Shown: piece by piece, positions 1 to 64,000 of the stretch | Position numbering within the stretch: position 1 is the stretch's first letter | Layout of the letters: the number at the start of each line of letters is the position of its first letter | The notes under the pieces: generated by a model | Databases searched by the model: none | Told to the model about the DNA's origin: nothing | The model's input: only the letters and a program-made list of their open reading frames with translations | Assembly (NCBI RefSeq): GCF_033344935.1 | Contig: NZ_JAWPMM010000001.1 | Location: 2,900,001-2,964,000 of the forward strand | Reading direction: 5' to 3' | Source: Reichenbachiella sp. | GTDB taxonomy: Bacteria; Bacteroidota; Bacteroidia; Cytophagales; Cyclobacteriaceae | DNA: 64,000 bases | Position numbers and translations under genes: made by a program

Positions 1-2
1 CT

Positions 3-863
3 CAAGCGGAAGGTTATATGCGAATGGTTACAGATCTCACAACGGATTTGGACGAAATATCAGAGCGATTGTTCGGCCTTTCCACTAATGGTGGAGACGA
101 GTACTGCGGGTATGCCATCAATAAATCAATCAAAAAACTGAACTGGTCAGAATCTAAGGCTGATTTAAAGATGATATTCATTGCGGGTAATGAACCCTTT
201 AGCCAAGGCAACATTACGTATGAATCGGCTTGCCAGTTGGCCAAAGAAAAAAACATCGTGGTGAATACCATTTTCTGTGGAGATTACAATGAAGGCATTC
301 GTACCTCATGGAGACATGGTGCAACGCTCACGGGTGGGTCATACATGAGTATCGAACAAAATCAAAAAACTGTTTATGTACAAACGCCCTATGATGATAA
401 AATTGATCAATTGAATAACGATCTTAATAAAACATACATTTACTATGGTTCTCAAGGTAAAAGCAAAAAGGAAATGCAGATGAGACAAGATCAAAATGCG
501 GAATCTTATAGTCAGGCAAATAAAGTAAAGCGCGCCATTTCAAAAAGCTCTCATGCGTATAAAAATTCAAGCTGGGATTTGGTAGATGCCTATGAAGACA
601 ATGAAGAAGTGCTAGAATCTGTAGAAGAAGAATACCTTCCGGAACCCATGAAAGAAATGGATACCGAAGAGAGAAAATCGTATGTCAAACAAATTACCAA
701 TGAGAGAGAGTCTATCAAAAAGGAAATTCAAAAACTGAGCGCCAAACGAAAACAATACATTGCCGACCATAAACCCGCTGAAGCATCAGAAAACACTTTA
801 GATCAAGCCATGGTTAATGCGGTAAAAGCATTGGGTAAATCAAAAGAATTGATTTTTGAGTAG
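3..863 (+). CDS. vWA-domain protein, 3' part (5' end outside window)
   Basis: The frame is open to the left edge, so the gene starts upstream; the ATG at 18 is probably internal. The visible part has the strand-helix pattern of a von Willebrand factor A fold: a hydrophobic strand ending in IFIAGNEPF (about residues 50-60), then ESACQLAKEKNIVVNTIFCG and GATLTGGSY. The canonical vWA MIDAS start (DxSxS) would lie before the window, so metal binding cannot be judged. The last 90 residues are charged, helical and probably coiled coil. The function is unknown; vWA proteins of this kind mediate protein-protein contacts. The gene ends just before a strong hairpin terminator. Confidence 0.7.
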   Translation, partial: QAEGYMRMVTDLTTDLDEISERLFGLSTNGGDEYCGYAINKSIKKLNWSESKADLKMIFIAGNEPFSQGNITYESACQLAKEKNIVVNTIFCGDYNEGIRTSWRHGATLTGGSYMSIEQNQKTVYVQTPYDDKIDQLNNDLNKTYIYYGSQGKSKKEMQMRQDQNAESYSQANKVKRAISKSSHAYKNSSWDLVDAYEDNEEVLESVEEEYLPEPMKEMDTEERKSYVKQITNERESIKKEIQKLSAKRKQYIADHKPAEASENTLDQAMVNAVKALGKSKELIFE

Positions 864-880
864 GTTCGAATGATAAATCA

Positions 881-921
881 AAAAGCCACCAGAAGTAAAG
901 GTTACTTATGGTGGCTTTTTT
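881..921 (+). terminator. Rho-independent terminator after vWA gene
   Basis: Stem AGCCACCA / TGGTGGCT (884-891 with 909-916) extended inside by AAGTAA / TTACTT, followed by a T tract. It lies 18 bp after the stop codon. A tracts on the left side could let it act weakly in the other direction too. Confidence 0.85.
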
Positions 922-1056
922 GGTATTAAGTCAAGAGTTAAGATTTAAAATTAAACTATTACAGTAATAGAAGTCATTTGTTTAACAAACATGAAATTAG
1001 CAACAACGTTGATGTTACATTCTTTTATAAGGCTATAATTTCTAAACTAATCTATC

Positions 1057-2019
1057 ATGATTTACATATTGTTTGTTTTGGGTTTTTTGCTACTTATTAA
1101 AGGGGCAGATATACTGGTTGATGGCGCATCTTCAATTGCTAAAAAAAACAATATTTCGGAATTGGTAATAGGTCTTACGATAGTTTCATTTGGCACAAGT
1201 ATGCCAGAACTCATAGTAAACTTATTAGCGAGTTTTGATGGAAGTTCTGAGCTCGCCATTGGCAATATTTTGGGCAGCAATATTGCCAATGTACTTTTGA
1301 TACTTGGAGTTGCAGCTATTTTTAGTCCACTTCGTATAAAGAAGAGCATTTATTTTACTGAAATCCCCATCTCTCTTCTGGCCACCTTTATGGTTGGTTT
1401 TTTGGCCAATGCAGATTTGTTTGTAGATGTAAAAGGGCTAACCCTGAGTAGATATGATGGAGCGATACTTTTATTCTTTTTTGGTTTATTCATGACCTAC
1501 ATTTATGTGGTTTCCAATACCAAACAGGAAGAACCAAATTCCGTAAACGATGATTCAACATTTTTATCAAATACCAAATCCATAGTCTATGTCGTTGCTG
1601 GATCCATTGGACTTTTCATCGGTGGTAAATGGGTAGTTGATGGTGCTTTCGAAATCGCTCTTTTATTTGGTCTAAGTGAAACATTTATTGGATTAACTGT
1701 TGTTGCCATTGGCACTTCACTTCCTGAGCTTGTTACATCTGTGATTGCGGCTCGGAAAGGTCAGGCAGATATGGCGGTTGGTAATGTAGTAGGCTCTAAT
1801 ATCTTTAATTTACTTTGGATTTTAGGTATTAGTTCTTTGATTAGACCACTCCCATTTGATGTTGTTTCTAATTCTGACATATTGATGGTAATAGGATCTG
1901 GCACCCTATTGATCTTAGCAATCGTCATTGGCAGAAAAGCTGTGATAGGGCGAACGATGGGAACAGTATTCGTTCTTACTTATTTCTGTTACCTGGCCTA
2001 TTTAGTCAGCAGAGGTTAA
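1057..2019 (+). CDS. Calcium/sodium antiporter, CaCA family (YrbG-like)
   Basis: A 320-residue inner-membrane protein with about ten hydrophobic segments and the two inverted alpha-repeats of the cation/Ca2+ exchanger family. Alpha-1 shows [11 protein letters not shown] then [16 protein letters not shown] (about residues 46-90). Alpha-2 shows [12 protein letters not shown] then [16 protein letters not shown] (about residues 222-265). The acidic residues in the PEL motifs and the Asn/Ser in GSN are the known ion ligands. Length matches YrbG-type exchangers (about 320-330). The family exchanges Ca2+ against Na+ or H+; the actual ions here are inferred. It stands alone between a terminator and a new promoter. 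Confidence 0.92.
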
Positions 2020-2049
2020 TATAGTTTTAACCTTCAGGGTTATTAATCC

Positions 2050-2082
2050 TTGGAGGTTTTCTATTGAAAAGACCTAGCTTTG
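2050..2082 (+). promoter_or_regulatory. Bacteroidota-type promoter of the CvfB-like gene
   Basis: TTG at 2050-2052, 22 bp spacer, then TAGCTTTG at 2075-2082, a perfect match to the Bacteroidota -7 box TAnnTTTG. Only four bases separate the box from the ATG at 2087, so the predicted mRNA has almost no 5' leader. Confidence 0.6.
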
Positions 2083-2086
2083 CAGC

Positions 2087-2917
2087 ATGATAGAAATCGG
2101 TAAATACAATTCACTCAGCATCGCCAGGCTTGTCCCTCCAGGAGCCATTCTGATAGACGAAGAGGAAAATGAAGTGCTACTTCCCAACAAATACGTTCCA
2201 GAGAATGCCAAAGAAGAAGATGAGTTGGAAGTCTTCGTCTATACCGATTCTGAAGACCGAATAGTTGCTACCACCCTTACGCCTAAAGTTATGCGCAATG
2301 AATTTGCTTGCCTGGAAGTAAAAGATGTGAACAACATTGGTGCATTCATGGATATGGGGCTTGAAAAAGATTTGCTTGTCCCATTTAGCGAGCAACAAAA
2401 GAACATGCGACCAGGCCAATGGCACATGGTTTATGTCTATCTCGATCAGATCACCAAGAGGTTAGCTGGAAGTGCTAAAATTCACTACTACATAGAATCT
2501 GAAAATGTCGAATTAGAAACTAATGAAGAGGTAGATCTCATTATTGGTGAAACTACACCGCTAGGAACCGCAGTAATAGTTAACAATAAATACCAAGGCC
2601 TTATCTACGAAAACGAAGTTTTTCAAGAATTGCTGAAAGGCGATAAAATGAAAGGATTTGTAAAGGAAGTCAGAGAAGATGGCAAAATTGATATCAGTCT
2701 CAGGAAAACCGGCATGGACCAACTTGAAGACGGCGCTTCCAAAATAATAGAACGATTAAAGCTCAACAATGGCAAGCTCAATATTCATGACAAAAGTGCT
2801 CCGGAAGAAATACAAATGATGCTCCAAATGAGCAAAAAGAACTTCAAACGTTCCCTAGGTATTCTATATAAGCAGAAGTTAGTCAAACTTCATCCTGATA
2901 GTATCGAACTGATATAA
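2087..2917 (+). CDS. S1-like RNA-binding protein, CvfB/YitL family
   Basis: 276 residues with the arrangement of the CvfB (YitL) family: an N-terminal half with S1-like OB folds (LPNKYVPENAKEEDELEVFV around 30-50; NIGAFMDMGLEKDLLVPFSE around 86-105), a further S1-like strand set (GFVKEVREDGKIDISLRK around 193-210), and a C-terminal winged helix (about 220-276) ending VKLHPDSIEL. CvfB proteins bind RNA and affect virulence and protease expression in Firmicutes; in Bacteroidota the role is not established. Length is typical. Very short leader (see promoter). Confidence 0.85.
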   Translation: MIEIGKYNSLSIARLVPPGAILIDEEENEVLLPNKYVPENAKEEDELEVFVYTDSEDRIVATTLTPKVMRNEFACLEVKDVNNIGAFMDMGLEKDLLVPFSEQQKNMRPGQWHMVYVYLDQITKRLAGSAKIHYYIESENVELETNEEVDLIIGETTPLGTAVIVNNKYQGLIYENEVFQELLKGDKMKGFVKEVREDGKIDISLRKTGMDQLEDGASKIIERLKLNNGKLNIHDKSAPEEIQMMLQMSKKNFKRSLGILYKQKLVKLHPDSIELI

Positions 2918-2918
2918 C

Positions 2919-2949
2919 TAAAAAGCCCTCTCAATCTACTGAGAAGGCC
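2919..2949 (-). terminator. Terminator for the LytTR operon (minus strand)
   Basis: GCCTTCTCA / TGAGAGGGC stem (arms 2925-2933 and 2940-2948 on the plus strand) followed on the minus strand by a T5 run. Between it and the regulator stop codon are two more small inverted repeats (about 2965-2982 and 2983-2999), which could be part of the 3' untranslated region. Confidence 0.65.
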
Positions 2950-3027
2950 AACTTGAACTTGAAATGTACCTACCTAAGGTACAGGTTGATATGAACCTAC
3001 CGAAATCTAGTGGTTTGAATCGTTCAA

Positions 3028-3786
3028 TTAGTGATCAGTGGAATGCTCTGCAATGTGCTTTTTGAAAGATCTGGAGGAGTTTAACACAGCGCCATTTCGC
3101 AAGGTAAATTTAAATTCATTGTTGCCTTGATAACTCTGCTTTTCAATCCATTGTTTACTAAGGATGTAGGTTCGGTGAATACGCATAAAATGCATAGGAT
3201 CCAGCTCTGATTCCAAAACATTCATCCCTATTCTATACAAGTAATCCTTTTTCTCAGTTACTAACTTCACGTAATTACCTTGCGCCTCCATATAGATAAC
3301 CTCTTCTACCATCACCTCATTTTCAAAACCCTTTTCTTTAATCAAAAATGATCTCCTAAACTTGCCTTTAGACTCATCAAAAGTCTTAAGTAAAGATTTC
3401 ATTTGACTGGCTAGTAGACTGGATTGGTCTGAAGCTATTCGATCCCGAACCAATTCTAATGTATCACTAAGTCTATCCTCGTCAAATGGTTTGAGCAAAT
3501 AGTCCAAAGCATGCACATCGAAAGCCTTCAGCGCATAATGATCATAGGCCGTTGTGAACACTATATGAGGGACTTTGTCCAAATTGTTAATTACACCAAA
3601 ACCGTCAAGGTCCGGCATTTGAATATCCAAAAACACCACATCAGGTGCTTTAATCTTAATAACTTCAACTCCCAGTTCGCCATTTTTGGCTTCCGCAACT
3701 ACCTCAAAGTCAGAATGCTCCGCTAGTAGTTTTTTTAATCGTTCTCGAGCTAAAAACTCATCATCAACAATTACACACCTAATCAT
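3028..3786 (-). CDS. LytTR-family response regulator
   Basis: 252 residues. The receiver domain (1-120) has the acidic pair D8/D9, phosphoacceptor D54 in FLDIQMPD, a T/A pair in FTTAYDHYA and the conserved Lys99 in LLKPF. The C-terminal half (about 145-245) is a LytTR DNA-binding domain: EEVIYMEAQGNYVKLV, then FMRIHRTYILSK and FTLRNGAVLNSSRSFKK. Its start codon overlaps the end of the upstream kinase gene by 4 bp, so the two are co-translated partners. This is the LytS/LytR (AlgR) type of system; targets cannot be read from the sequence. Confidence 0.93.
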   Translation of the reverse strand: MIRCVIVDDEFLARERLKKLLAEHSDFEVVAEAKNGELGVEVIKIKAPDVVFLDIQMPDLDGFGVINNLDKVPHIVFTTAYDHYALKAFDVHALDYLLKPFDEDRLSDTLELVRDRIASDQSSLLASQMKSLLKTFDESKGKFRRSFLIKEKGFENEVMVEEVIYMEAQGNYVKLVTEKKDYLYRIGMNVLESELDPMHFMRIHRTYILSKQWIEKQSYQGNNEFKFTLRNGAVLNSSRSFKKHIAEHSTDH

Positions 3787-4892
3787 ACACTCAAAGGAAT
3801 TCTAATTTCAGATCTAAAATGTTGGTTGTCAATTTTTTTAAAATCGCAAAAGTATTGATTCATATAGTTTTGTTCCAACCTCTTCTTAACGTTTTGAAGT
3901 CCAATACCAAAACCGGTTTGACTTTTTGAGTTAAAGCCCTTCTCATCAAAATTATTGACTTCCAACTTGAGCCATGATTCAGGTGAACCATTTTGATACG
4001 GCATTGCAGAAATTATAATATTGCTCCTTCCGGCACTTTTGGATACACCATGTTTGATACAGTTTTCTATGAGCGGCTGTAGAATCAAATTAGGGACTTT
4101 ACATTCAGTCAAATTTTCACTTATATCAAAATCGACCTTCATTCTATCCTGAAATCTGATTTGTTCAAGTTCAAGGTAGTTTCGGATAAAGTCAATTTCT
4201 TGTTTCAAGGTGACCAATTCGACTTCATCGTGTGCCAGCATACTTCTGAGTAAGTCTCCCACTTTAGTAATCATTCGTTGCGCCTTTTTCACGTCAATAT
4301 CAATCATCGAAGAAATAGAATGGAGCGTATTAAAAATAAAATGTGGATGCAATTGCATTTTCAAAGCATTAAGTTGAGCTTTTGCTAAATCTCGTTCCTT
4401 ATTAGCCAGCTTCTTTTGATAATCAAGCGCCATAAACAATCCAATCATGACCACACCCTCAATCAAACTGGTGAACGAACCAGACACAAGATCTGAGCGA
4501 TTATTACCACCAAAAAAATCACGCATGTAACCCACCTGCATGTAGTAACTAAGGTTGTAAAGCCACAGAGACAAGGCATTTTGTATGACTGTGATTCCAA
4601 TCAGCAAAAACACATAAATAAGTGTGCTCAATCGAAGTACTTGTTGAGAAGAAGAAATTTCACTTCCCAATAGCAACAGCCATGGACTCAAGATAGCCCA
4701 TATGATGTTACGAATTAAAAGCTTTGTAGTGATGGCCAACCAGCTAAATTCAAAGTCGAATCCACTGGTCAGATGATAGGCATATTGTTGAAAGAGTTGG
4801 AAAACTGTAACAAAAGCCACCAGCATCATAAGTGTTGCCAAGGAAATTGGCAATCTCTCAAAATAGGCTTTCGTTCTGTTTATATTTCGCAC
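3783..4892 (-). CDS. LytS/YpdA-type sensor histidine kinase
   Basis: 369 residues starting with GTG (no better ATG upstream). Four hydrophobic segments in the first 170 residues make a membrane sensor region without a recognisable ligand domain. The His_kinase domain follows: LKMQLHPHFIFNTLHS (phosphorylated His, about residue 185), NLILQPLIENCIKHG (N box) and GFGIGLQNVKKRLE (G box). This is the standard partner of LytTR regulators in Bacteroidota. It is translationally coupled to the regulator by a 4-bp overlap. The signal is unknown. Confidence 0.92.
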   Translation of the reverse strand: MRNINRTKAYFERLPISLATLMMLVAFVTVFQLFQQYAYHLTSGFDFEFSWLAITTKLLIRNIIWAILSPWLLLLGSEISSSQQVLRLSTLIYVFLLIGITVIQNALSLWLYNLSYYMQVGYMRDFFGGNNRSDLVSGSFTSLIEGVVMIGLFMALDYQKKLANKERDLAKAQLNALKMQLHPHFIFNTLHSISSMIDIDVKKAQRMITKVGDLLRSMLAHDEVELVTLKQEIDFIRNYLELEQIRFQDRMKVDFDISENLTECKVPNLILQPLIENCIKHGVSKSAGRSNIIISAMPYQNGSPESWLKLEVNNFDEKGFNSKSQTGFGIGLQNVKKRLEQNYMNQYFCDFKKIDNQHFRSEIRIPLSV

Positions 4893-4965
4893 TTTAGTCT
4901 GTCAATGAAATACTAAAGATACGATAAGACTAAACTTGGGGTGTCTTAACTGTGATAATTTGCAT

Positions 4966-5007
4966 AAAAAGTGATAATAAGCCTGTCGGCTTATTATCAC
5001 TTTTTTA
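4966..5007. terminator. Bidirectional terminator
   Basis: Perfect 18-bp stem (4966-4983 with 4988-5005) and TGTC loop, with an A run on the left and a T run on the right. It ends the minus-strand gene at 5008 and would also stop plus-strand transcription. Confidence 0.85.
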
Positions 5008-5409
5008 TTAAGCTTCTTTTGGAACTTCGTCTGTTTCTTCTGAAACAGCCTCGACTATCTCCTCTTTAGCTTCTTTTAGAGTAATTTCCAAATTGTATTG
5101 CTTATCCATTGAGAATTCATAAGTAGCCCCTTGTGACAAGTCCGAAGCGGTCATGGACTGATCCAATACGGCAAACAAACTTTTGGCTACCATCGAAGTT
5201 TTCACCTCTTTGCTCGGACGGCCGTTAGACAATTCCATGGTAAAAGAGTGCCCACCTTTCTCTTTTGGGTTGATATCATGAAATTCGTGCTTCTGAAACT
5301 TATATTGCTGTGGTTTGTCCGCCGCATCCTTCATCAACTTCAGTACCATTGGACGGTACTTATTCCAGAGATATGAATATTTAAGATTGTCTAATACATG
5401 ATTTTCCAT
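5008..5409 (-). CDS. Conserved hypothetical protein, 133 aa
   Basis: No signal peptide and no membrane segment, so probably cytoplasmic. The N-terminal part is basic and helical (YSYLWNKYRPMVLKLM), the middle is beta-rich (GGHSFTMELSNGRPSKEVKT; TYEFSMDKQYNLEITL), and the tail is strongly acidic (EEIVEAVSEETDEVPKE). I do not recognise a family. It has its own strong terminator and stands divergent or isolated from its neighbours, so it is likely a single-gene unit. Confidence 0.6.
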   Translation of the reverse strand: MENHVLDNLKYSYLWNKYRPMVLKLMKDAADKPQQYKFQKHEFHDINPKEKGGHSFTMELSNGRPSKEVKTSMVAKSLFAVLDQSMTASDLSQGATYEFSMDKQYNLEITLKEAKEEIVEAVSEETDEVPKEA

Positions 5410-5541
5410 GCCAAATTGATTTTTTAATTAGTTAATAAGTTAAAAATTCTCAAGTCTTATTGAGAATATGCTGCTATAGTCAGGTGATGGTGAATAAGAT
5501 TGCTATCAAAAAGAAGTGAATGGGTTTATCCCATTGGGCAT

Positions 5542-5727
5542 TCAATATCGTTGTAATTCCGAAAATACAAATTCTAGCTCAGTACGAGTTTTACTCAATT
5601 TAGCAGCCAACCGATCTAGCATATTTTCTCTCTCCCCTGGTTCAAACAAAAAATCTTCATCTCTCAAAATAGGAAACCATGTTTTTAGAATGATTTTTTG
5701 TTCTCGCCAACTCCTTACAATATTCAT
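5542..5727 (-). CDS. Small CsbD-like stress protein (tentative)
   Basis: 61 residues. The pattern WREQKIILKTWFPILRDEDF, then a Glu-rich turn, then LDRLAAKLSKTRTELEFVF resembles the short CsbD-type general stress proteins of Bacteroidota (W-x-EQK-x-LK-x-FP-L-x-D-x-D...EG...ML-x-RL-x-KLGKT). No Shine-Dalgarno is visible, which is normal in this phylum. A plus-strand frame overlapping the same bases (5516-5758) has no family-like pattern and was rejected. Role: presumed stress-related; biochemical function of the family is unknown. Confidence 0.55.
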   Translation of the reverse strand: MNIVRSWREQKIILKTWFPILRDEDFLFEPGERENMLDRLAAKLSKTRTELEFVFSELQRY

Positions 5728-5899
5728 GGGTGCAAGTTATACAATTCTGACTCCGTAAGCCAATATGTAGGGCACAGGCTTCTATAGAATCCATATTTTG
5801 TGATAAAAATTAGTTTAAGCTTGTTTATCCATGCCGTTGGTCATTAAATTTCGTGTTAACTTTAGTTATTATTGCAACAAGCACAACTCAACATTAATT

Positions 5900-6421
5900 A
5901 TGTCAAAAACGTCTGTTCTTTTCTTGATCATTTCCATAAGTATCTACGCCTGTAGTAAGAGAACTTCAGACCCATCTGCACTCCCAGAAGATAAGCATAC
6001 CAGTGAATTGACTTATATGGACATTTATAATTTGGCACTGGCGTCGGAAAACGGTGGTGGTATGGATTTTCATGGTGATTCTTTTGGCAACGATGCTACT
6101 GAAGACCTTAGTATATATGCTAATGGTGGTTGTGGAAAAGATGAATGCGGAATTTCTCTTGTAATGGAAAATAAAAACCCTGAAAAAGCCATCTCTGCTG
6201 TAATCAAAGCAAAATTCAAACTTCCAGGTAATAATATCAATGAAATGATCCGTATGTATCAATTACAACCAGGTCAGGCCTTGTCCATTGGTTGTTCACA
6301 TATTTGTCACCAGGACAATTCTTATATGATACAGAGAGAGATTGTTTCGGCTGGTTATACTGAATTGGGTGAATCTTCACAAAATGCAAATAAAGATTCC
6401 ACAACAGCTACACCAAGCTAA
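5900..6421 (+). CDS. Putative lipoprotein, 173 aa
   Basis: The frame opens at 5831, but the ATG at 5900 gives a clean lipoprotein signal (KTSVLFLIISISIYAC), with Cys as the lipidation site at about residue 18, so this start was chosen. The mature part is Asp/Gly/Asn-rich (NGGGMDFHGDSFGNDATEDL) and contains four further Cys in two pairs (GGCGKDECG and GCSHICHQ), suggesting disulfides or metal binding in the periplasm or outer membrane. No family recognised. A TAACTTTA box at 5857-5864 is a possible promoter. The TPR regulator follows 45 bp downstream on the same strand. Confidence 0.6.
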   Translation: MSKTSVLFLIISISIYACSKRTSDPSALPEDKHTSELTYMDIYNLALASENGGGMDFHGDSFGNDATEDLSIYANGGCGKDECGISLVMENKNPEKAISAVIKAKFKLPGNNINEMIRMYQLQPGQALSIGCSHICHQDNSYMIQREIVSAGYTELGESSQNANKDSTTATPS

Positions 6422-6466
6422 ACCTAAACCGGCGATTCCTCGGCTCTTCACTTAAACTGATCGAGA

Positions 6467-8092
6467 ATGAAAAAGTCCATAATTGCTATTACCCTGTTTC
6501 TGACTTTTTCCTTTTCTATAAGAGCACAATTAGATTCACTTATCGCAATCTCAGATACTATTCCCACTATGGAGAAAAAAGTAGACTGGATGGTTGGCAT
6601 TGCCTACGATTATTACACCATAGATCCGAATCTTACAGAAAAAATGGGATTGCTAGCATTGAATCTTGCCAGCGAAAACAACTATGAATTTGGTATTGCA
6701 CGTTCACATCACATTTTGGGGATCGCCTATTGGACTCAAGGGCTATTAGAAAAGGGGCTCAAAGAGAATCTTGCAGCTCAAGAAATATATGAAAGACTTG
6801 GTGAAGATCGATGGCTGAGGATAATCATCATGAATTCAGCTAACATATATGGCAACCTCAACCAACACGATAAAGCCATCGATAAGCTAAAATCAGTTAT
6901 TGAATTAGCTGAAATCGAACAAGACAGTCAACTGCTGGCTTGGACTTATAATAATATCGGAACTGAATATAGGAAGCTTGGAGATTTCGATTCGGCATTA
7001 ATCTATCTTAAAAAAGACCTCCCCTATATACAAGCACTCATGGATACTGTGGGTCTGGCTTTGGTCAATAACAATATTGCAGTAGCCTATAATAGCAGAG
7101 GAGAATACAATGAAGCCATCAAACACCTGGCATTAGCTCGCGAACAGCTGAGGCTTAAAGAAAGCAAAAAAAGGCTGGCAGAAGTTTATACGAATTTCGC
7201 GTCCAACTATGCAGAATTGGGCCAATTAGAAAAGGACAAGGCTTACCTTGATTCTGCTCAAGAGATTGCAGCAGATATCAATGCAAAACGAATTGAACAA
7301 GAAATATTACTAGGACTTTCTGACTATTATTCGCGAATTGAGGACCACAAAGCGTCATTAGACTTCTATCATAAACACATTCAGATAAAGGACTCTATCA
7401 GTAGTGCAGAAGTGCAAAAAGAAACTGAAATTTTACAGCTGAAATACGAGGACGAAAAAAAAGCAAATCAGTTGGCTCAACTCGAAAATCAGCAAATTCA
7501 AGACCGATTCGATTATTGGCTTTTGTTCATCATCTCCACGGCAGTATTGCTTCTAGCTAGTCTAATGATTTACACTTTACGATTGAGAGTCAAAAATGCC
7601 AGAATGACTGAGAAAGAACTTCAGTCACAGGTTGAACAAAAAAACAAAGAACTTACCTCCTATGCGCTCAATTTCATTCAGAAGAATGAATTACTCAATG
7701 AACTCACTGAGAAAATAGCTGAACTCAAAAAGCAGTCAGATACTCGTTCTATCAAAGAACTCAACCAGATGAATGGGATCATCAATAACAGCTTTAGAAT
7801 AGATCACGATTGGGATAATTTCAAATTAATGTTCGAAGAACTTCATGGAGACTTTTTTGTGAGGCTAAAGGATCGGTTTCCTGATTTGGGCAATGCTGAA
7901 CTCAAGCTTTGTGCTTTGTTGAGATTAAACATGAACCTTAAAGAATCGTCTAGGATATTGGGCATTTCATCAGATAGTGTGAAAACAGCCCGATATAGAA
8001 TAAGGAAAAAATTCGGTCTGGCAACTGAAGACAATCTGGTAGACTTTCTGATTAAATTCGACTCTGAAGGACAACATTTAGCTATAGCTTAG
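6467..8092 (+). CDS. TPR sensor with transmembrane helix and HTH domain
   Basis: 541 residues. A signal peptide (ending SFSIRAQ) is followed by tetratricopeptide repeats over about 60-330 (for example AWTYNNIGTEYRKLGDFDSA and LVNNNIAVAYNSRGEYNEA), one transmembrane helix (about 349-371), a coiled coil (about 375-430), and a C-terminal LuxR-like helix-turn-helix (about 480-530; LKESSRILGISSDSVKTAR). This is a common Bacteroidota one-component design: periplasmic TPRs sense a partner and the cytoplasmic HTH acts at DNA while membrane-anchored. The ligand and the target genes are not visible from here. Confidence 0.85.
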   Translation: MKKSIIAITLFLTFSFSIRAQLDSLIAISDTIPTMEKKVDWMVGIAYDYYTIDPNLTEKMGLLALNLASENNYEFGIARSHHILGIAYWTQGLLEKGLKENLAAQEIYERLGEDRWLRIIIMNSANIYGNLNQHDKAIDKLKSVIELAEIEQDSQLLAWTYNNIGTEYRKLGDFDSALIYLKKDLPYIQALMDTVGLALVNNNIAVAYNSRGEYNEAIKHLALAREQLRLKESKKRLAEVYTNFASNYAELGQLEKDKAYLDSAQEIAADINAKRIEQEILLGLSDYYSRIEDHKASLDFYHKHIQIKDSISSAEVQKETEILQLKYEDEKKANQLAQLENQQIQDRFDYWLLFIISTAVLLLASLMIYTLRLRVKNARMTEKELQSQVEQKNKELTSYALNFIQKNELLNELTEKIAELKKQSDTRSIKELNQMNGIINNSFRIDHDWDNFKLMFEELHGDFFVRLKDRFPDLGNAELKLCALLRLNMNLKESSRILGISSDSVKTARYRIRKKFGLATEDNLVDFLIKFDSEGQHLAIA

Positions 8093-8158
8093 TTCTACCA
8101 AATTCACATTTCATATAATCCTGTTATCATTGCATGCCAATTTTTAGACGGCCATGCA

Positions 8159-8791
8159 ATGAATCAATTTTTCAACGATATAATAAACTATGCACTGAGC
8201 ATAGACCTTTATGAGTTAGCAGGATTAGTATTCGGTCTTCTTGCCGTTTGGTATCTAATCAAAGAGAGCGTATTGACCTGGCCGGCCGGCATACTCTATG
8301 TTCTGGTATCGTTTGTGGTTTTCTGGGAAATTCGACTCTATGGGGACCTATTGTTACATGTAACCTTTCTTATACTTAACATCTATGGCTGGTATTTTTG
8401 GATTCATGGAAAAAAGAAGGACGAAAAGGAACTTCCTATTACAAACTATAGTTCGAAGCAGAATTTCAGTCTTCTTTTACTATCTACTATTGGAATTATT
8501 TTTTTCGGCTATTTCCTGGCTAACATTCATTTCATCTGGAGCCATATGGAACCAGCAGCATTGCCCTACTGGGACGCAACCACCTCTATTCTTAGTGTTA
8601 CGGGTATATGGCTCATGACAAAAAAGAAAATTGAGAATTGGTATTATTGGTTTGCTGTAGATGTTCTGGCCTGTGGTATATACTTTTACAAAGGCATTTA
8701 CTTTTATTCATTTTTATACGGCGTGTACATTGTCATGGCAGTGTCGGGCTACCTAGCATGGAAAAAATCACCAAACCTACATTTAAGGTAA
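8159..8791 (+). CDS. pnuC: PnuC-family vitamin transporter (nicotinamide riboside or thiamine)
   Basis: 210 residues with about seven hydrophobic helices, the PnuC fold: GLLAVWYLIKESVLTWPAGI, LNIYGWYFWIHGKKK, NWYYWFAVDVLACGIYFYKG. PnuC proteins carry nicotinamide riboside by facilitated diffusion, and the close relative PnuT carries thiamine in Bacteroidota. The downstream kinase overlaps this gene by 34 bp and would trap the substrate by phosphorylation. The TPP riboswitch unit 570 bp downstream favours thiamine; the NadR-type kinase favours nicotinamide riboside. I cannot decide from sequence alone. Confidence 0.85.
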   Translation: MNQFFNDIINYALSIDLYELAGLVFGLLAVWYLIKESVLTWPAGILYVLVSFVVFWEIRLYGDLLLHVTFLILNIYGWYFWIHGKKKDEKELPITNYSSKQNFSLLLLSTIGIIFFGYFLANIHFIWSHMEPAALPYWDATTSILSVTGIWLMTKKKIENWYYWFAVDVLACGIYFYKGIYFYSFLYGVYIVMAVSGYLAWKKSPNLHLR

Positions 8792-9294
8792 TCATTACTG
8801 GTCCGGAGTGCACTGGAAAATCCACGCTCTCCAGACAGCTAAGTGAATACTTCGAACAACCTTGGTTACCCGAATATGCCAGGACATACCTCACTGAACT
8901 GAACCGTCCTTACAAAGACGGTGATTTATTAGAAATCGCCAAAGGGCAAATCAAAAAAGAAGATCAACTCCTATCTAATGGAAACTCGACAGTTTTCTTA
9001 GACACCAGTATGGAAGTATTAAAAGTATGGTCAGAGTGGAAATACAATACCTGCGATCCGTACATATTGGACAACTTCAAAACCAGAAAGGCAGATTTGT
9101 ATTTATTGCTTTCTCCTGATATGGCTTGGGAACACGATCCATTGAGAGAAAATCCTCATGACAGGAACGTGATTTTTGACATTTATAAAAATGAAATAGA
9201 AGGGCTCAAAAAGCCCTATGAAGTCATCTCAGGATTAGGATTGCTACGGACACGTCGAGCGATTAAAGCCATCAACAACCATCTCCACAAGTAA
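8758..9294 (+). CDS. NadR-type kinase-domain ATPase (AAA_28)
   Basis: 178 residues from the ATG at 8758; longer upstream frames run inside pnuC and carry no homology. A Walker A motif TGPECTGKST lies at residues 14-23, followed by LPEYARTYL and a hydrophobic VFLDTSMEVLKVWSEW. This matches the ribosylnicotinamide kinase domain of NadR, but the N-terminal nucleotidyltransferase domain of NadR is absent, so only the phosphorylation step can be expected. The start lies inside the end of the PnuC gene, so transporter and kinase are coupled: uptake followed by phosphate trapping. The substrate could be nicotinamide riboside or, given the thiamine genes next door, thiamine. Confidence 0.8.
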   Translation: MEKITKPTFKVIITGPECTGKSTLSRQLSEYFEQPWLPEYARTYLTELNRPYKDGDLLEIAKGQIKKEDQLLSNGNSTVFLDTSMEVLKVWSEWKYNTCDPYILDNFKTRKADLYLLLSPDMAWEHDPLRENPHDRNVIFDIYKNEIEGLKKPYEVISGLGLLRTRRAIKAINNHLHK

Positions 9295-9320
9295 AGTCTA
9301 CCAATTACGCAGCTTACTTC

Positions 9321-9352
9321 TTGCGTTTTACAAAACTATTCTCCTACCTTTG
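9321..9352 (+). promoter_or_regulatory. Promoter of the thiamine unit
   Basis: TTG at 9321-9323, 21 bp spacer and TACCTTTG at 9345-9352 (perfect TAnnTTTG). The predicted transcription start falls at about 9358, exactly where the riboswitch begins. Confidence 0.65.
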
Positions 9353-9357
9353 TTCTC

Positions 9358-9442
9358 ATAAGGGGTGCCTAAATGGATGAAACCTACAGGCTGAGATTAC
9401 ACCCATAGAACCTGATGCCGATAATGCGGTCGAAGGGAAAAA
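9358..9442 (+). ncRNA. TPP riboswitch (THI box)
   Basis: The conserved THI-box elements appear in order: AGGGGTGCC, then GGCTGAGATTACACCC (the CTGAGA pyrimidine-sensing loop and the closing strand that pairs with GGGGTG), then GAACCTGAT, GATAATGCGG and CGAAGGGA. Spacing is normal. It is immediately preceded by a promoter and lies 66 bp before the ATG of a TonB-dependent receptor. No terminator hairpin is obvious between the aptamer and the ATG, so control of translation initiation or of early elongation is likely. It should switch off the receptor and thi genes when thiamine pyrophosphate is high. Confidence 0.93.
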
Positions 9443-9507
9443 AGTGGTACGCTAAAGACAAAAGTGCCCTTAGCTTTTGTCAAGTATTAACTAAGAATCA
9501 TTTTGAG

Positions 9508-11751
9508 ATGAAAAATATATTATTATCCGCAGCGATGCTATGGAGCTTCACTGTATCTGCACAATCCAATGCTGTCCAAGATTCTATCAAGACCGTTGAT
9601 TTGAAAGAAATTGTGGTGTCATCTACCAGGGCGACGAGTAAAACACCAATGACTTTCAACGAAATCAAAAAGGAAGAAATTGAAGAAAACAACACGGGAA
9701 AAGACCTTCCCTATCTTTTAGAAAACACACCTTCGGCAGTTACTACGTCAGATGCAGGAGCTGGTGTAGGTTATACAGGAATCAGAATTCGTGGTAGCGA
9801 TGCAGCCAGAGTAAATGTAACGCTCAATGGCATCCCCTATAATGATCCAGAATCTCAAGGCGTATTTTGGGTGAACCTTCCAGACTTTGCTTCTTCGGTG
9901 TCTTCCATCCAAGTGCAGCGAGGATTAGGTACCTCTACCAACGGTGCTGGGGCATTTGGTGCATCTGTCAACATCGAAACCAATGGGTTGAATAAAGACC
10001 CATATGTTACTTTAGACAATGCTTATGGCTCTTTCAATACTCGGAAACATACAGCAATGATTGGGACAGGACTGATTGCCAACAAGTTTGCTTTTGACGG
10101 GCGTTTGTCGCAAATCACCTCTGACGGTTATGTCGACAGAGCCACCTCTGATTTGAAATCCTACTTCTTTTCAGGAGGATATTATGGCAAGAAATCCTTA
10201 GTCAAATTCAACATTTTCTCTGGTCATGAAACAACCTATCAAGCATGGTACGGCGTACCCGAATCTAGAATAAATGATGATGTAGATGGAATGAATGCAT
10301 ATGCCGATCGTAACGGACTGAGTGATGCAGATCGAGCCAACTTGCTCAACTCTGGTAGAACCTACAATCAATACACCTATGACAATGAGGTAGATGACTA
10401 TGAACAAACACATTATCAATTGATATCTGCTTTTGACTTAGCTGAATCGTTGACATTGAATGTGGCACTTTTTTTAATTCATGGAGAAGGTTATTTTGAG
10501 CAATACAAAGCAGATAGGGATTTGGCTGACTATGGATTAAATGACATTACCATTGGCTCTGAAATCATAACGAGTACTGACTTGATCCAACGTCGTTGGT
10601 TGAACAACAACTTTTATGGGACTACATTCTCACTTGATTATCAGCCAAGCAATAGTTTCAAATTCACATTGGGTGGTGCCTGGAACGAATACGATGGTGA
10701 TCACTACGGACAGGTAATATGGGCTGAGTATGCTAGCAATGGCGCTATACGTCACCCCTATTATTTCAACAACAGTCTGAAAAGAGATTTCAATATTTTT
10801 GGAAAGGCGATTTACGACCTATCAGATCAGTTGTCTCTTTTCGGTGATCTACAATATCGAACTGTCGATTACACCATGGAAGGTGATGACAATGATGGTC
10901 AGACCATTGACCAGTCTCATAATTACAATTTCTTCAATCCTAAATTTGGAGTCAAATTCCAACTCAACGACCAGTCAAGTGCCTACGCTTCTGTGGCTAT
11001 GGGTAGCAAAGAGCCAGTGAGATCAGACTTCACTGACAATGTAGCTGGTACCATTCCAGAAGCAGAAAAATTAACCGATATAGAGGTTGGATATAGCCGA
11101 ACTACCAGCAACTACTCATTCCAAGCCAACTTCTATTGGATGGATTACACGGATCAATTGGTTTTAACTGGTGAGTTGAATGATGTAGGGTCATCTCTTC
11201 GAGCCAATGTAGACAAAAGCTATAGAGCTGGAATCGAAATGCAGGTCGGTTATCAACTGACTGAAGAATTGAAAATTAACGCTAATGCCACTTTCAGTAA
11301 AAACAAGATTGAAAGCTATGATGAGACGATATACAATTATGGCTTAGGTTGGGACGAATACAATGCAGATGTAATCTCTTATGGAGAAACAGACATCGCC
11401 TTTTCTCCAAATGTTGTAGCGGGTGGAAATATTGACTACTCGCCGGTAAAAGGCTTGAATTTGAGATGGGTACACAAGTATGTAGGTGAGCAATTCTTAG
11501 ACAACACCTCAAGCGACACACGTAAGTTGGATGCCTATTACATCAGTGATGCCATAGGTACCTATACTTTCACTGGAAATAGTTTTAAAGCGATCAGTCT
11601 AAAATTCGCGGTTTACAACATCTTCAATAAAATGTATTCTGCCAATGGATATACTTGGGGTTACCGAGGCGGTGGTGAAGAAATCAGAGAAAATTTTTAC
11701 TACCCACAAGCTGGTACCAATTTCATGATCGGGTTGAATATCAAACTATGA
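9508..11751 (+). CDS. TonB-dependent receptor, predicted thiamine uptake
   Basis: 747 residues from the ATG at 9508; the frame extends further upstream, but that would run into the riboswitch. Signal peptide about 1-19 (WSFTVSAQ). The plug domain (about 30-160) has EIVVSSTRA, LPYLLENTPSAV, GYTGIRIRGSDAARVNVTLN and VQRGLGTSTNGAGAFGASVN. A long beta-barrel follows and ends with an aromatic terminus (TNFMIGLNIKL). There is no SusC-type carboxypeptidase-like extension. The position behind a TPP riboswitch and 4-bp overlap with thiS make it the outer-membrane importer for thiamine or a precursor, as in the thiamine-regulated receptors of Bacteroides. Substrate is inferred from context. Confidence 0.9.
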   Translation: MKNILLSAAMLWSFTVSAQSNAVQDSIKTVDLKEIVVSSTRATSKTPMTFNEIKKEEIEENNTGKDLPYLLENTPSAVTTSDAGAGVGYTGIRIRGSDAARVNVTLNGIPYNDPESQGVFWVNLPDFASSVSSIQVQRGLGTSTNGAGAFGASVNIETNGLNKDPYVTLDNAYGSFNTRKHTAMIGTGLIANKFAFDGRLSQITSDGYVDRATSDLKSYFFSGGYYGKKSLVKFNIFSGHETTYQAWYGVPESRINDDVDGMNAYADRNGLSDADRANLLNSGRTYNQYTYDNEVDDYEQTHYQLISAFDLAESLTLNVALFLIHGEGYFEQYKADRDLADYGLNDITIGSEIITSTDLIQRRWLNNNFYGTTFSLDYQPSNSFKFTLGGAWNEYDGDHYGQVIWAEYASNGAIRHPYYFNNSLKRDFNIFGKAIYDLSDQLSLFGDLQYRTVDYTMEGDDNDGQTIDQSHNYNFFNPKFGVKFQLNDQSSAYASVAMGSKEPVRSDFTDNVAGTIPEAEKLTDIEVGYSRTTSNYSFQANFYWMDYTDQLVLTGELNDVGSSLRANVDKSYRAGIEMQVGYQLTEELKINANATFSKNKIESYDETIYNYGLGWDEYNADVISYGETDIAFSPNVVAGGNIDYSPVKGLNLRWVHKYVGEQFLDNTSSDTRKLDAYYISDAIGTYTFTGNSFKAISLKFAVYNIFNKMYSANGYTWGYRGGGEEIRENFYYPQAGTNFMIGLNIKL

Positions 11752-11954
11752 CCATCAAGTTAAATGACGTGACTTACGAAGTGGATAAAGAAAAAAGCCA
11801 CCTCATCACTCTAATGAAAGCCAATAATCTGTTCCACGAAAGTGGAATAGCCGTGGCTATCAATGAAGAAATCATACCCAGGCAAACCTGGGAACAATAC
11901 GAAGTACAAGACAACGACAATATTCTAATAATCACCGCCACTCAGGGCGGATAA
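11748..11954 (+). CDS. thiS: Sulfur carrier protein ThiS
   Basis: 68 residues, beta-grasp fold, ending in the required Gly-Gly (ITATQGG) that is adenylated and thiocarboxylated to donate sulfur for the thiazole. The ATG overlaps the receptor stop (ATGA at 11748-11751). Conserved IAVAINEEIIPRQTW is typical of ThiS. The activating enzyme ThiF/MoeB is not encoded in this operon. Confidence 0.95.
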   Translation: MTIKLNDVTYEVDKEKSHLITLMKANNLFHESGIAVAINEEIIPRQTWEQYEVQDNDNILIITATQGG

Positions 11955-11957
11955 TAA

Positions 11958-13835
<1,878 letters not shown>

Positions 13836-13839
13836 GATT

Positions 13840-14412
13840 TTGAAAACAATTGTCATTACACCGGAAGTCAAAGTAGAAGGCGAGCTTGAAACCTGTAACC
13901 TCTTGTTGCAAAGTGACATAGAACGTTTTCATGTAAGAAAACCTGCTGCAACAAAAGATCAAATCAGGGCTTATATTGAATCCTTGGATTCTAACTACTA
14001 TCATAAAATAAGTCTACATAGTCATCATGAATTAGTAGATGAATTTGGATTAGGTGGCAAGCATTACAGAAGTGACTATCAAGCCAATGGCGCTCAAAGT
14101 CAGTCTAAATCCTTTCATCATTGGGATGAAATTGAGATGGAGAAAGCTTCGCTTTCCTATGGTTTTTTGAGTCCCATTTTCGAGAGTATTTCAAAGTCAC
14201 AATACAAGGCCAATTTCAATCACAATCGATTGAATGAAGCTCTATCTACTTTCAAAAAATTCCCTATCTACGCTTTAGGCGGAATTGACATCAAGAAGAT
14301 GAAACAGATTCAGGAAATGAACTTTGAAGGAGTGGCACTTTTGGGAACCATTTGGATGGAAAATTCAGTCCAAAGGAGAATTGATAAAGCAATAGATATA
14401 ATCAATGCCTGA
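13840..14412 (+). CDS. TenI/ThiE-like protein (possible thiazole tautomerase)
   Basis: 190 residues. The only reasonable start is TTG at 13840, 4 bp after the thiC stop. It has the TIM-barrel pattern of the ThiE/TenI superfamily: FHVRKPAATKDQIRAYI, ISLHSHHELVDEFGLGGKHY and, near the C-terminus, YALGGIDIKKMKQIQEMNFEGVALLG. The ThiE pyrophosphate-binding and HMP-PP motifs seen in the second copy (HLGQHDMD and GPFKFTTTK at 15148-15807) are not preserved here. That suggests a TenI-type thiazole tautomerase or a regulatory paralogue, not a second thiamine phosphate synthase. Its place between thiC and thiD supports a thiamine role. Confidence 0.75.
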   Translation: MKTIVITPEVKVEGELETCNLLLQSDIERFHVRKPAATKDQIRAYIESLDSNYYHKISLHSHHELVDEFGLGGKHYRSDYQANGAQSQSKSFHHWDEIEMEKASLSYGFLSPIFESISKSQYKANFNHNRLNEALSTFKKFPIYALGGIDIKKMKQIQEMNFEGVALLGTIWMENSVQRRIDKAIDIINA

Positions 14413-15151
14413 CAATCCATCCATCGTATTGAGCATAGCCGGGTTCGACCCATGCGGTGGTGCCGGCATTCTTGCCGACATTCAAACCTTACAACAATGC
14501 AAGGTGCAAGGGATGGCTGTGCAAACTGCACTAACCGCTCAAAATGAAGACGAAGTAACAAAAGTACATTGGCATAGCTGGGAGGATATTCGGATTCAAT
14601 TGGACACACTTTTTGCTAAGTACAGCTTTGATGTGGCCAAGATTGGTATCATTGAAAACCTGGAGAATTTGTGTTCTATTATAGCACACCTTCGGGCTCA
14701 TAACCCGACGATCTCAATCATTTGGGATCCAATTTTAAGATCCTCATCTGGGTTTGATTTTTTAAGAGGATTAAATCCTAATGAATTAGCTGAGGTGCTC
14801 AAACAAGTGTCATTGATTACCCCTAACCTACCTGAGTACGAATTATTAAAGTCTGCTTTGGGTGACCAAGCCTTCAGTACCAATATACTGCTCAAAGGTG
14901 GGCATGCCGAGGGAGACGATACGTCAGACAAATTGATAGACCAAGAGGGAAATGAAACCATCATTGCAGGTCAGCGCGTGAAAGGTAAAACCAAACACGG
15001 CACAGGCTGCGTCTTATCTTCAGCCATTGCTGCAGGCCTAGCGAAGGGGATGAAATTAAAAACTGCTTGTACCTTTGCAAAAAGGTACGTTGAAGGCTAC
15101 TTAAAAAGTGGCGTCAACCAATTAGGAGCACATTATAATATTGAGATATGA
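14405..15151 (+). CDS. thiD: HMP/HMP-phosphate kinase ThiD
   Basis: 248 residues of the ribokinase fold. It phosphorylates hydroxymethylpyrimidine and its monophosphate to HMP-PP, the pyrimidine half of thiamine. Seen: SIAGFDPCGGAGILADIQT near the N-terminus, IWDPILRSSSG, LLKGGHAEG and the anion hole GTGCVLSSAIAAGLAKG with the catalytic Asp position replaced by Cys in GTGC. That is the usual GTGC variant of ThiD. Overlaps the TenI-like gene by 8 bp and thiE by 4 bp. Confidence 0.95.
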   Translation: MPDNPSIVLSIAGFDPCGGAGILADIQTLQQCKVQGMAVQTALTAQNEDEVTKVHWHSWEDIRIQLDTLFAKYSFDVAKIGIIENLENLCSIIAHLRAHNPTISIIWDPILRSSSGFDFLRGLNPNELAEVLKQVSLITPNLPEYELLKSALGDQAFSTNILLKGGHAEGDDTSDKLIDQEGNETIIAGQRVKGKTKHGTGCVLSSAIAAGLAKGMKLKTACTFAKRYVEGYLKSGVNQLGAHYNIEI

Positions 15152-15807
15152 TAAGTAGACTGCACTACATTTCACAGGAGACCGACGACAAAAGTCACAT
15201 CGAAAATATCAAAGAAGCCTGCCAGGCAGGCATTGACTGGGTTCAACTGAGAGTGAAGGATCGCGAACTGGATGAAATTGAAGAAATGGCCTTTGAGGCC
15301 AAAACCATTTGTAAAAAATATGGCGCCAAATTGATTTTGAATGATCATGTAGAAATAGCAAAAGCAGTAAGAGCCAACGGCGTACATCTCGGACAACACG
15401 ATATGGATCCAGTGGAAGCCAGAGCCATATTGGGTGACAAACCCTATATAGGAGGCACGGCTAATACCTGGGAGCAAGTGGAATTGCTCTACGAATCCAA
15501 AGTAGTGGACTATATAGGCCTAGGCCCATTCAAATTCACGACTACCAAAGAAAACCTCAGCCCAGAATTGGGCATCAGAGGGTATTCCAACATCCTGAAC
15601 AACATGATCATTCAGGAAATTGACGTGCCCATTATCGCCATTGGTGGTATAGAAATGGAAGATATCTTTGATCTACAAATGACTGGCTGCCACGGCATTG
15701 CGGTAGCCTCATTGATCAACAATTCTTTCGACAAAAAAGAAACAATAGAAGAAATTAAATTACTCCTTCCAGATGGAACATTTGACGATAGCGGGGAAGA
15801 CTTTTAA
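15148..15807 (+). CDS. thiE: Thiamine phosphate synthase ThiE
   Basis: 219 residues. It joins HMP-PP and thiazole phosphate to thiamine phosphate. Seen: [12 protein letters not shown] (substrate barrel start), [44 protein letters not shown] and [14 protein letters not shown], matching family order. The start ATGA overlaps the thiD stop. The C-terminus overlaps thiG by 35 bp. Confidence 0.95.
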
Positions 15808-16543
15808 GTCACGCTTGTTTACAGGTACGGGCAAATTCAAGAGCAATGTAGATATGAAAGAAGCTCTGGAGGCTTCCGAGTCTGAATTGGTCACAGTCGC
15901 ACTCAAACGAGTGGATGTGAAAGACCAAAACGATCAGATCATCAAACACTTATCTCATGAACGTATTAACCTTTTGCCAAATACGTCTGGTGTTCGAAAT
16001 GCCAAGGAAGCAGTGTTTGCGGCCGAACTGGCCAGAGAAGCTTTGGAAACCAACTGGGTCAAATTAGAAATCCACCCAGACCCAAAGTACCTCATGCCCG
16101 ATCCCATCGAAACATTGAAGGCTACGGAGGAATTGGCAAAAAAAGGATTTGTGGTGATGCCTTATATCCATGCCGACCCTGTACTTTGCAAGAGACTCGA
16201 AGACGCTGGCACGTCTGCCGTCATGCCATTAGGGTCTCCTATTGGAAGCAACAAAGGATTGAAAACCATTGATTTTCTGGAAATTATCATAGAGCAAGCT
16301 AAAGTTCCTGTTGTGGTGGATGCTGGCATAGGTGCACCGTCCGATGCAGCCAAAGCCATGGAACTCGGTGCTGATGCTTGTTTGGTCAATACGGCCATTG
16401 CAGTATCACCAAACCCTACTCAAATGGCCATTGCTTTTAAAATCGCCATCGAAGCCGGACGCATGGCTTTTGAAGCCAAACTAGCCAAGCCGGTGAAAAA
16501 TGCTGTGGCCAGCAGCCCTTTAACCGCTTTCCTTGATGCCTAA
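15773..16543 (+). CDS. thiG: Thiazole synthase ThiG
   Basis: 256 residues, (beta/alpha)8 barrel. It forms the thiazole ring from deoxyxylulose phosphate, ThiS thiocarboxylate and dehydroglycine. Seen: [49 protein letters not shown] (contains the Schiff-base region), [13 protein letters not shown] and [19 protein letters not shown]. The N-terminus lies inside the end of thiE (35-bp overlap), implying coupled translation. Confidence 0.97.
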
Positions 16544-17657
16544 CTTCAAAGATCTTTTTGAGCAATACAGTTGGGATGAAGTAAAGGCTTCTATCTATGC
16601 AAAAACTGCAGTAGATGTAGAGGTAGCATTAAACAATCCAGACCGTTCATTGGAAGATTTCAAGGCCTTGATCTCCCCTGCCGCTGCTCAGTATCTAGAG
16701 CAAATGGCTCAAAAAAGTCATGAGTTGACTTTGCAGCGATTTGGCAATACCATGCAGCTCTTTGCTCCCATGTATCTGTCCAACGAATGCCAAAACATTT
16801 GCACCTACTGTGGTTTTAGTCTGGATAATAAAATCAAACGAAAAACACTCAACGATATTGAAATAGCTCGTGAGGTACAAGCCATCAAAAAGTTGGGGTT
16901 TGACCATGTGTTATTAGTCACTGGCGAAGCCAATCAAACGGTGGGTGTCGAATACCTTGAACACGCCATTAGAAAAATCCGACCACATTTTGCTAATGTG
17001 AGTATGGAAGTTCAACCCTTGGATCAGGCTGATTACGAGCGATTGATCCCTTCTGGTTTACATGCAGTTTTAGTTTATCAAGAAACTTATCACGAAGCTG
17101 ATTACAAAAAGCATCACCCAAAAGGCAAGAAATCTAATTTTCAATATCGATTGGATACTCCAGACAGATTGGGAAAAGCCGGTATTCACAAAATGGGGTT
17201 AGGCACCTTGATCGGTTTGGAAGACTGGCGAGTGGATAGCTTTTTCACAGCCCTTCACCTGGACTACTTGGAGCGAACCTATTGGCAAACGAAGTATTCA
17301 CTCTCCTTCCCGAGGCTACGTCCCTTTTCCGGAGGCTTAGAGCCAAAAGTAGCCATGAACGATCGTGAATTGGTCCAATTGATTTGTGCTTATCGATTGT
17401 TTAATCAAGAGGTTGAGTTGTCGCTATCTACACGGGAAACCCACACTTTCAGAAATCATGTGATCAAATTGGGCATCACAACCATGAGCGCAGGATCCAA
17501 GACAAACCCTGGAGGATATGAAGTAGAGCCACAATCACTTGAGCAATTCGAAATTTCAGACGAACGTTCACCTAAACAAATCATGGAGATGCTACAGGCT
17601 AATGGTTACGAGCCGGTATGGAAGGATTGGGATGTAGCACTTGAGATTAAAGCATAA
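16536..17657 (+). CDS. thiH: 2-iminoacetate synthase ThiH
   Basis: 373 residues from the ATG at 16536; a TTG three bases upstream is a less likely start. It is a radical SAM tyrosine lyase that makes dehydroglycine for ThiG. The CX3CX2C cluster motif is seen in [13 protein letters not shown] (about residues 85-97), followed by [25 protein letters not shown] and [11 protein letters not shown]. Overlaps thiG by 8 bp and closes the operon. The use of ThiH instead of ThiO fits an organism able to live with low oxygen. Confidence 0.96.
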
Positions 17658-17680
17658 AAAAAGCGGCCTTTGTCGCTTCC
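17656..17680 (-). terminator. Terminator for the 105-aa secreted protein gene
   Basis: GAAGCG-loop-CGCTT hairpin followed on the minus strand by a T7 run (A run at 17656-17662). Short stem; also within the 3' end of thiH on the other strand. Confidence 0.5.
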
Positions 17681-17682
17681 AT

Positions 17683-18000
17683 TTATTTTTTCTTTGTCTT
17701 CTTCAATTCTGTGACTTCATTTTCAGAAAGTGCTCTGATGTACTTTTCATGAACCTGACCTTCTCTCCCACTGTGCCACTGACGCACCCAGTACTTTTTC
17801 TTAGAAATATGTCCATGTACCACTGCCTCTACTTGCGAACCATCTTTCATGGTTACCATGACATGCTGATGCACATGATACGCCTTAGGCTTTTTTGATT
17901 CTTTGGTATACTTGGGCTTTTTACTCTTTTGTGCCACTCCTTGGTGAGAAGCAAATAAGGCGAGCGCCAATACCATTAATAGTAATTTTATTGTCTTCAT
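17683..18000 (-). CDS. Small basic secreted protein, 105 aa
   Basis: Signal peptide (LLLMVLALALFASHQGVAQ, about 1-24), then a very basic Lys/Pro stretch (KSKKPKYTKESKKPKAY), then a beta-rich core with VHQHVMVTMKDGSQVEAVVHGHIS and RQWHSGREGQVHEKYI, and a Lys-rich end. The repeated His residues and GS turns suggest an SH3-like or small beta-barrel fold, perhaps binding nucleic acid or polysaccharide outside the cell; no family recognised. It converges on thiH and is read from its own promoter. Confidence 0.65.
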   Translation of the reverse strand: MKTIKLLLMVLALALFASHQGVAQKSKKPKYTKESKKPKAYHVHQHVMVTMKDGSQVEAVVHGHISKKKYWVRQWHSGREGQVHEKYIRALSENEVTELKKTKKK

Positions 18001-18114
18001 AGCAAATTGATTTTGTCACATCAAATCTAAACATACCTTACGAAAAATTATAACCCATGAATCATGGATTATAATTTTAATGAAGATTGAAATTTTTAAA
18101 TTATTGCTCGGCAA

Positions 18115-18148
18115 TTTGTGAGGAAATTATTCACTGATTGCTATCTTG
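18115..18148 (+). promoter_or_regulatory. Promoter of dnaX
   Basis: TTTG at 18115-18118, 22 bp spacer and TATCTTGC at 18141-18148, one base off TAnnTTTG. It ends five bases before the ATG at 18154, again predicting an almost leaderless mRNA. Confidence 0.5.
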
Positions 18149-18153
18149 CGCCC

Positions 18154-19826
18154 ATGGAAAATTTTGTAGTATCGGCACGTAAGTACAGACCGCTCGGCTT
18201 TGCCGAAGTAGTAGGTCAAAGCCATATTACAACCACATTGAAGAATGCCATCGACAACAACCACTTGGCGCAAGCCTTGCTGTTTTGTGGGCCACGTGGA
18301 GTTGGAAAAACCACCTGTGCGAGGATTCTGGCCAGAATGGTCAATAAGTTTGATGATCAGGGCAATGCCGAATCCGCCAATGCCTTGAATATCTATGAGC
18401 TTGATGCTGCTTCCAACAACTCTGTTGAGGATATCAGAAATCTGATTGATCAGGTTCGCTACCCACCTCAACAAGGCACTCATAAAGTCTATATTATAGA
18501 TGAGGTTCACATGCTCTCGAATCAGGCCTTCAATGCTTTTTTGAAGACTTTAGAGGAACCTCCTGCTTATGCCATTTTTATTCTGGCTACTACAGAGAAG
18601 CACAAGGTCATTCCTACCATTCTTTCCAGATGTCAGATCTTTGATTTCAATAGAATTGAAATTGATGACATCACTTATCAGCTAAAGAAAATTGCTGAAA
18701 AAGAAAACATTGACTGTGAAGAGGAAGCACTTCACTTGATTGCACAAAAGGCTGATGGAGCACTCAGAGATGCACTATCTATTTTTGACTTGATTGTTAC
18801 TTTTTCTTCGGGAGATAAGGTGACCTATCAGGATACGATCAAAAACCTTCACATCCTTGACTACGATTACTTTTTCAAGTTGACAGATATGTTGGATCAA
18901 GGCAATGTCTCTGAAGCCTTATTGACCTACGATGAGATTTTGAAAAATGGATTCGATGGACATAACTTCTTGATAGGCATGTCTGAGCATTTTAGAAACT
19001 TGATGGTATGTAAAGACCCGGAAACCGTCAAACTCCTCAATGTTTCTAAAAACATTCAGGAAAAGTATCTGACTCAGGCAAAAGCCATTTCGCTTTCTTT
19101 CTTAATGTCAGGATTGAATATTTTGAATTTGGCGGACTTGAATTTCAAATCCAGCAAAAATCAGCGGCTTCATGTGGAGCTAGCCTTAATGAAACTTGGC
19201 TACTTGGACCAAGCCTTTAAATTGTCAGCCGGTGCACCAGCTGATCTAAAAAAAAAAGTGACGGCGTAGCAGTTAGCAGCTCTTCTAGTTCTGATACTAC
19301 TACCCCAACCACTTCATCTTCCGCTCAGGATAAACCAAAGCCTGTACCGCTAAAATCTGTTTCTGCTCCGGTTCAAAAAACGCCAAGCCTCAAGAGCATA
19401 TTCAACAAGAAAGAAGAACCAAAAGAAACTACAGAAGAGGTAAAAGAAACCAATACTGAAGAGCTACTTACTCCGATTACATCAGAAGGTGTAAGAACAA
19501 AATTAGACCAATACATTTCAGAGAAGAAGGTATCTAATACTGTCAAAATCATCCTATCCAAACCAATTAAGGTAGTGGATAGCCAAATCCAACTGACTAT
19601 TACCAACTCGGTAGAGATTGCGATGATTGAAAATGTCGAAGTAGAATTGTTAGGTTTCCTGCGCAGTGAGCTTAGAAATACTTCGATTGCTTTTAATTAT
19701 CAAATCTCTGAAGATACTGAAGAACGACGCCCATATACCGCCGAAGAGAAGTTCAAAGCCATGGCGAAGAAAAACCCAGCTTTATTGAAGCTAGCGGATG
19801 AGTTTGGACTGGATACGGATCATTGA
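18154..19826 (+). CDS. dnaX: DNA polymerase III tau (and gamma) subunit, with -1 frameshift at A10
   Basis: Start ATG at 18154 (MENFVVSARKYRP). The zero frame stops at 19267-19269, giving a 372-residue gamma-like clamp loader ATPase: Walker A GPRGVGKTTCA, Walker B IIDEVHMLSN, sensor LEEPPAYAIFILATTEKHK and an SRCQIF motif. The usual Zn-binding Cys cluster after Walker A is missing. At 19248-19257 lies a run of ten A just before the stop. Shifting by -1 there continues to 19826 and adds about 185 residues: a Ser/Thr/Pro/Lys linker, then a C-terminal domain ending KNPALLKLADEFGLDTDH, as expected for tau. Transcriptional or ribosomal slippage is likely; a homopolymer sequencing error is the alternative. 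Confidence 0.85.
19248..19257 (+). promoter_or_regulatory. Slippery A10 run of dnaX
   Basis: Ten consecutive A, in frame CTA AAA AAA AAA GTG. The stop TAG of the gamma frame follows 10 bases later. No strong downstream stem or upstream Shine-Dalgarno enhancer is visible, so RNA polymerase slippage, as in Thermus dnaX, is more plausible than the E. coli type of ribosomal shift. Confidence 0.7.
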
Positions 19827-19836
19827 TTCAAGTCTC

Positions 19837-19933
19837 AGGTTCGTGAGGACACGAACCAGGGCCTACATGCTCAGGCTCGTGGAGACAAGAGCAAAGGCGT
19901 ACTTTCATGCCCATGCTCGTGTGCTCACGAGCG
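19837..19933. repeat. REP-like triple-hairpin array, copy 1
   Basis: Three hairpins of the form GGCTCGTG-4 nt-CACGAGCC: 19838-19857 (perfect, GGTTCGTG variant), 19875-19892 (one mismatch) and 19915-19932 (perfect). The spacers contain GGCCTACATGCTCA and GGCGTACTTTCATGCCCA. The same arrangement recurs on the other side of the RAYT gene. Confidence 0.85.
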
Positions 19934-19965
19934 ACCCAATGAATGGAATTGATTAATTTTCTATC

Positions 19966-20508
19966 ATGCAAACCACTAACCTTCGCAAATCAAATCTTGA
20001 AGTAGGTAAAATCTACTTTTGGACAGCTACTATAAACAAATGGCAAACACTACTCGAAAAAAGTGCACACAAACAAATCATTACCGACTCTTTACTTCAT
20101 CTTTCCAAAAAAGATCTTATTGATATATTTGGATTTGTGGTCATGCCAAACCATATACATTTAATTTGGCGGTTAAACAATTTGAATGGCAAGGAGCTCC
20201 CCAGTGCATCTCTATTGAAATTCACAGCACATGAGTTCAAGAAAATGCTACCCAAAGAAGAGCTTTACTCCTACCAAATTGATGCACCAAACAAGAAACA
20301 TAAATTTTGGCAAGAAAATTCAAGAGCGATAGAACTTTGGACACCGGCCGTTGCTTATCAGAAATTAGATTATATCCATCGTAATCCGGTTTCAGGCAAA
20401 TGGAAATTGGTAAATGACTGGGTTGATTATAAATATTCATCAGGATCGTTCTACGAAAACCAAAGCTCTGATTTTGGGTTTTTAAAGCACTTAGGGAATG
20501 AGTTTTAG
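19966..20508 (+). CDS. REP-associated tyrosine transposase (RAYT, Y1/HUH family)
   Basis: 180 residues. The HUH motif MPNHIHLIW (H63, H65) and the C-terminal Tyr helix YQKLDYIHRNPV (catalytic Tyr among residues 131-136) define a Y1 (IS200-like) transposase of the RAYT type. Unlike IS200/IS605 it is bounded by palindromic REP-like arrays on both sides, as RAYTs are. RAYTs are usually single-copy, vertically inherited and thought to mobilise REP sequences by nicking the hairpins. Length is typical and the frame is intact. Confidence 0.88.
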   Translation: MQTTNLRKSNLEVGKIYFWTATINKWQTLLEKSAHKQIITDSLLHLSKKDLIDIFGFVVMPNHIHLIWRLNNLNGKELPSASLLKFTAHEFKKMLPKEELYSYQIDAPNKKHKFWQENSRAIELWTPAVAYQKLDYIHRNPVSGKWKLVNDWVDYKYSSGSFYENQSSDFGFLKHLGNEF

Positions 20509-20510
20509 GA

Positions 20511-20607
20511 GGGCTCGTGAAGACACGAACCAAGGCCTACATGCTCAGGCTCGTGGAGACACGAGCAAAGGCGTACTTTCATGCCCAGGCTCGTGTCCTC
20601 ACGAGCC
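20511..20607. repeat. REP-like triple-hairpin array, copy 2
   Basis: Same order as copy 1: hairpins at 20512-20531, 20549-20566 and 20588-20607 with 7-8 bp stems and four-base loops (AAGA, GAGA, TCCT). The spacers are nearly the same as in copy 1. It begins 3 bp after the transposase stop codon. Compensating differences in the stems (T/A against C/G pairs) suggest the hairpins are kept by selection. Confidence 0.85.
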
Positions 20608-20718
20608 AACGCGAAAATTGTCTAAAAGAAGGAATTGAAAGAGCTCAAGAATTAAGGATAACTATTAAACGGCACGTATAGATAATGCTTTAAGAAAGAC
20701 GATCAAAAATATTCGACT

Positions 20719-21951
20719 TCAAGCATTAAAAGTATCGAAGGTAAAGGTCGTTCCTACGTTAGGTTTGGATTCGACGGAGATGGTGCCGCCTAGGCTTTCC
20801 ACCAATTTCTTGACCGTTGCCAGGCCAATTCCTGTACCCAACTCCCCTTTTCTATCCTTTCTTCCTTCTATGGAGAATAAATCAAATGCTTTTTTCATAA
20901 ACTGTTCAGGCATTCCGTCACCATTGTCACTCACTTCGAAATGATTCATTGTTTTATTGGCATTGATTTTAATGGTGATTAAGCGATCTCGTTTCGAGTT
21001 GTATTTCAGGCCATTGACTACCAAATTCAGCAGAATTTGCATAATGGCCGCCTTATTCAGGCGAACCTGTTTCTTATTACTTTCAAACTTCAGTAAGGCA
21101 TTTGGCTCATTAAAACCCATCTCTTCCAATTCACGCATGAGATCTTCCACCACCACCTTTTCAACCTTTCGCCCAACCAATTCATCACTTTTGTAGAATT
21201 CCAACATGCCATCGATGTATCTTCTCAACTGATTGGAAGATGATCTAAGATGCGTCAAATACAAATGTGCCTCTTCCGACAACTTGCCCTGACTCTCATT
21301 TTCGATCATATCGGTCAGTGCACTGATGTTAGCCAGTGGAGATTTGAGGTCATGGGAAACCGTAGCGGCAAATTTTTTTAACTCTTCATTCCTACCCATC
21401 AACTGCTCTTGCAAACTCATGAGTTGGAAGTTTTTGTATCGCTGATCAAATAGATTGACGACTTGTTTCGACATGGCCTTAAGCGCCCTTATCTGCTCCT
21501 GATTGAGTTTTCTGGGTTTATGATCATAGACGCAAATAGTTCCGAGCTTGAAACCAGAAGGATCAACCAAGGGCACTCCCGCATAAAAAATAGCTTGAAA
21601 GTCCGTCACCAAAGGATTACCTTGAAAACGCTCATCTTCTCTTGCATCTTCGATTACTGTGATATCCTCTTCTGCATTGATGGCATGACCGCAAAAGGAG
21701 ATCTCCCTTGGAGACTCACTGATATCTACGCCATGATGAGATTTCAAAAAGTTACGATCCTGGTCTAATAAAGTAATTAGAGAAATGGGTACATCACAGA
21801 TGTACGCCATCATCGCCGTGATATTATCATAGCTTTCTTCAGGGATCGTATCGAGGAGCTGGTATTTTTCGACAGCTTTCTGTCGTAAAGCTTCGTCCTT
21901 AGGTAATTCTGGAGGTATCATTCGCTGGTTGTGATTATCTACGCTAGGCAT
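20719..21951 (-). CDS. GAF-domain sensor histidine kinase
   Basis: 410 residues without a membrane segment, so a soluble kinase. GAF domain about 25-185 (NITAMMAYICDVPISLITLL, SFCGHAINAEEDITVIEDAR, FYAGVPLVDPSGFKLGTICV). Dimerisation/phosphoacceptor helix FAATVSHDLKSPLANIS at about 205. ATPase domain with N box LLNLVVNGLKYNSK, DNGDGMPEQF and GTGIGLATVKKLVESLGG. No receiver or effector domain and no regulator beside it, so it is an orphan kinase. The ligand of the GAF domain is unknown. Confidence 0.93.
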   Translation of the reverse strand: MPSVDNHNQRMIPPELPKDEALRQKAVEKYQLLDTIPEESYDNITAMMAYICDVPISLITLLDQDRNFLKSHHGVDISESPREISFCGHAINAEEDITVIEDAREDERFQGNPLVTDFQAIFYAGVPLVDPSGFKLGTICVYDHKPRKLNQEQIRALKAMSKQVVNLFDQRYKNFQLMSLQEQLMGRNEELKKFAATVSHDLKSPLANISALTDMIENESQGKLSEEAHLYLTHLRSSSNQLRRYIDGMLEFYKSDELVGRKVEKVVVEDLMRELEEMGFNEPNALLKFESNKKQVRLNKAAIMQILLNLVVNGLKYNSKRDRLITIKINANKTMNHFEVSDNGDGMPEQFMKKAFDLFSIEGRKDRKGELGTGIGLATVKKLVESLGGTISVESKPNVGTTFTFDTFNA

Positions 21952-22045
21952 TTAATAGCCTATGGATAAATATAATCAATATACGAACAATACTATGGGC
22001 TTGGATTTTTGGCTGTAAGATTCGCGGAAACTCAAACCAAAAAAA

Positions 22046-23473
22046 TCACAGCATAGAATTAAGCTTTTCTAAGGTCTTTGGCAACGAGGGTCTCCAATGA
22101 AAATTTTCGGTATCAAGATTACCGTATTTATCAAAAAGCAAGTAGGTTGGAAAACCAGAGAAATTATAATTTTCTTTAAATTCTTCGAATTGTGCTTCAT
22201 TGAAATAGATGTTAATTCCATCTAGATCGTATTGATCGACCGTTGCCTTCCAAGCGCTTATATCAGAAGAAGAGGCACAGATGTAGATGAATTGAACATT
22301 CTTTCCTTCAAGTGCCTTTTTAAATGATTCTTGATTTTTAAATTCTTGCTGACATGGACGACACCACGTGGCCCACAAATCGAGATAAATTACTTTCCCT
22401 CTATTTTGGATCAAAATTGAATCTATCAATGATTTTGTGCTCTTAAGAGAATCGCTGATAAACACACCTTCCCTGGTTTGAGCTATTACTATCCTAGATT
22501 TAACTTCCTTATACATTGATTCCAGTTTGGAATTCAGGTAAGGATCAGTAATAATCGAGTCTTTGGCTTCCATAAATTCTTCTAGTAGAGCCACATTGTT
22601 CGCTCCCAATTGAGGGCTCACAATTTCTATGAAAAACAATTGACGCATGAGATCATCATTTTTGAAATTACAGATGGCATTGAGTAACTGGGCGTGATAA
22701 TTATCTTCGTTTACCTCATCTATAATTTCTTCCAATATTTTCTCATAGAGGTATTCATACTTAAATCTATTTAGGGCATGATTGTTAATAAAACCTTCTT
22801 TATCTATTGGAAATTTTGTATCTAATGCCTCTTTTACCTTTTCTAATTTGCTAGATGAATTTGCATTGATATAGCCTATTAAAAAACTATAATATGAGGT
22901 TAGAATGTGATTATTCAACCATGTGGTTATATCAACATTGTCTATCTCATGTGTATCGATGAATAGATCTAAAAGTTTATTAGACTGACTTTTCAAAGAA
23001 TCCACTGTATTGAGAAAGTCTTCTTGAGATTGTTTGAAACCTATTTTTCTGAGCTCAGAGTAGTTCTGATCTATTGGCTCAAATAGCTCAAGGAAAGCTT
23101 GGATATTTTGATTCTCCTCAGTCCTGTCTCCACTAAATGTAAGCGTCTTATCAGAATGAATTAAAATGTTTATACTATCACCTGGGTAGATTAAAATGCG
23201 CGTGGCTGACTCATAAATAAACAACAAGTCAAAAGGAACATCTGATTCTAAATCAAATCTAAAATTACCCTTTTCAAAAAAAATAGGTGTAGCCTCCTCG
23301 TACCCTGAAAAAATCTTATCGAAAGCTATTACAGGATAAGTATCAATATTAGCTCCCTCCATCTGTCCAGTTATAACAATTCTGTTAGAGATATTAGAGG
23401 TATTGTCTTGCTGGCAGTTTAAAAGTGGAATTAATATCACAAACGTTAAAAGACGAAAGAATCCTAACTTCAT
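22046..23473 (-). CDS. TlpA-like thioredoxin-fold lipoprotein
   Basis: 475 residues. Lipoprotein signal with Cys at about residue 20 (VILIPLLNCQQ). The N-terminal region (about 30-130) is beta-rich, like the DUF4369-type domains found in these proteins. A long helical middle follows. The C-terminal thioredoxin domain has KVIYLDLWATWCRPCQQEF, with the CxxC redox pair CRPC, and the cis-Pro region SGFPTYLLFDKYG. These proteins act in the periplasm as thiol-disulfide reductases, for example in cytochrome maturation or oxidative protection. It stands alone between genes with their own signals. Confidence 0.87.
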   Translation of the reverse strand: MKLGFFRLLTFVILIPLLNCQQDNTSNISNRIVITGQMEGANIDTYPVIAFDKIFSGYEEATPIFFEKGNFRFDLESDVPFDLLFIYESATRILIYPGDSINILIHSDKTLTFSGDRTEENQNIQAFLELFEPIDQNYSELRKIGFKQSQEDFLNTVDSLKSQSNKLLDLFIDTHEIDNVDITTWLNNHILTSYYSFLIGYINANSSSKLEKVKEALDTKFPIDKEGFINNHALNRFKYEYLYEKILEEIIDEVNEDNYHAQLLNAICNFKNDDLMRQLFFIEIVSPQLGANNVALLEEFMEAKDSIITDPYLNSKLESMYKEVKSRIVIAQTREGVFISDSLKSTKSLIDSILIQNRGKVIYLDLWATWCRPCQQEFKNQESFKKALEGKNVQFIYICASSSDISAWKATVDQYDLDGINIYFNEAQFEEFKENYNFSGFPTYLLFDKYGNLDTENFHWRPSLPKTLEKLNSML

Positions 23474-23654
23474 AAAAACTATATAAAATTCAATGACTGA
23501 TAAATTTGACTAGCTGTTAATCCCTGCAAATTTGATTTTTTAAATAAATGAAAAAAAACGCGACCATGGATATTAAAGAAAAATCAGACAGATAACTTTT
23601 TGTTATGGACAGACTACTTGAGGCAACTTTAACAATACAGTCAATAACATAGTT

Positions 23655-25460
23655 TTACTTCACCCGCAACCGCTCCCCAACATCTAAATTGAAGTTCTCC
23701 TTTTGATTAAGTTTTAAGATCTCTTCTACTTCTAAACCATACTTCTTAGAGATCCCATACATCGTATCTCCTGGCTCTACCACGTGGAAGTTGACCTCAT
23801 TGGTTTCAGGAGTTTCTAAGTTTTCTTCGACAGAACCATGGATAATTAAACTTTGACCTACTTTAAGGGAGGTATCATACAAATCATTCCACTCTATCAG
23901 GTCCGAAACCGAAACTCCCGTAGCTTGAGCAATTCCATATAGCGTTTCTCCTTTGATCACTTTGTGAGTAGTAATAGCAATCGGTTCGTCCAATTCAGAA
24001 ATCTCCTCAGTCACCTCATTATTGGCAACAGCCGCTTCTTCAACTTCTTCTTCTAATAGTTCCTCCTGTATTTCCTCTTCTGTTTCACTTTCTACTATAA
24101 CTGGTTTTGGCACTACTTTAAGCGGTATCACTTCATCCACAGGCATCCTTGGAAGCTCTCGATATTCAATCGGCATATTTGCCGGGCGTTTTTTATGCAA
24201 CCAAAGCACTCGTCCCGGTTTGATTTCATCAATCGTCGCCATGCGATTAAGTTTAGCTAGTTTCACCAACTTGACTCCAAACTTCTGCGAGACATCCCAA
24301 AGGGTTTCATTCGGTTGTACAGTATAGAAATAGATTTTTCCTCTATTCCTTTTAGGCTTCATATAATAGATCTCTCCTTCTTTGATGATACTGGTCATTT
24401 TGAGATCATTGTATTTCGCAAACTTTTCTGGTGTCAGATTGGCCTTTTTAGCCAATACATTAATACCATCTCCGCGTTTAGCGAGTATAGAAGGAATCCC
24501 ATTGATTTTGATATAGATGGTACCTGATACATTGAGGTCTTTGTCAATTGTAGGGTATACCTTCACAGAGATCAAACCGTCATCCACTCCTTCATCATCA
24601 GTTTTGTTCTTATCTGGCGTATCGTTTTCTTTTATTTTAGGCGCCTTTCCTCTCACGGGCAACATGACTGAATAGGTTTTCTCTCCAGGTACTTTATTGG
24701 CCTTCAGCCACTTGTTATATTTTTTTAGTTCCTCTTCGTTTACTTTGGTCTCTTTAGCAATAGCTGACAAAGTCTTGCCTTTGCCTTTTTTGTACTCCAC
24801 CAGTCTTAAACCTTCACTATTAGGACCACCAGTAATTCCCTCATAAGCGATCTTATGTGCCAAAAAACGCACGACATACCAATGCGTTTTTCCATCTAAG
24901 GTCATTCGCTTCTTTCCAAAATTGCTCGTCTCTACATATTTACCAGCTCCACCTCTACCTGTCATGTGAGCCAATATGGTGTAGACCCAATTGTCGAAAT
25001 AGAAATTATGCCGTTTGAAGTATTTGGCAGCTCCGTGGGTAGACGCCACGATATTCAACCTTTCATCTACGCTCCGGTCAATTCTCAAGCCTACCTCTCG
25101 CCCAGTGAAGTCCTTGAACTGCCAAAACCCAACGGCATTAGCCGACGAAACCGCATCGGAGATTAGAGCGCTCTCCTGTAGGGCCAAAAACTTAAAGTCT
25201 TCTGGAACTCCCTCTTCTTTGAAAATCTTTTCTATAATCGGAAAGTAAATGCGTGCCCGATCCGCTTTGATCTCCATGAACTTTGGGCTCTTAGTCAAAG
25301 CATCCACATCCTTTTGAATGTTTCTTCGACAGGCATCAGAAATTTTGAGTTTCATATCCCCCAACGTGATTTCTGAAGGCACTCGCACCCTGCCTACATT
25401 ATCGTCAGCAGTAGCCACCATTGAGCACAAGCAAATAAAGAAAACTAAGAGACTTCTCAT
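23655..25460 (-). CDS. Lytic transglycosylase with LysM repeats (MltD-like)
   Basis: 601 residues. Signal peptide (LLVFFICLCSMVATA). Transglycosylase SLT domain about 60-210: catalytic Glu in FLALQESAL, then SSANAVGFWQFKDFTGREVGL and NIVASTHGAAKYFKRHN. Several LysM peptidoglycan-binding motifs follow; the clear ones are YTVQPNETLWDVSQKFGV, HKVIKGETLYGIAQATGV and HVVEPGDTMYGISKKYG, with two weaker ones before them. A Glu/Val-rich linker sits before the last two. It cleaves the glycan strands of murein from the periplasmic side. Its start overlaps the stop of the O-methyltransferase gene by 4 bp, so both are in one transcript. Confidence 0.93.
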   Translation of the reverse strand: MRSLLVFFICLCSMVATADDNVGRVRVPSEITLGDMKLKISDACRRNIQKDVDALTKSPKFMEIKADRARIYFPIIEKIFKEEGVPEDFKFLALQESALISDAVSSANAVGFWQFKDFTGREVGLRIDRSVDERLNIVASTHGAAKYFKRHNFYFDNWVYTILAHMTGRGGAGKYVETSNFGKKRMTLDGKTHWYVVRFLAHKIAYEGITGGPNSEGLRLVEYKKGKGKTLSAIAKETKVNEEELKKYNKWLKANKVPGEKTYSVMLPVRGKAPKIKENDTPDKNKTDDEGVDDGLISVKVYPTIDKDLNVSGTIYIKINGIPSILAKRGDGINVLAKKANLTPEKFAKYNDLKMTSIIKEGEIYYMKPKRNRGKIYFYTVQPNETLWDVSQKFGVKLVKLAKLNRMATIDEIKPGRVLWLHKKRPANMPIEYRELPRMPVDEVIPLKVVPKPVIVESETEEEIQEELLEEEVEEAAVANNEVTEEISELDEPIAITTHKVIKGETLYGIAQATGVSVSDLIEWNDLYDTSLKVGQSLIIHGSVEENLETPETNEVNFHVVEPGDTMYGISKKYGLEVEEILKLNQKENFNLDVGERLRVK

Positions 25461-26191
25461 ATTACTCGCAATATCATTAGGCCATCCCTTACAGGCAATA
25501 AGACATTCTCTACTCTAGGATCATCGTGGACCTTTTGATTGAATTCGATTAGTGCTTTGGTGTCTTTGTCATTAGGCTTTGGGCTAGCCGTCACCTTGCC
25601 GCTCCACAAGATATTGTCTGCGATGATAAAGCCGCCAGCGTTCATTTTTCCTATTACTTGTTCGTAGTAATTCAGATAATTCACCTTATCCGCATCGATA
25701 AAGACTAGGTCAAATTGCTCGTCTATCGTCGGGATCAAATCCATGGCATTCCCAATCAGGTACTGTAACTGATCTGTATAATCCGACTCATTAAAATATT
25801 GCTGCACAATGGGCTCCAACTCTTCGTTGATATCGATAGTATACAACTTACCATCTTCAGGAAGTCCTTCGGCCATGCAAAGTGCGGAATAGCCGGTATA
25901 AGTTCCAATCTCTAAAACATGTTGCGGTTTAATCATATGGGCAATCATCGACAGAATACGCCCCTGTACATGGCCAGACAACATTCGAGGCCTTAGCACA
26001 TTCAGATTCGTCTCTCGATCTATTTTCTCCAATAGTGAACTAGCTGCCGTGGTATGTTTGGCTGAGTAGTCCTGAATGTCCTTCTTTATAAAATCCAATG
26101 GTAAACTGCTTTGTAGAATTTGATTCAAAAATATATACAAAAATGATACATCTGGTAGACCCAAAGAATTTATCCACAATCTAAATTTCAT
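25457..26191 (-). CDS. SAM-dependent O-methyltransferase (caffeoyl-CoA OMT type)
   Basis: 244 residues from the ATG at 26191. A longer start at 26236 would overlap the divergent gene's ATG and has no homologous extension. Family motifs: LRPRMLSGHVQGRILSM, VLEIGTYTGYSALCMAEGL (SAM loop), LYTIDINEEL, FDLVFIDADKVNYLNYYE (metal and SAM Asp) and GGFIIADNILWSGKV. The physiological substrate of the bacterial members is generally unknown. Co-transcribed with the transglycosylase gene. Confidence 0.9.
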   Translation of the reverse strand: MKFRLWINSLGLPDVSFLYIFLNQILQSSLPLDFIKKDIQDYSAKHTTAASSLLEKIDRETNLNVLRPRMLSGHVQGRILSMIAHMIKPQHVLEIGTYTGYSALCMAEGLPEDGKLYTIDINEELEPIVQQYFNESDYTDQLQYLIGNAMDLIPTIDEQFDLVFIDADKVNYLNYYEQVIGKMNAGGFIIADNILWSGKVTASPKPNDKDTKALIEFNQKVHDDPRVENVLLPVRDGLMILRVI

Positions 26192-26193
26192 CC

Positions 26194-26223
26194 TTTGAAA
26201 AAACCACTGAGCGCTTACCTTTG
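26194..26223 (+). promoter_or_regulatory. Promoter of the deoxynucleoside kinase gene
   Basis: TTTG at 26194-26197, 18 bp spacer and TACCTTTG at 26216-26223 (perfect TAnnTTTG). The ATG at 26229 follows five bases later, and the homology of the protein begins right at that ATG, so a leaderless or nearly leaderless mRNA is predicted. Confidence 0.65.
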
Positions 26224-26228
26224 TCCCT

Positions 26229-26861
26229 ATGGGCATTCATCCAAAACACATAGCAGTTTCAGGTAATATCGGTGCTGGCAAAACTACGCTCACAGCCATG
26301 TTGGCCAAGCACTATGGGTGGCAAGCGGAATTTGAAGACGTAGACGACAACCCCTATTTGGCGGATTTTTATGGAGACATGAGTAAATGGTCTTTTCATT
26401 TACAGGTTTACTTTCTCAACAGCCGCTTTGAGCAAGTCAACAAGGTTCGAAATGGAAAAAAGACAGTCATCCAGGATCGTACGATCTACGAGGATGCTTA
26501 CATCTTTGCCAAAAGCTTACACCATCAAGGATATTTCAACGATAGAGATTATAAAAACTATCTAACACTGTTTGATTCCATGATCAAATTTGTTGAAGCA
26601 CCTGACTTGCTTATTTACCTTAAGTCCGACATCGATAAATTGGTTCGCAATATCGAAACCAGAGGACGAGACTATGAAAGTGCGATTCGAATAGACTATC
26701 TCCAGGGTCTTAATTCCCATTACAATGATTGGATAGCCAATTATAAAGAGGGAAAACTCTTGATTATAGATGTCAATGATATTGACTTTGTAAAGAACCT
26801 GGATGACTTCTCTACCATCGTTTCGAAGATCGATGTAGAATTGCATGGACTATTTAGCTAG
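26229..26861 (+). CDS. Deoxynucleoside kinase (dNK family)
   Basis: 210 residues. P-loop GNIGAGKTTL at residues 12-21, then FEDVDDNPYLADFY, the catalytic DR of VIQDRTIYEDAYIFA, and the lid ETRGRDYES. It phosphorylates deoxynucleosides in the salvage pathway; specificity (dA, dG, dC or dT) cannot be called. The start is fixed by the IAVSGNIGAGKTT strand lying 9 residues from the ATG. Divergent from the O-methyltransferase gene with only 37 bp between starts. Confidence 0.92.
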   Translation: MGIHPKHIAVSGNIGAGKTTLTAMLAKHYGWQAEFEDVDDNPYLADFYGDMSKWSFHLQVYFLNSRFEQVNKVRNGKKTVIQDRTIYEDAYIFAKSLHHQGYFNDRDYKNYLTLFDSMIKFVEAPDLLIYLKSDIDKLVRNIETRGRDYESAIRIDYLQGLNSHYNDWIANYKEGKLLIIDVNDIDFVKNLDDFSTIVSKIDVELHGLFS

Positions 26862-26957
26862 TCACCCTACATTTATCCCTCTTATCACATTGTTATTGAC
26901 ATTTAACCCAAGCGTGTTAAATTGCGAGATTCTTTAAACAACACACACTATTATAAT

Positions 26958-28976
26958 ATGAGAAAACAGTTAACACTTTTGTTATTAATACCATTGGCAT
27001 GGGCCTGTACTCCCTCTACCACAGAGGTACAACAGCCAGCTGCCGAAGAGGAATTCGTTTGGAAAACTGAACAGTTTGCTGATTTAAAAATAATCAGATA
27101 TCAGATCCCTGGATTTGAAAAACTCACCTTGGATCAAAAGAAGCTTGCCTATTATTTGACACAAGCAGGTCTAGCAGGTAGAGACATTATTTGGGACCAG
27201 AATTACCGTCATAATTTGGCCATTCGCTCGGCACTTGAAAATATCATCAACAACTATGATGGTGATCAATCGAGTGAAGAATGGAAGGCCTTCATGACCT
27301 ACACCAAAAGAGTTTGGTTCTCTAATGGTATTCACCATCACTATTCTATGGCCAAAATTGAGCCTGGATTCAATCAAGAGTATTTCCAAGGTTTGCTAGA
27401 TGCGACCAATACTACATTAGCTGAAGAGGCACTAAATACAATTTTCGATCTTTCTACAGATGCGAAAAAAGTCAACCTGGACCCTGAAAAAGGACTAATG
27501 GTAGGTTCTGCCACCAATTTCTACGACCCTGATATTACCGCTGAAGAGGTAGACGAATTTTATACTCAGATCACTGACAGAAATGCAGAAGAGCCTATCT
27601 CGTATGGGTTAAATTCTAAACTGATAAGAGATGAAAATGGACAACTGAAAGAGGAAGTTTGGAAATCTGGCGGCATGTATGGCTCGGCCATTGATGAAAT
27701 GATTGGCTGGTTAGAAAAAGCGACAACAGTTGCGGAAAACCCAGAGCAAAAAAGAGGATTCGAATTATTGATCGAGTATTTCAAAACCGGGTCACTTAAA
27801 ACATGGGACGAATACAATGTAGTTTGGGCGGCAGCTACCAAAGGTGACATCGATTACATTTTAGGTTTTATCGAAGTGTATAACGATCCTAAAGGCTACA
27901 GAGGATCTTACGAAGCGATCATTCAAATCAATGACTTCGAAGCTTCAGAAAGAATGAAAGTATTGTCAGAAAACGCCCAATGGTTTGAAGACAACTCTCC
28001 AATCATGGATGAACACAAAAAGGAAAATGTTGTGGGTGTAAGCTACAAAGTAGTGAACGTGGCTGGTGAATCTGGTGACGCCTCTCCTTCTACACCTATT
28101 GGTGTAAACTTGCCAAACGCCAACTGGATCAGAGCAAAGCATGGTTCTAAATCAGTGAGCTTGGGCAACATCATAGATGCTTATGACAAAGCGGGAACCT
28201 CAGGGTTCTTAGCAGAATTTGCCTTTGACGAAGCTGAAATGGATAGAGCCCGAAAGCACGGCGAAATCGGAGATAAAATGCATACTGCCTTACATGAAGT
28301 CATTGGCCATGCTTCCGGTAGATTGAACCCTAGCGTAGGCACACCCAAGGAAACACTTAAAAACTATGCTTCTACAATCGAAGAAGGACGAGCGGATTTA
28401 GTAGGACTATACTATTTGATGGATCCAAAGTTGGTGGAACTTGGTCTAATTGAAAGCTTGGAAGTTGGCAAAGAGGAATATGACGGCTATATAAGAAATG
28501 GCATGATGACGCAGCTAAGAAGACTTCAGCTCGGAGAAGACATCGAAGAAGCACATATGAGAAACAGAGCATGGGTATCAGCCTGGTCATTTGAGCAAGG
28601 CCAAGCGGATAATGTAATCGAGAGAAAGCAAAAGGATGGTAAAACCTACTTTGTAGTGAATGATTATGTAAAGCTCAGAGAAATATTTGGCCGATTACTA
28701 CGAGAGACCCAACGGATTAAATCTGAAGGTGATTACGAGGCAGCCAAGGCCCTAGTAGAAGGTTATGGCGTAAAAGTAGAAGCTGAATTACATCAGGAAG
28801 TATTGGATAGAGCCTCTAAATTGAAAGGCGCTCCTTATGGAGGGTTCATCAATCCTGAGCTTGTACCAGTAATGGATGAAGCAGGAAATATCACTGATAT
28901 TTCAGTGAACTACCCGATGGATTTTACCCAGCAAATGCTTGATTATGGAAAGAAATATGCTTTCCTAGCTAAGTAA
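26958..28976 (+). CDS. Dipeptidyl peptidase III-like zinc lipoprotein (M49 family)
   Basis: 672 residues from the ATG at 26958; an upstream TTG start would give a non-homologous tail. Lipoprotein signal LLLLIPLAWACTP with Cys at about residue 17. The M49 zinc site is seen as HEVIGH (H446, E447, H451) and the third ligand in the EEGRAD stretch (about 475-480). It releases dipeptides from oligopeptides. Here the lipid anchor places it in the cell envelope, which differs from cytosolic animal DPP III and is common in Bacteroidota. It ends at a strong terminator. Confidence 0.93.
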   Translation: MRKQLTLLLLIPLAWACTPSTTEVQQPAAEEEFVWKTEQFADLKIIRYQIPGFEKLTLDQKKLAYYLTQAGLAGRDIIWDQNYRHNLAIRSALENIINNYDGDQSSEEWKAFMTYTKRVWFSNGIHHHYSMAKIEPGFNQEYFQGLLDATNTTLAEEALNTIFDLSTDAKKVNLDPEKGLMVGSATNFYDPDITAEEVDEFYTQITDRNAEEPISYGLNSKLIRDENGQLKEEVWKSGGMYGSAIDEMIGWLEKATTVAENPEQKRGFELLIEYFKTGSLKTWDEYNVVWAAATKGDIDYILGFIEVYNDPKGYRGSYEAIIQINDFEASERMKVLSENAQWFEDNSPIMDEHKKENVVGVSYKVVNVAGESGDASPSTPIGVNLPNANWIRAKHGSKSVSLGNIIDAYDKAGTSGFLAEFAFDEAEMDRARKHGEIGDKMHTALHEVIGHASGRLNPSVGTPKETLKNYASTIEEGRADLVGLYYLMDPKLVELGLIESLEVGKEEYDGYIRNGMMTQLRRLQLGEDIEEAHMRNRAWVSAWSFEQGQADNVIERKQKDGKTYFVVNDYVKLREIFGRLLRETQRIKSEGDYEAAKALVEGYGVKVEAELHQEVLDRASKLKGAPYGGFINPELVPVMDEAGNITDISVNYPMDFTQQMLDYGKKYAFLAK

Positions 28977-28985
28977 AAAATTAAT

Positions 28986-29019
28986 AAAGGGAATGATTCA
29001 ATTGAATCATTCCCTTTTT
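28986..29019. terminator. Terminator, perfect 16-bp palindrome
   Basis: AAAGGGAATGATTCAA followed directly by its reverse complement, then T run. It lies 10 bp after the DPP III stop codon and separates it from tetR. Confidence 0.85.
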
Positions 29020-29050
29020 ATTTAACTGAGAAAAATAGTATTATTAATAG

Positions 29051-29644
29051 ATGGCAAAAAAGGATCAAATATTAGACGCAGCCAAGTTGCTTTTCAACAG
29101 GCAAGGTTATGCTAAAACGAGTGTAGATGACATTTCACAGGCAGTAGGCATGCGTAAATCCTCCCTTTACTATTACTTTAAGAATAAAGAAGATCTCTTC
29201 ATGTGTTCATTCAGAAATGATTGGGAAGAGAAATTCAAAATGTTTGAAACCGAAGCCAACAAAGAGAGTAATGCCACGGACAAAATTCTCACCTACATTA
29301 CGCAATCTCTCAACTACTATGAAAAAGTAGTAATCGAACATAAGATTCCCGTCAAGGCGCTAATCGAAACCAGGAATCTTTACCGTTCATTTGTCAATAA
29401 AATCAACAGAGGGGGTATTAGCTTTTATGTGAGTGCAATCAATGAAGGGATTGCCAATGGAGATTTTAAGGATTGTGAAGTAGAAAAAGTAGCAGAGGCG
29501 CTCTTCCTAATTAAATTTTCTATCCAATACGATCAATTGAGCATGTTCTTACACAGTTATCCAACTGAGGAAGATTGGACTCACATCCGTGAACAGATAC
29601 TTTATGCGATTGGGTTAATCCTAGATGGAATAAGAAAAAACTAA
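29051..29644 (+). CDS. TetR/AcrR-family transcriptional regulator
   Basis: 197 residues. N-terminal HTH: AKLLFNRQGYAKTSVDDISQ, then VGMRKSSLYYYFKNKEDLF, the family signature. The C-terminal domain (60-197) is helical and ligand-binding; it resembles regulators of the fatty-acid or efflux type but the ligand is unknown. The gene is followed by two 27-bp palindromes around the promoter of the next gene, which are the obvious target. Confidence 0.93.
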   Translation: MAKKDQILDAAKLLFNRQGYAKTSVDDISQAVGMRKSSLYYYFKNKEDLFMCSFRNDWEEKFKMFETEANKESNATDKILTYITQSLNYYEKVVIEHKIPVKALIETRNLYRSFVNKINRGGISFYVSAINEGIANGDFKDCEVEKVAEALFLIKFSIQYDQLSMFLHSYPTEEDWTHIREQILYAIGLILDGIRKN

Positions 29645-29651
29645 AATATTT

Positions 29652-29678
29652 TTCGAACAAACAAACCTTTTGTTCGAA
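29652..29678. promoter_or_regulatory. Operator 1, perfect 10-7-10 palindrome
   Basis: TTCGAACAAA at 29652-29661 and its exact reverse complement TTTGTTCGAA at 29669-29678, 7-bp spacer. It lies just upstream of the -7 box at 29687. The size and symmetry suit a TetR dimer pair. Confidence 0.75.
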
Positions 29679-29686
29679 TCATCGTT

Positions 29687-29694
29687 TAACTTTG
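29687..29694 (+). promoter_or_regulatory. -7 promoter box of the 29770 gene
   Basis: TAACTTTG, a perfect TAnnTTTG. The -33 region would fall inside operator 1. Leader of about 70 bases before the ATG at 29770, containing operator 2. Confidence 0.65.
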
Positions 29695-29731
29695 CAAATA
29701 ACTCCCGAAAGGGATTTTATTTTGATTGAAA

Positions 29732-29758
29732 TTCGAACGTTTAACCAATTTGTTCTAA
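29732..29758. promoter_or_regulatory. Operator 2, imperfect 10-7-10 palindrome
   Basis: TTCGAACGTT at 29732-29741 and TTTGTTCTAA at 29749-29758, the same arm length and spacer as operator 1 with a few mismatches. It lies in the transcribed leader. Confidence 0.65.
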
Positions 29759-29769
29759 ATATCTAAATC

Positions 29770-30168
29770 ATGAAAAAATTTGCACTAATCCTTACTGTAG
29801 CTGTGCTATCATCATTGGCTACTATCGCTCAAGACATTCCTAAAAAGGAATTTACCATTTCGGTATCTGACAAAAGCATTGCATTGCAACCAGGTGAAAC
29901 TAAAAAGTATTTTGTGACGCTTAACCGCTCTAAATCTTATAAAAAGACGGAGATTGACTTGTTGATTGATTCAACTCTTCCTGAAGGAGTTACCGTAACA
30001 TTCGAAAATGGTCTGGATCCTATGGTCAACAGAGTGATGGTTGTTTCAGTTGCAGAAGACGCAGCTCCAAACGCCAAAGCAGTAATATTGAAAGGAAAAT
30101 CACTAAGAGCCAGTAAAGGTGTGATGCTCAATTTGAGCGTTAACGACGAGGCCTATACTGCCAATTAA
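29770..30168 (+). CDS. Small secreted beta-sandwich protein, 132 aa
   Basis: Signal peptide (ALILTVAVLSSLATIAQ, about 1-20). The mature 110 residues alternate strands in an Ig-like or NEW3-like pattern: FTISVSDKSIALQPGETKKYF, TEIDLLIDSTLPEGVTVTFE and VILKGKSLRASKGVMLNLSV. The pattern resembles COG1470/NEW3-type domains found in exported proteins. No catalytic motif. Probably periplasmic or surface-associated. It is the likely direct target of the neighbouring TetR regulator. Function unknown. Confidence 0.7.
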   Translation: MKKFALILTVAVLSSLATIAQDIPKKEFTISVSDKSIALQPGETKKYFVTLNRSKSYKKTEIDLLIDSTLPEGVTVTFENGLDPMVNRVMVVSVAEDAAPNAKAVILKGKSLRASKGVMLNLSVNDEAYTAN

Positions 30169-30192
30169 AATATCATTATGTTTTGTTGAGTG

Positions 30193-30226
30193 AAAAGACA
30201 GTCTCGCTTAGGCTGTCTTTTTTTTA
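30193..30226. terminator. Terminator between 29770 gene and 30224 gene
   Basis: Stem AAAAGACAG / CTGTCTTTT (30193-30201 with 30213-30221) and T run to 30225. The minus-strand gene stops inside it. Confidence 0.75.
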
Positions 30227-30709
30227 TGAACATACCGTTCTTATTCTTTCCAAGTGCTCCTGATAATCATACTGCAAATCCTCATGTAATGAAGCCAGTA
30301 CCTTATCAATCTTCTTTACTTGATTGAGCAACATATTCACTAATACCTTACTATCCCTCCATCCAATATTCAATTCAGTCATTTTCTGACAGAAGAAAAG
30401 CAAAATCTCAACTTCAGTCTGTTTATTTCCAGAAAATCGAATCTGTTTTGTAGCCAGTCGCAATGCTTTTCTTATCGTTTTCTTCGCTAAGTAAAGACTA
30501 GATGGGTTGATGGTTGAAAAAGCTTCCGCGATATCATCCTTGACTTGCTCTATGTAAAAAGGTTCATTGGCTGACTCCAGAAGAAGGTAATGAAGCAATT
30601 CTTTATTATCCTTTTTATATCTGGCTAGTCGTAGACAAACGGCCAATAAGTCTTCCTCTGACAATTGCTTGAGTTCTTTCTTCAATTCACTGAGCGAAGC
30701 TGTATACAT
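30224..30709 (-). CDS. Conserved hypothetical helical protein, 161 aa
   Basis: All-helical, charged and soluble: SLSELKKELKQLSEEDLL, VCLRLARYKKDNKELLHYLL, KKTIRKALRLATKQIRFSG and VNMLLNQVKKIDKVLASLHE. No signal peptide, membrane helix or enzymatic motif. Such helical proteins are widespread in Bacteroidota as uncharacterised families. It converges with the 29770 gene on a shared terminator and diverges from the carbonic anhydrase gene. Confidence 0.65.
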   Translation of the reverse strand: MYTASLSELKKELKQLSEEDLLAVCLRLARYKKDNKELLHYLLLESANEPFYIEQVKDDIAEAFSTINPSSLYLAKKTIRKALRLATKQIRFSGNKQTEVEILLFFCQKMTELNIGWRDSKVLVNMLLNQVKKIDKVLASLHEDLQYDYQEHLERIRTVCS

Positions 30710-30915
30710 AGTTCATGAGTTTCTTGCAATTATTTTCAAAATCACTTTTGTCTTACAAATGATACTGCAAGTTGCAATAAGAAAACTCAAATCAAAAACT
30801 CCTTATGTGCATAATCACTAAACAAACAAATTGCAGAAAATACGGATTGTTTAGTTCATAGATAATGATGCATATTTGTCTAACACTATTTTGAATTAAA
30901 TAATAAACTTTAGAT

Positions 30916-31482
30916 ATGAACTGGAAAGACGCACTTCAAAGACTAAAAGATGGTAATGGAAGATTTACCAGCGCAAAAAGAGACACTGCAGTCTCTGATG
31001 CCGCTGAAATAAAACGTCACACAGACGGACAATCGCCATATGCGATTATACTTTCTTGTGCAGATAGCCGAGTGGCTCCTGAATTGGCTTTTGATACTGG
31101 AATTGGTGAAGTATTCGTGTTGCGTGTAGCAGGTAACGTGGCTAATACTTCTACTATCGCTAGTATTGAATATGCCGTAGCTCATTTGGGCACGAAATTA
31201 ATTGTAGTAATGGGACACCAAAGCTGTGGAGCGGTTGGAGCTGCTGTAGCTGGTGGTGATAATGGACCGAACTTAAATAAACTTGTTAGTTATATCCAAC
31301 CGGCTGTTGAAAAATTAGGAAAGGATGCGGATATGGTTGATATCATTAAAGAAAACGCCAATGTTTCAGCAAGTACCTTAACTTCCCAATCGGATATCAT
31401 TTCTAATGCGGTAGCTTCAGATGGTGTGAAAATTGTAACCGCTTATTACAATTTGGATTCTGGTAAAGTTGATTTTTCTTAA
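30916..31482 (+). CDS. Beta-class carbonic anhydrase
   Basis: 188 residues. Zinc ligands and catalytic dyad are all present: C48, D50 and R52 in SCADSRVAPE, H101 and C104 in GHQSCGAV. It interconverts CO2 and bicarbonate. A cytoplasmic form without signal peptide. Single-gene unit with a strong terminator after it. Confidence 0.95.
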   Translation: MNWKDALQRLKDGNGRFTSAKRDTAVSDAAEIKRHTDGQSPYAIILSCADSRVAPELAFDTGIGEVFVLRVAGNVANTSTIASIEYAVAHLGTKLIVVMGHQSCGAVGAAVAGGDNGPNLNKLVSYIQPAVEKLGKDADMVDIIKENANVSASTLTSQSDIISNAVASDGVKIVTAYYNLDSGKVDFS

Positions 31483-31494
31483 GATTATAATTGC

Positions 31495-31533
31495 AACAAA
31501 AAAGGCTGATTCAATCGAATCAGCCTTTTTTGT
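31495..31533. terminator. Bidirectional terminator
   Basis: AAAAAGGCTGATTC / GAATCAGCCTTTTT stem with AATC loop and T/A runs on both sides. It serves the carbonic anhydrase gene and the convergent gene at 31558. Confidence 0.85.
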
Positions 31534-31557
31534 TATTTTTTTAGTGTATTGCACTAC

Positions 31558-31995
31558 TTATTTACCAAATACATATCGAGCGTTGAAACCAAAGCTATCT
31601 GCTCTAAAATCTGTTTCTTCAATGATCCAGAAAGTAGGTCTCCAGTCAAAGCCCAGTGCCAGCGGAAAGTCAAAGTGATATTCTAAACCTATTTCGCCAC
31701 TAGCCCCTAGAAAGAAAGGATCAGAGAAATATAAAGAAGGCCCCACACCAATATACCAGTCAAGCCCTTGTACATCACCTAGTGGTTTGTAGAAAAAGTC
31801 GTAGAGCACCTCAACCCCAACATTGTCACCAAAACTAACATCAGCATGTATTCTACTGAATTCCCCTAAAGAAAACACCCCATCAATAGCGACATCATTT
31901 CCTAATACATCACCAAACCTAATACCCAATTCTTGCGCATTGACTGTGGTAAAAGAGGCTATAAAGATTGCAGATAGAACTAATAATTTTTTCAT
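31558..31995 (-). CDS. Small outer-membrane beta-barrel protein, 145 aa
   Basis: Signal peptide (LVLSAIFIASFTTVNAQ, about 1-20), then alternating hydrophobic strands: FSRIHADVSFGDNVGVEVLYDF, WYIGVGPSLYF, SGEIGLEYHF and FGFNARYVFGK, ending in the usual basic/aromatic barrel end. The size fits an 8-stranded barrel. Common in Bacteroidota with unknown function. Confidence 0.75.
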   Translation of the reverse strand: MKKLLVLSAIFIASFTTVNAQELGIRFGDVLGNDVAIDGVFSLGEFSRIHADVSFGDNVGVEVLYDFFYKPLGDVQGLDWYIGVGPSLYFSDPFFLGASGEIGLEYHFDFPLALGFDWRPTFWIIEETDFRADSFGFNARYVFGK

Positions 31996-32147
31996 ATTTA
32001 AATAATTTTAAGGTTGAGAATTCAAAGCAGCAAAAAACAACAGCTTCATTGATTATTGCAATATTTTATTGATTTAGTTTTAATTAAAAATAATCAAATA
32101 AAACTTACTCAGGCAAATATTCAATAATTTCCAATGAATTGATTCTG

Positions 32148-33674
32148 TTAATGCACTTCGTGCATCAGTTTCTTTAAAAATGGTGCAAGTATCAAAGCCA
32201 CCAATCCTAAGCCTAATCCAAAAGTTCCAATCTGTTCGAACCCATCCACATAGACAGCAAGCGATTCCATACCTGAGGCAGATTCTATGTCATCTGAATT
32301 GATAGCCATACTTCTACCTATCCATCCGCCTATATTGAAGGCATAAGCTACTGCCATAAACCATATGCCCATCATAAAACCCACTAACTTCTTAGGTGTC
32401 AACTCTGTGATTTTTGACAACCCAACCGGAGACATGTTCAATTCACCTACGACTAATAAGAAATAAGCCACCACCAAAAATATCATAGGCACCTTCCCTT
32501 CAGCATTGGCAAATCCACCGCTAAATGCCATGACATAAAAACCAATACCAATTAGCAATAAGCCAAAAGCAAACTTATACGGGGTTCTCGGATTCAAATT
32601 TTTCTTTTTCATTGCAATCCACATCGCAGAGAATGGAATGGCCAACAACACTACAAAAATGGCCGTAATACCATTAGTACCAGCAGCTGTAAACCCTACC
32701 AATTCCACATTTCTATCAGCGAAAAGTGTTAGCAAACTGCCTGTCAGTTCATAAAATGCCCAGAAAACAGTCATTAGAACAGTCATATATAAAACCATAA
32801 AGAGTTGCCCCCTCTCCTTGCCAGATACTTTAGTAAAAGTAAAAATCAAATAACCCAGGACACCCAATACGAGAATATTGAAAATAAATGAAACGATGGT
32901 ACCTTCAAACAGAATACTTCCAAACGCCTGAAGCGCGAAGTCTCCAAATTGAATTAGATAAGCTATAACAGGAACCAGTAACACAGCAACCAAAGGCACC
33001 CAATCTTTTTTCTTTAAGCCAAATACTTTTTCGTGAAGGGCCTCTTCTGATGCTGGCAATCCATGGTCACCAAACACTCCGTTTTGTGTTCCTTTCCAAA
33101 ACACGATCAATCCAGTAAGCATACCGATACCAGCTGCTCCAAAACCATAATGCCAACCATATGTAGCTCCAAGCCATCCACAAAGAATCGGCGCAGCAGC
33201 AGCACCCACGTTGATCCCCATGTAAAAAATAGTGAATCCGGAATCTCTACGAACATCTCCTTTTTCATAGAGTGTCCCTACAAATGAAGAAATATTAGGT
33301 TTGAAAAAACCATTACCTACGATCAACAACCCTAATGCAGTATAAAAAGCAATCGGATGCTCGATAGCCAATATGAAATGGCCTGCCGTAAAAAACACAG
33401 CACCTAACATGACTGCTCGTCTGAATCCCAATAGCTTGTCAGCTACAACTCCTCCCAATGCCGGTGTGGCATACACCAACATACCATAAGCGGCATAGAT
33501 TCCAAAAGCTATACTATCTCGCTCTGAGGATGCGCTAAACATCTCATTAACCATATATAAGGTAAGGAGAGCACGCATCCCATAGAAACTAAAGCGTTCC
33601 CACAGTTCAGCAAAGAATAAATAGAAAAGTCCTTTTGGGTGCCCGAATAGTTCGGGTTGTTGTTTTGCATTCAT
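32148..33674 (-). CDS. POT-family peptide transporter (paralogue 1)
   Basis: 508 residues, 12-14 membrane helices. The proton-coupled oligopeptide transporter signatures are present: ELWERFSFYGMRALLTLYMV (ExxERFxYYG), GGVVADKLLGFRRAVMLG and FTIFYMGINVGAAAAP. It imports di- and tripeptides with protons. It resembles the gene at 33831-35594 throughout, so the two are old tandem paralogues, but a terminator between them suggests separate transcripts. Confidence 0.94.
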   Translation of the reverse strand: MNAKQQPELFGHPKGLFYLFFAELWERFSFYGMRALLTLYMVNEMFSASSERDSIAFGIYAAYGMLVYATPALGGVVADKLLGFRRAVMLGAVFFTAGHFILAIEHPIAFYTALGLLIVGNGFFKPNISSFVGTLYEKGDVRRDSGFTIFYMGINVGAAAAPILCGWLGATYGWHYGFGAAGIGMLTGLIVFWKGTQNGVFGDHGLPASEEALHEKVFGLKKKDWVPLVAVLLVPVIAYLIQFGDFALQAFGSILFEGTIVSFIFNILVLGVLGYLIFTFTKVSGKERGQLFMVLYMTVLMTVFWAFYELTGSLLTLFADRNVELVGFTAAGTNGITAIFVVLLAIPFSAMWIAMKKKNLNPRTPYKFAFGLLLIGIGFYVMAFSGGFANAEGKVPMIFLVVAYFLLVVGELNMSPVGLSKITELTPKKLVGFMMGIWFMAVAYAFNIGGWIGRSMAINSDDIESASGMESLAVYVDGFEQIGTFGLGLGLVALILAPFLKKLMHEVH

Positions 33675-33778
33675 ATATTCAATCTTAAAAATTTGACGAA
33701 TATAATAAGAATGAACTATTTGACTTGTCGTCTGAAGACTGACGGCTTAAATACCAGTTGAATGGGGTAATTTTTGCA

Positions 33779-33811
33779 CAAAAAAACCATCCCGACAGAT
33801 CGAGATGGTTC
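33779..33811 (-). terminator. Terminator of POT transporter 2
   Basis: AACCATCTCGA / TCGGGATGGTT stem (arms 33785-33795 and 33800-33810) followed on the minus strand by a T8 run. Confidence 0.8.
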
Positions 33812-33830
33812 TCATATTTTATTGCATTTC

Positions 33831-35594
33831 TTATTTCACACCATGCATTCCTTTTTTCATCAATGGAGTAAGGACAAACAGCACCACACTGATAGCTACA
33901 CCTACCCACATCAAAGAAGAAAAGAAATCTGCATATACGGCACCAGCCGCTCCTACATCTGTGACTACACCTCCAGCAGTATCCATGGCCGCAAATTTTC
34001 CAATTTGCGCAGCAACCAGCTCGGAGTATGCTGTAGCCAAGAACCAAACACCCATCATAAAACCGACCACTTTAGGTACGGATAGTTTTGTAACTGCAGA
34101 AAGCCCTACTGGTGACAAACACAATTCTCCAGTGGTGTGGAGCAAATAAGCCAATACAATCCAGATGTATGCTACCTTTCCTGAAGCATCAGGCATCGTG
34201 GCACCTAAAACCAAAGCACCAAAACCGAGTCCGGCTTGTAAAATACCCAGACCGAATTTCATTGGTGTTCCTGGTTCCATATTGTGCTTACTTAAGAATG
34301 TCCACAACCAAGCAAAACCCGGAGCTAGTAAAAAGATAAACATCGCATTCAAAGAACCAGTTTGTACAGCAGTTACCTCCCAACGCATGGGTAAACCATT
34401 AGTAGAACTAGCTACCTCCGAGGCAAACAGAAAGTTACCTATGCCATAATAAACCAATGTAGCTCCTAATAGTGCAAAAACTGAACCTGTGATTTTCTTC
34501 TCGGAATCGTTCATTGCCATGAACTTATCCTTGCCTATATACCCTACCGCTATTGGTAGAATGAATAATATTACTCCTAATATGTAAAGACTACTCGTTT
34601 CATTGGGCATGAAATGTAAGTCGATTAATACTCGATCAATGACCCTGTCGGCATATAAGGTCATAGAGCCGGCGGACTGCTCAAACAAGGCCCAAAACAC
34701 AACGGTGAAAAGAGTAAGTGAGGCCAAAACCGTCATACGACCTCTTTCTTGTGCATTACATTCTTTGAACAAAAACCATACAAGCCATACCAAGACTGCG
34801 AAAGCCATAAAATTTAATGAGTCATGAACGATACTGTTGGACTGCACTAAAAACCAGATAAATGGCACACTAATCAATGACCCCAGATAGATGGTCAACT
34901 CTTTATTTAATCCCAAAAACACTTTCTCTTTGAGTACTTCAGGATTGTCCGGTTCTGCATGTCCATGTAGGAATTTTTGGCCCCATAGAAAAACAACTAA
35001 GCCTAGCAACATACCGATACCAGCTGCACCGAATCCGTACCCCCATCCGAAATTTTCTCCCAAGTATCCGCAAAGCAAAGTGGCTGTGAACGAACCCAGA
35101 TTAATACCCATATAGAAAATGGTAAAACCTGAGTCTCTTCGTTTATCTCCTACTTCATAGAGTTTACCCACAATAGTTGAAATATTCGGTTTCAGAAAAC
35201 CGACTCCAACTATGATTAATGCCAGTGAAAAATAGAATATTTTTAAAGCAAATTCATCTTGTACCGCTACTCCATCAATCAGGGTTGCCTGATTACCCTC
35301 GAAGGCTAATCCCAAGTGACCAAAACACAACATGATTCCTCCAAAAATCACAGCCTTTCTCATACCTAGATACCGGTCAGCAAGTATACCACCCACTACA
35401 GGCAAGGCATACACCAATCCGGCGTAGGCACCTAAGACATCGTAGCCGGCACCGTCAGTAAATAAGTGATATTTTGTCAGATACAGGAGCAGTAAAAATT
35501 TCATTCCATAGAATGAAAATCGCTCCCACATTTCAGTGAGAAAACAAATGTAAAGTCCCTTAGGGTGTCCAAAAATTTCTTGCCTGTCTTCCAT
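33831..35594 (-). CDS. POT-family peptide transporter (paralogue 2)
   Basis: 587 residues, about 80 longer than paralogue 1. Signatures: EMWERFSFYGMKFLLLLYL, GGILADRYLGMRKAVIFGG, FTIFYMGINLGSFTATLLCG and LSPVGLSAVTKL. The extra length lies mainly in additional helices around residues 350-430 and 530-580. Proton-driven uptake of small peptides, fitting an organism that feeds on protein (compare the envelope DPP III at 26958). Confidence 0.94.
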   Translation of the reverse strand: MEDRQEIFGHPKGLYICFLTEMWERFSFYGMKFLLLLYLTKYHLFTDGAGYDVLGAYAGLVYALPVVGGILADRYLGMRKAVIFGGIMLCFGHLGLAFEGNQATLIDGVAVQDEFALKIFYFSLALIIVGVGFLKPNISTIVGKLYEVGDKRRDSGFTIFYMGINLGSFTATLLCGYLGENFGWGYGFGAAGIGMLLGLVVFLWGQKFLHGHAEPDNPEVLKEKVFLGLNKELTIYLGSLISVPFIWFLVQSNSIVHDSLNFMAFAVLVWLVWFLFKECNAQERGRMTVLASLTLFTVVFWALFEQSAGSMTLYADRVIDRVLIDLHFMPNETSSLYILGVILFILPIAVGYIGKDKFMAMNDSEKKITGSVFALLGATLVYYGIGNFLFASEVASSTNGLPMRWEVTAVQTGSLNAMFIFLLAPGFAWLWTFLSKHNMEPGTPMKFGLGILQAGLGFGALVLGATMPDASGKVAYIWIVLAYLLHTTGELCLSPVGLSAVTKLSVPKVVGFMMGVWFLATAYSELVAAQIGKFAAMDTAGGVVTDVGAAGAVYADFFSSLMWVGVAISVVLFVLTPLMKKGMHGVK

Positions 35595-36110
35595 ATTGAT
35601 TTAAAGAATTCTAATTCAAAAACGCCTCTACCAACAACTTAAATTCTCAACTCTCCTTACTTCAATAACAGACTAATCTTCTACTTGCTAAACCAGGGTT
35701 TGCCATGACACAGCTCGCCTTAGAAAGCAAATTTTAATTGGATTGAATCTGATAAGGTTACTCAATTTTGGATGTTGTTTGATATAGATCGAATCGCCAA
35801 AATAAAAAGAATAATTTTAAATCAAATGAATGGTCAGTTTAATTGCATACGTTGGTCAAGAAAGTATCAGAACATATATCGGCAAGAAACACCTTCGCCT
35901 CGGCATTAATTCGTTGAAAAACCTCTAGAAAAAACTATTTAAATCGGTAATTTCCATTACCGAAAACACTTAATTAGCCTGAATATGCTACACTAAGCTA
36001 TCGCTCAATATTTAGCAAACCTTTTAGTTAGATTTAACATTATAAATATACTGATAAATAGGTAGTTAAGTGATATTTTTTAGACGAGGCTAAAACTCTA
36101 AACACTACTT
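35595..36110. other. Long intergenic region, no convincing gene
   Basis: 516 bp of AT-rich sequence between the start of POT 2 and the end of trpA (both minus strand). It holds a small hairpin CGGTAAT / ATTACCG (35945-35962) that could mark the end of the trp transcript or a leader element. A 32-codon frame lies at 35830-35928 on the plus strand, but nothing supports it as a gene. No riboswitch or RNA motif recognised. Confidence 0.5.
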
Positions 36111-36881
36111 TTATTCGAACTGGGACATGAATTTTCTTATATTCTCACGAACATCTGAAGACTCCCCTATTGCTTTCACAAAAGCACTCCCGATAATACC
36201 TCCTTTTGAGAATTGGCACACCTGTTCAAATGACTTTTTATCTTTAATTCCAAACCCAGTAATCAAAGCATTCTTCAAATTCATAGCCTTTAGTCTTCCT
36301 GCAAAACTCTCAAAATCTGAGGTGAAATTTTTGTTCTCACCTGTCGTGCTTGAAGATGAAACCATGTAGATAAATCCATCAGTATTCTCATCTACCAATC
36401 TGATTCTTTCATCAGTAGATGCCGGCGTCACAAGTATGATATTACGCAAGCCATTTGCTTCTACCGTTGACTTGTAATTTGAGATATATTCTTCTACTGG
36501 AAGATCCGGAATGATCAAGCCGTCAACATCAATCTCTTTACATTTCTTGCAAAAATTTTCAAAGCCATATTGCATGATGGGGTTCAGAGAACTCATCATA
36601 ATGAGTGGCACGGAAACCGACTTTCTAATGTCCTTCAATTGATCAAAAAGTAACTTCACAGTCATGCCATTTTCAATGGCCTTCGTGTTGCTTTGCTGGA
36701 TAGTAGGACCATCAGCGACGGGATCGGAAAAGGGTACTCCTATCTCTAGCAAATCTGCGCCGTTCTCTACCAACTCATTGATAACATCCACCGTATCATT
36801 GAGCTCGGGATAACCTGCGGTAAAGTAGATTGACAGGATATTATTCTTTGTATTAATTAAGTTATTTATTCTATTTTCCAT
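36111..36881 (-). CDS. trpA: Tryptophan synthase alpha subunit
   Basis: 256 residues, usual length. It cleaves indole-3-glycerol phosphate to indole for the beta subunit. Motifs: LEIGVPFSDPVADGPTIQ (catalytic Glu/Asp region), VDGLIIPDLPVEE, GFIYMVSSSSTTGE and GIIGSAFVKAIGE. Last gene of the trp operon, 32 bp after trpB. Confidence 0.97.
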   Translation of the reverse strand: MENRINNLINTKNNILSIYFTAGYPELNDTVDVINELVENGADLLEIGVPFSDPVADGPTIQQSNTKAIENGMTVKLLFDQLKDIRKSVSVPLIMMSSLNPIMQYGFENFCKKCKEIDVDGLIIPDLPVEEYISNYKSTVEANGLRNIILVTPASTDERIRLVDENTDGFIYMVSSSSTTGENKNFTSDFESFAGRLKAMNLKNALITGFGIKDKKSFEQVCQFSKGGIIGSAFVKAIGESSDVRENIRKFMSQFE

Positions 36882-36913
36882 TACAGAACTTTATTCTATT
36901 TTGAGATAAATTG

Positions 36914-38095
36914 TTAAATGCTATTCAGATAAGTTTCAAGATCCTTATCCCCTCTTCCTGATAGATTCACAACAATTGTTTCTCCAGGAACAATCTTAAT
37001 TTTATCTAATGTGGCTAAAGCATGAGCCGATTCCACTGCTGGTATAATTCCTTCCAACAAACACAATTCCTTTCCGGCCTTCAATGCATCGTCATCTGTC
37101 ACCGCTTCATACTTCACTCTACCAGACTCAAACCAATGAGCCAAAGCAGGTCCTATGCCTGGGTAATCCAGACCCGCCGAGATTGAATGAGGTTCTACCA
37201 CCTGCCCATCGTCTGTTTGCATAAACAAGGTTTTGCTACCGTGCAGTATCCCGCTCTTACCTTTGAAAGTAGCTGCTGCAGTAAACCCAGACTCTAGACC
37301 TTTCCCTGCTGCTTCAGCAGCAATGAGCTCCACTTGATCGTCTTCGATAAAATGGAAAAAGGCTCCTGAAGCATTACTACCACCACCAACGCAAGCAATC
37401 ACTCGATCTGGAAATTCAGTTCCTATGGCAGTTTTAAGCTGCTTTTTAATCTCCTCGCTAATTACCGACTGGAATCTCGCCACCATATCAGGATATGGGT
37501 GTGGGCCTACCACAGAACCAATGATGTAGTGCGTATCGAATGGATTACTAATCCAATAGCGCATGGCTTCATTAGTAGCGTCCTTAAGCGTTTTACTACC
37601 TGATGACACAGGCACCACAGTCGCGCCAAGCATCTTCATTCTTCCTACGTTAGGTGCTTGTCTGGCTACATCCACCTCTCCCATAAACACAACACATTCT
37701 ATACCCATGAGCGCGCAGGCGGTAGCTGTAGCCACCCCATGCTGTCCAGCTCCTGTCTCAGCTATAATCTTTTTCTTGCCTAGTTTTTTAGCCAGAATGA
37801 TTTGCCCTAACGCATTGTTGATTTTGTGCGATCCCGTATGGTTAAGATCTTCTCTTTTGAGATAAATATTGACACCATACTTTCCTGAAAGCCTAGTGGC
37901 TAAATAGAGAGGAGAAGGACGCCCTACATAGTCTGAAAGCAGTTTTTCAAACTCCTGCTTAAACTCCTCACTGGACATGATCTGCTCGTAATTCTCTCTT
38001 AATTCAGTCACATTGGCCTGCATCATTTCTGGAATGAATGCGCCTCCAAAACTTCCAAAATAGCCCCTTTCATCAGGTTTCAACTTGGTTTCCAT
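36914..38095 (-). CDS. trpB: Tryptophan synthase beta subunit
   Basis: 393 residues. PLP enzyme that joins indole and serine. Motifs: [28 protein letters not shown] (PLP Lys in HK), [28 protein letters not shown] and [11 protein letters not shown]. TrpB type 1, consistent with the TrpA partner next to it. 7 bp after trpF. Confidence 0.97.
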
Positions 38096-38102
38096 CTATC
38101 AA

Positions 38103-38714
38103 TTATTGCTTTAATTCTTCTATAAATTCTTTTAATGCTTTCTCATCCTTTTGACCAGGACTCACTTCAAATCGGCTATTCACATCCACTGCAAACAGTT
38201 TTGGATGATCCAGCTTCTTAATTACGGCTACATCTTCCAGACCAATACCCCCACTTAAAATAAAAGGCCTGCTCAATTTGTATTGCTTCAAAACACTCCA
38301 ATCAAATTGAGTACCGTTCCCACCATAAGCAGCCCCTTTGGTATCAAATAGAAAGTAGTCCACCACATCCTCATAGGATTTTAAATCGGTAGGCAATACA
38401 TCATGGATCGAAAATGCTTTAAAAAGCCTAAATCCCTTTTCCTTCAGCGCTTGGCAATAGGCTGGACTCTCATCACCATGAAGCTGCAAATAGTCTAGAT
38501 GATGAGTTTGGGCAATAATTTCTACTTTTTCGATACGCTCATTAACAAATACCCCCACCTTGAGTTTGTCGGATTTGATAGTCTGATTCAAATCTCCGTC
38601 ATCAAAATTTCTTTTGGATTTATTATAAAAAATGAATCCAATAAAATCCACTTCTGAAGCATTGAGAAATGTCAGATTATCTTGATTTCTGATGCCGCAA
38701 ACTTTGATTTTCAT
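38103..38714 (-). CDS. trpF: Phosphoribosylanthranilate isomerase
   Basis: 203 residues. Motifs KVCGIRNQDN at the N-terminus (catalytic Cys), GFIFYNKSKRNF, LDYLQLHGDESP, and FILSGGIGLEDV plus FAVDVNSRFEV at the C-terminus. TIM barrel. Starts 4 bp inside the trpC end. Confidence 0.96.
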   Translation of the reverse strand: MKIKVCGIRNQDNLTFLNASEVDFIGFIFYNKSKRNFDDGDLNQTIKSDKLKVGVFVNERIEKVEIIAQTHHLDYLQLHGDESPAYCQALKEKGFRLFKAFSIHDVLPTDLKSYEDVVDYFLFDTKGAAYGGNGTQFDWSVLKQYKLSRPFILSGGIGLEDVAVIKKLDHPKLFAVDVNSRFEVSPGQKDEKALKEFIEELKQ

Positions 38715-39505
38715 CCCTTTGCCATTTGAGTAGACATAAACTTTCTAAGCTCATTGGCAGGATCTTCATGTTTCATAAACTGCTCTCCGATTAGAAATCC
38801 CTTATAGCCTTCAGCAGCCAGAATATCCATCTCCTTTGTGGAGGATATACCGCTTTCTGATATTTTCAACTGCTCTTTCGGTAAGATTTTGGCCAAATCA
38901 ATGGAATTCTGAATTGTGGTTTTGAATCGCTTCAAATCCCTATTATTTACACCTAAAATATCTACTGCATCATAATATCCTTCGTGAAATTCTTCTTCAT
39001 TGTGAATTTCAAACAATACCTCTAACCCCAATTGATGAGCCAGGTCAGTAAACCTTACTATTTCTTCCTTGGTCAGAATAGCTGCTATCAAAAGCATTAA
39101 ATCTGCCCCTATAGCTTTCGTTTTATACACCTGATATTCATCAATGATAAAATCTTTTCTAAGCACTGGACAAGACATATGTTTTCGAGCCCGTTGAAGA
39201 TCCTCAATACTTCCTCCAAAATAATCCTGATCAGTAAGAATGGATATTGCCGATGCTCCGGCCTGGCAATAGCCTTTAGCTACTTCTGCTACATCCGCCT
39301 TATTATTGATTATTCCTTTGGAAGGTGACTGCCTTTTGAATTCTGATATAATTCCATAAGGAGCGGCTTCTTCTAAGTTTTTTACCGTAGAGTGGCAATC
39401 TCTATCGAAATAACTCGATTTGATCAAGTCATCAATGGAAATCACCGACTTCTGGTAAGCCAACTCTTCCTTCTTGGTTTGAACTATTTTATCTAATACA
39501 TTCAT
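38711..39505 (-). CDS. trpC: Indole-3-glycerol phosphate synthase
   Basis: 264 residues from the ATG at 39505. The frame extends further up to 39559, but that part lies inside trpD and has no homology. The chosen start is 2 bp after the trpD stop. Motifs: IISEFKRQSPSKG (catalytic Lys/Glu), VLRKDFIIDEYQ, GADLMLLIAAIL and LGVNNRDLKRF. Separate from trpF, unlike the fused E. coli protein. Confidence 0.96.
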   Translation of the reverse strand: MNVLDKIVQTKKEELAYQKSVISIDDLIKSSYFDRDCHSTVKNLEEAAPYGIISEFKRQSPSKGIINNKADVAEVAKGYCQAGASAISILTDQDYFGGSIEDLQRARKHMSCPVLRKDFIIDEYQVYKTKAIGADLMLLIAAILTKEEIVRFTDLAHQLGLEVLFEIHNEEEFHEGYYDAVDILGVNNRDLKRFKTTIQNSIDLAKILPKEQLKISESGISSTKEMDILAAEGYKGFLIGEQFMKHEDPANELRKFMSTQMAKG

Positions 39506-39507
39506 GG

Positions 39508-40533
39508 TTATGTTACTGGCATTTGAGTTTTGCTTGGGTTTAAAAATGTTTTGAAGCATTCGTAGGCTGCTCCTGAATCTATCGACTCCTTAGCCAGCGC
39601 TACACCTTCTTTGATATCAGAGAGCCCTTTACCTATCGTTAGCGCCAATCCTGCATTAGCCAAAACCACCTCAGTCTGCGACTGTGTAGCTTCTCCCTTC
39701 AAAACATTCAGAAAAATATTGGCCGAATCCTCAATGGTCTCTCCTCCATTAATTGATGATTGACTCGTTTGGCTCAACCCAAGATCATTTGGATTGTATA
39801 CTGTTTCGGTTTGATTGGTAATTACTTTGAAAGCGCCCGTAAGTGAAATCTCGTCATATCCATCTAAGGCGTGTACAATAGCACAATCACGCTTCTCATT
39901 TTGATGAAGGTATTGGTACAATCGAGCTAATTCAAGATTGTAAACACCAATCAGCTGTTTTTCTGGTCGACTTGGGTTAACCTGCGGCCCGAGCATATTG
40001 AAAAATGTCTTTAAACTTAAATCCCTACGTACTGGAGCTACATTTTTCATGGCTGGATGAAACAATGGTGCATGAAGAAAACAGATACCGGCTTCATCCA
40101 AACTTTTCCTTAATTCTTCTTCTTCCGCTTTGAATTCATACCCAAGGTGTACCAATAAATTCGAAGACCCGCACATAGAAGAAACTCCATTATTCCCATG
40201 TTTGGCCACATTTTGTCCTGCACCAGCCACGACAAAACATGAAGTAGTGGATATATTGAAAGTGTCTTTTCCATCACCACCTGTTCCGCACATATCCATG
40301 GCATCATAACCTTTCAAATTGATAGGTTTACACAGGTCTAGCATAGCTTCTTTGAATCCCGCTAATTCGTGCGTACGAATACTTCTCATAAGATAAACGG
40401 TCATGAAAGCAGCCATCTGACTTTCATTGTACGCCCCATTGGCGAGTTCAATCAAAGTATCCTTGGCTTCCTGCTGAGTCAAGATATAGTTATTCGTAAG
40501 TTTTTGTAAAATCTCTTTCATCTGATTAAGCAT
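39508..40533 (-). CDS. trpD: Anthranilate phosphoribosyltransferase
   Basis: 341 residues if ATG at 40533 is used; an ATG four codons later (40521) also fits family length. Motifs: DMCGTGGDGKDTFNIS, KHGNNGVSSMCGSSNLL, FFNMLGPQVNP and DGYDEISLTG. It is separate from the glutaminase, unlike the fused enterobacterial TrpGD. Confidence 0.96.
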   Translation of the reverse strand: MLNQMKEILQKLTNNYILTQQEAKDTLIELANGAYNESQMAAFMTVYLMRSIRTHELAGFKEAMLDLCKPINLKGYDAMDMCGTGGDGKDTFNISTTSCFVVAGAGQNVAKHGNNGVSSMCGSSNLLVHLGYEFKAEEEELRKSLDEAGICFLHAPLFHPAMKNVAPVRRDLSLKTFFNMLGPQVNPSRPEKQLIGVYNLELARLYQYLHQNEKRDCAIVHALDGYDEISLTGAFKVITNQTETVYNPNDLGLSQTSQSSINGGETIEDSANIFLNVLKGEATQSQTEVVLANAGLALTIGKGLSDIKEGVALAKESIDSGAAYECFKTFLNPSKTQMPVT

Positions 40534-41092
40534 TAATCCAGTTTTCCATGAGTTTAATCCCGTGTTCGGTAAGAATAGATTCAGGGTGAAACTGCACTCC
40601 TCTTACCGCATATTCTTTATGCGCTACGGCCATGATTTCACCATTATCATCAACAGCCGTCACATTCAAATCTCCAGCTTGCTTTGGGTCTATCGCCCAA
40701 CTGTGATAACGACATACCTTGAAATTTTCTGGAATATCTTGAAACAAAGGATCTTTTGCCTGAACCTTCACATTCGTAGCTATACCATGCAATACGGTAG
40801 GTAAATTGTAAAGCTTGGCACCAAACACTTCGCCTATCGCCTGATGACCTAAACACACTCCAAAAATGGATTTATCCTTCGCGTACTTTTTGATCACATC
40901 TAGCAAAATCCCACTTTCTGCTGGCAAACCAGGACCAGGCGAAAGCAAGATCCGGTCATATTTGCCAACTGCCTCAAGAGAGATCTCATCGTTGCGAAAA
41001 ACATCCATGCTTTCGTCTCCTTCTAACTCCCTAAGAATGTGCACCAGGTTGTAGGTGAACGAATCGTAATTATCTAAAACTAATGTCTTCAT
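40526..41092 (-). CDS. trpG: Anthranilate synthase glutaminase component
   Basis: 188 residues, class I glutamine amidotransferase. Motifs LLSPGPGLPAESG, GVCLGHQAIGEVFGA (nucleophile Cys) and VRGVQFHPESILTEHG (catalytic His and Glu). Supplies ammonia to TrpE. Its ATG overlaps the trpE stop (TAATG). Confidence 0.96.
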   Translation of the reverse strand: MKTLVLDNYDSFTYNLVHILRELEGDESMDVFRNDEISLEAVGKYDRILLSPGPGLPAESGILLDVIKKYAKDKSIFGVCLGHQAIGEVFGAKLYNLPTVLHGIATNVKVQAKDPLFQDIPENFKVCRYHSWAIDPKQAGDLNVTAVDDNGEIMAVAHKEYAVRGVQFHPESILTEHGIKLMENWINA

Positions 41093-42528
41093 TATTGCTG
41101 TGCTTCTAATTTTTTATTGATGCTATCCGCCTTTCTAATAGCTGATTCCAATGCACCTACTTTGTTATAAACCTCTTGAACCTCGCTATCAGGGTCCGAT
41201 TTCGCTACCACTCCTGCGCCAGCTCTAAAATGTAATTTGTTATTCTGGCTCAAGAATGAGCGAATCAAAATGGCGTGATTGAAATTGCCATGGAAATCCA
41301 TCAAACCAATCATTCCTCCATAATAACCTCTTTGAGAGCTTTCATATTCATCAATCAATTGCATCGCTCTATGTTTGGGAGCTCCAGAAAGTGTCCCCGC
41401 AGGAAAAGTATCCGTAGCCAAATCAACAGCCGTTTTTCCTTTTTTTAGATAAGTAGACACTTTTGACACCAAATGGATGACATGTGAAAAGAACTGAATC
41501 TCCTTAAATTTCTCTACGGTTACTCGATCTCCAGATTTACTCAAATCATTTCTTGCTAGGTCTACCAGCATTACGTGCTCTGAAGTCTCTTTTTCGTCCT
41601 CGGACAACGCCTTTGCCGCCACAGCATCTTGTTCATCATCTCCTGTTCGCTTGTAGGTTCCGGCTATTGGGAAAATTGCTGCCTGCCCATCGTTCACTTC
41701 CAACTGAGCCTCTGGCGATGAACCAAAAATTTTGAACGATCCATAATCAAAATAGAATAAATAAGGGGAAGGGTTTATACTCCGTAATGCTCGATAAAGC
41801 AAAAATTCATCTCCTCTGAACTGGGTACTAAAACTTCGAGACAAAACCATTTGAAATGTGTCTCCCCTTTGGCAGTGCTCTATGGCCTTCAGTACACTGG
41901 CTCTGTATTCTGCATCCGTCATGTTGGATTCCACCACCCCATTTGACTGAAAGGAGTACTCGGGAGTATTATTGGATGAGATGAGCATTTCTATTTCATC
42001 CAATTTAAAACCCTGACTTTCGTCTTCAAGGGCATTGTGCGTAATAAATATCTTGTTAGAGAAATGATCAAAGGCAATGACGTATTCAAAGAAAAAGTAT
42101 TGCATCAATGGAATCTCAAAGTCCTTGATCTTTTGAGAATCGAATGTAATATTCTCAAATAGCTGAACTCCCTCATACGCTGTAAAGCCAAACAAACCAG
42201 CTTTGGTATACCGAACATTCTCATCCTTCTTCGTTTGGAAGCTCCCTAAGAATTGCTGAAATGCATCTAATGCATTTATATCTATCAGGTTTGAGAATTC
42301 GGCCGATTCGCCAGGTAACTGCTGGATCACATGCCCCTTTTCCACTTTAAATTCGGCCAGAGGGGAAAATGCGATATAAGAAATACTATTCTCTTTCGCA
42401 TGGTAATCTGAACTTTCCAGCAAGAAAGAATTTGGGAATTGGTCCCTTATTTTTAAGTAAATACTTACCGGAGTCAATATATCTCCAAGTATTTCACGTG
42501 TCTTCGAATAGATTTTAAATTGTTTCAT
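41092..42528 (-). CDS. trpE: Anthranilate synthase component I
   Basis: 478 residues from the ATG at 42528. An upstream frame to 42588 would read through the attenuator terminator and was rejected. The N-terminus has the tryptophan feedback-binding LLESSD motif (about residue 35). The catalytic domain has SPYLFYFDYGSFKIFGSSPE, IAGTYKRTGDDEQDA, LVDLARNDLSKSGD, and LSGAPKHRAMQLIDEYE. First structural gene of the trpEGDCFBA operon. Regulation by attenuation is visible upstream, and feedback inhibition by Trp is expected from LLES. Confidence 0.97.
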   Translation of the reverse strand: MKQFKIYSKTREILGDILTPVSIYLKIRDQFPNSFLLESSDYHAKENSISYIAFSPLAEFKVEKGHVIQQLPGESAEFSNLIDINALDAFQQFLGSFQTKKDENVRYTKAGLFGFTAYEGVQLFENITFDSQKIKDFEIPLMQYFFFEYVIAFDHFSNKIFITHNALEDESQGFKLDEIEMLISSNNTPEYSFQSNGVVESNMTDAEYRASVLKAIEHCQRGDTFQMVLSRSFSTQFRGDEFLLYRALRSINPSPYLFYFDYGSFKIFGSSPEAQLEVNDGQAAIFPIAGTYKRTGDDEQDAVAAKALSEDEKETSEHVMLVDLARNDLSKSGDRVTVEKFKEIQFFSHVIHLVSKVSTYLKKGKTAVDLATDTFPAGTLSGAPKHRAMQLIDEYESSQRGYYGGMIGLMDFHGNFNHAILIRSFLSQNNKLHFRAGAGVVAKSDPDSEVQEVYNKVGALESAIRKADSINKKLEAQQ

Positions 42529-42541
42529 GTCAAATTTTGGC

Positions 42542-42570
42542 AAAAAAAAAGCCCCGATGATCGGGGCTTT
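42542..42570 (-). terminator. trp attenuator terminator
   Basis: On the minus strand AAAGCCCCGA-TCA-TCGGGGCTTT followed by a T run of about nine. It lies between the leader peptide and trpE, ending 13 bp before the trpE ATG. The 5' arm shares CCGATCA with an alternative partner in the leader (42601-42607), giving a switch. Confidence 0.92.
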
Positions 42571-42594
42571 GTTATTTATGTTTTTCAATACATA

Positions 42595-42663
42595 CTAGGT
42601 CCGATCACATTTCGCTTGCAAAATGCTCCACCACCAGTTCGTATTGTTGTTTATCATTTTCAT
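42595..42663 (-). CDS. trpL: trp leader peptide with WWW
   Basis: 22-codon frame: ATG at 42663, TAG ending at 42595. Residues 10-12 are three consecutive Trp codons (TGG TGG TGG), improbable by chance in AT-rich intergenic DNA. The stop lies 25 bp before the terminator stem. The codon run sits just before the GCATTT / AAATGT stem, so a ribosome stalled for lack of Trp-tRNA would free the downstream TGATCGG (42601-42607) to pair with CCGATCA of the terminator arm and prevent termination. Confidence 0.9.
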   Translation of the reverse strand: MKMINNNTNWWWSILQAKCDRT

Positions 42664-42696
42664 TGTTGCAATTATATTTCAGGATTTCACCAGAAG

Positions 42697-42704
42697 CAAA
42701 ATTA
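42697..42704 (-). promoter_or_regulatory. Candidate -7 box of the trp operon
   Basis: TAATTTTG on the minus strand, a perfect TAnnTTTG, 33 bp before the leader peptide ATG. No clear TTTG at the -33 distance, so moderate confidence. Confidence 0.5.
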
Positions 42705-42849
42705 TATTCAAGTTTTTGAAAAATAATTTTCCCTCAAGCGAGATTAATAGTTATATATTTCAAAAATTGATTTAATTTGAAAATTAGAAACAAATTACTG
42801 AACTTGTACTTTCTTTAAAGATAGAAACACAGCCTAAATCAATATATAT

Positions 42850-43272
42850 ATGTCATCAGAGTTAGATGTAAAGCAGCAGTTGAGTTTGCTTGTCCACCTG
42901 TCAAAGGTTGATAATTTTATTGCAGAACCTGAATCAAAAATGATTCACTATCTAGGCAATTTGCACGGACTTACTGAAGATGACATTGAGACTATTATTG
43001 ATAACCCAATGCCTATTCCTGAATTGCATGATTTGCACCCAGACACTAAGTTTGAGTACCTATTCAATATTGTACAGCTCATGAAGGTAGATGGCAAGGT
43101 ATTCCAATCCGAAATTGACTTTTGCGAAAAAATCGCGCTTAAATTAGGCTACAAACCTGGAGTAATTGCAGACTTGTCAGCTTACGTATATAGTGACCCT
43201 ACGATCAATACGAGTAAAACATTCTTGAGAAGTATTGTGGACGAGCACTTGATGCCTCGCAAAAAGAAATAA
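42850..43272 (+). CDS. TerB-like protein
   Basis: 140 residues, helical and acidic. The two-part helical pattern SLLVHLSKVDNFIAEPESKMI and LFNIVQLMKVDGKVFQSEIDFC is the TerB/DjlA N-terminal signature (paired acidic metal-binding motifs, here VDNF...E and VDGKV...E). Soluble. TerB-like proteins occur beside membrane stress systems; the function here is not known. Read divergently from trp. Confidence 0.75.
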   Translation: MSSELDVKQQLSLLVHLSKVDNFIAEPESKMIHYLGNLHGLTEDDIETIIDNPMPIPELHDLHPDTKFEYLFNIVQLMKVDGKVFQSEIDFCEKIALKLGYKPGVIADLSAYVYSDPTINTSKTFLRSIVDEHLMPRKKK

Positions 43273-43283
43273 GCCTTTATTTA

Positions 43284-44114
43284 TTACCTCTTGTATTTTT
43301 TAGCTTTCTTCCCGCCCACATTTGAGGTACTTTTTCCTTTTGTGGTCAAAGCTGGATTATATCCGAACATATAGGCTACGGAAACAACAAACATATGAGA
43401 TCGATACTCTAGGTCTTCTTCATAGTTATTAATATTTGAGAAAGTCGTCCCATCATTGAAGGCCATATTTGAATGAGCCCAGCTTATTTTGGCGTCTACT
43501 ATAGCTCGTTGTGATGGCGTAATATCAAACAACCAACCCACGCCAAAGTCAAGCGCATATTGCAGCCGGTTTGGTTTAGTTACTATAAGCTTATCGTTGT
43601 AATCACCAACATTAATTTCATCAAGTTCCTCTTTCACAAATTGCACATTGAATTTTACAGGAGTTCCTGGTTCAGATGCATTTTCCTCTGTTTCATCAGA
43701 AATAATAGTCCCCTTTCCCCCAAGCCACCAACTTAATCTCGGCCCAGCTTCAACAAACACCTTGAATCGGCTGTTTTTCATAAACACCACACGAGCCATG
43801 AGGGGAGCCGTAAGAAAGTGATTCACCGTTTTACTATCGAGGGTTTGATCCTGAAAGATATCCTTTGCTTGTGTTCTATTATTTACCCGCATATACATCA
43901 GCTCGGTATGCACTTCAAAATGCCCTTCAGTAGAATAATCCATGCCAATTCCTGCATGCCAATTCACTTTGTTGGAAATTTTGAAAGAATCTCTTCTTGA
44001 TTCAGCTTGATATTGCGGCACAATAATTTGTCCTCCAATTTTAGGTCCAAACCAAAATTGAGCCTGACTGGAAAACGAAACCAACATTAACACTAATAAC
44101 AATAATCTTTTCAT
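43284..44114 (-). CDS. PorT-like outer-membrane beta-barrel protein
   Basis: 276 residues. Signal peptide (LLLVLMLVSFSSQA). The mature part starts FWFGPKIGGQI and alternates strands with turns to the end (GIGMDYSTEGHFEVHTELMY, APLMARVVFM, FVEAGPRLSWWLGGKG, YALDFGVGWLF, FVVSVAYMFGYNP), the PorT/OMP_b-brl_2 pattern. A basic tail (GGKKAKKYKR) follows. PorT proteins belong to the T9SS outer-membrane machinery; this could be that or one of the many relatives. It lies back to back with the PorP/SprF gene, separated by 253 bp that hold two promoters but no gene. Confidence 0.75.
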   Translation of the reverse strand: MKRLLLLVLMLVSFSSQAQFWFGPKIGGQIIVPQYQAESRRDSFKISNKVNWHAGIGMDYSTEGHFEVHTELMYMRVNNRTQAKDIFQDQTLDSKTVNHFLTAPLMARVVFMKNSRFKVFVEAGPRLSWWLGGKGTIISDETEENASEPGTPVKFNVQFVKEELDEINVGDYNDKLIVTKPNRLQYALDFGVGWLFDITPSQRAIVDAKISWAHSNMAFNDGTTFSNINNYEEDLEYRSHMFVVSVAYMFGYNPALTTKGKSTSNVGGKKAKKYKR

Positions 44115-44367
44115 TTCTATCTTAAGTGATCACCTGTTTGTATCAAGATTTGCAAAATACAATATTTATATCAATATCATTAGTCATGCAGTCGATTGCA
44201 CAAAAATTATTCATGTTTTGATAATAATATCGTTTTTTTTCAATTATTGTATTGAGTGTAATCTAATTTCTATAGTTTGTTAATTTTCAATTAGATTTGA
44301 ATCGTACAAATGTCAAAATAAAAGAACTAAATAAATAGTCTTTTACTTTAGCTATCAGGTATAACCT

Positions 44368-45969
44368 ATGAAAAAAATTATATTAGTATTCCTGCTGTCA
44401 GCATACTTTGCAGGTCAGGGTCTTTTAGCACAAGACCAAAAAATTTACAGTCAATTTTTCATGAACCCTTATGTCATCAACCCAGCCTACGCTGGGTCTA
44501 CTGGTTATACTACAGTATTTGGTGTACACCGGCAACAATGGCTGGGATTAGAAGGGGCGCCAGCTTATTCACATATTAGTTTTAGCACACCATTAGAAAA
44601 CAATATTTCTTTTGGCGCTATGGCTTTTAACAATAATGAAAATGCTATTGTCACTTCAGGTGCAAAAGTGACTGGAGGCTACTTATTAGAGTTGGACCGA
44701 AAACAATTCATCCGATTCGGCATGTCTATTGGGGGTGGCTATACTTCTTACGACGTAGATGCAGGTGTAGATCCTACCCTACTTGCCTTGTCCAACACTT
44801 CTTTTATTATGGCTGATTTAGGAGTGTCCTATTATTATGAGAATTTTAATGTCGCGCTTTCTATTCCTAATCTGATCGGACGTGATGTTGTAGATTCCAA
44901 TGGTTTTAGTGAGATACAGGTAGAGCCATATAAAGACCTCACACTTCAAGCCAATTATCGTCATTTAGTAAACAAAGACTTTTCCATAGAGCCACACCTC
45001 ATCTATAGGTTCTCTGCTGAAAACCTATCTCAATACGAAGCGGCCGTTATCGCACATATCGGCCATGTTATCTGGGCAGGTTTGAATTATAGACAGGATT
45101 ACGGAGCCGGAGCCCTTTTTGGAATTAAAATACAAGAAAAAGGCGCCATTGGTTTTGCCTATGAATATGGAAAGTCTGAATTAGATGGTGCAACTTCGGG
45201 CACTTTTGAAGTAAGTATAGGATTACAAATTGGTGACAAAAAGAAAAATCAACGTCAGGCAGTGTCTTTTATACACAACTTCAAAAAGTCAAAACACGAA
45301 AAATCAAAAAGCTCATCACGAAGTCAATACTTGGCTCAACAAAGGGCTAAAGCAGCAGAGCAGAGAAGAGCGCAACAAGCGGCCGCTGCTACTGCCGCCG
45401 CCACAGCTGCAGCAGCTCAAACCACACAACAAGCAACAGAAACTACGCCAGACCCTACAGAACAAACTACAGCGGATGTTTCCGCCGGAGCTGGTGAATC
45501 ACAAGCTGCAGTAGTGAGTGAGACCATCGATCATGATACGCCACTTCAGCACCGAACGACTGATAAAGGCATTTGGGAGATTGGTGCTACCTACATTCAG
45601 ACACGAGCTGACAGCACCAAAACTAAGGAACTCAAATGGCACGATGCCTTAACCGATACCCCAGATCATGCTGAATTGCCTCCGAACACACATCGTCGAG
45701 TACCAGGAAACATTTTGGAATTACCCGCTGGTCACCATGTAATAGCTGGAGAATTTGAATCTTATGAAGAGGCGGAAGACTATAGTGATAAAATCTTTGA
45801 AATGGGATTCCATGGATCACTAGTAGGTCACTTAGAATCTCTTGAAGACAAAAAATATGTAGTGGTTGTACATAAAGGAGCTACGATGGGTATTGCCAAG
45901 GAAGAGCAAGAAAGGTGGAGTAAGCGGAAAAACCTGAATCATGTGTACATTTTAAATGTGGTGGAATAA
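44368..45969 (+). CDS. PorP/SprF-family T9SS protein with SPOR-like C-terminal domain
   Basis: 533 residues. Signal peptide (VFLLSAYFAGQGLLAQ). Residues about 25-300 are a PorP/SprF domain: YSQFFMNPYVINPAYAGSTG, GVHRQQWLGLEGAP, GYLLELDRKQFIRFG and the barrel strands to SGTFEVSIGLQIG. An Ala/Gln/Thr-rich linker covers about 325-385. The last 90 residues (about 445-533) look SPOR-like: HHVIAGEFESYEEAEDYSDK and KKYVVVVHKGA. SPOR domains bind bare glycan strands, so this may fix the barrel to peptidoglycan. PorP/SprF proteins serve the secretion or surface attachment of particular T9SS cargo, here presumably the two large proteins downstream. Confidence 0.85.
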   Translation: MKKIILVFLLSAYFAGQGLLAQDQKIYSQFFMNPYVINPAYAGSTGYTTVFGVHRQQWLGLEGAPAYSHISFSTPLENNISFGAMAFNNNENAIVTSGAKVTGGYLLELDRKQFIRFGMSIGGGYTSYDVDAGVDPTLLALSNTSFIMADLGVSYYYENFNVALSIPNLIGRDVVDSNGFSEIQVEPYKDLTLQANYRHLVNKDFSIEPHLIYRFSAENLSQYEAAVIAHIGHVIWAGLNYRQDYGAGALFGIKIQEKGAIGFAYEYGKSELDGATSGTFEVSIGLQIGDKKKNQRQAVSFIHNFKKSKHEKSKSSSRSQYLAQQRAKAAEQRRAQQAAAATAAATAAAAQTTQQATETTPDPTEQTTADVSAGAGESQAAVVSETIDHDTPLQHRTTDKGIWEIGATYIQTRADSTKTKELKWHDALTDTPDHAELPPNTHRRVPGNILELPAGHHVIAGEFESYEEAEDYSDKIFEMGFHGSLVGHLESLEDKKYVVVVHKGATMGIAKEEQERWSKRKNLNHVYILNVVE

Positions 45970-45975
45970 TCAGAA

Positions 45976-48900
45976 ATGAGAAAGACTAATCAAATGACTA
46001 AATATATAATAGCCCTTGCTATAGCCTTAGCTGCATCAGTAAATGCAATTGCTCAGGCACCATACATCAATAGCATCAGCCCTACGTCTGCAGGAGTTGG
46101 ACAAGTTGTGAACATTACAGGAAGCAATCTTACTGGAGCTACGGTATTTTTCGGTGGCGTTGAATCTGGAACAGTAGACTTGAGTAATGCAGGAGCTGGC
46201 CTAGTTACTGCTACAGTACCTTTCGGAGCAACTTTTGATCAAATTTCTGTGCGTACTACCAATGGCATCGGATATTCCATGGAAAAATTTACTCCGACTT
46301 TTGATGGCAAATCTGTAACAGATGGTTCAACGGTTTTGGGAAACATGGGAGATCAAGAAATTTTTACGACATCAAGAACTCAAACACAAGACTTGTGTAC
46401 TTGTGATTTGGACGGAGATAATCTTCTTGACATAGCAATTACCAATGCAGGAAGTACAGATGGATTGATTTGGTTCAAGAATTCTTCTACCGTGGGAGAT
46501 GCTAATTTTGATGCAGCGGTTGTGATAGAAAGTCGCTTTACCATGACCAATGTGGTCTGTGATGATTTAAATGGAGATGGTTTTTCCGATTTACTGGGCA
46601 ATGAGCTAGGAAATGAAGGAAGCCTCTTTACTTATCTTAATGATGGAGCGGGTAATTTTGACATTGGCGAAGAGTGGACACTCCCAACTAACGGCGGTTT
46701 ATTCAGAAAGCCTGGGCGTATCGCTATCGCCGATTTGGATTTGGACGGTCTTCCGGAAATCATAGTCGCTACCGAAGATGACAATAAGGTCTATTATTTC
46801 GAAAATACTAGTACCGCCGTAGACATCGACTTTAATAGTACACCGGTAGCACTATCCGCAACTGAAAACTCAGGTACCGCTGGACTTGGCGGTCTTGATG
46901 TTGCCGATCTCAACAATGATGGTCTACCAGAAATTATCACATCCAATTTTACCGAATTGGGATACTATGTATTTCAAAACAACAGCCAGCCAAATACTAT
47001 AACATTCAGAGATCCATTGTTTGTTAATACAAATAGCAGTATTAGAACCTTAATAACCGGAGATCTAAACAATGATGGTTTTGCTGATGTAGTTCTAACC
47101 AATTCGGATATTAGTAGTAGTAACGTTATTGAAATTTCAGAGAATAGCACATCTTCTGCGGGCAGCGACATCAGCATGAAAGCACCTATATCCATCTTAG
47201 GGATTAGACAAAGCTGGGGAGTAGACTTAGGTGACATTGATGGAGATGGTGATTTAGATATTATAGTAGGATCAGAAATTGAAAATGGATTTTACACCGT
47301 AATGAACACAAACCCTTCGTCTATTGCTGCATCAAGTTATAGTGTCGGCCTAGTCGCAGAGTCCAATCTAAATAACGCTAGAAACATAAAAGTAGCAGAT
47401 TTTGATAATGATGGTCGCCCTGATTTCGCATATACTAATAACTCAAAATCTACGGCCAATGGTAATTTAGGTACGCGACTGAACGAAATATGTTTTGAGC
47501 CGGTAATCAGACCATCAGGTTCAACTATTCTTTGTACTGGTCAAACTGTAGATCTAATTGCACCAACAAGTGGATATTCTTATGCTTGGGAATTAAATGG
47601 TTCTACTACTGGTGGTGCTACCAATTCTCTTGTCGGTATCAATACCGCTGGCAATTACACAGTAACTATTTTAGACAACGCCGGATGTCAAGTAGAGTCT
47701 GCTGCAATTACTGTTTCTACCCCAACCGATGGCTATACACAACCAGCTATAATTGTAGATGATTCTACACCCTGTGGAGGAGACGATATAACTTTCACAA
47801 CCACTCCGGGTGGTGCTACTAGTGCCTATTTATGGAGCGGACCTAACGGATTTACAAGTACAAACCAAAACCCAACTTTGGCAGAAGTCACCTCTGCTGG
47901 TTCGGGCGAATATTATGTAACTGCTACATCAAGCACAGCAGGATGCCAATTTAAATCCAATGTTTTAGTTGTAACAGTAACGTCAATCCCCGTTGTTGCT
48001 GTCAACAATATAAAACCTGACTTTTTCTGTAGCTCTAGTTCATTGGAATTAACCACGAATGATTTCGGGGTAGATTATACCTATGATTGGAAACTAAATA
48101 ATGTGAGTACTGGAGAAACTGATCCCAGTGGATACACAGCAAATGCTGCTGGTGATTACAGCGTCACTATTACGGGGTCCGGGTGTTCTTATACGAGTGC
48201 AACCAGAACATTAACCACGGTAGCCTCTCCCACTTCAGCTTTCACTCCTTCTGACACTACCATTTGTGAAGAGGTGGAAGTCACATTCAACGCAACCTCA
48301 ACTGGAGCAAGTGAACTAAGTATTGTTAACCATTGGGATTTCAAGGACGGGAGTAGTACTGAAACAGGCGATGCTCTTACACATGCTTTTGCAACCGCGG
48401 GCACTTACGCTGTAACCCTTACAGCCAAGTATGATGGCATAGCCGATGCTGACTGTACGTATGCACCCGTGGACTCCACTTTGACGGTAGTCGCACCTCC
48501 TACAGATGTTGATCTGATTATATCTGATAATAGTGATTCAAATAATTTTGAAAAATGTAGTGATACCGCGCTCACGTTGAGACTTGAGGATATATATGAA
48601 ACCTATGCTTGGCGAATTGGCACGGATACTATCAGTCAAATTTCGATAGCAGAAGTTACTGTTGAAGCGGATGTTTTTGTTACTTTATCTGATAGTATCA
48701 AATGTATATATAGTACAGACGCTGTAACAGTATCCAATTATACAACAGGAGGAATTACGATTTCGGCCGATTCCAAAACCGTAGAGGATGATCAAGATTT
48801 GGGCAGAATAATTAATATGGATGAGGGCCAGTCTAGCATTACAATTTCTGTAAATAATGCTACAGAACCGGCATGGGAACCAGCTTTGTACATCGACGAT

Positions 48901-49293
48901 ACTACTGCCCTCTCAGTTGTCGTTTCAGTTTCAAACAAACAGCTTATATCAGTTTATGGAATTGACAACCTAGGTTGCCAAGAAAAAGATTCGGTCACTT
49001 TAGTTTTTCCAGGTGTAAACGCCGCAAAAAGCTTCACACCCAATGGAGATGGTATCGGTGATTGTTGGGAAGTATCAAATATTGGTGGTACCGATTGCCA
49101 GGTTGTGATTTTTGATAGCAAAGGAAGACGAATCAGAGAACTTTCGTTTAGTCCTGACGGAGGAGCCGATGATTGTGTTTGGGATGGCACTAAATCTAAT
49201 GGTTCTGCCCTACCTGATGGTATGTATTATTATTTCATTAGCTGCTCGGATAGTGGAAATGAAAGTAACGGATCGATATTTATGGCCAGATAA
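45976..49293 (+). CDS. FG-GAP/VCBS and PKD surface protein with T9SS type B sorting domain
   Basis: 1105 residues. Start at 45976, with a second ATG at 45994 that may be the true one. Signal peptide ends NAIAQA. IPT/TIG domain about 28-115 (INSISPTSAGVGQVVNITGS). FG-GAP/VCBS repeats about 130-500 carry seven calcium loops such as DLDGDNLLDIAI, DLNGDGFSDLLG and DIDGDGDLDIIVG. Ig-like/PKD region about 505-1000, with HWDFKDGSSTETG. The C-terminus (about 1015-1105), FTPNGDGIGDCWEV...DGMYYYFI, is the gliding-motility-associated type B sorting domain. A secreted or surface-exposed T9SS cargo, six bases after the PorP/SprF gene and probably secreted with its help. Confidence 0.9.
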   Translation: MRKTNQMTKYIIALAIALAASVNAIAQAPYINSISPTSAGVGQVVNITGSNLTGATVFFGGVESGTVDLSNAGAGLVTATVPFGATFDQISVRTTNGIGYSMEKFTPTFDGKSVTDGSTVLGNMGDQEIFTTSRTQTQDLCTCDLDGDNLLDIAITNAGSTDGLIWFKNSSTVGDANFDAAVVIESRFTMTNVVCDDLNGDGFSDLLGNELGNEGSLFTYLNDGAGNFDIGEEWTLPTNGGLFRKPGRIAIADLDLDGLPEIIVATEDDNKVYYFENTSTAVDIDFNSTPVALSATENSGTAGLGGLDVADLNNDGLPEIITSNFTELGYYVFQNNSQPNTITFRDPLFVNTNSSIRTLITGDLNNDGFADVVLTNSDISSSNVIEISENSTSSAGSDISMKAPISILGIRQSWGVDLGDIDGDGDLDIIVGSEIENGFYTVMNTNPSSIAASSYSVGLVAESNLNNARNIKVADFDNDGRPDFAYTNNSKSTANGNLGTRLNEICFEPVIRPSGSTILCTGQTVDLIAPTSGYSYAWELNGSTTGGATNSLVGINTAGNYTVTILDNAGCQVESAAITVSTPTDGYTQPAIIVDDSTPCGGDDITFTTTPGGATSAYLWSGPNGFTSTNQNPTLAEVTSAGSGEYYVTATSSTAGCQFKSNVLVVTVTSIPVVAVNNIKPDFFCSSSSLELTTNDFGVDYTYDWKLNNVSTGETDPSGYTANAAGDYSVTITGSGCSYTSATRTLTTVASPTSAFTPSDTTICEEVEVTFNATSTGASELSIVNHWDFKDGSSTETGDALTHAFATAGTYAVTLTAKYDGIADADCTYAPVDSTLTVVAPPTDVDLIISDNSDSNNFEKCSDTALTLRLEDIYETYAWRIGTDTISQISIAEVTVEADVFVTLSDSIKCIYSTDAVTVSNYTTGGITISADSKTVEDDQDLGRIINMDEGQSSITISVNNATEPAWEPALYIDDTTALSVVVSVSNKQLISVYGIDNLGCQEKDSVTLVFPGVNAAKSFTPNGDGIGDCWEVSNIGGTDCQVVIFDSKGRRIRELSFSPDGGADDCVWDGTKSNGSALPDGMYYYFISCSDSGNESNGSIFMAR

Positions 49294-49521
49294 TGGGCGT
49301 TTTTTTTACCTAATCCATAGGGGATATCCGTAAATTCATCGAAAAACCACCTTCTTTAAGTGACATTTTTTATAAAAATAGTACACGATATTTTATTTAA
49401 TATACCTTTAAAGCAAAATTGGCCATGTTGAACCCGAAAATGAAACCAAAACAGCATAAATGTCTATTGGTTACTTTTACCTCAACAAGGGCATTAAAAA
49501 GTAGAACTTTTTTTCAATCGT

Positions 49522-52500
49522 ATGAATAGCTATAGAAAGATTTTTATCCTTATCCTGTGTATTGTACCCAATCTCCTTCTTGCTCAAGAGATTTGCGACG
49601 ATGGCATCGATAACGATAACAACGGGTTTGTGGATTGTTATGACAGTGCATGTTCAGGTGATGCCGCTTGTTCTGACTTCTACTTTGGTAACTCAGTAGT
49701 CTGTGACGACCCCGCCACACAAAACCCCGTCTTCCAAATCAAACTTCAATGGGCGTCTGCAGACAGAACAGCGTTCAACTCAGTAACTCCAGCCATTGGA
49801 GATATTGATGGAGATGGAATTCCGGAAGTTGTATCTACCAACAGACAGGACAACACTGTAACTATTCTAGATGGTGCTACTGGCAACACAGAACATGGCC
49901 CCTTGAATGTAGGATTCGATATCGCCAAAACCGTAGCTATAGCAAATTTGGATGATGATGATTGTGCCGAAATTTTTGTAAGAGGTTTCAAGAATAACAA
50001 TCTCAGAATGTACGATTGTGAACTCAATGAAATTTGGTCAGTTAATACAAATACAGGGGCTAAAGTAAGCCTTATCTCTCTTGCCGATTTCAATGGAGAT
50101 GGTGTAGTAGAACTTTTACACGGTAATGAAATAAGAAATGCACATGACGGCTCTGTCATTATCGCCGGTTTGGGTGACTTTCAAGATGACGAACTTCACG
50201 GAACCGTCGCTATTGACATATTGGATGATGGTGATTGTGCGAATTGTGAGGGACTGGAAATTGTAGCTGCTGGAAAAATTTATTCAGTTGACATCGCGAC
50301 ACAAACCAGAACGGTTGAAAGAGATATCAACGATATTCTTCCTGCCGGTTCAGAATTTGCCATCAAAAACGGATGGGGCTGGAATTTCAATACAGCCAGT
50401 GTGGCCGACTATAATCAAGACGGAACCATCGATGTACTACTAAGCGGTGGACAATATGTAAGTGGTTCCATTAAGACAGCAGTTTTTTTCTGGGATGTCG
50501 AAAACTTTAGTGCTACCAGTTATGTGGTTCCTCAAAACCACTCTGCAGGTACAGGCAGAATCAATATTGCAGATATTGATGGTGATGGTAAGATGAATTG
50601 TACTTTTGTTTCGAAACAAAGATTATATGCACTTGATGAGAACCTAACTCCCCTATCCACTTGGTTTGAAGGTAGCGGTACAGGATACAAAGACATTAAT
50701 GAGGGTTCCTCAGGATTTACCGGATGTACCGTTTTTGACTTTAATGACGACAAAGCTGCTGAGATCATTTATCGAGGGGAAAAATATGTACATATTATTG
50801 ATGGTACGACCGGTACATCCCTTAAACAAATTAAGTGTACGTCCAGGACTTTTGAAGAATACCCCGTAGTAGCCGATGTTGACGGTGATGGAGCAAGTGA
50901 AATATGTGTGTCTTGTTCTACTGACGACAACACCCCATTTACACCTTATAGTAATGGTCGTTATGCCCAAATTAGAGTTTTTGAAGCCGATGGCGGTGAA
51001 AACTGGCAGCCATCAAGACCCATTTGGAATCAGCATGGATATTTTAATGTCAACGTAAATGATGACCTTACCATTCCGACCAACATGCAGGATCCTGGGA
51101 AAATATTTTCAACCAACGTCTGTACGACCGGACCGAACAGACCATTAAATGCATTTCTTAATCAGGCACCTTATTTGAACGAAACAGGGTGCCCTTCTTA
51201 TGTTTCACCAGATATAGAATTAGTTCAGGTTAGTGGTGTTGGAGCCGCACAATGTCCTGAAGGAAGCTTCGACATTACTGTAACCATTGAAAATACTGGT
51301 GATATAGAACTCACGGGTTCAGTTCCGGTTACCTTTTATAATGGATCTCCAGATGAGGCCACTTCAACCAAACTAAATACAGTTTCAGCCACCTTGCAAG
51401 ATCTGGCTGTGAATGAAAGTATGGATATCAATACCTTCGTTGAAGGCAGCGGAGGCGACTTTGACCTTTATGTTTCTGTGAATGATGATGGATCTCAAAA
51501 TCCTCCTGTTACGAATTTCATCCGACCAGTACCAGAATGTGATGACTCAAATAATTTAACATTCACTGGAGTGGTGGCAGATCCATTTGACCTTCAACAT
51601 GAAATTGTAAGTCATAATGTAAAATGTGATCCTACTAAACCTGACAATGGCGATGCTAGGGTTTTCTATTTTGGTACAATCTCCGAAACAGTAGACGAAC
51701 TTTGGAAAGAGGATTTTCAAGACTTGGCTGTTGGAACGGACGAAGACAATGGTTCCACTGCTTGGTCATTTACTCAGCCTACTCCCTCTGATGCAGACAA
51801 TCTTGATGTGTCATTTACAGGCTCAACAAACGAGCTTTTCTTTGCCGATGTAGATGGTGAAGCAGAATGGATATCGGAATATGTTACTTTTTCGACTTAT
51901 GAGTCAGCCAATGTCTCTGTCGATATACGATCTAGCGCAAAATGTGATAAAAGCAATGATTATCTGAAATTATACTATCAGGTAGACGGAGGCAGTCTGC
52001 AGCAAATGAACTCTACCAAATTCAAAGGAAATTTTGGAACCTATACAGCTACTGCTAGTGGAATCACAGGGAATCAAATCAGATTTGTTGCGAGAGTTCA
52101 GAACAACTCCAATGACGAATTCTATTACATCGATAATGCTACCATTGAAGGAGTAAAAGATGCACAAAGTGGCGAAATCACTGCAGGATTTGATTTTCAT
52201 TGGTTCCAAAACAACAACTTTAATGATACCATTTTTACTGGAAACAGATATACAGCCCTTCCAGAAGGTAACTATCAAGTGGTGGGAAGTTCTCAAAGCA
52301 ATTCATGTACTTCCAATGTAGAAGACATTACAATCAATAGAGTGGAAGAATTGCCCGTTGTTGGCATTACAAAAACACAAGATCTTACAGATTGTGCCAC
52401 ACCTAATGGAATTTTGGATGCTTATGCTATTGAAAATGGGCTTCAAGTCACCTCTGGATACGATTTTGCGTGGTATATTGGTAACGACTTTACTACAGTG

Positions 52501-55500
52501 GTTGCTGTTGGTCCTACTGCCATCAACCTGGAAGCCAGAACTTATTCAGTTGTAGTTACAAATGAGGCCTCTGGTTGCGAATCAACCCTTTCTGAAACCG
52601 TCGACACCAATCAGACTACACCTGGTATTTTCCAGGACAATGTATCCCATGTCACTGACTGTATTGATTTCGAAAGTGGTTCTATCACGGTGAGTTCGGA
52701 TGGTCCGGCTTCAGACTATACATTTAACTGGTACAACGGATCTGAGGTAAAAGCCACACCAGATTATACTGATTCTGGAACTTCTGGAGCCACCTACGAC
52801 AACCTGGAAGCGGGATTTTATACGGTTGAAGTTCAAGAAAACTCATCTAAATGTTTCTCTGGTTCAATTACAATTCAGGTAGAAGATAACTCGGCGTCTC
52901 CAGATATTGTTATGACACTTGGAGCAAACTCATCATGTACAGATAATGGAAATGGATTAGCTACTGCTGAGATCAATGGAGGTATATTAACCGATTACAC
53001 CTTTACCTATTATGAAGGCTCAAATTCTATACCAGCTAATCAAGTTTCAACAACCAGTGGTACACAAGGAGAAGTTGCTCAGTTGTTGTCAGCTGGAAAT
53101 TATTTAGTAACTGCCGAAGAAATATCAACAGGTTGTGTTGGACGTGCATATTTTACCATTGTAGATAATATCACGAATCCTTCCACTCCTCCTTTTAATG
53201 AAATAGCTGTTTTGGATGTCACGTCTTGTAACGGTCTTGGACAAGGAGATGGTTCAGTTGATGCTTCAGGAGTCAATATGGCTGCAGTAGATACTGATGA
53301 GTTTGAAGCGGTTGTTAACGGTAGTTTTGAGGTACCAAACATTTCTGTAGCTCCCTACAACAAACCAGGAAGCTGGACTTTGTTAGATCAATCAGCTGCC
53401 TTGGGATGGTCTACGACCAACCCTTCTGGAAATCTTGAATACTGGGATGATGGGTTTCAGGGTGTTCCAGCATATGAAGGAGAACAATTTGCGGAAATTA
53501 ACTCTGATGGCTTCGGAGCCTTTTATTTCGACGTTGTAACCAAACCAGGTGTGAGAATGGTTTGGTCTTTTGCCCATAGAGGTAGAAACGGTACTGACGT
53601 TGTAGCGCTTAAAATAGATGATCCTGCAGCTGGTACTCCTACAACAATTGAAACAGCATCTACAGATAATACGGCTTGGCAAGTATATTCTGGAGAATAT
53701 ACCATCCCTGATGGTCAAACCATTACTAGATTCTCTTTCGAAGCCATTAGTGCTGCGGGTGGAGCCACTGTTGGTAACTTCTTAGATGGAATTGTTTTTG
53801 AAGTCGCACCTTATTATTTTCAGCTATATGCAGGTAGCAACTCATCGGGAAGTCCTCTAGCAGAAAACACCACTGGTCTTTTTGAAAACCTTGACGAAGG
53901 AACATATACCTTATCTATTGTAAACAATATCACAGGTTGTCCTACAGATGATATTCCAATCATCATCAACTTTAATGAGCAAGAGCCATTATTAGTTAGA
54001 CAGCTAAAAACTGGGGATGAGTATTGTGTTGATGGAAATGGAACTCAGAGAATCACGGCCTCTACAGAAAGTGGTGATCCAACTAATGGATACCGATATG
54101 AGATTTACGCAGGGACAGATACCACAGTGGCACCTTATTCAGGACCATTTGTTGATCCTGATGGAGATTACACTTTTACAAATCTGGAGGACGACACTTA
54201 CCGTGTGGTTGTTGTAAGTAGAGACAATGAATGTCGTGGTTTTACGGATATAACCATATTGGATGACTCAGAAGTACCTTCTTTCTCTAACTTCATTGTA
54301 AATAACAATACATCTTGTTCTGGTGGCGCCAATGGACAGATTATTGCCAATGTATTTGGAGAGTCTAAAGAAGATTTTTACTGGTCATGGACTGATAACG
54401 CAGACAATCCAATAAAAACCAATATTGATGGAGCAGTTGATGGAACCGCCAATCTCCTGGATAACTTATCGGCTGGAACTTTCAAAGTATCAGCCACTCA
54501 CAAGGTGACCGGATGTACGACTGGGTTTCAGAGTAGTGATGTCATCGACGATCCGTCAGGCAACTTCCCTACCATCATTTTATCTGAAGAAACAGAAAAT
54601 ACTGTTTGTAGTGGTGTAGGTAATGGATCCATAAAAGCTTTGGTCAATGAAGGAGCAGGTGCAATAGACCCTATTGGATACACTGTGGAGTGGTTTTTAG
54701 GGCCCGATGACTTGGGTACACAATTAGTCGATGGTGTTGATCCTGGCAACAACTCTTTACCTGTGTTCTCCGGAGGTGCTGATCATATTGTAGATGGGTT
54801 AAATGCTCCTGTAAGCGACAACGAGTACACAGTTAGAATAACAAATGCTGATGGTTGTGCAAATACTGCTACTATTACTTTGGGTAATAATCCAACAACT
54901 CCAGTTATTGATAGTACAGATCCAGGAGATGTTGTTATAACAGAAGTTGAATCATGTCCGGGGGGAGTCAACTACCCTGAAGGGCAAATTGAGTTAACTG
55001 ATGTAACAGATACAGGATTTACCAATGCATCTGACGACTTCTCGTATGTTTGGTACTTTGGTTCTTCAAACGATCCATCTAATGTGATTAACGATGGCGA
55101 TAATATTGGCACACTGAAAGGAGAAGCTGCAACTGCGGTTAATGTTTCATTCACAGGTGCTCCAGCTACCAACCATATTGTTGGCCTGAACACAGGCTTC
55201 TACACCGTAGAGGCGACCAACACTACCACGGGTTGTGTGTCTGATCCGGTAACCATCGAATTGACTGAAAGCTTAGCCACCATCACTATGGGTGAGGCTA
55301 ACAATACCAACCAAACCAATTGTGATGACAACTTCAATGGTAGTATCGAAATCTCTGCCACTGGTGCAGGAGAAACGTTCGTCTACACCTTCTTTGTTGG
55401 AGCTAATACCGATGCGGCCAACCAAATCGATATCGCTCCTCGCAATGCTGAAGCGGATTACGATCAAGTGACCATCTCTGGTGATGTAAACACCAATCTG

Positions 55501-58500
55501 GCGACTATCGAAGACCTACCGAAAGGTACTTATACCGCCGAAGCGGTGAGCAACACCACTGGTTGTAGCGAAACTTATGAATTCATCATCGGTGAAGTAA
55601 TCACTACTCCGGTAATCACTGATGCTGATACCGGACCTGCTGGTACCGATGTACTCCTTACTGAAGTCACTTCTTGTAGCGGTGGACCAACAGACCCTAA
55701 TGGAGTCATCCAATTACTTGATGTGGTAGCCGGTGCGGATAATGATCCGGTCGCTGACTTTAACTACACCTGGTACTTCGGAGCTTCTAATGATCCGGCC
55801 AATGTGATCGATGATGCAGATGATATTTATACTCAGAAAGGGGAAACACCAGTATCTACCATTGATGTAACTGGATCTACTACCAGTACCATCTCTAACT
55901 TAAGTGCTGGATTCTATACCGTAGAAGCTATCAACAATACGACCGGATGTACCTCTGCTCCTGTTACTATCGAATTGACTGAGAATCTGGCTACCATCAC
56001 CATGGGTGAAGCCAACAATACCGATCAATCGAACTGTAATACAAACTACAACGGTAGCATTGATATTGATGCCAACAGTGCTGGTGAAACCTTCGACTTT
56101 ACTTTCTATGTGGGTGCCAATACGGATGTGTCTAATCAAATCGATGTGGCACCTCGTAACGCAGAAGCGAATTACGATCAGGTAAGCGTAACTAACGATG
56201 TGGGTACCAATACTGCCAATATCGATAACCTACCTAAAGGTACTTATACGGCCATGGCAGTAAGTAACACGACTGGATGTAGTGATACTTATCAGTTCGT
56301 TATTGGGGAAACATTTACTACTACAGTAATTACTGATGCCGATACCGGACCTGCTGGTACTGATGTATTACTTACTGAAGTGTCTTCTTGTAGCGGTGGA
56401 CCAGCTGATCCTAATGGTGCTATCCAACTACTTGATGTGGTAGCCGGTGCAGAAAACAATCCTGCTACTCAATTTACCTACACTTGGTACTTTGGCTCTT
56501 CTAATGACCCGGCCAATGTCCTCGATGACAATGATGATATCTATACGCAAAAAGGAGAAACACCTGTATCTACTATTGATATAGTCGGTTCTACTTCTAG
56601 TACAATCCAAAATCTAAGTGCTGGCTTCTACACCGTAGAGGCGACCAACACTACCACGGGTTGTGTGTCTGATCCGGTAACCATCGAATTGACTGAAAGC
56701 TTAGCCACCATCACTATGGGTGAGGCTAACAATACCAACCAAACCAATTGTGATGACAACTTCAATGGTAGTATCGAAATCTCTGCCACTGGTGCAGGAG
56801 AAACGTTCGTCTACACCTTCTTTGTTGGAGCTAATACCGATGCGGCCAACCAAATCGATATCGCTCCTCGCAATGCTGAAGCGGATTACGATCAAGTGAC
56901 CATCTCTGGTGATGTAAACACCAATCTGGCGACTATCGAAGACCTACCGAAAGGTACTTATACCGCCGAAGCGGTGAGCAACACCACTGGTTGTAGCGAA
57001 ACTTATGAATTCATCATCGGTGAAGTAATCACTACTCCGGTAATCACTGATGCTGATACCGGACCTGCTGGTACCGATGTACTCCTTACTGAAGTCACTT
57101 CTTGTAGCGGTGGACCAACAGACCCTAATGGAGTCATCCAATTACTTGATGTGGTAGCCGGTGCGGATAATGATCCGGTCGCTGACTTTAACTACACCTG
57201 GTACTTCGGAGCTTCTAATGATCCGGCCAATGTGATCGATGATGCAGATGATATTTATACTCAGAAAGGGGAAACACCAGTATCTACCATTGATGTAACT
57301 GGATCTACTACCAGTACCATCTCTAACTTAAGTGCTGGATTCTATACCGTAGAAGCTATCAACAATACGACCGGATGTACCTCTGCTCCTGTTACTATCG
57401 AATTGACTGAGAATCTGGCTACCATCACCATGGGTGAAGCCAACAATACCGATCAATCGAACTGTAATACCAACTACAATGGTAGTATCGATATTACAGC
57501 AGCTAGCGGTGGAGATACTTTCGACTTCTTCTTCTATGTAGGAGCTAATACAGATGTATCTAATCAAATTGATATCAATCCTCGTAACCTGGAAGCTAAT
57601 TACGATCAGGTAGTGGTTACCAATGATGCAGGTACGACTACTGCTAATATTGATAACCTGCCAAAAGGTACTTATACAGCTATGGCGGTAAGTAATGTCA
57701 CTGGATGTAGTGAAACTTATCAGTTCGTTATTGGTGAATTACTCACCACTACTGTAATCACGGATGCTGACACTGGACCGGCAGGCACTGATGTGTTGCT
57801 TACAGAGGTTTCTTCTTGTAGCGGTGGACCAGCTGATCCTAATGGAGCAATTCAATTGCTAGACGTAGTAGCCGGAGCAGAAAGTAATCCTGCCACTCAA
57901 TTTACCTACACCTGGTACTTTGGCTCTTCTAACGATCCGGCCAATGTCCTCGATGACAATGATGATATCTATACGCAAAAAGGGGAAACTCCGGTTTCTA
58001 CCATCGATATCGTAGGGTCTGCTTCTAATCACATTCAAAACCTAAGTGCAGGCTTCTACACCGTAGAAGCGACCAACACTACCACGGGTTGTGTGTCTGA
58101 TCCGGTAACTATCGAATTGACTGAAAGTCTGGCTACCATCCTCATGGGTGAGGCCAACAATACCAATCAGACCAATTGTGATGACAACTTCAATGGTAAC
58201 ATTGATATCACAGCAGCTAGCGGTGGAGATACTTTCAACTTTACTTTCTATGTAGGAGCTAATACTGATGTGGCCAACCAAATTGATATCAATCCTCGTA
58301 ACCTCGAAGCGGATTACGACCAAGTACTTGTGACTAACGATGCTGGTACAACTACAGCCAATATTGATAACCTACCCAAAGGTACTTATACAGCCGAAGC
58401 TACCAGTCTGGTAACCGGTTGTAGCCAAACTTATGAATTCATCATCGGTGAAGTAATCACTACTCCGGTAATCACTGATGCTGATACCGGACCTGCTGGT

Positions 58501-61500
58501 ACCGATGTACTCCTTACTGAAGTATCTTCTTGTAGTGGCGGACCTACTGACCCTAATGGAGTCATCCAATTACTTGATGTGGTAGCCGGTGCTGATAATG
58601 ACCCAGTCGCTGACTTTAACTACACCTGGTACTTCGGAGCTTCTAATGATCCGGCCAATGTGATCGATGATGCAGATGATATTTATACTCAGAAAGGGGA
58701 AACACCAGTATCTACCATTGATGTAACTGGATCTACTACCAGTACCATCTCTAACTTAAGTGCTGGATTCTATACCGTAGAAGCTATCAACAATACGACC
58801 GGATGTACCTCTGCTCCTGTTACTATCGAATTGACTGAGAATCTGGCTACCATCACCATGGGTGAAGCCAACAATACCGATCAATCGAACTGTAATACCA
58901 ACTACAATGGTAGTATCGATATTACAGCAGCTAGCGGTGGAGATACTTTCGACTTCTTCTTCTATGTAGGAGCTAATACAGATGTATCTAATCAAATTGA
59001 TATCAATCCTCGTAACCTGGAAGCTAATTACGATCAGGTAGTGGTTACCAATGATGCAGGTACGACTACTGCTAATATTGATAACCTGCCAAAAGGTACT
59101 TATACAGCTATGGCGGTAAGTAATGTCACTGGATGTAGTGAAACTTATCAGTTCGTTATTGGTGAATTACTCACCACTACTGTAATCACGGATGCTGACA
59201 CTGGACCGGCAGGCACTGATGTGTTGCTTACAGAGGTTTCTTCTTGTAGCGGTGGACCAGCTGATCCTAATGGAGCAATTCAATTGCTAGACGTAGTAGC
59301 CGGAGCAGAAAGTAATCCTGCCACTCAATTTACCTACACCTGGTACTTTGGCTCTTCTAACGATCCGGCCAATGTCCTCGATGACAATGATGATATCTAT
59401 ACGCAAAAAGGGGAAACTCCGGTTTCTACCATCGATATCGTAGGGTCTGCTTCTAATCACATTCAAAACCTAAGTGCAGGCTTCTACACCGTAGAAGCGA
59501 CCAACACTACCACGGGTTGTGTGTCTGATCCGGTAACTATCGAATTGACTGAAAGTCTGGCTACCATCCTCATGGGTGAGGCCAACAATACCAATCAGAC
59601 CAATTGTGATGACAACTTCAATGGTAACATTGATATCACAGCAGCTAGCGGTGGAGATACTTTCAACTTTACTTTCTATGTAGGAGCTAATACTGATGTG
59701 GCCAACCAAATTGATATCAATCCTCGTAACCTCGAAGCGGATTACGACCAAGTACTTGTGACTAACGATGCTGGTACAACTACAGCCAATATTGATAACC
59801 TACCCAAAGGTACTTATACAGCCGAAGCTACCAGTCTGGTAACCGGTTGTAGCCAAACTTATGAATTCATCATCGGTGAAGTAATCACTACTCCGGTAAT
59901 CACTGATGCTGATACCGGACCTGCTGGTACCGATGTACTCCTTACTGAAGTATCTTCTTGTAGTGGCGGACCTACTGACCCTAATGGAGTCATCCAATTA
60001 CTTGATGTGGTAGCCGGTGCTGATAATGACCCAGTCGCTGACTTTACCTACACTTGGTACTTCGGAGCTTCTAACGATCCAGCCAACGTGATCGACGATG
60101 CAGACGATATCTATACACAGAAAGGAGAAACTCCAGTCTCTACCATTGATGTAACTGGATCTACTACGAGCATCATCTCCAACCTAAGTGCCGGATTCTA
60201 TACCGTAGAAGCCATCAACAATACTACTGGATGTACCTCTGCTCCTGTCACTATCGAGTTGACTGAGAATCTAGCGACCATCCTCATGGGTGAAGCCAAC
60301 AACACTGATCAGTCGAACTGTAATACCAACTACAATGGTAGTATCGATATTACAGCAGCTAGCGGTGGAGATACTTTCGACTTCTTCTTCTATGTAGGAG
60401 CTAATACAGATGTATCTAATCAAATTGATATCAATCCTCGTAACCTGGAAGCTAATTACGATCAGGTAGTGGTTACCAATGATGCAGGTACGACTACTGC
60501 TAATATTGATAACCTGCCAAAAGGTACTTATACAGCTATGGCGGTAAGTAATGTCACTGGATGTAGTGAAACTTATCAGTTCGTTATTGGTGAATTACTC
60601 ACCACTACTGTAATCACGGATGCTGACACTGGACCGGCAGGCACTGATGTGTTGCTTACAGAGGTTTCTTCTTGTAGCGGTGGACCAGCTGATCCTAATG
60701 GAGCAATTCAATTGCTAGACGTAGTAGCCGGAGCAGAAAGTAATCCTGCCACTCAATTTACCTACACCTGGTACTTTGGCTCTTCTAACGATCCGGCCAA
60801 TGTCCTCGATGACAATGATGATATCTATACGCAAAAAGGGGAAACTCCGGTTTCTACCATCGATATCGTAGGGTCTGCTTCTAATCACATTCAAAACCTA
60901 AGTGCAGGCTTCTACACCGTAGAAGCGACCAACACTACCACGGGTTGTGTGTCTGATCCGGTAACTATCGAATTGACTGAAAGTCTGGCTACCATCCTCA
61001 TGGGTGAGGCCAACAATACCAATCAGACCAATTGTGATGACAACTTCAATGGTAACATTGATATCACAGCAGCTAGCGGTGGAGATACTTTCAACTTTAC
61101 TTTCTATGTAGGAGCTAATACTGATGTGGCCAACCAAATTGATATCAATCCTCGTAACCTCGAAGCGGATTACGACCAAGTACTTGTGACTAACGATGCT
61201 GGTACAACTACAGCCAATATTGATAACCTACCCAAAGGTACTTATACAGCCGAAGCTACCAGTCTGGTAACCGGTTGTAGCCAAACTTATGAATTCATCA
61301 TCGGTGAAGTAATTACTACTCCGGTAATTACCGATGCAGACACTGGCCCTGCTGGTACAGATGTATTGCTTACTGAAGTATCTTCTTGTAGTGGCGGACC
61401 TACTGACCCTAATGGAGTCATCCAATTACTTGATGTGGTAGCCGGTGCTGATAATGACCCAGTCGCTGACTTTACCTACACTTGGTACTTCGGAGCTTCT

Positions 61501-64000
61501 AACGATCCAGCCAACGTGATCGACGATGCAGACGATATCTATACACAGAAAGGAGAAACTCCAGTCTCTACCATTGATGTAACTGGATCTACTACGAGCA
61601 TCATCTCCAACCTAAGTGCCGGATTCTATACCGTAGAAGCCATCAACAATACTACTGGATGTACCTCTGCTCCTGTCACTATCGAGTTGACTGAGAATTT
61701 GATTGCCATAGTTCCGACCGTATCTGTAACTCAAGATGACTTTAGTTGTGATTTAGCAACTCCGACCGGACAGGTTACAGCGAATATCACCACCTATGAT
61801 GGTTCCCCAGTAACAGATAATACTGGCTTTACCATTGAATGGTTTACTGGAACTAATACATTGCCTGCCAATTTACTTCCAGGGGCCATTGCAGGGTCGG
61901 TGGCAACTCAAGACGCAGGCCCAAATACTAATGATCATATCATAAGTAACTTACCTGATGGTACATATACGGTTAAAGTAACACACGACAACTTGGGATG
62001 TTTTACTACGGAGCAAGTCGTAATTAGAAGAGCAACACCAATAATGAGTTTGACTTATGATGTCAATCAGGATCAAACCGACTGTACACCTGACGGTGAA
62101 GTTGAAGTAACAGCCATAGGACTTACTTATTCCGATGGAGGTGGAGCGCCAATTAACTTTACACCTTCCTACACTTATGAATTCTATGAAGGACAAGATG
62201 AGTTTGGTACAGTACTACAAGCCAATAGTGTAAACCCAGTTTTAACAGGGCAAGTATCTGGATATTACACAGTTATTGCCACTGAAACTAATTCCGGTTG
62301 TAAAAGTGACCCATTTACTCAATTTATAGATGATTTGACTCCAGCTGCCCCAGCTGTAAATATTGCCTATGGCATATTACCTACAGACTGTGCATCTGCT
62401 ACAGGAACCATTGATGCCACATTAGGAGCTGATGCGAATATTACTTTTGAATGGTGGGAAGGTTCCGATGACTATACTGACGAAGTCCAAAATGGCATCG
62501 ATGGCATATCCCCAATCAATCCTGCGGGATATAACACAGACGGTAATACAGGTACTACTACTTTAACTGGCCTTGAATCCGGATTGTACTCATTAATTGT
62601 TGATTATACAGGGTCTACACAGTGTAGATATCAGATTGTTTATGACCTACCATTTGTTGGGCAGCAAGCTACAACTACAATTGCGGTTGAACATGTGGAA
62701 GAGTGTCCAGACGATGGAAGTGCTGAAGTCGGTATTTCTGAAAGTATTTTCATAACCTATACGGCGACAAATGGTTTCAGCTTTGATGATGGTGAAACTG
62801 TGGCTGCATTACCAAGTGGAGCAACGGGTACTGTGAGTAATAATACAGATGGAGTCTCAATGAGAATTTCTACCACTTCTTCTCCTGCTTCATTTACAGA
62901 TGCAGATGGTATTACCGGTCAACTTAGTGGGGCTACTGCAGATATAGATATACTTACTCCAGGATATTCAGATGGCAACTTCGATGATATATCTGAATAT
63001 GACATCTATCTCTATGCTGGGGATGGTGTACCAGCAGATCCATTAGCAAACTATACTGTTAATGGCATTACCTATCCGTTAATCAATTTATCATCAGGTA
63101 GAGCCGCGGCAGATAATGATCCAGGAGATGTGGTTCAGTTCACAGGGTTGCCAGCAGGGGATTATACCGCAGTTGCCAGACAGATTAATAATCCTGCTTT
63201 TGCTCCTGCCAATACTGACAGATGTTTTTCTGCAAGCGCAGTGGAAACTATTGAGCAACGTGCCTATACACCATTCATTGATGGTTTTACAATTACAGAC
63301 AACACAGTATGTGATGGAGACCCTGGAGATGGTGAAATCACTGTAGTCGCGAAAAAAGATGCTGAAGACACATATGGTCCATTCGACCGTCCCGAGGACT
63401 TTGAATTTAGATGGTTTGTAGTAGGTGCAGAAACCTATCCTGGAGATGAATTATTGGTTGAGCAGCATGAGACCACTTCTACTCTATCCAATCTGGGCCC
63501 AGAAGACTACATCGTAAAAATTTATAGAATCGTTGGAGGAGCAGGTCCGGCATCTTATGTATATTCAGGCTGCTCCGTTGAAGGAACTTACACCATCAAC
63601 ACAGACCCTCAAGAACATACCATTGATGCGCTGACCTCCATTGCTCATATTGAAGACTGTGGTGCAACTGGCTCAGCTACTGTGGAAGATGCTGATGTTA
63701 CTTCTGGAGATAGAGATGATTATGACTTTACTTGGTATGAAGATGATGCGGTTACTCCTATAGCAACAGCTGCCAATGACTATGAACTCCTTGGTCTGGC
63801 TGCTGGTACTTACTTTGTAGAAGCTGAGCACGTATTGTTTGGCTGTAACACCCCAATGATTGAATTCGAGATCGAAGATCAAACGGTGGTACCAACGCTT
63901 AGCCTCACCCTTAATGCCATTGATACAAGCTGTGATACAGATCCAAACGAAGGAAATGGAGCAATTAACTGGTCTATCACTAACGATGATGGTGGTAACT
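49522..64000 (+). CDS. Giant secreted repeat protein (adhesin-like), 3' end outside window
   Basis: ATG at 49522, then an uninterrupted frame to the window edge: at least 4826 residues. I followed the frame through the array without meeting a stop. Signal peptide about 1-22 (ILCIVPNLLLAQ). A Cys-rich metal-binding-like motif (CDDGIDNDNNGFVDCYD) follows, then FG-GAP/VCBS repeats about 90-480 (GDIDGDGIPEVV, ADIDGDGKMNCTF, ADVDGDGASEICV). The segment RPIWNQHGYFNVNVNDD (about 503-519) is a motif often seen in large Bacteroidota surface proteins. Then diverse Ig-like, SprB-like repeats each with a Cys pair (about 700-1920), nine identical-length 238-residue modules (1923-4064), and further diverse repeats. 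The expected type B sorting domain lies beyond the window. Probably a gliding or attachment adhesin. Confidence 0.88.
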   Translation, partial: MNSYRKIFILILCIVPNLLLAQEICDDGIDNDNNGFVDCYDSACSGDAACSDFYFGNSVVCDDPATQNPVFQIKLQWASADRTAFNSVTPAIGDIDGDGIPEVVSTNRQDNTVTILDGATGNTEHGPLNVGFDIAKTVAIANLDDDDCAEIFVRGFKNNNLRMYDCELNEIWSVNTNTGAKVSLISLADFNGDGVVELLHGNEIRNAHDGSVIIAGLGDFQDDELHGTVAIDILDDGDCANCEGLEIVAAGKIYSVDIATQTRTVERDINDILPAGSEFAIKNGWGWNFNTASVADYNQDGTIDVLLSGGQYVSGSIKTAVFFWDVENFSATSYVVPQNHSAGTGRINIADIDGDGKMNCTFVSKQRLYALDENLTPLSTWFEGSGTGYKDINEGSSGFTGCTVFDFNDDKAAEIIYRGEKYVHIIDGTTGTSLKQIKCTSRTFEEYPVVADVDGDGASEICVSCSTDDNTPFTPYSNGRYAQIRVFEADGGENWQPSRPIWNQHGYFNVNVNDDLTIPTNMQDPGKIFSTNVCTTGPNRPLNAFLNQAPYLNETGCPSYVSPDIELVQVSGVGAAQCPEGSFDITVTIENTGDIELTGSVPVTFYNGSPDEATSTKLNTVSATLQDLAVNESMDINTFVEGSGGDFDLYVSVNDDGSQNPPVTNFIRPVPECDDSNNLTFTGVVADPFDLQHEIVSHNVKCDPTKPDNGDARVFYFGTISETVDELWKEDFQDLAVGTDEDNGSTAWSFTQPTPSDADNLDVSFTGSTNELFFADVDGEAEWISEYVTFSTYESANVSVDIRSSAKCDKSNDYLKLYYQVDGGSLQQMNSTKFKGNFGTYTATASGITGNQIRFVARVQNNSNDEFYYIDNATIEGVKDAQSGEITAGFDFHWFQNNNFNDTIFTGNRYTALPEGNYQVVGSSQSNSCTSNVEDITINRVEELPVVGITKTQDLTDCATPNGILDAYAIENGLQVTSGYDFAWYIGNDFTTVVAVGPTAINLEARTYSVVVTNEASGCESTLSETVDTNQTTPGIFQDNVSHVTDCIDFESGSITVSSDGPASDYTFNWYNGSEVKATPDYTDSGTSGATYDNLEAGFYTVEVQENSSKCFSGSITIQVEDNSASPDIVMTLGANSSCTDNGNGLATAEINGGILTDYTFTYYEGSNSIPANQVSTTSGTQGEVAQLLSAGNYLVTAEEISTGCVGRAYFTIVDNITNPSTPPFNEIAVLDVTSCNGLGQGDGSVDASGVNMAAVDTDEFEAVVNGSFEVPNISVAPYNKPGSWTLLDQSAALGWSTTNPSGNLEYWDDGFQGVPAYEGEQFAEINSDGFGAFYFDVVTKPGVRMVWSFAHRGRNGTDVVALKIDDPAAGTPTTIETASTDNTAWQVYSGEYTIPDGQTITRFSFEAISAAGGATVGNFLDGIVFEVAPYYFQLYAGSNSSGSPLAENTTGLFENLDEGTYTLSIVNNITGCPTDDIPIIINFNEQEPLLVRQLKTGDEYCVDGNGTQRITASTESGDPTNGYRYEIYAGTDTTVAPYSGPFVDPDGDYTFTNLEDDTYRVVVVSRDNECRGFTDITILDDSEVPSFSNFIVNNNTSCSGGANGQIIANVFGESKEDFYWSWTDNADNPIKTNIDGAVDGTANLLDNLSAGTFKVSATHKVTGCTTGFQSSDVIDDPSGNFPTIILSEETENTVCSGVGNGSIKALVNEGAGAIDPIGYTVEWFLGPDDLGTQLVDGVDPGNNSLPVFSGGADHIVDGLNAPVSDNEYTVRITNADGCANTATITLGNNPTTPVIDSTDPGDVVITEVESCPGGVNYPEGQIELTDVTDTGFTNASDDFSYVWYFGSSNDPSNVINDGDNIGTLKGEAATAVNVSFTGAPATNHIVGLNTGFYTVEATNTTTGCVSDPVTIELTESLATITMGEANNTNQTNCDDNFNGSIEISATGAGETFVYTFFVGANTDAANQIDIAPRNAEADYDQVTISGDVNTNLATIEDLPKGTYTAEAVSNTTGCSETYEFIIGEVITTPVITDADTGPAGTDVLLTEVTSCSGGPTDPNGVIQLLDVVAGADNDPVADFNYTWYFGASNDPANVIDDADDIYTQKGETPVSTIDVTGSTTSTISNLSAGFYTVEAINNTTGCTSAPVTIELTENLATITMGEANNTDQSNCNTNYNGSIDIDANSAGETFDFTFYVGANTDVSNQIDVAPRNAEANYDQVSVTNDVGTNTANIDNLPKGTYTAMAVSNTTGCSDTYQFVIGETFTTTVITDADTGPAGTDVLLTEVSSCSGGPADPNGAIQLLDVVAGAENNPATQFTYTWYFGSSNDPANVLDDNDDIYTQKGETPVSTIDIVGSTSSTIQNLSAGFYTVEATNTTTGCVSDPVTIELTESLATITMGEANNTNQTNCDDNFNGSIEISATGAGETFVYTFFVGANTDAANQIDIAPRNAEADYDQVTISGDVNTNLATIEDLPKGTYTAEAVSNTTGCSETYEFIIGEVITTPVITDADTGPAGTDVLLTEVTSCSGGPTDPNGVIQLLDVVAGADNDPVADFNYTWYFGASNDPANVIDDADDIYTQKGETPVSTIDVTGSTTSTISNLSAGFYTVEAINNTTGCTSAPVTIELTENLATITMGEANNTDQSNCNTNYNGSIDITAASGGDTFDFFFYVGANTDVSNQIDINPRNLEANYDQVVVTNDAGTTTANIDNLPKGTYTAMAVSNVTGCSETYQFVIGELLTTTVITDADTGPAGTDVLLTEVSSCSGGPADPNGAIQLLDVVAGAESNPATQFTYTWYFGSSNDPANVLDDNDDIYTQKGETPVSTIDIVGSASNHIQNLSAGFYTVEATNTTTGCVSDPVTIELTESLATILMGEANNTNQTNCDDNFNGNIDITAASGGDTFNFTFYVGANTDVANQIDINPRNLEADYDQVLVTNDAGTTTANIDNLPKGTYTAEATSLVTGCSQTYEFIIGEVITTPVITDADTGPAGTDVLLTEVSSCSGGPTDPNGVIQLLDVVAGADNDPVADFNYTWYFGASNDPANVIDDADDIYTQKGETPVSTIDVTGSTTSTISNLSAGFYTVEAINNTTGCTSAPVTIELTENLATITMGEANNTDQSNCNTNYNGSIDITAASGGDTFDFFFYVGANTDVSNQIDINPRNLEANYDQVVVTNDAGTTTANIDNLPKGTYTAMAVSNVTGCSETYQFVIGELLTTTVITDADTGPAGTDVLLTEVSSCSGGPADPNGAIQLLDVVAGAESNPATQFTYTWYFGSSNDPANVLDDNDDIYTQKGETPVSTIDIVGSASNHIQNLSAGFYTVEATNTTTGCVSDPVTIELTESLATILMGEANNTNQTNCDDNFNGNIDITAASGGDTFNFTFYVGANTDVANQIDINPRNLEADYDQVLVTNDAGTTTANIDNLPKGTYTAEATSLVTGCSQTYEFIIGEVITTPVITDADTGPAGTDVLLTEVSSCSGGPTDPNGVIQLLDVVAGADNDPVADFTYTWYFGASNDPANVIDDADDIYTQKGETPVSTIDVTGSTTSIISNLSAGFYTVEAINNTTGCTSAPVTIELTENLATILMGEANNTDQSNCNTNYNGSIDITAASGGDTFDFFFYVGANTDVSNQIDINPRNLEANYDQVVVTNDAGTTTANIDNLPKGTYTAMAVSNVTGCSETYQFVIGELLTTTVITDADTGPAGTDVLLTEVSSCSGGPADPNGAIQLLDVVAGAESNPATQFTYTWYFGSSNDPANVLDDNDDIYTQKGETPVSTIDIVGSASNHIQNLSAGFYTVEATNTTTGCVSDPVTIELTESLATILMGEANNTNQTNCDDNFNGNIDITAASGGDTFNFTFYVGANTDVANQIDINPRNLEADYDQVLVTNDAGTTTANIDNLPKGTYTAEATSLVTGCSQTYEFIIGEVITTPVITDADTGPAGTDVLLTEVSSCSGGPTDPNGVIQLLDVVAGADNDPVADFTYTWYFGASNDPANVIDDADDIYTQKGETPVSTIDVTGSTTSIISNLSAGFYTVEAINNTTGCTSAPVTIELTENLIAIVPTVSVTQDDFSCDLATPTGQVTANITTYDGSPVTDNTGFTIEWFTGTNTLPANLLPGAIAGSVATQDAGPNTNDHIISNLPDGTYTVKVTHDNLGCFTTEQVVIRRATPIMSLTYDVNQDQTDCTPDGEVEVTAIGLTYSDGGGAPINFTPSYTYEFYEGQDEFGTVLQANSVNPVLTGQVSGYYTVIATETNSGCKSDPFTQFIDDLTPAAPAVNIAYGILPTDCASATGTIDATLGADANITFEWWEGSDDYTDEVQNGIDGISPINPAGYNTDGNTGTTTLTGLESGLYSLIVDYTGSTQCRYQIVYDLPFVGQQATTTIAVEHVEECPDDGSAEVGISESIFITYTATNGFSFDDGETVAALPSGATGTVSNNTDGVSMRISTTSSPASFTDADGITGQLSGATADIDILTPGYSDGNFDDISEYDIYLYAGDGVPADPLANYTVNGITYPLINLSSGRAAADNDPGDVVQFTGLPAGDYTAVARQINNPAFAPANTDRCFSASAVETIEQRAYTPFIDGFTITDNTVCDGDPGDGEITVVAKKDAEDTYGPFDRPEDFEFRWFVVGAETYPGDELLVEQHETTSTLSNLGPEDYIVKIYRIVGGAGPASYVYSGCSVEGTYTINTDPQEHTIDALTSIAHIEDCGATGSATVEDADVTSGDRDDYDFTWYEDDAVTPIATAANDYELLGLAAGTYFVEAEHVLFGCNTPMIEFEIEDQTVVPTLSLTLNAIDTSCDTDPNEGNGAINWSITNDDGGN
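55195..57470 (+). repeat. Identical 848-bp direct repeat, 1428 bp apart
   Basis: 55195-56042 and 56623-57470 read the same base for base by eye, starting at GGCTTCTACACCGTAGAGG and diverging after AACTGTAAT. This indicates very recent duplication or gene conversion. Confidence 0.85.
55288..61713 (+). repeat. Tandem array of nine 714-bp modules (238 aa)
   Basis: The module landmark MGEANN begins at 55288, 56002, 56716, 57430, 58144, 58858, 59572, 60286 and 61000, always exactly 714 bp apart, and the array ends at 61713. Each module encodes two Ig-like units (about 105 and 133 residues) with landmarks GANTDVxNQIDI, NLPKGTYTA, DTGPAGTDVLLTE, CSGGP, YTWYFG, LSAGFYTVEA. Modules alternate between two versions (NTNQTNC and NTDQSNC), so the true period is 1428 bp. 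A degenerate half-module lies at about 54900-55287. Confidence 0.95.
57179..61308 (+). repeat. Near-identical 1.4-kb repeats within the array
   Basis: 57179-58620 and 58607-60048 are identical by eye over about 1.44 kb. About 1 kb of this recurs again at 60313-61308. The ends of the identity blocks do not match module borders, as expected for unequal crossing over and gene conversion. Confidence 0.8.

Follow-up and report, generated by a model that had tools for sequence, protein, structure and literature searches.

A giant SprB-like T9SS adhesin gene in Reichenbachiella, with as many Ig-like domains before as after a central domain in most complete orthologues

The window analyzed here is a stretch of 64,000 nucleotides, positions 2900001-2964000 of a genome that consists of a single contig of 4,878,078 bases. 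We place the organism in Reichenbachiella because the carrier of its giant adhesin is 92% identical to the R. faecimaris carrier. The giant's frame starts at window position 49522 on the plus strand and is open to the window end, for 4,826 codons. When the window is joined with the adjoining stretch, there is no stop until genome position 2973086, and the full protein has 7,854 residues. The initial annotation of the window had proposed a single open frame of at least 4826 residues over the last 14.5 kb, and had asked for a T9SS sorting domain past position 64000. The frame holds, and the sorting domain is there: the last 100 residues or so are a CHU_C type B domain (PF13585, 80.3 bits, cut-off 27), type B by Pfam and not by NCBIfam, where TIGR04131 gives 26.4 of 35 bits. 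Most of the protein is a string of about 63 Ig-like domains, 62 of which have a cysteine pair. The features at the locus, in window coordinates, are as follows.

44368..45969, plus strand: upstream carrier of the PorP/SprF family, extended at its C-terminus by about 245 residues; no cysteine in this extension-bearing protein
45976..49293, plus strand: FG-GAP and PKD protein; type B sorting domain by both CHU_C (50.2 bits) and TIGR04131 (43 bits)
49522..64000, continuing to genome position 2973086, plus strand: giant adhesin gene, open frame, 7,854 residues in all
49522..49587, plus strand: signal-peptide-like N-terminus, residues 1-22, by eye
49585..49671, plus strand: acidic double-disulfide motif NF033662, below cut-off (28.7 of 41 bits)
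49789..51093, plus strand: FG-GAP beta-propeller-like region by profile, residues about 90-524, of which residues 395-524 match 6mlt_A (E 1.1e-15)
51238..51573, plus strand: domain 0, CARDB-like, a weak match (13 bits, cut-off 22.7)
51565..52341, plus strand: Ig-like domain N1, which carries a large insert (C-C 227 residues)
53167..53973, plus strand: Ig-like domain N5, which carries a large insert (C-C 237) and resembles CBM_4_9 at E 0.03 only
55261..61686, plus strand: array 1, with 18 SprB-type Ig-like domains (domains 10-27) in nine modules of 238 residues
61687..63606, plus strand: conserved middle block, domains 28-32 (M-3 to M+1)
62644..63258, plus strand: central domain M0 (domain 31), with an insert and the motifs GQQATTTI and VPAD
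63598..64000, plus strand: first part of the right arm; array 2 lies further on, outside the window, from genome position 2964486

Orthologues of the giant are present in all eight Reichenbachiella genomes, and so are its N-terminal 693 residues (8/8). The signal peptide of the initial annotation agrees with what we see by eye, and its calcium-loop repeats correspond to FG-GAP repeats (FG-GAP_3, E 1.4e-14). A model of the inserted domain N5 alone has a pLDDT of 35 and is unusable. The central domain M0 has no Pfam match at E-values up to 1.

It had also been proposed that the giant lies behind a PorP/SprF gene, as in SprB. A PorP/SprF-family partner does exist, but it is downstream: a barrel gene 6 bases after the giant's stop (TIGR03519, 246.7 bits vs. 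a cut-off of 90.55; PF11751, 231 bits), found directly downstream of the giant in all six complete Reichenbachiella giants that we read. A cognate sprF-like gene directly downstream is what is reported for type B substrates in F. johnsoniae (PMC12618676). The upstream PorP is the less likely partner, because in 8/8 Reichenbachiella genomes it is directly followed by, and forms a conserved pair with, the FG-GAP protein of about 1,110 residues that has its own type B C-terminal domain; it probably serves this next gene and not the giant. The extension of about 245 residues in the upstream PorP, which has no Pfam match above cut-off, may bind the cell wall. A SPOR domain suspected by eye in the tail of protein P0003 has no Pfam support.

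The giant's carrier ends in GLCPVYF, a tail with a single cysteine that recurs in 8/8 Reichenbachiella genomes. This tail cysteine is kept in 30/30 best-matching loci of the family (the giant's own carrier included), and occurs in 0/29 of the best-matching loci taken from elsewhere in the class; at no more than 41% identity, these are probably paralogues. F. johnsoniae SprF has a C-terminal CxC, of which the second cysteine bonds to GldK, a protein with Cys285 and Cys343 (PMC12635249). The CxC tail is not found in the giant's carrier, where there is one tail cysteine only. GldK is present in the genome (448.8 bits, cut-off 350), and it has two central cysteines 56 residues apart (58 in F. johnsoniae numbering), the second of them 120 from the end, as well as a third cysteine near the end; by numbering, the pair may correspond to that of F. 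johnsoniae. For GldJ, a frame of 415 residues matches TIGR03524 in three pieces of 137, 135, and 70 bits, below the cut-off of 458. Gliding is reported as positive for six Reichenbachiella type strains (PMC10752948). The proposal of a T9SS-type giant adhesin of the SprB kind is supported, as a type B protein with a PorP/SprF partner in a gliding genus.

A giant of this kind could also be a stationary adhesin, used for attachment or in biofilms and held in place by its PorP-type carrier instead of travelling on the gliding track. The missing CxC tail would fit such a protein, and so would the N-terminal similarity to 6mlt_A, which we take to be from the biofilm protein Bap1. On the other hand, a tail cysteine kept in every one of those family loci argues against it. 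Moreover, the gene after the giant's carrier is an M24 peptidase and not PorE-like, whereas a second giant in the same genome does have the PorP plus PorE-like gene layout that is proposed for non-mobile adhesins (PMC9143113). We regard a stationary adhesin as unlikely.

This second giant (genome positions 4330968-4344605, minus strand, 4,546 codons) has a type B sorting domain, and its carrier, with a TPRYF tail lacking cysteine, is followed by a PorE-like TPR-PD40-CarboxypepD_reg-OmpA protein. Antisense to its repeats runs a plus-strand frame of 2,285 codons (L027:6744-13598, the second giant being L027:4968-18605), which probably arises from the codon usage of the repeats. There are six PorP-family genes in the genome. 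One of them, at genome positions 735751-736812 and divergent to a frame of 1,747 codons, encodes a protein that also has a tail cysteine (KCPLPMIF) and belongs to a class found in 8/8 Reichenbachiella genomes; it is possibly a second track-linked carrier.

The giant has two repeat arrays. Array 1 is, as first described, a run of nine modules of equal length (714 bp, 238 residues) without a single length change, and along its 18 domains the C-C spacing alternates between 81 and 91. The alternation of the module between two versions is also real. A 710-base probe taken from the last modules has 76-78% DNA identity to the odd-numbered neighbours and 83-99% to the even-numbered ones, and there are exact runs of 848, 1,441, 1,001, and 330 bp at a lag of 1,428 bp, while at a lag of 714 bp no exact run reaches 100 bp. 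Array 2, outside the window at genome positions 2964486-2969935, has units of 1,269 bp, each with four domains, that are DNA-identical over 5,450 bp (about 4.3 copies).

The module had been thought to be a possible new repeat type, next to SprB-like Ig repeats elsewhere in the protein. Profile-profile comparison does not support a new domain: the 238-residue module is two consecutive SprB-type domains with an immunoglobulin-like fold (probability 98.6, E 1.1e-15, both cysteines aligned). The relation is visible by profile-profile comparison only, as the best match of the Pfam SprB repeat (PF13573) in the giant has 18.8 bits, below the cut-off of 28. The closest solved chain by profile is the grappling hook protein GhpA of Aureispira (9flp_A, E 1.3e-27), and GhpA fragments also rank high by fold, which would suit a prey-catching hook. 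However, that match covers the Ig-like repeats with a low score per stretch (33 bits at best), and we find a GhpA-like hook very improbable.

The two cysteines of the domain are invariant. In 903 profile matches, taken from 27 complete or partial giants, every covered cysteine position has its cysteine, and for that reason their pairing cannot be read from a joint loss of partners. A structure model that covers three domains only (pLDDT 74) places the invariant cysteines, by strand order, between strands A and B and between strands F and G. In the standard Ig fold, these two positions are at opposite ends of the domain. If the model is right in this respect, we conjecture that such an arrangement would favour bonds between neighbouring domains.

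We now compare the giants of different species (genomes are given as G numbers; G000 is the genome of the window). The six complete Reichenbachiella giants (G000, G120, G119, G122, G068, and G123) have 62, 54, 42, 46, 34, and 40 cysteine-pair domains, and they have in common three colinear blocks, namely the first nine domains, the middle five, and the last ten. M0 sits in the middle block. Before and after M0 there are, in the same order of genomes, 30/31, 26/27, 20/21, 22/23, 16/17, and 20/19 cysteine-pair domains. When domain 0 is included, the two arms become 31:31, 27:27, 21:21, 23:23, 17:17, and 21:19. In 5/6 of these species, the array-2 zone has two domains more than the array-1 zone.

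A profile search with M0 finds it in 26/390 genomes of the family and in 9/84 genera, with E-values up to 1e-20. Of these 26 genomes, 13 have giants that were counted and 13 were left out: G072, G112, G318, and G369, with frames that run off contigs; G118, which ends at a contig end; G109, without the N-terminal part; and G059, G061, G088, G281, G285, G299, and G333, with short or contig-end frames. The seven further two-ended giants have arms of 35:35 (G048), 37:37 (G028), 21:21 (G007), 27:27 (G262), 19:19 (G349), 15:17 (G106), and 26:29 (G100). Thus the arms are equal in 10/13 complete orthologues, which range from 35 to 75 domains. When the right arms are permuted among the giants, none of 1,000,000 permutations reaches 10/13, the best having nine. 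G103 (27:27) stays outside this main count because its M0 is placed by position only and is absent from the profile matches; with it, 11/14 giants have equal arms. In G016, which has no M0 match, there is no clear centre.

The arms are different in sequence even though their domain numbers are equal. They also differ in residues, by a ratio of about 1.04-1.49 with arm starts approximated. Since domain counts are equal and residue counts are not, the number of domains is what is kept. Two of the orthologous giants are larger than that of the window, G028 with 8,445 residues and G048 with 8,894 residues (from the preceding stop). G072 has an M0-bearing frame of 7,715 codons that runs off one contig and a frame of 3,975 codons at the start of another; if these are one gene, the protein exceeds 11,000 residues. 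Near the N-terminus, the left-arm inserts (LamG-like and others, by eye) differ between genera in G007, G103, G262, and G349, as if they were exchanged binding modules.

An obvious concern is that equal arms are an artefact of counting or assembly, or else an echo of shared ancestry. The counts are of cysteine pairs, searched from residue 600 in Reichenbachiella and from residue 500 elsewhere. Because of these different starts, the automatic search picks up domain 0 only in other genera (and in G123 in one count), and for Reichenbachiella it was added. In G007 and G262, an interval of about 390 residues with two full profile matches around an insert that by eye is LamG-like was counted as two domains. 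In G028 and G100, N1 and the preceding Ig-like domain lie below the search start and were added by reading the sequence; the added domain of G028 has a Big_9 match (37.1 bits, cut-off 23.6). The hand corrections in these four giants were made after mismatches were seen, a point in favour of the artefact, as are the three deviating giants. The half-domain profile count agrees for all six Reichenbachiella giants at 3 bits, while thresholds of 0, 5, or 8 bits give some of them a difference of one or two. Outside the genus the profile-only count is patchy: at 0 bits and before adding domain 0, it gives 35:32 for G048, 14:16 for G106, and 17:18 for G349.

Without any correction, right minus left is 1 in G000, G120, G119, G122, G068, G007, and G262, -1 in G123, 0 in G048 and G349, 2 in G028 and G106, and 5 in G100. 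The uncorrected arms are therefore within one domain of each other in 10/13 giants, and 0/100,000 permutations reach that, which argues against a counting artefact. All five single-contig genomes (G000, G119, G120, G028, and G262) have equal arms, G262 after the double-domain split and G028 after the two N-terminal additions. The deviating giants, on the other hand, are all from drafts, of 20 (G123), 120 (G106), and 60 contigs (G100), though equal giants also occur among drafts of 10 to 270 contigs (G122 and G068 with 10 each, G007 with 60, G349 with 100, and G048 with 270). G100 has a shortened domain inside its array (C-C 47), which is what one would expect from a deletion or a collapsed assembly.

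As for shared ancestry, all 13 counted giants are from one family, and close species share some domains of the array zones (up to 80% identity between G119 and G068), such that the arm lengths are not fully independent. In the window's species, however, the best match of an array-1 domain within its own protein has 88-100% identity, and its best match in any one of five other species has 27-59%; for the domains of zone 2, the values are 73-100% and 35-59%. With so much higher identity within the protein than between species, the present arrays of the window's species must have grown after the species parted. Taking all this together, we judge it decidedly unlikely that artefact or ancestry accounts for the equal arms.

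A second regularity concerns the spacing of the cysteines. Longer and shorter domains alternate in both arms in most giants, and the C-C spacings at mirrored positions are anticorrelated, with r of -0.65 or lower in 9/12 giants tested (G103 included; G068 and G106 are too short to test), three of the nine being based on 4 to 7 positions. In G028, G100, and G123, r is near zero and there is no pattern. Both arms of G262 alternate in the opposite sense to those of G000, and its mirrored domains are still opposed in size. Because the period of alternation is two in both arms, there are just two possible phases. In most giants, moving the arms by a single domain matches domains of like size about as well, so that the spacing does not fix the exact register.

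SprB-like proteins are usually seen as single-file strings. Under that reading, the giant is an extended string with the propeller at its tip, and M0 is a hub (a lectin, a cross-link, or a dimer site) that selection holds at mid-height. An N-terminal part conserved throughout the genus, with the similarity of residues 395-524 to 6mlt_A, is what one expects of a binding tip. But a single file gives no reason for exact equality of domains over 35 to 75 domains, and none for the mirrored long-short spacing either, and we find it rather improbable on that account.

The simplest reading that equal domain numbers around a conserved centre suggest is a chain folded back on itself, in which any change in one arm must be matched in the other. 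The giant would then be a SprB-like mobile T9SS type B adhesin with two equal antiparallel arms folded back at M0, an interpretation to which we give somewhat better than an even chance. By analogy with the work on F. johnsoniae, the carrier would take the exported chain from the translocon and stay bound to its C-terminal domain, and the cysteine of the carrier's periplasmic tail would bond to GldK, such that the adhesin rides the gliding track. In Reichenbachiella, the two arrays lengthen the two arms in step. The least certain step is a single claim, and for it the chances seem to us about balanced: that the chain turns at M0 and its arms run antiparallel as a double cable, with M0 outermost and the N-terminal propeller back at the base, near the sorting domain and the carrier. 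Bonds formed by the two invariant cysteines of each domain would shield the domain cores from the pulling force.

The expected size can be worked out. An Ig domain is about 4 nm long, and half of 63 domains would measure about 125 nm. For SprB, with about 6,500 residues, a filament about 150 nm long is reported (PMC13104615), and 200 nm is also given (PMC12635249). A filament of 150 nm would be short for a single file of Ig domains, a comparison that is suggestive only. Going further, a class of gliding adhesins might be fold-back double cables: antiparallel Ig-like arms zipped in register, a turn at a central domain, the propeller back at the carrier, and a length set through matched growth of two unrelated arrays. 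We rate this claim slightly below even. Should it hold in general, the fold-back would also account for SprB filaments that seem roughly half the length expected from the size of the protein.

For the build of SprB-like adhesins, and for the way in which they resist the pull of the gliding motor, the conserved equal-arm rule gives a testable structural hypothesis. It names a probable turning point, M0, and it predicts filament length from sequence. It also shows one gene in which the copy numbers of two repeat arrays are coupled. Whereas the SprB-type module is already known, the coupled equal arms may be new: among the titles listed from the open PMC literature there is no fold-back or equal-arm account of SprB, one of the searches being too generic in its words for a clean negative. 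Finally, the single-cysteine carrier tail is a natural variant on which the disulfide-to-track mechanism that was reported in 2025 could be tested (PMC12635249).

Among known systems, the PorP-PorE anchored type B proteins (P. gingivalis PG1035 and the six porP-porE pairs of F. johnsoniae) are alike in that a type B sorting domain is bound to a PorP-family barrel (PMC9143113). They differ in the PorE-like gene, which is not found beside the giant's carrier, and in the cysteine that the giant's carrier has in its tail. GhpA of Aureispira sp. CCB-QB1 (PDB 9flp and others) is likewise a giant string of related Ig-like domains, and differs in being a prey-catching assembly. The chain 6mlt_A, named 'hemolysin-related protein' and presumably the beta-propeller of Vibrio cholerae Bap1, resembles about 130 residues of the FG-GAP region, and the rest of the giant does not match it. 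The likeness to SprB-SprF of F. johnsoniae extends to a giant, repetitive protein with a type B sorting domain and an SprF-family gene directly downstream, to SprB-type Ig-like repeats with the same cysteine frame, and to a gliding host that has GldK, with a cysteine pair that may be comparable. On the other hand, the repeats here are mostly about 85-125 residues long, compared to about 75-80 in SprB, and score below the Pfam SprB cut-off, and the carrier has one tail cysteine where SprF has CxC. The FG-GAP repeats near the N-terminus are a further difference, and M0 and the equal arms, as seen in the giant and its orthologues, may be others.
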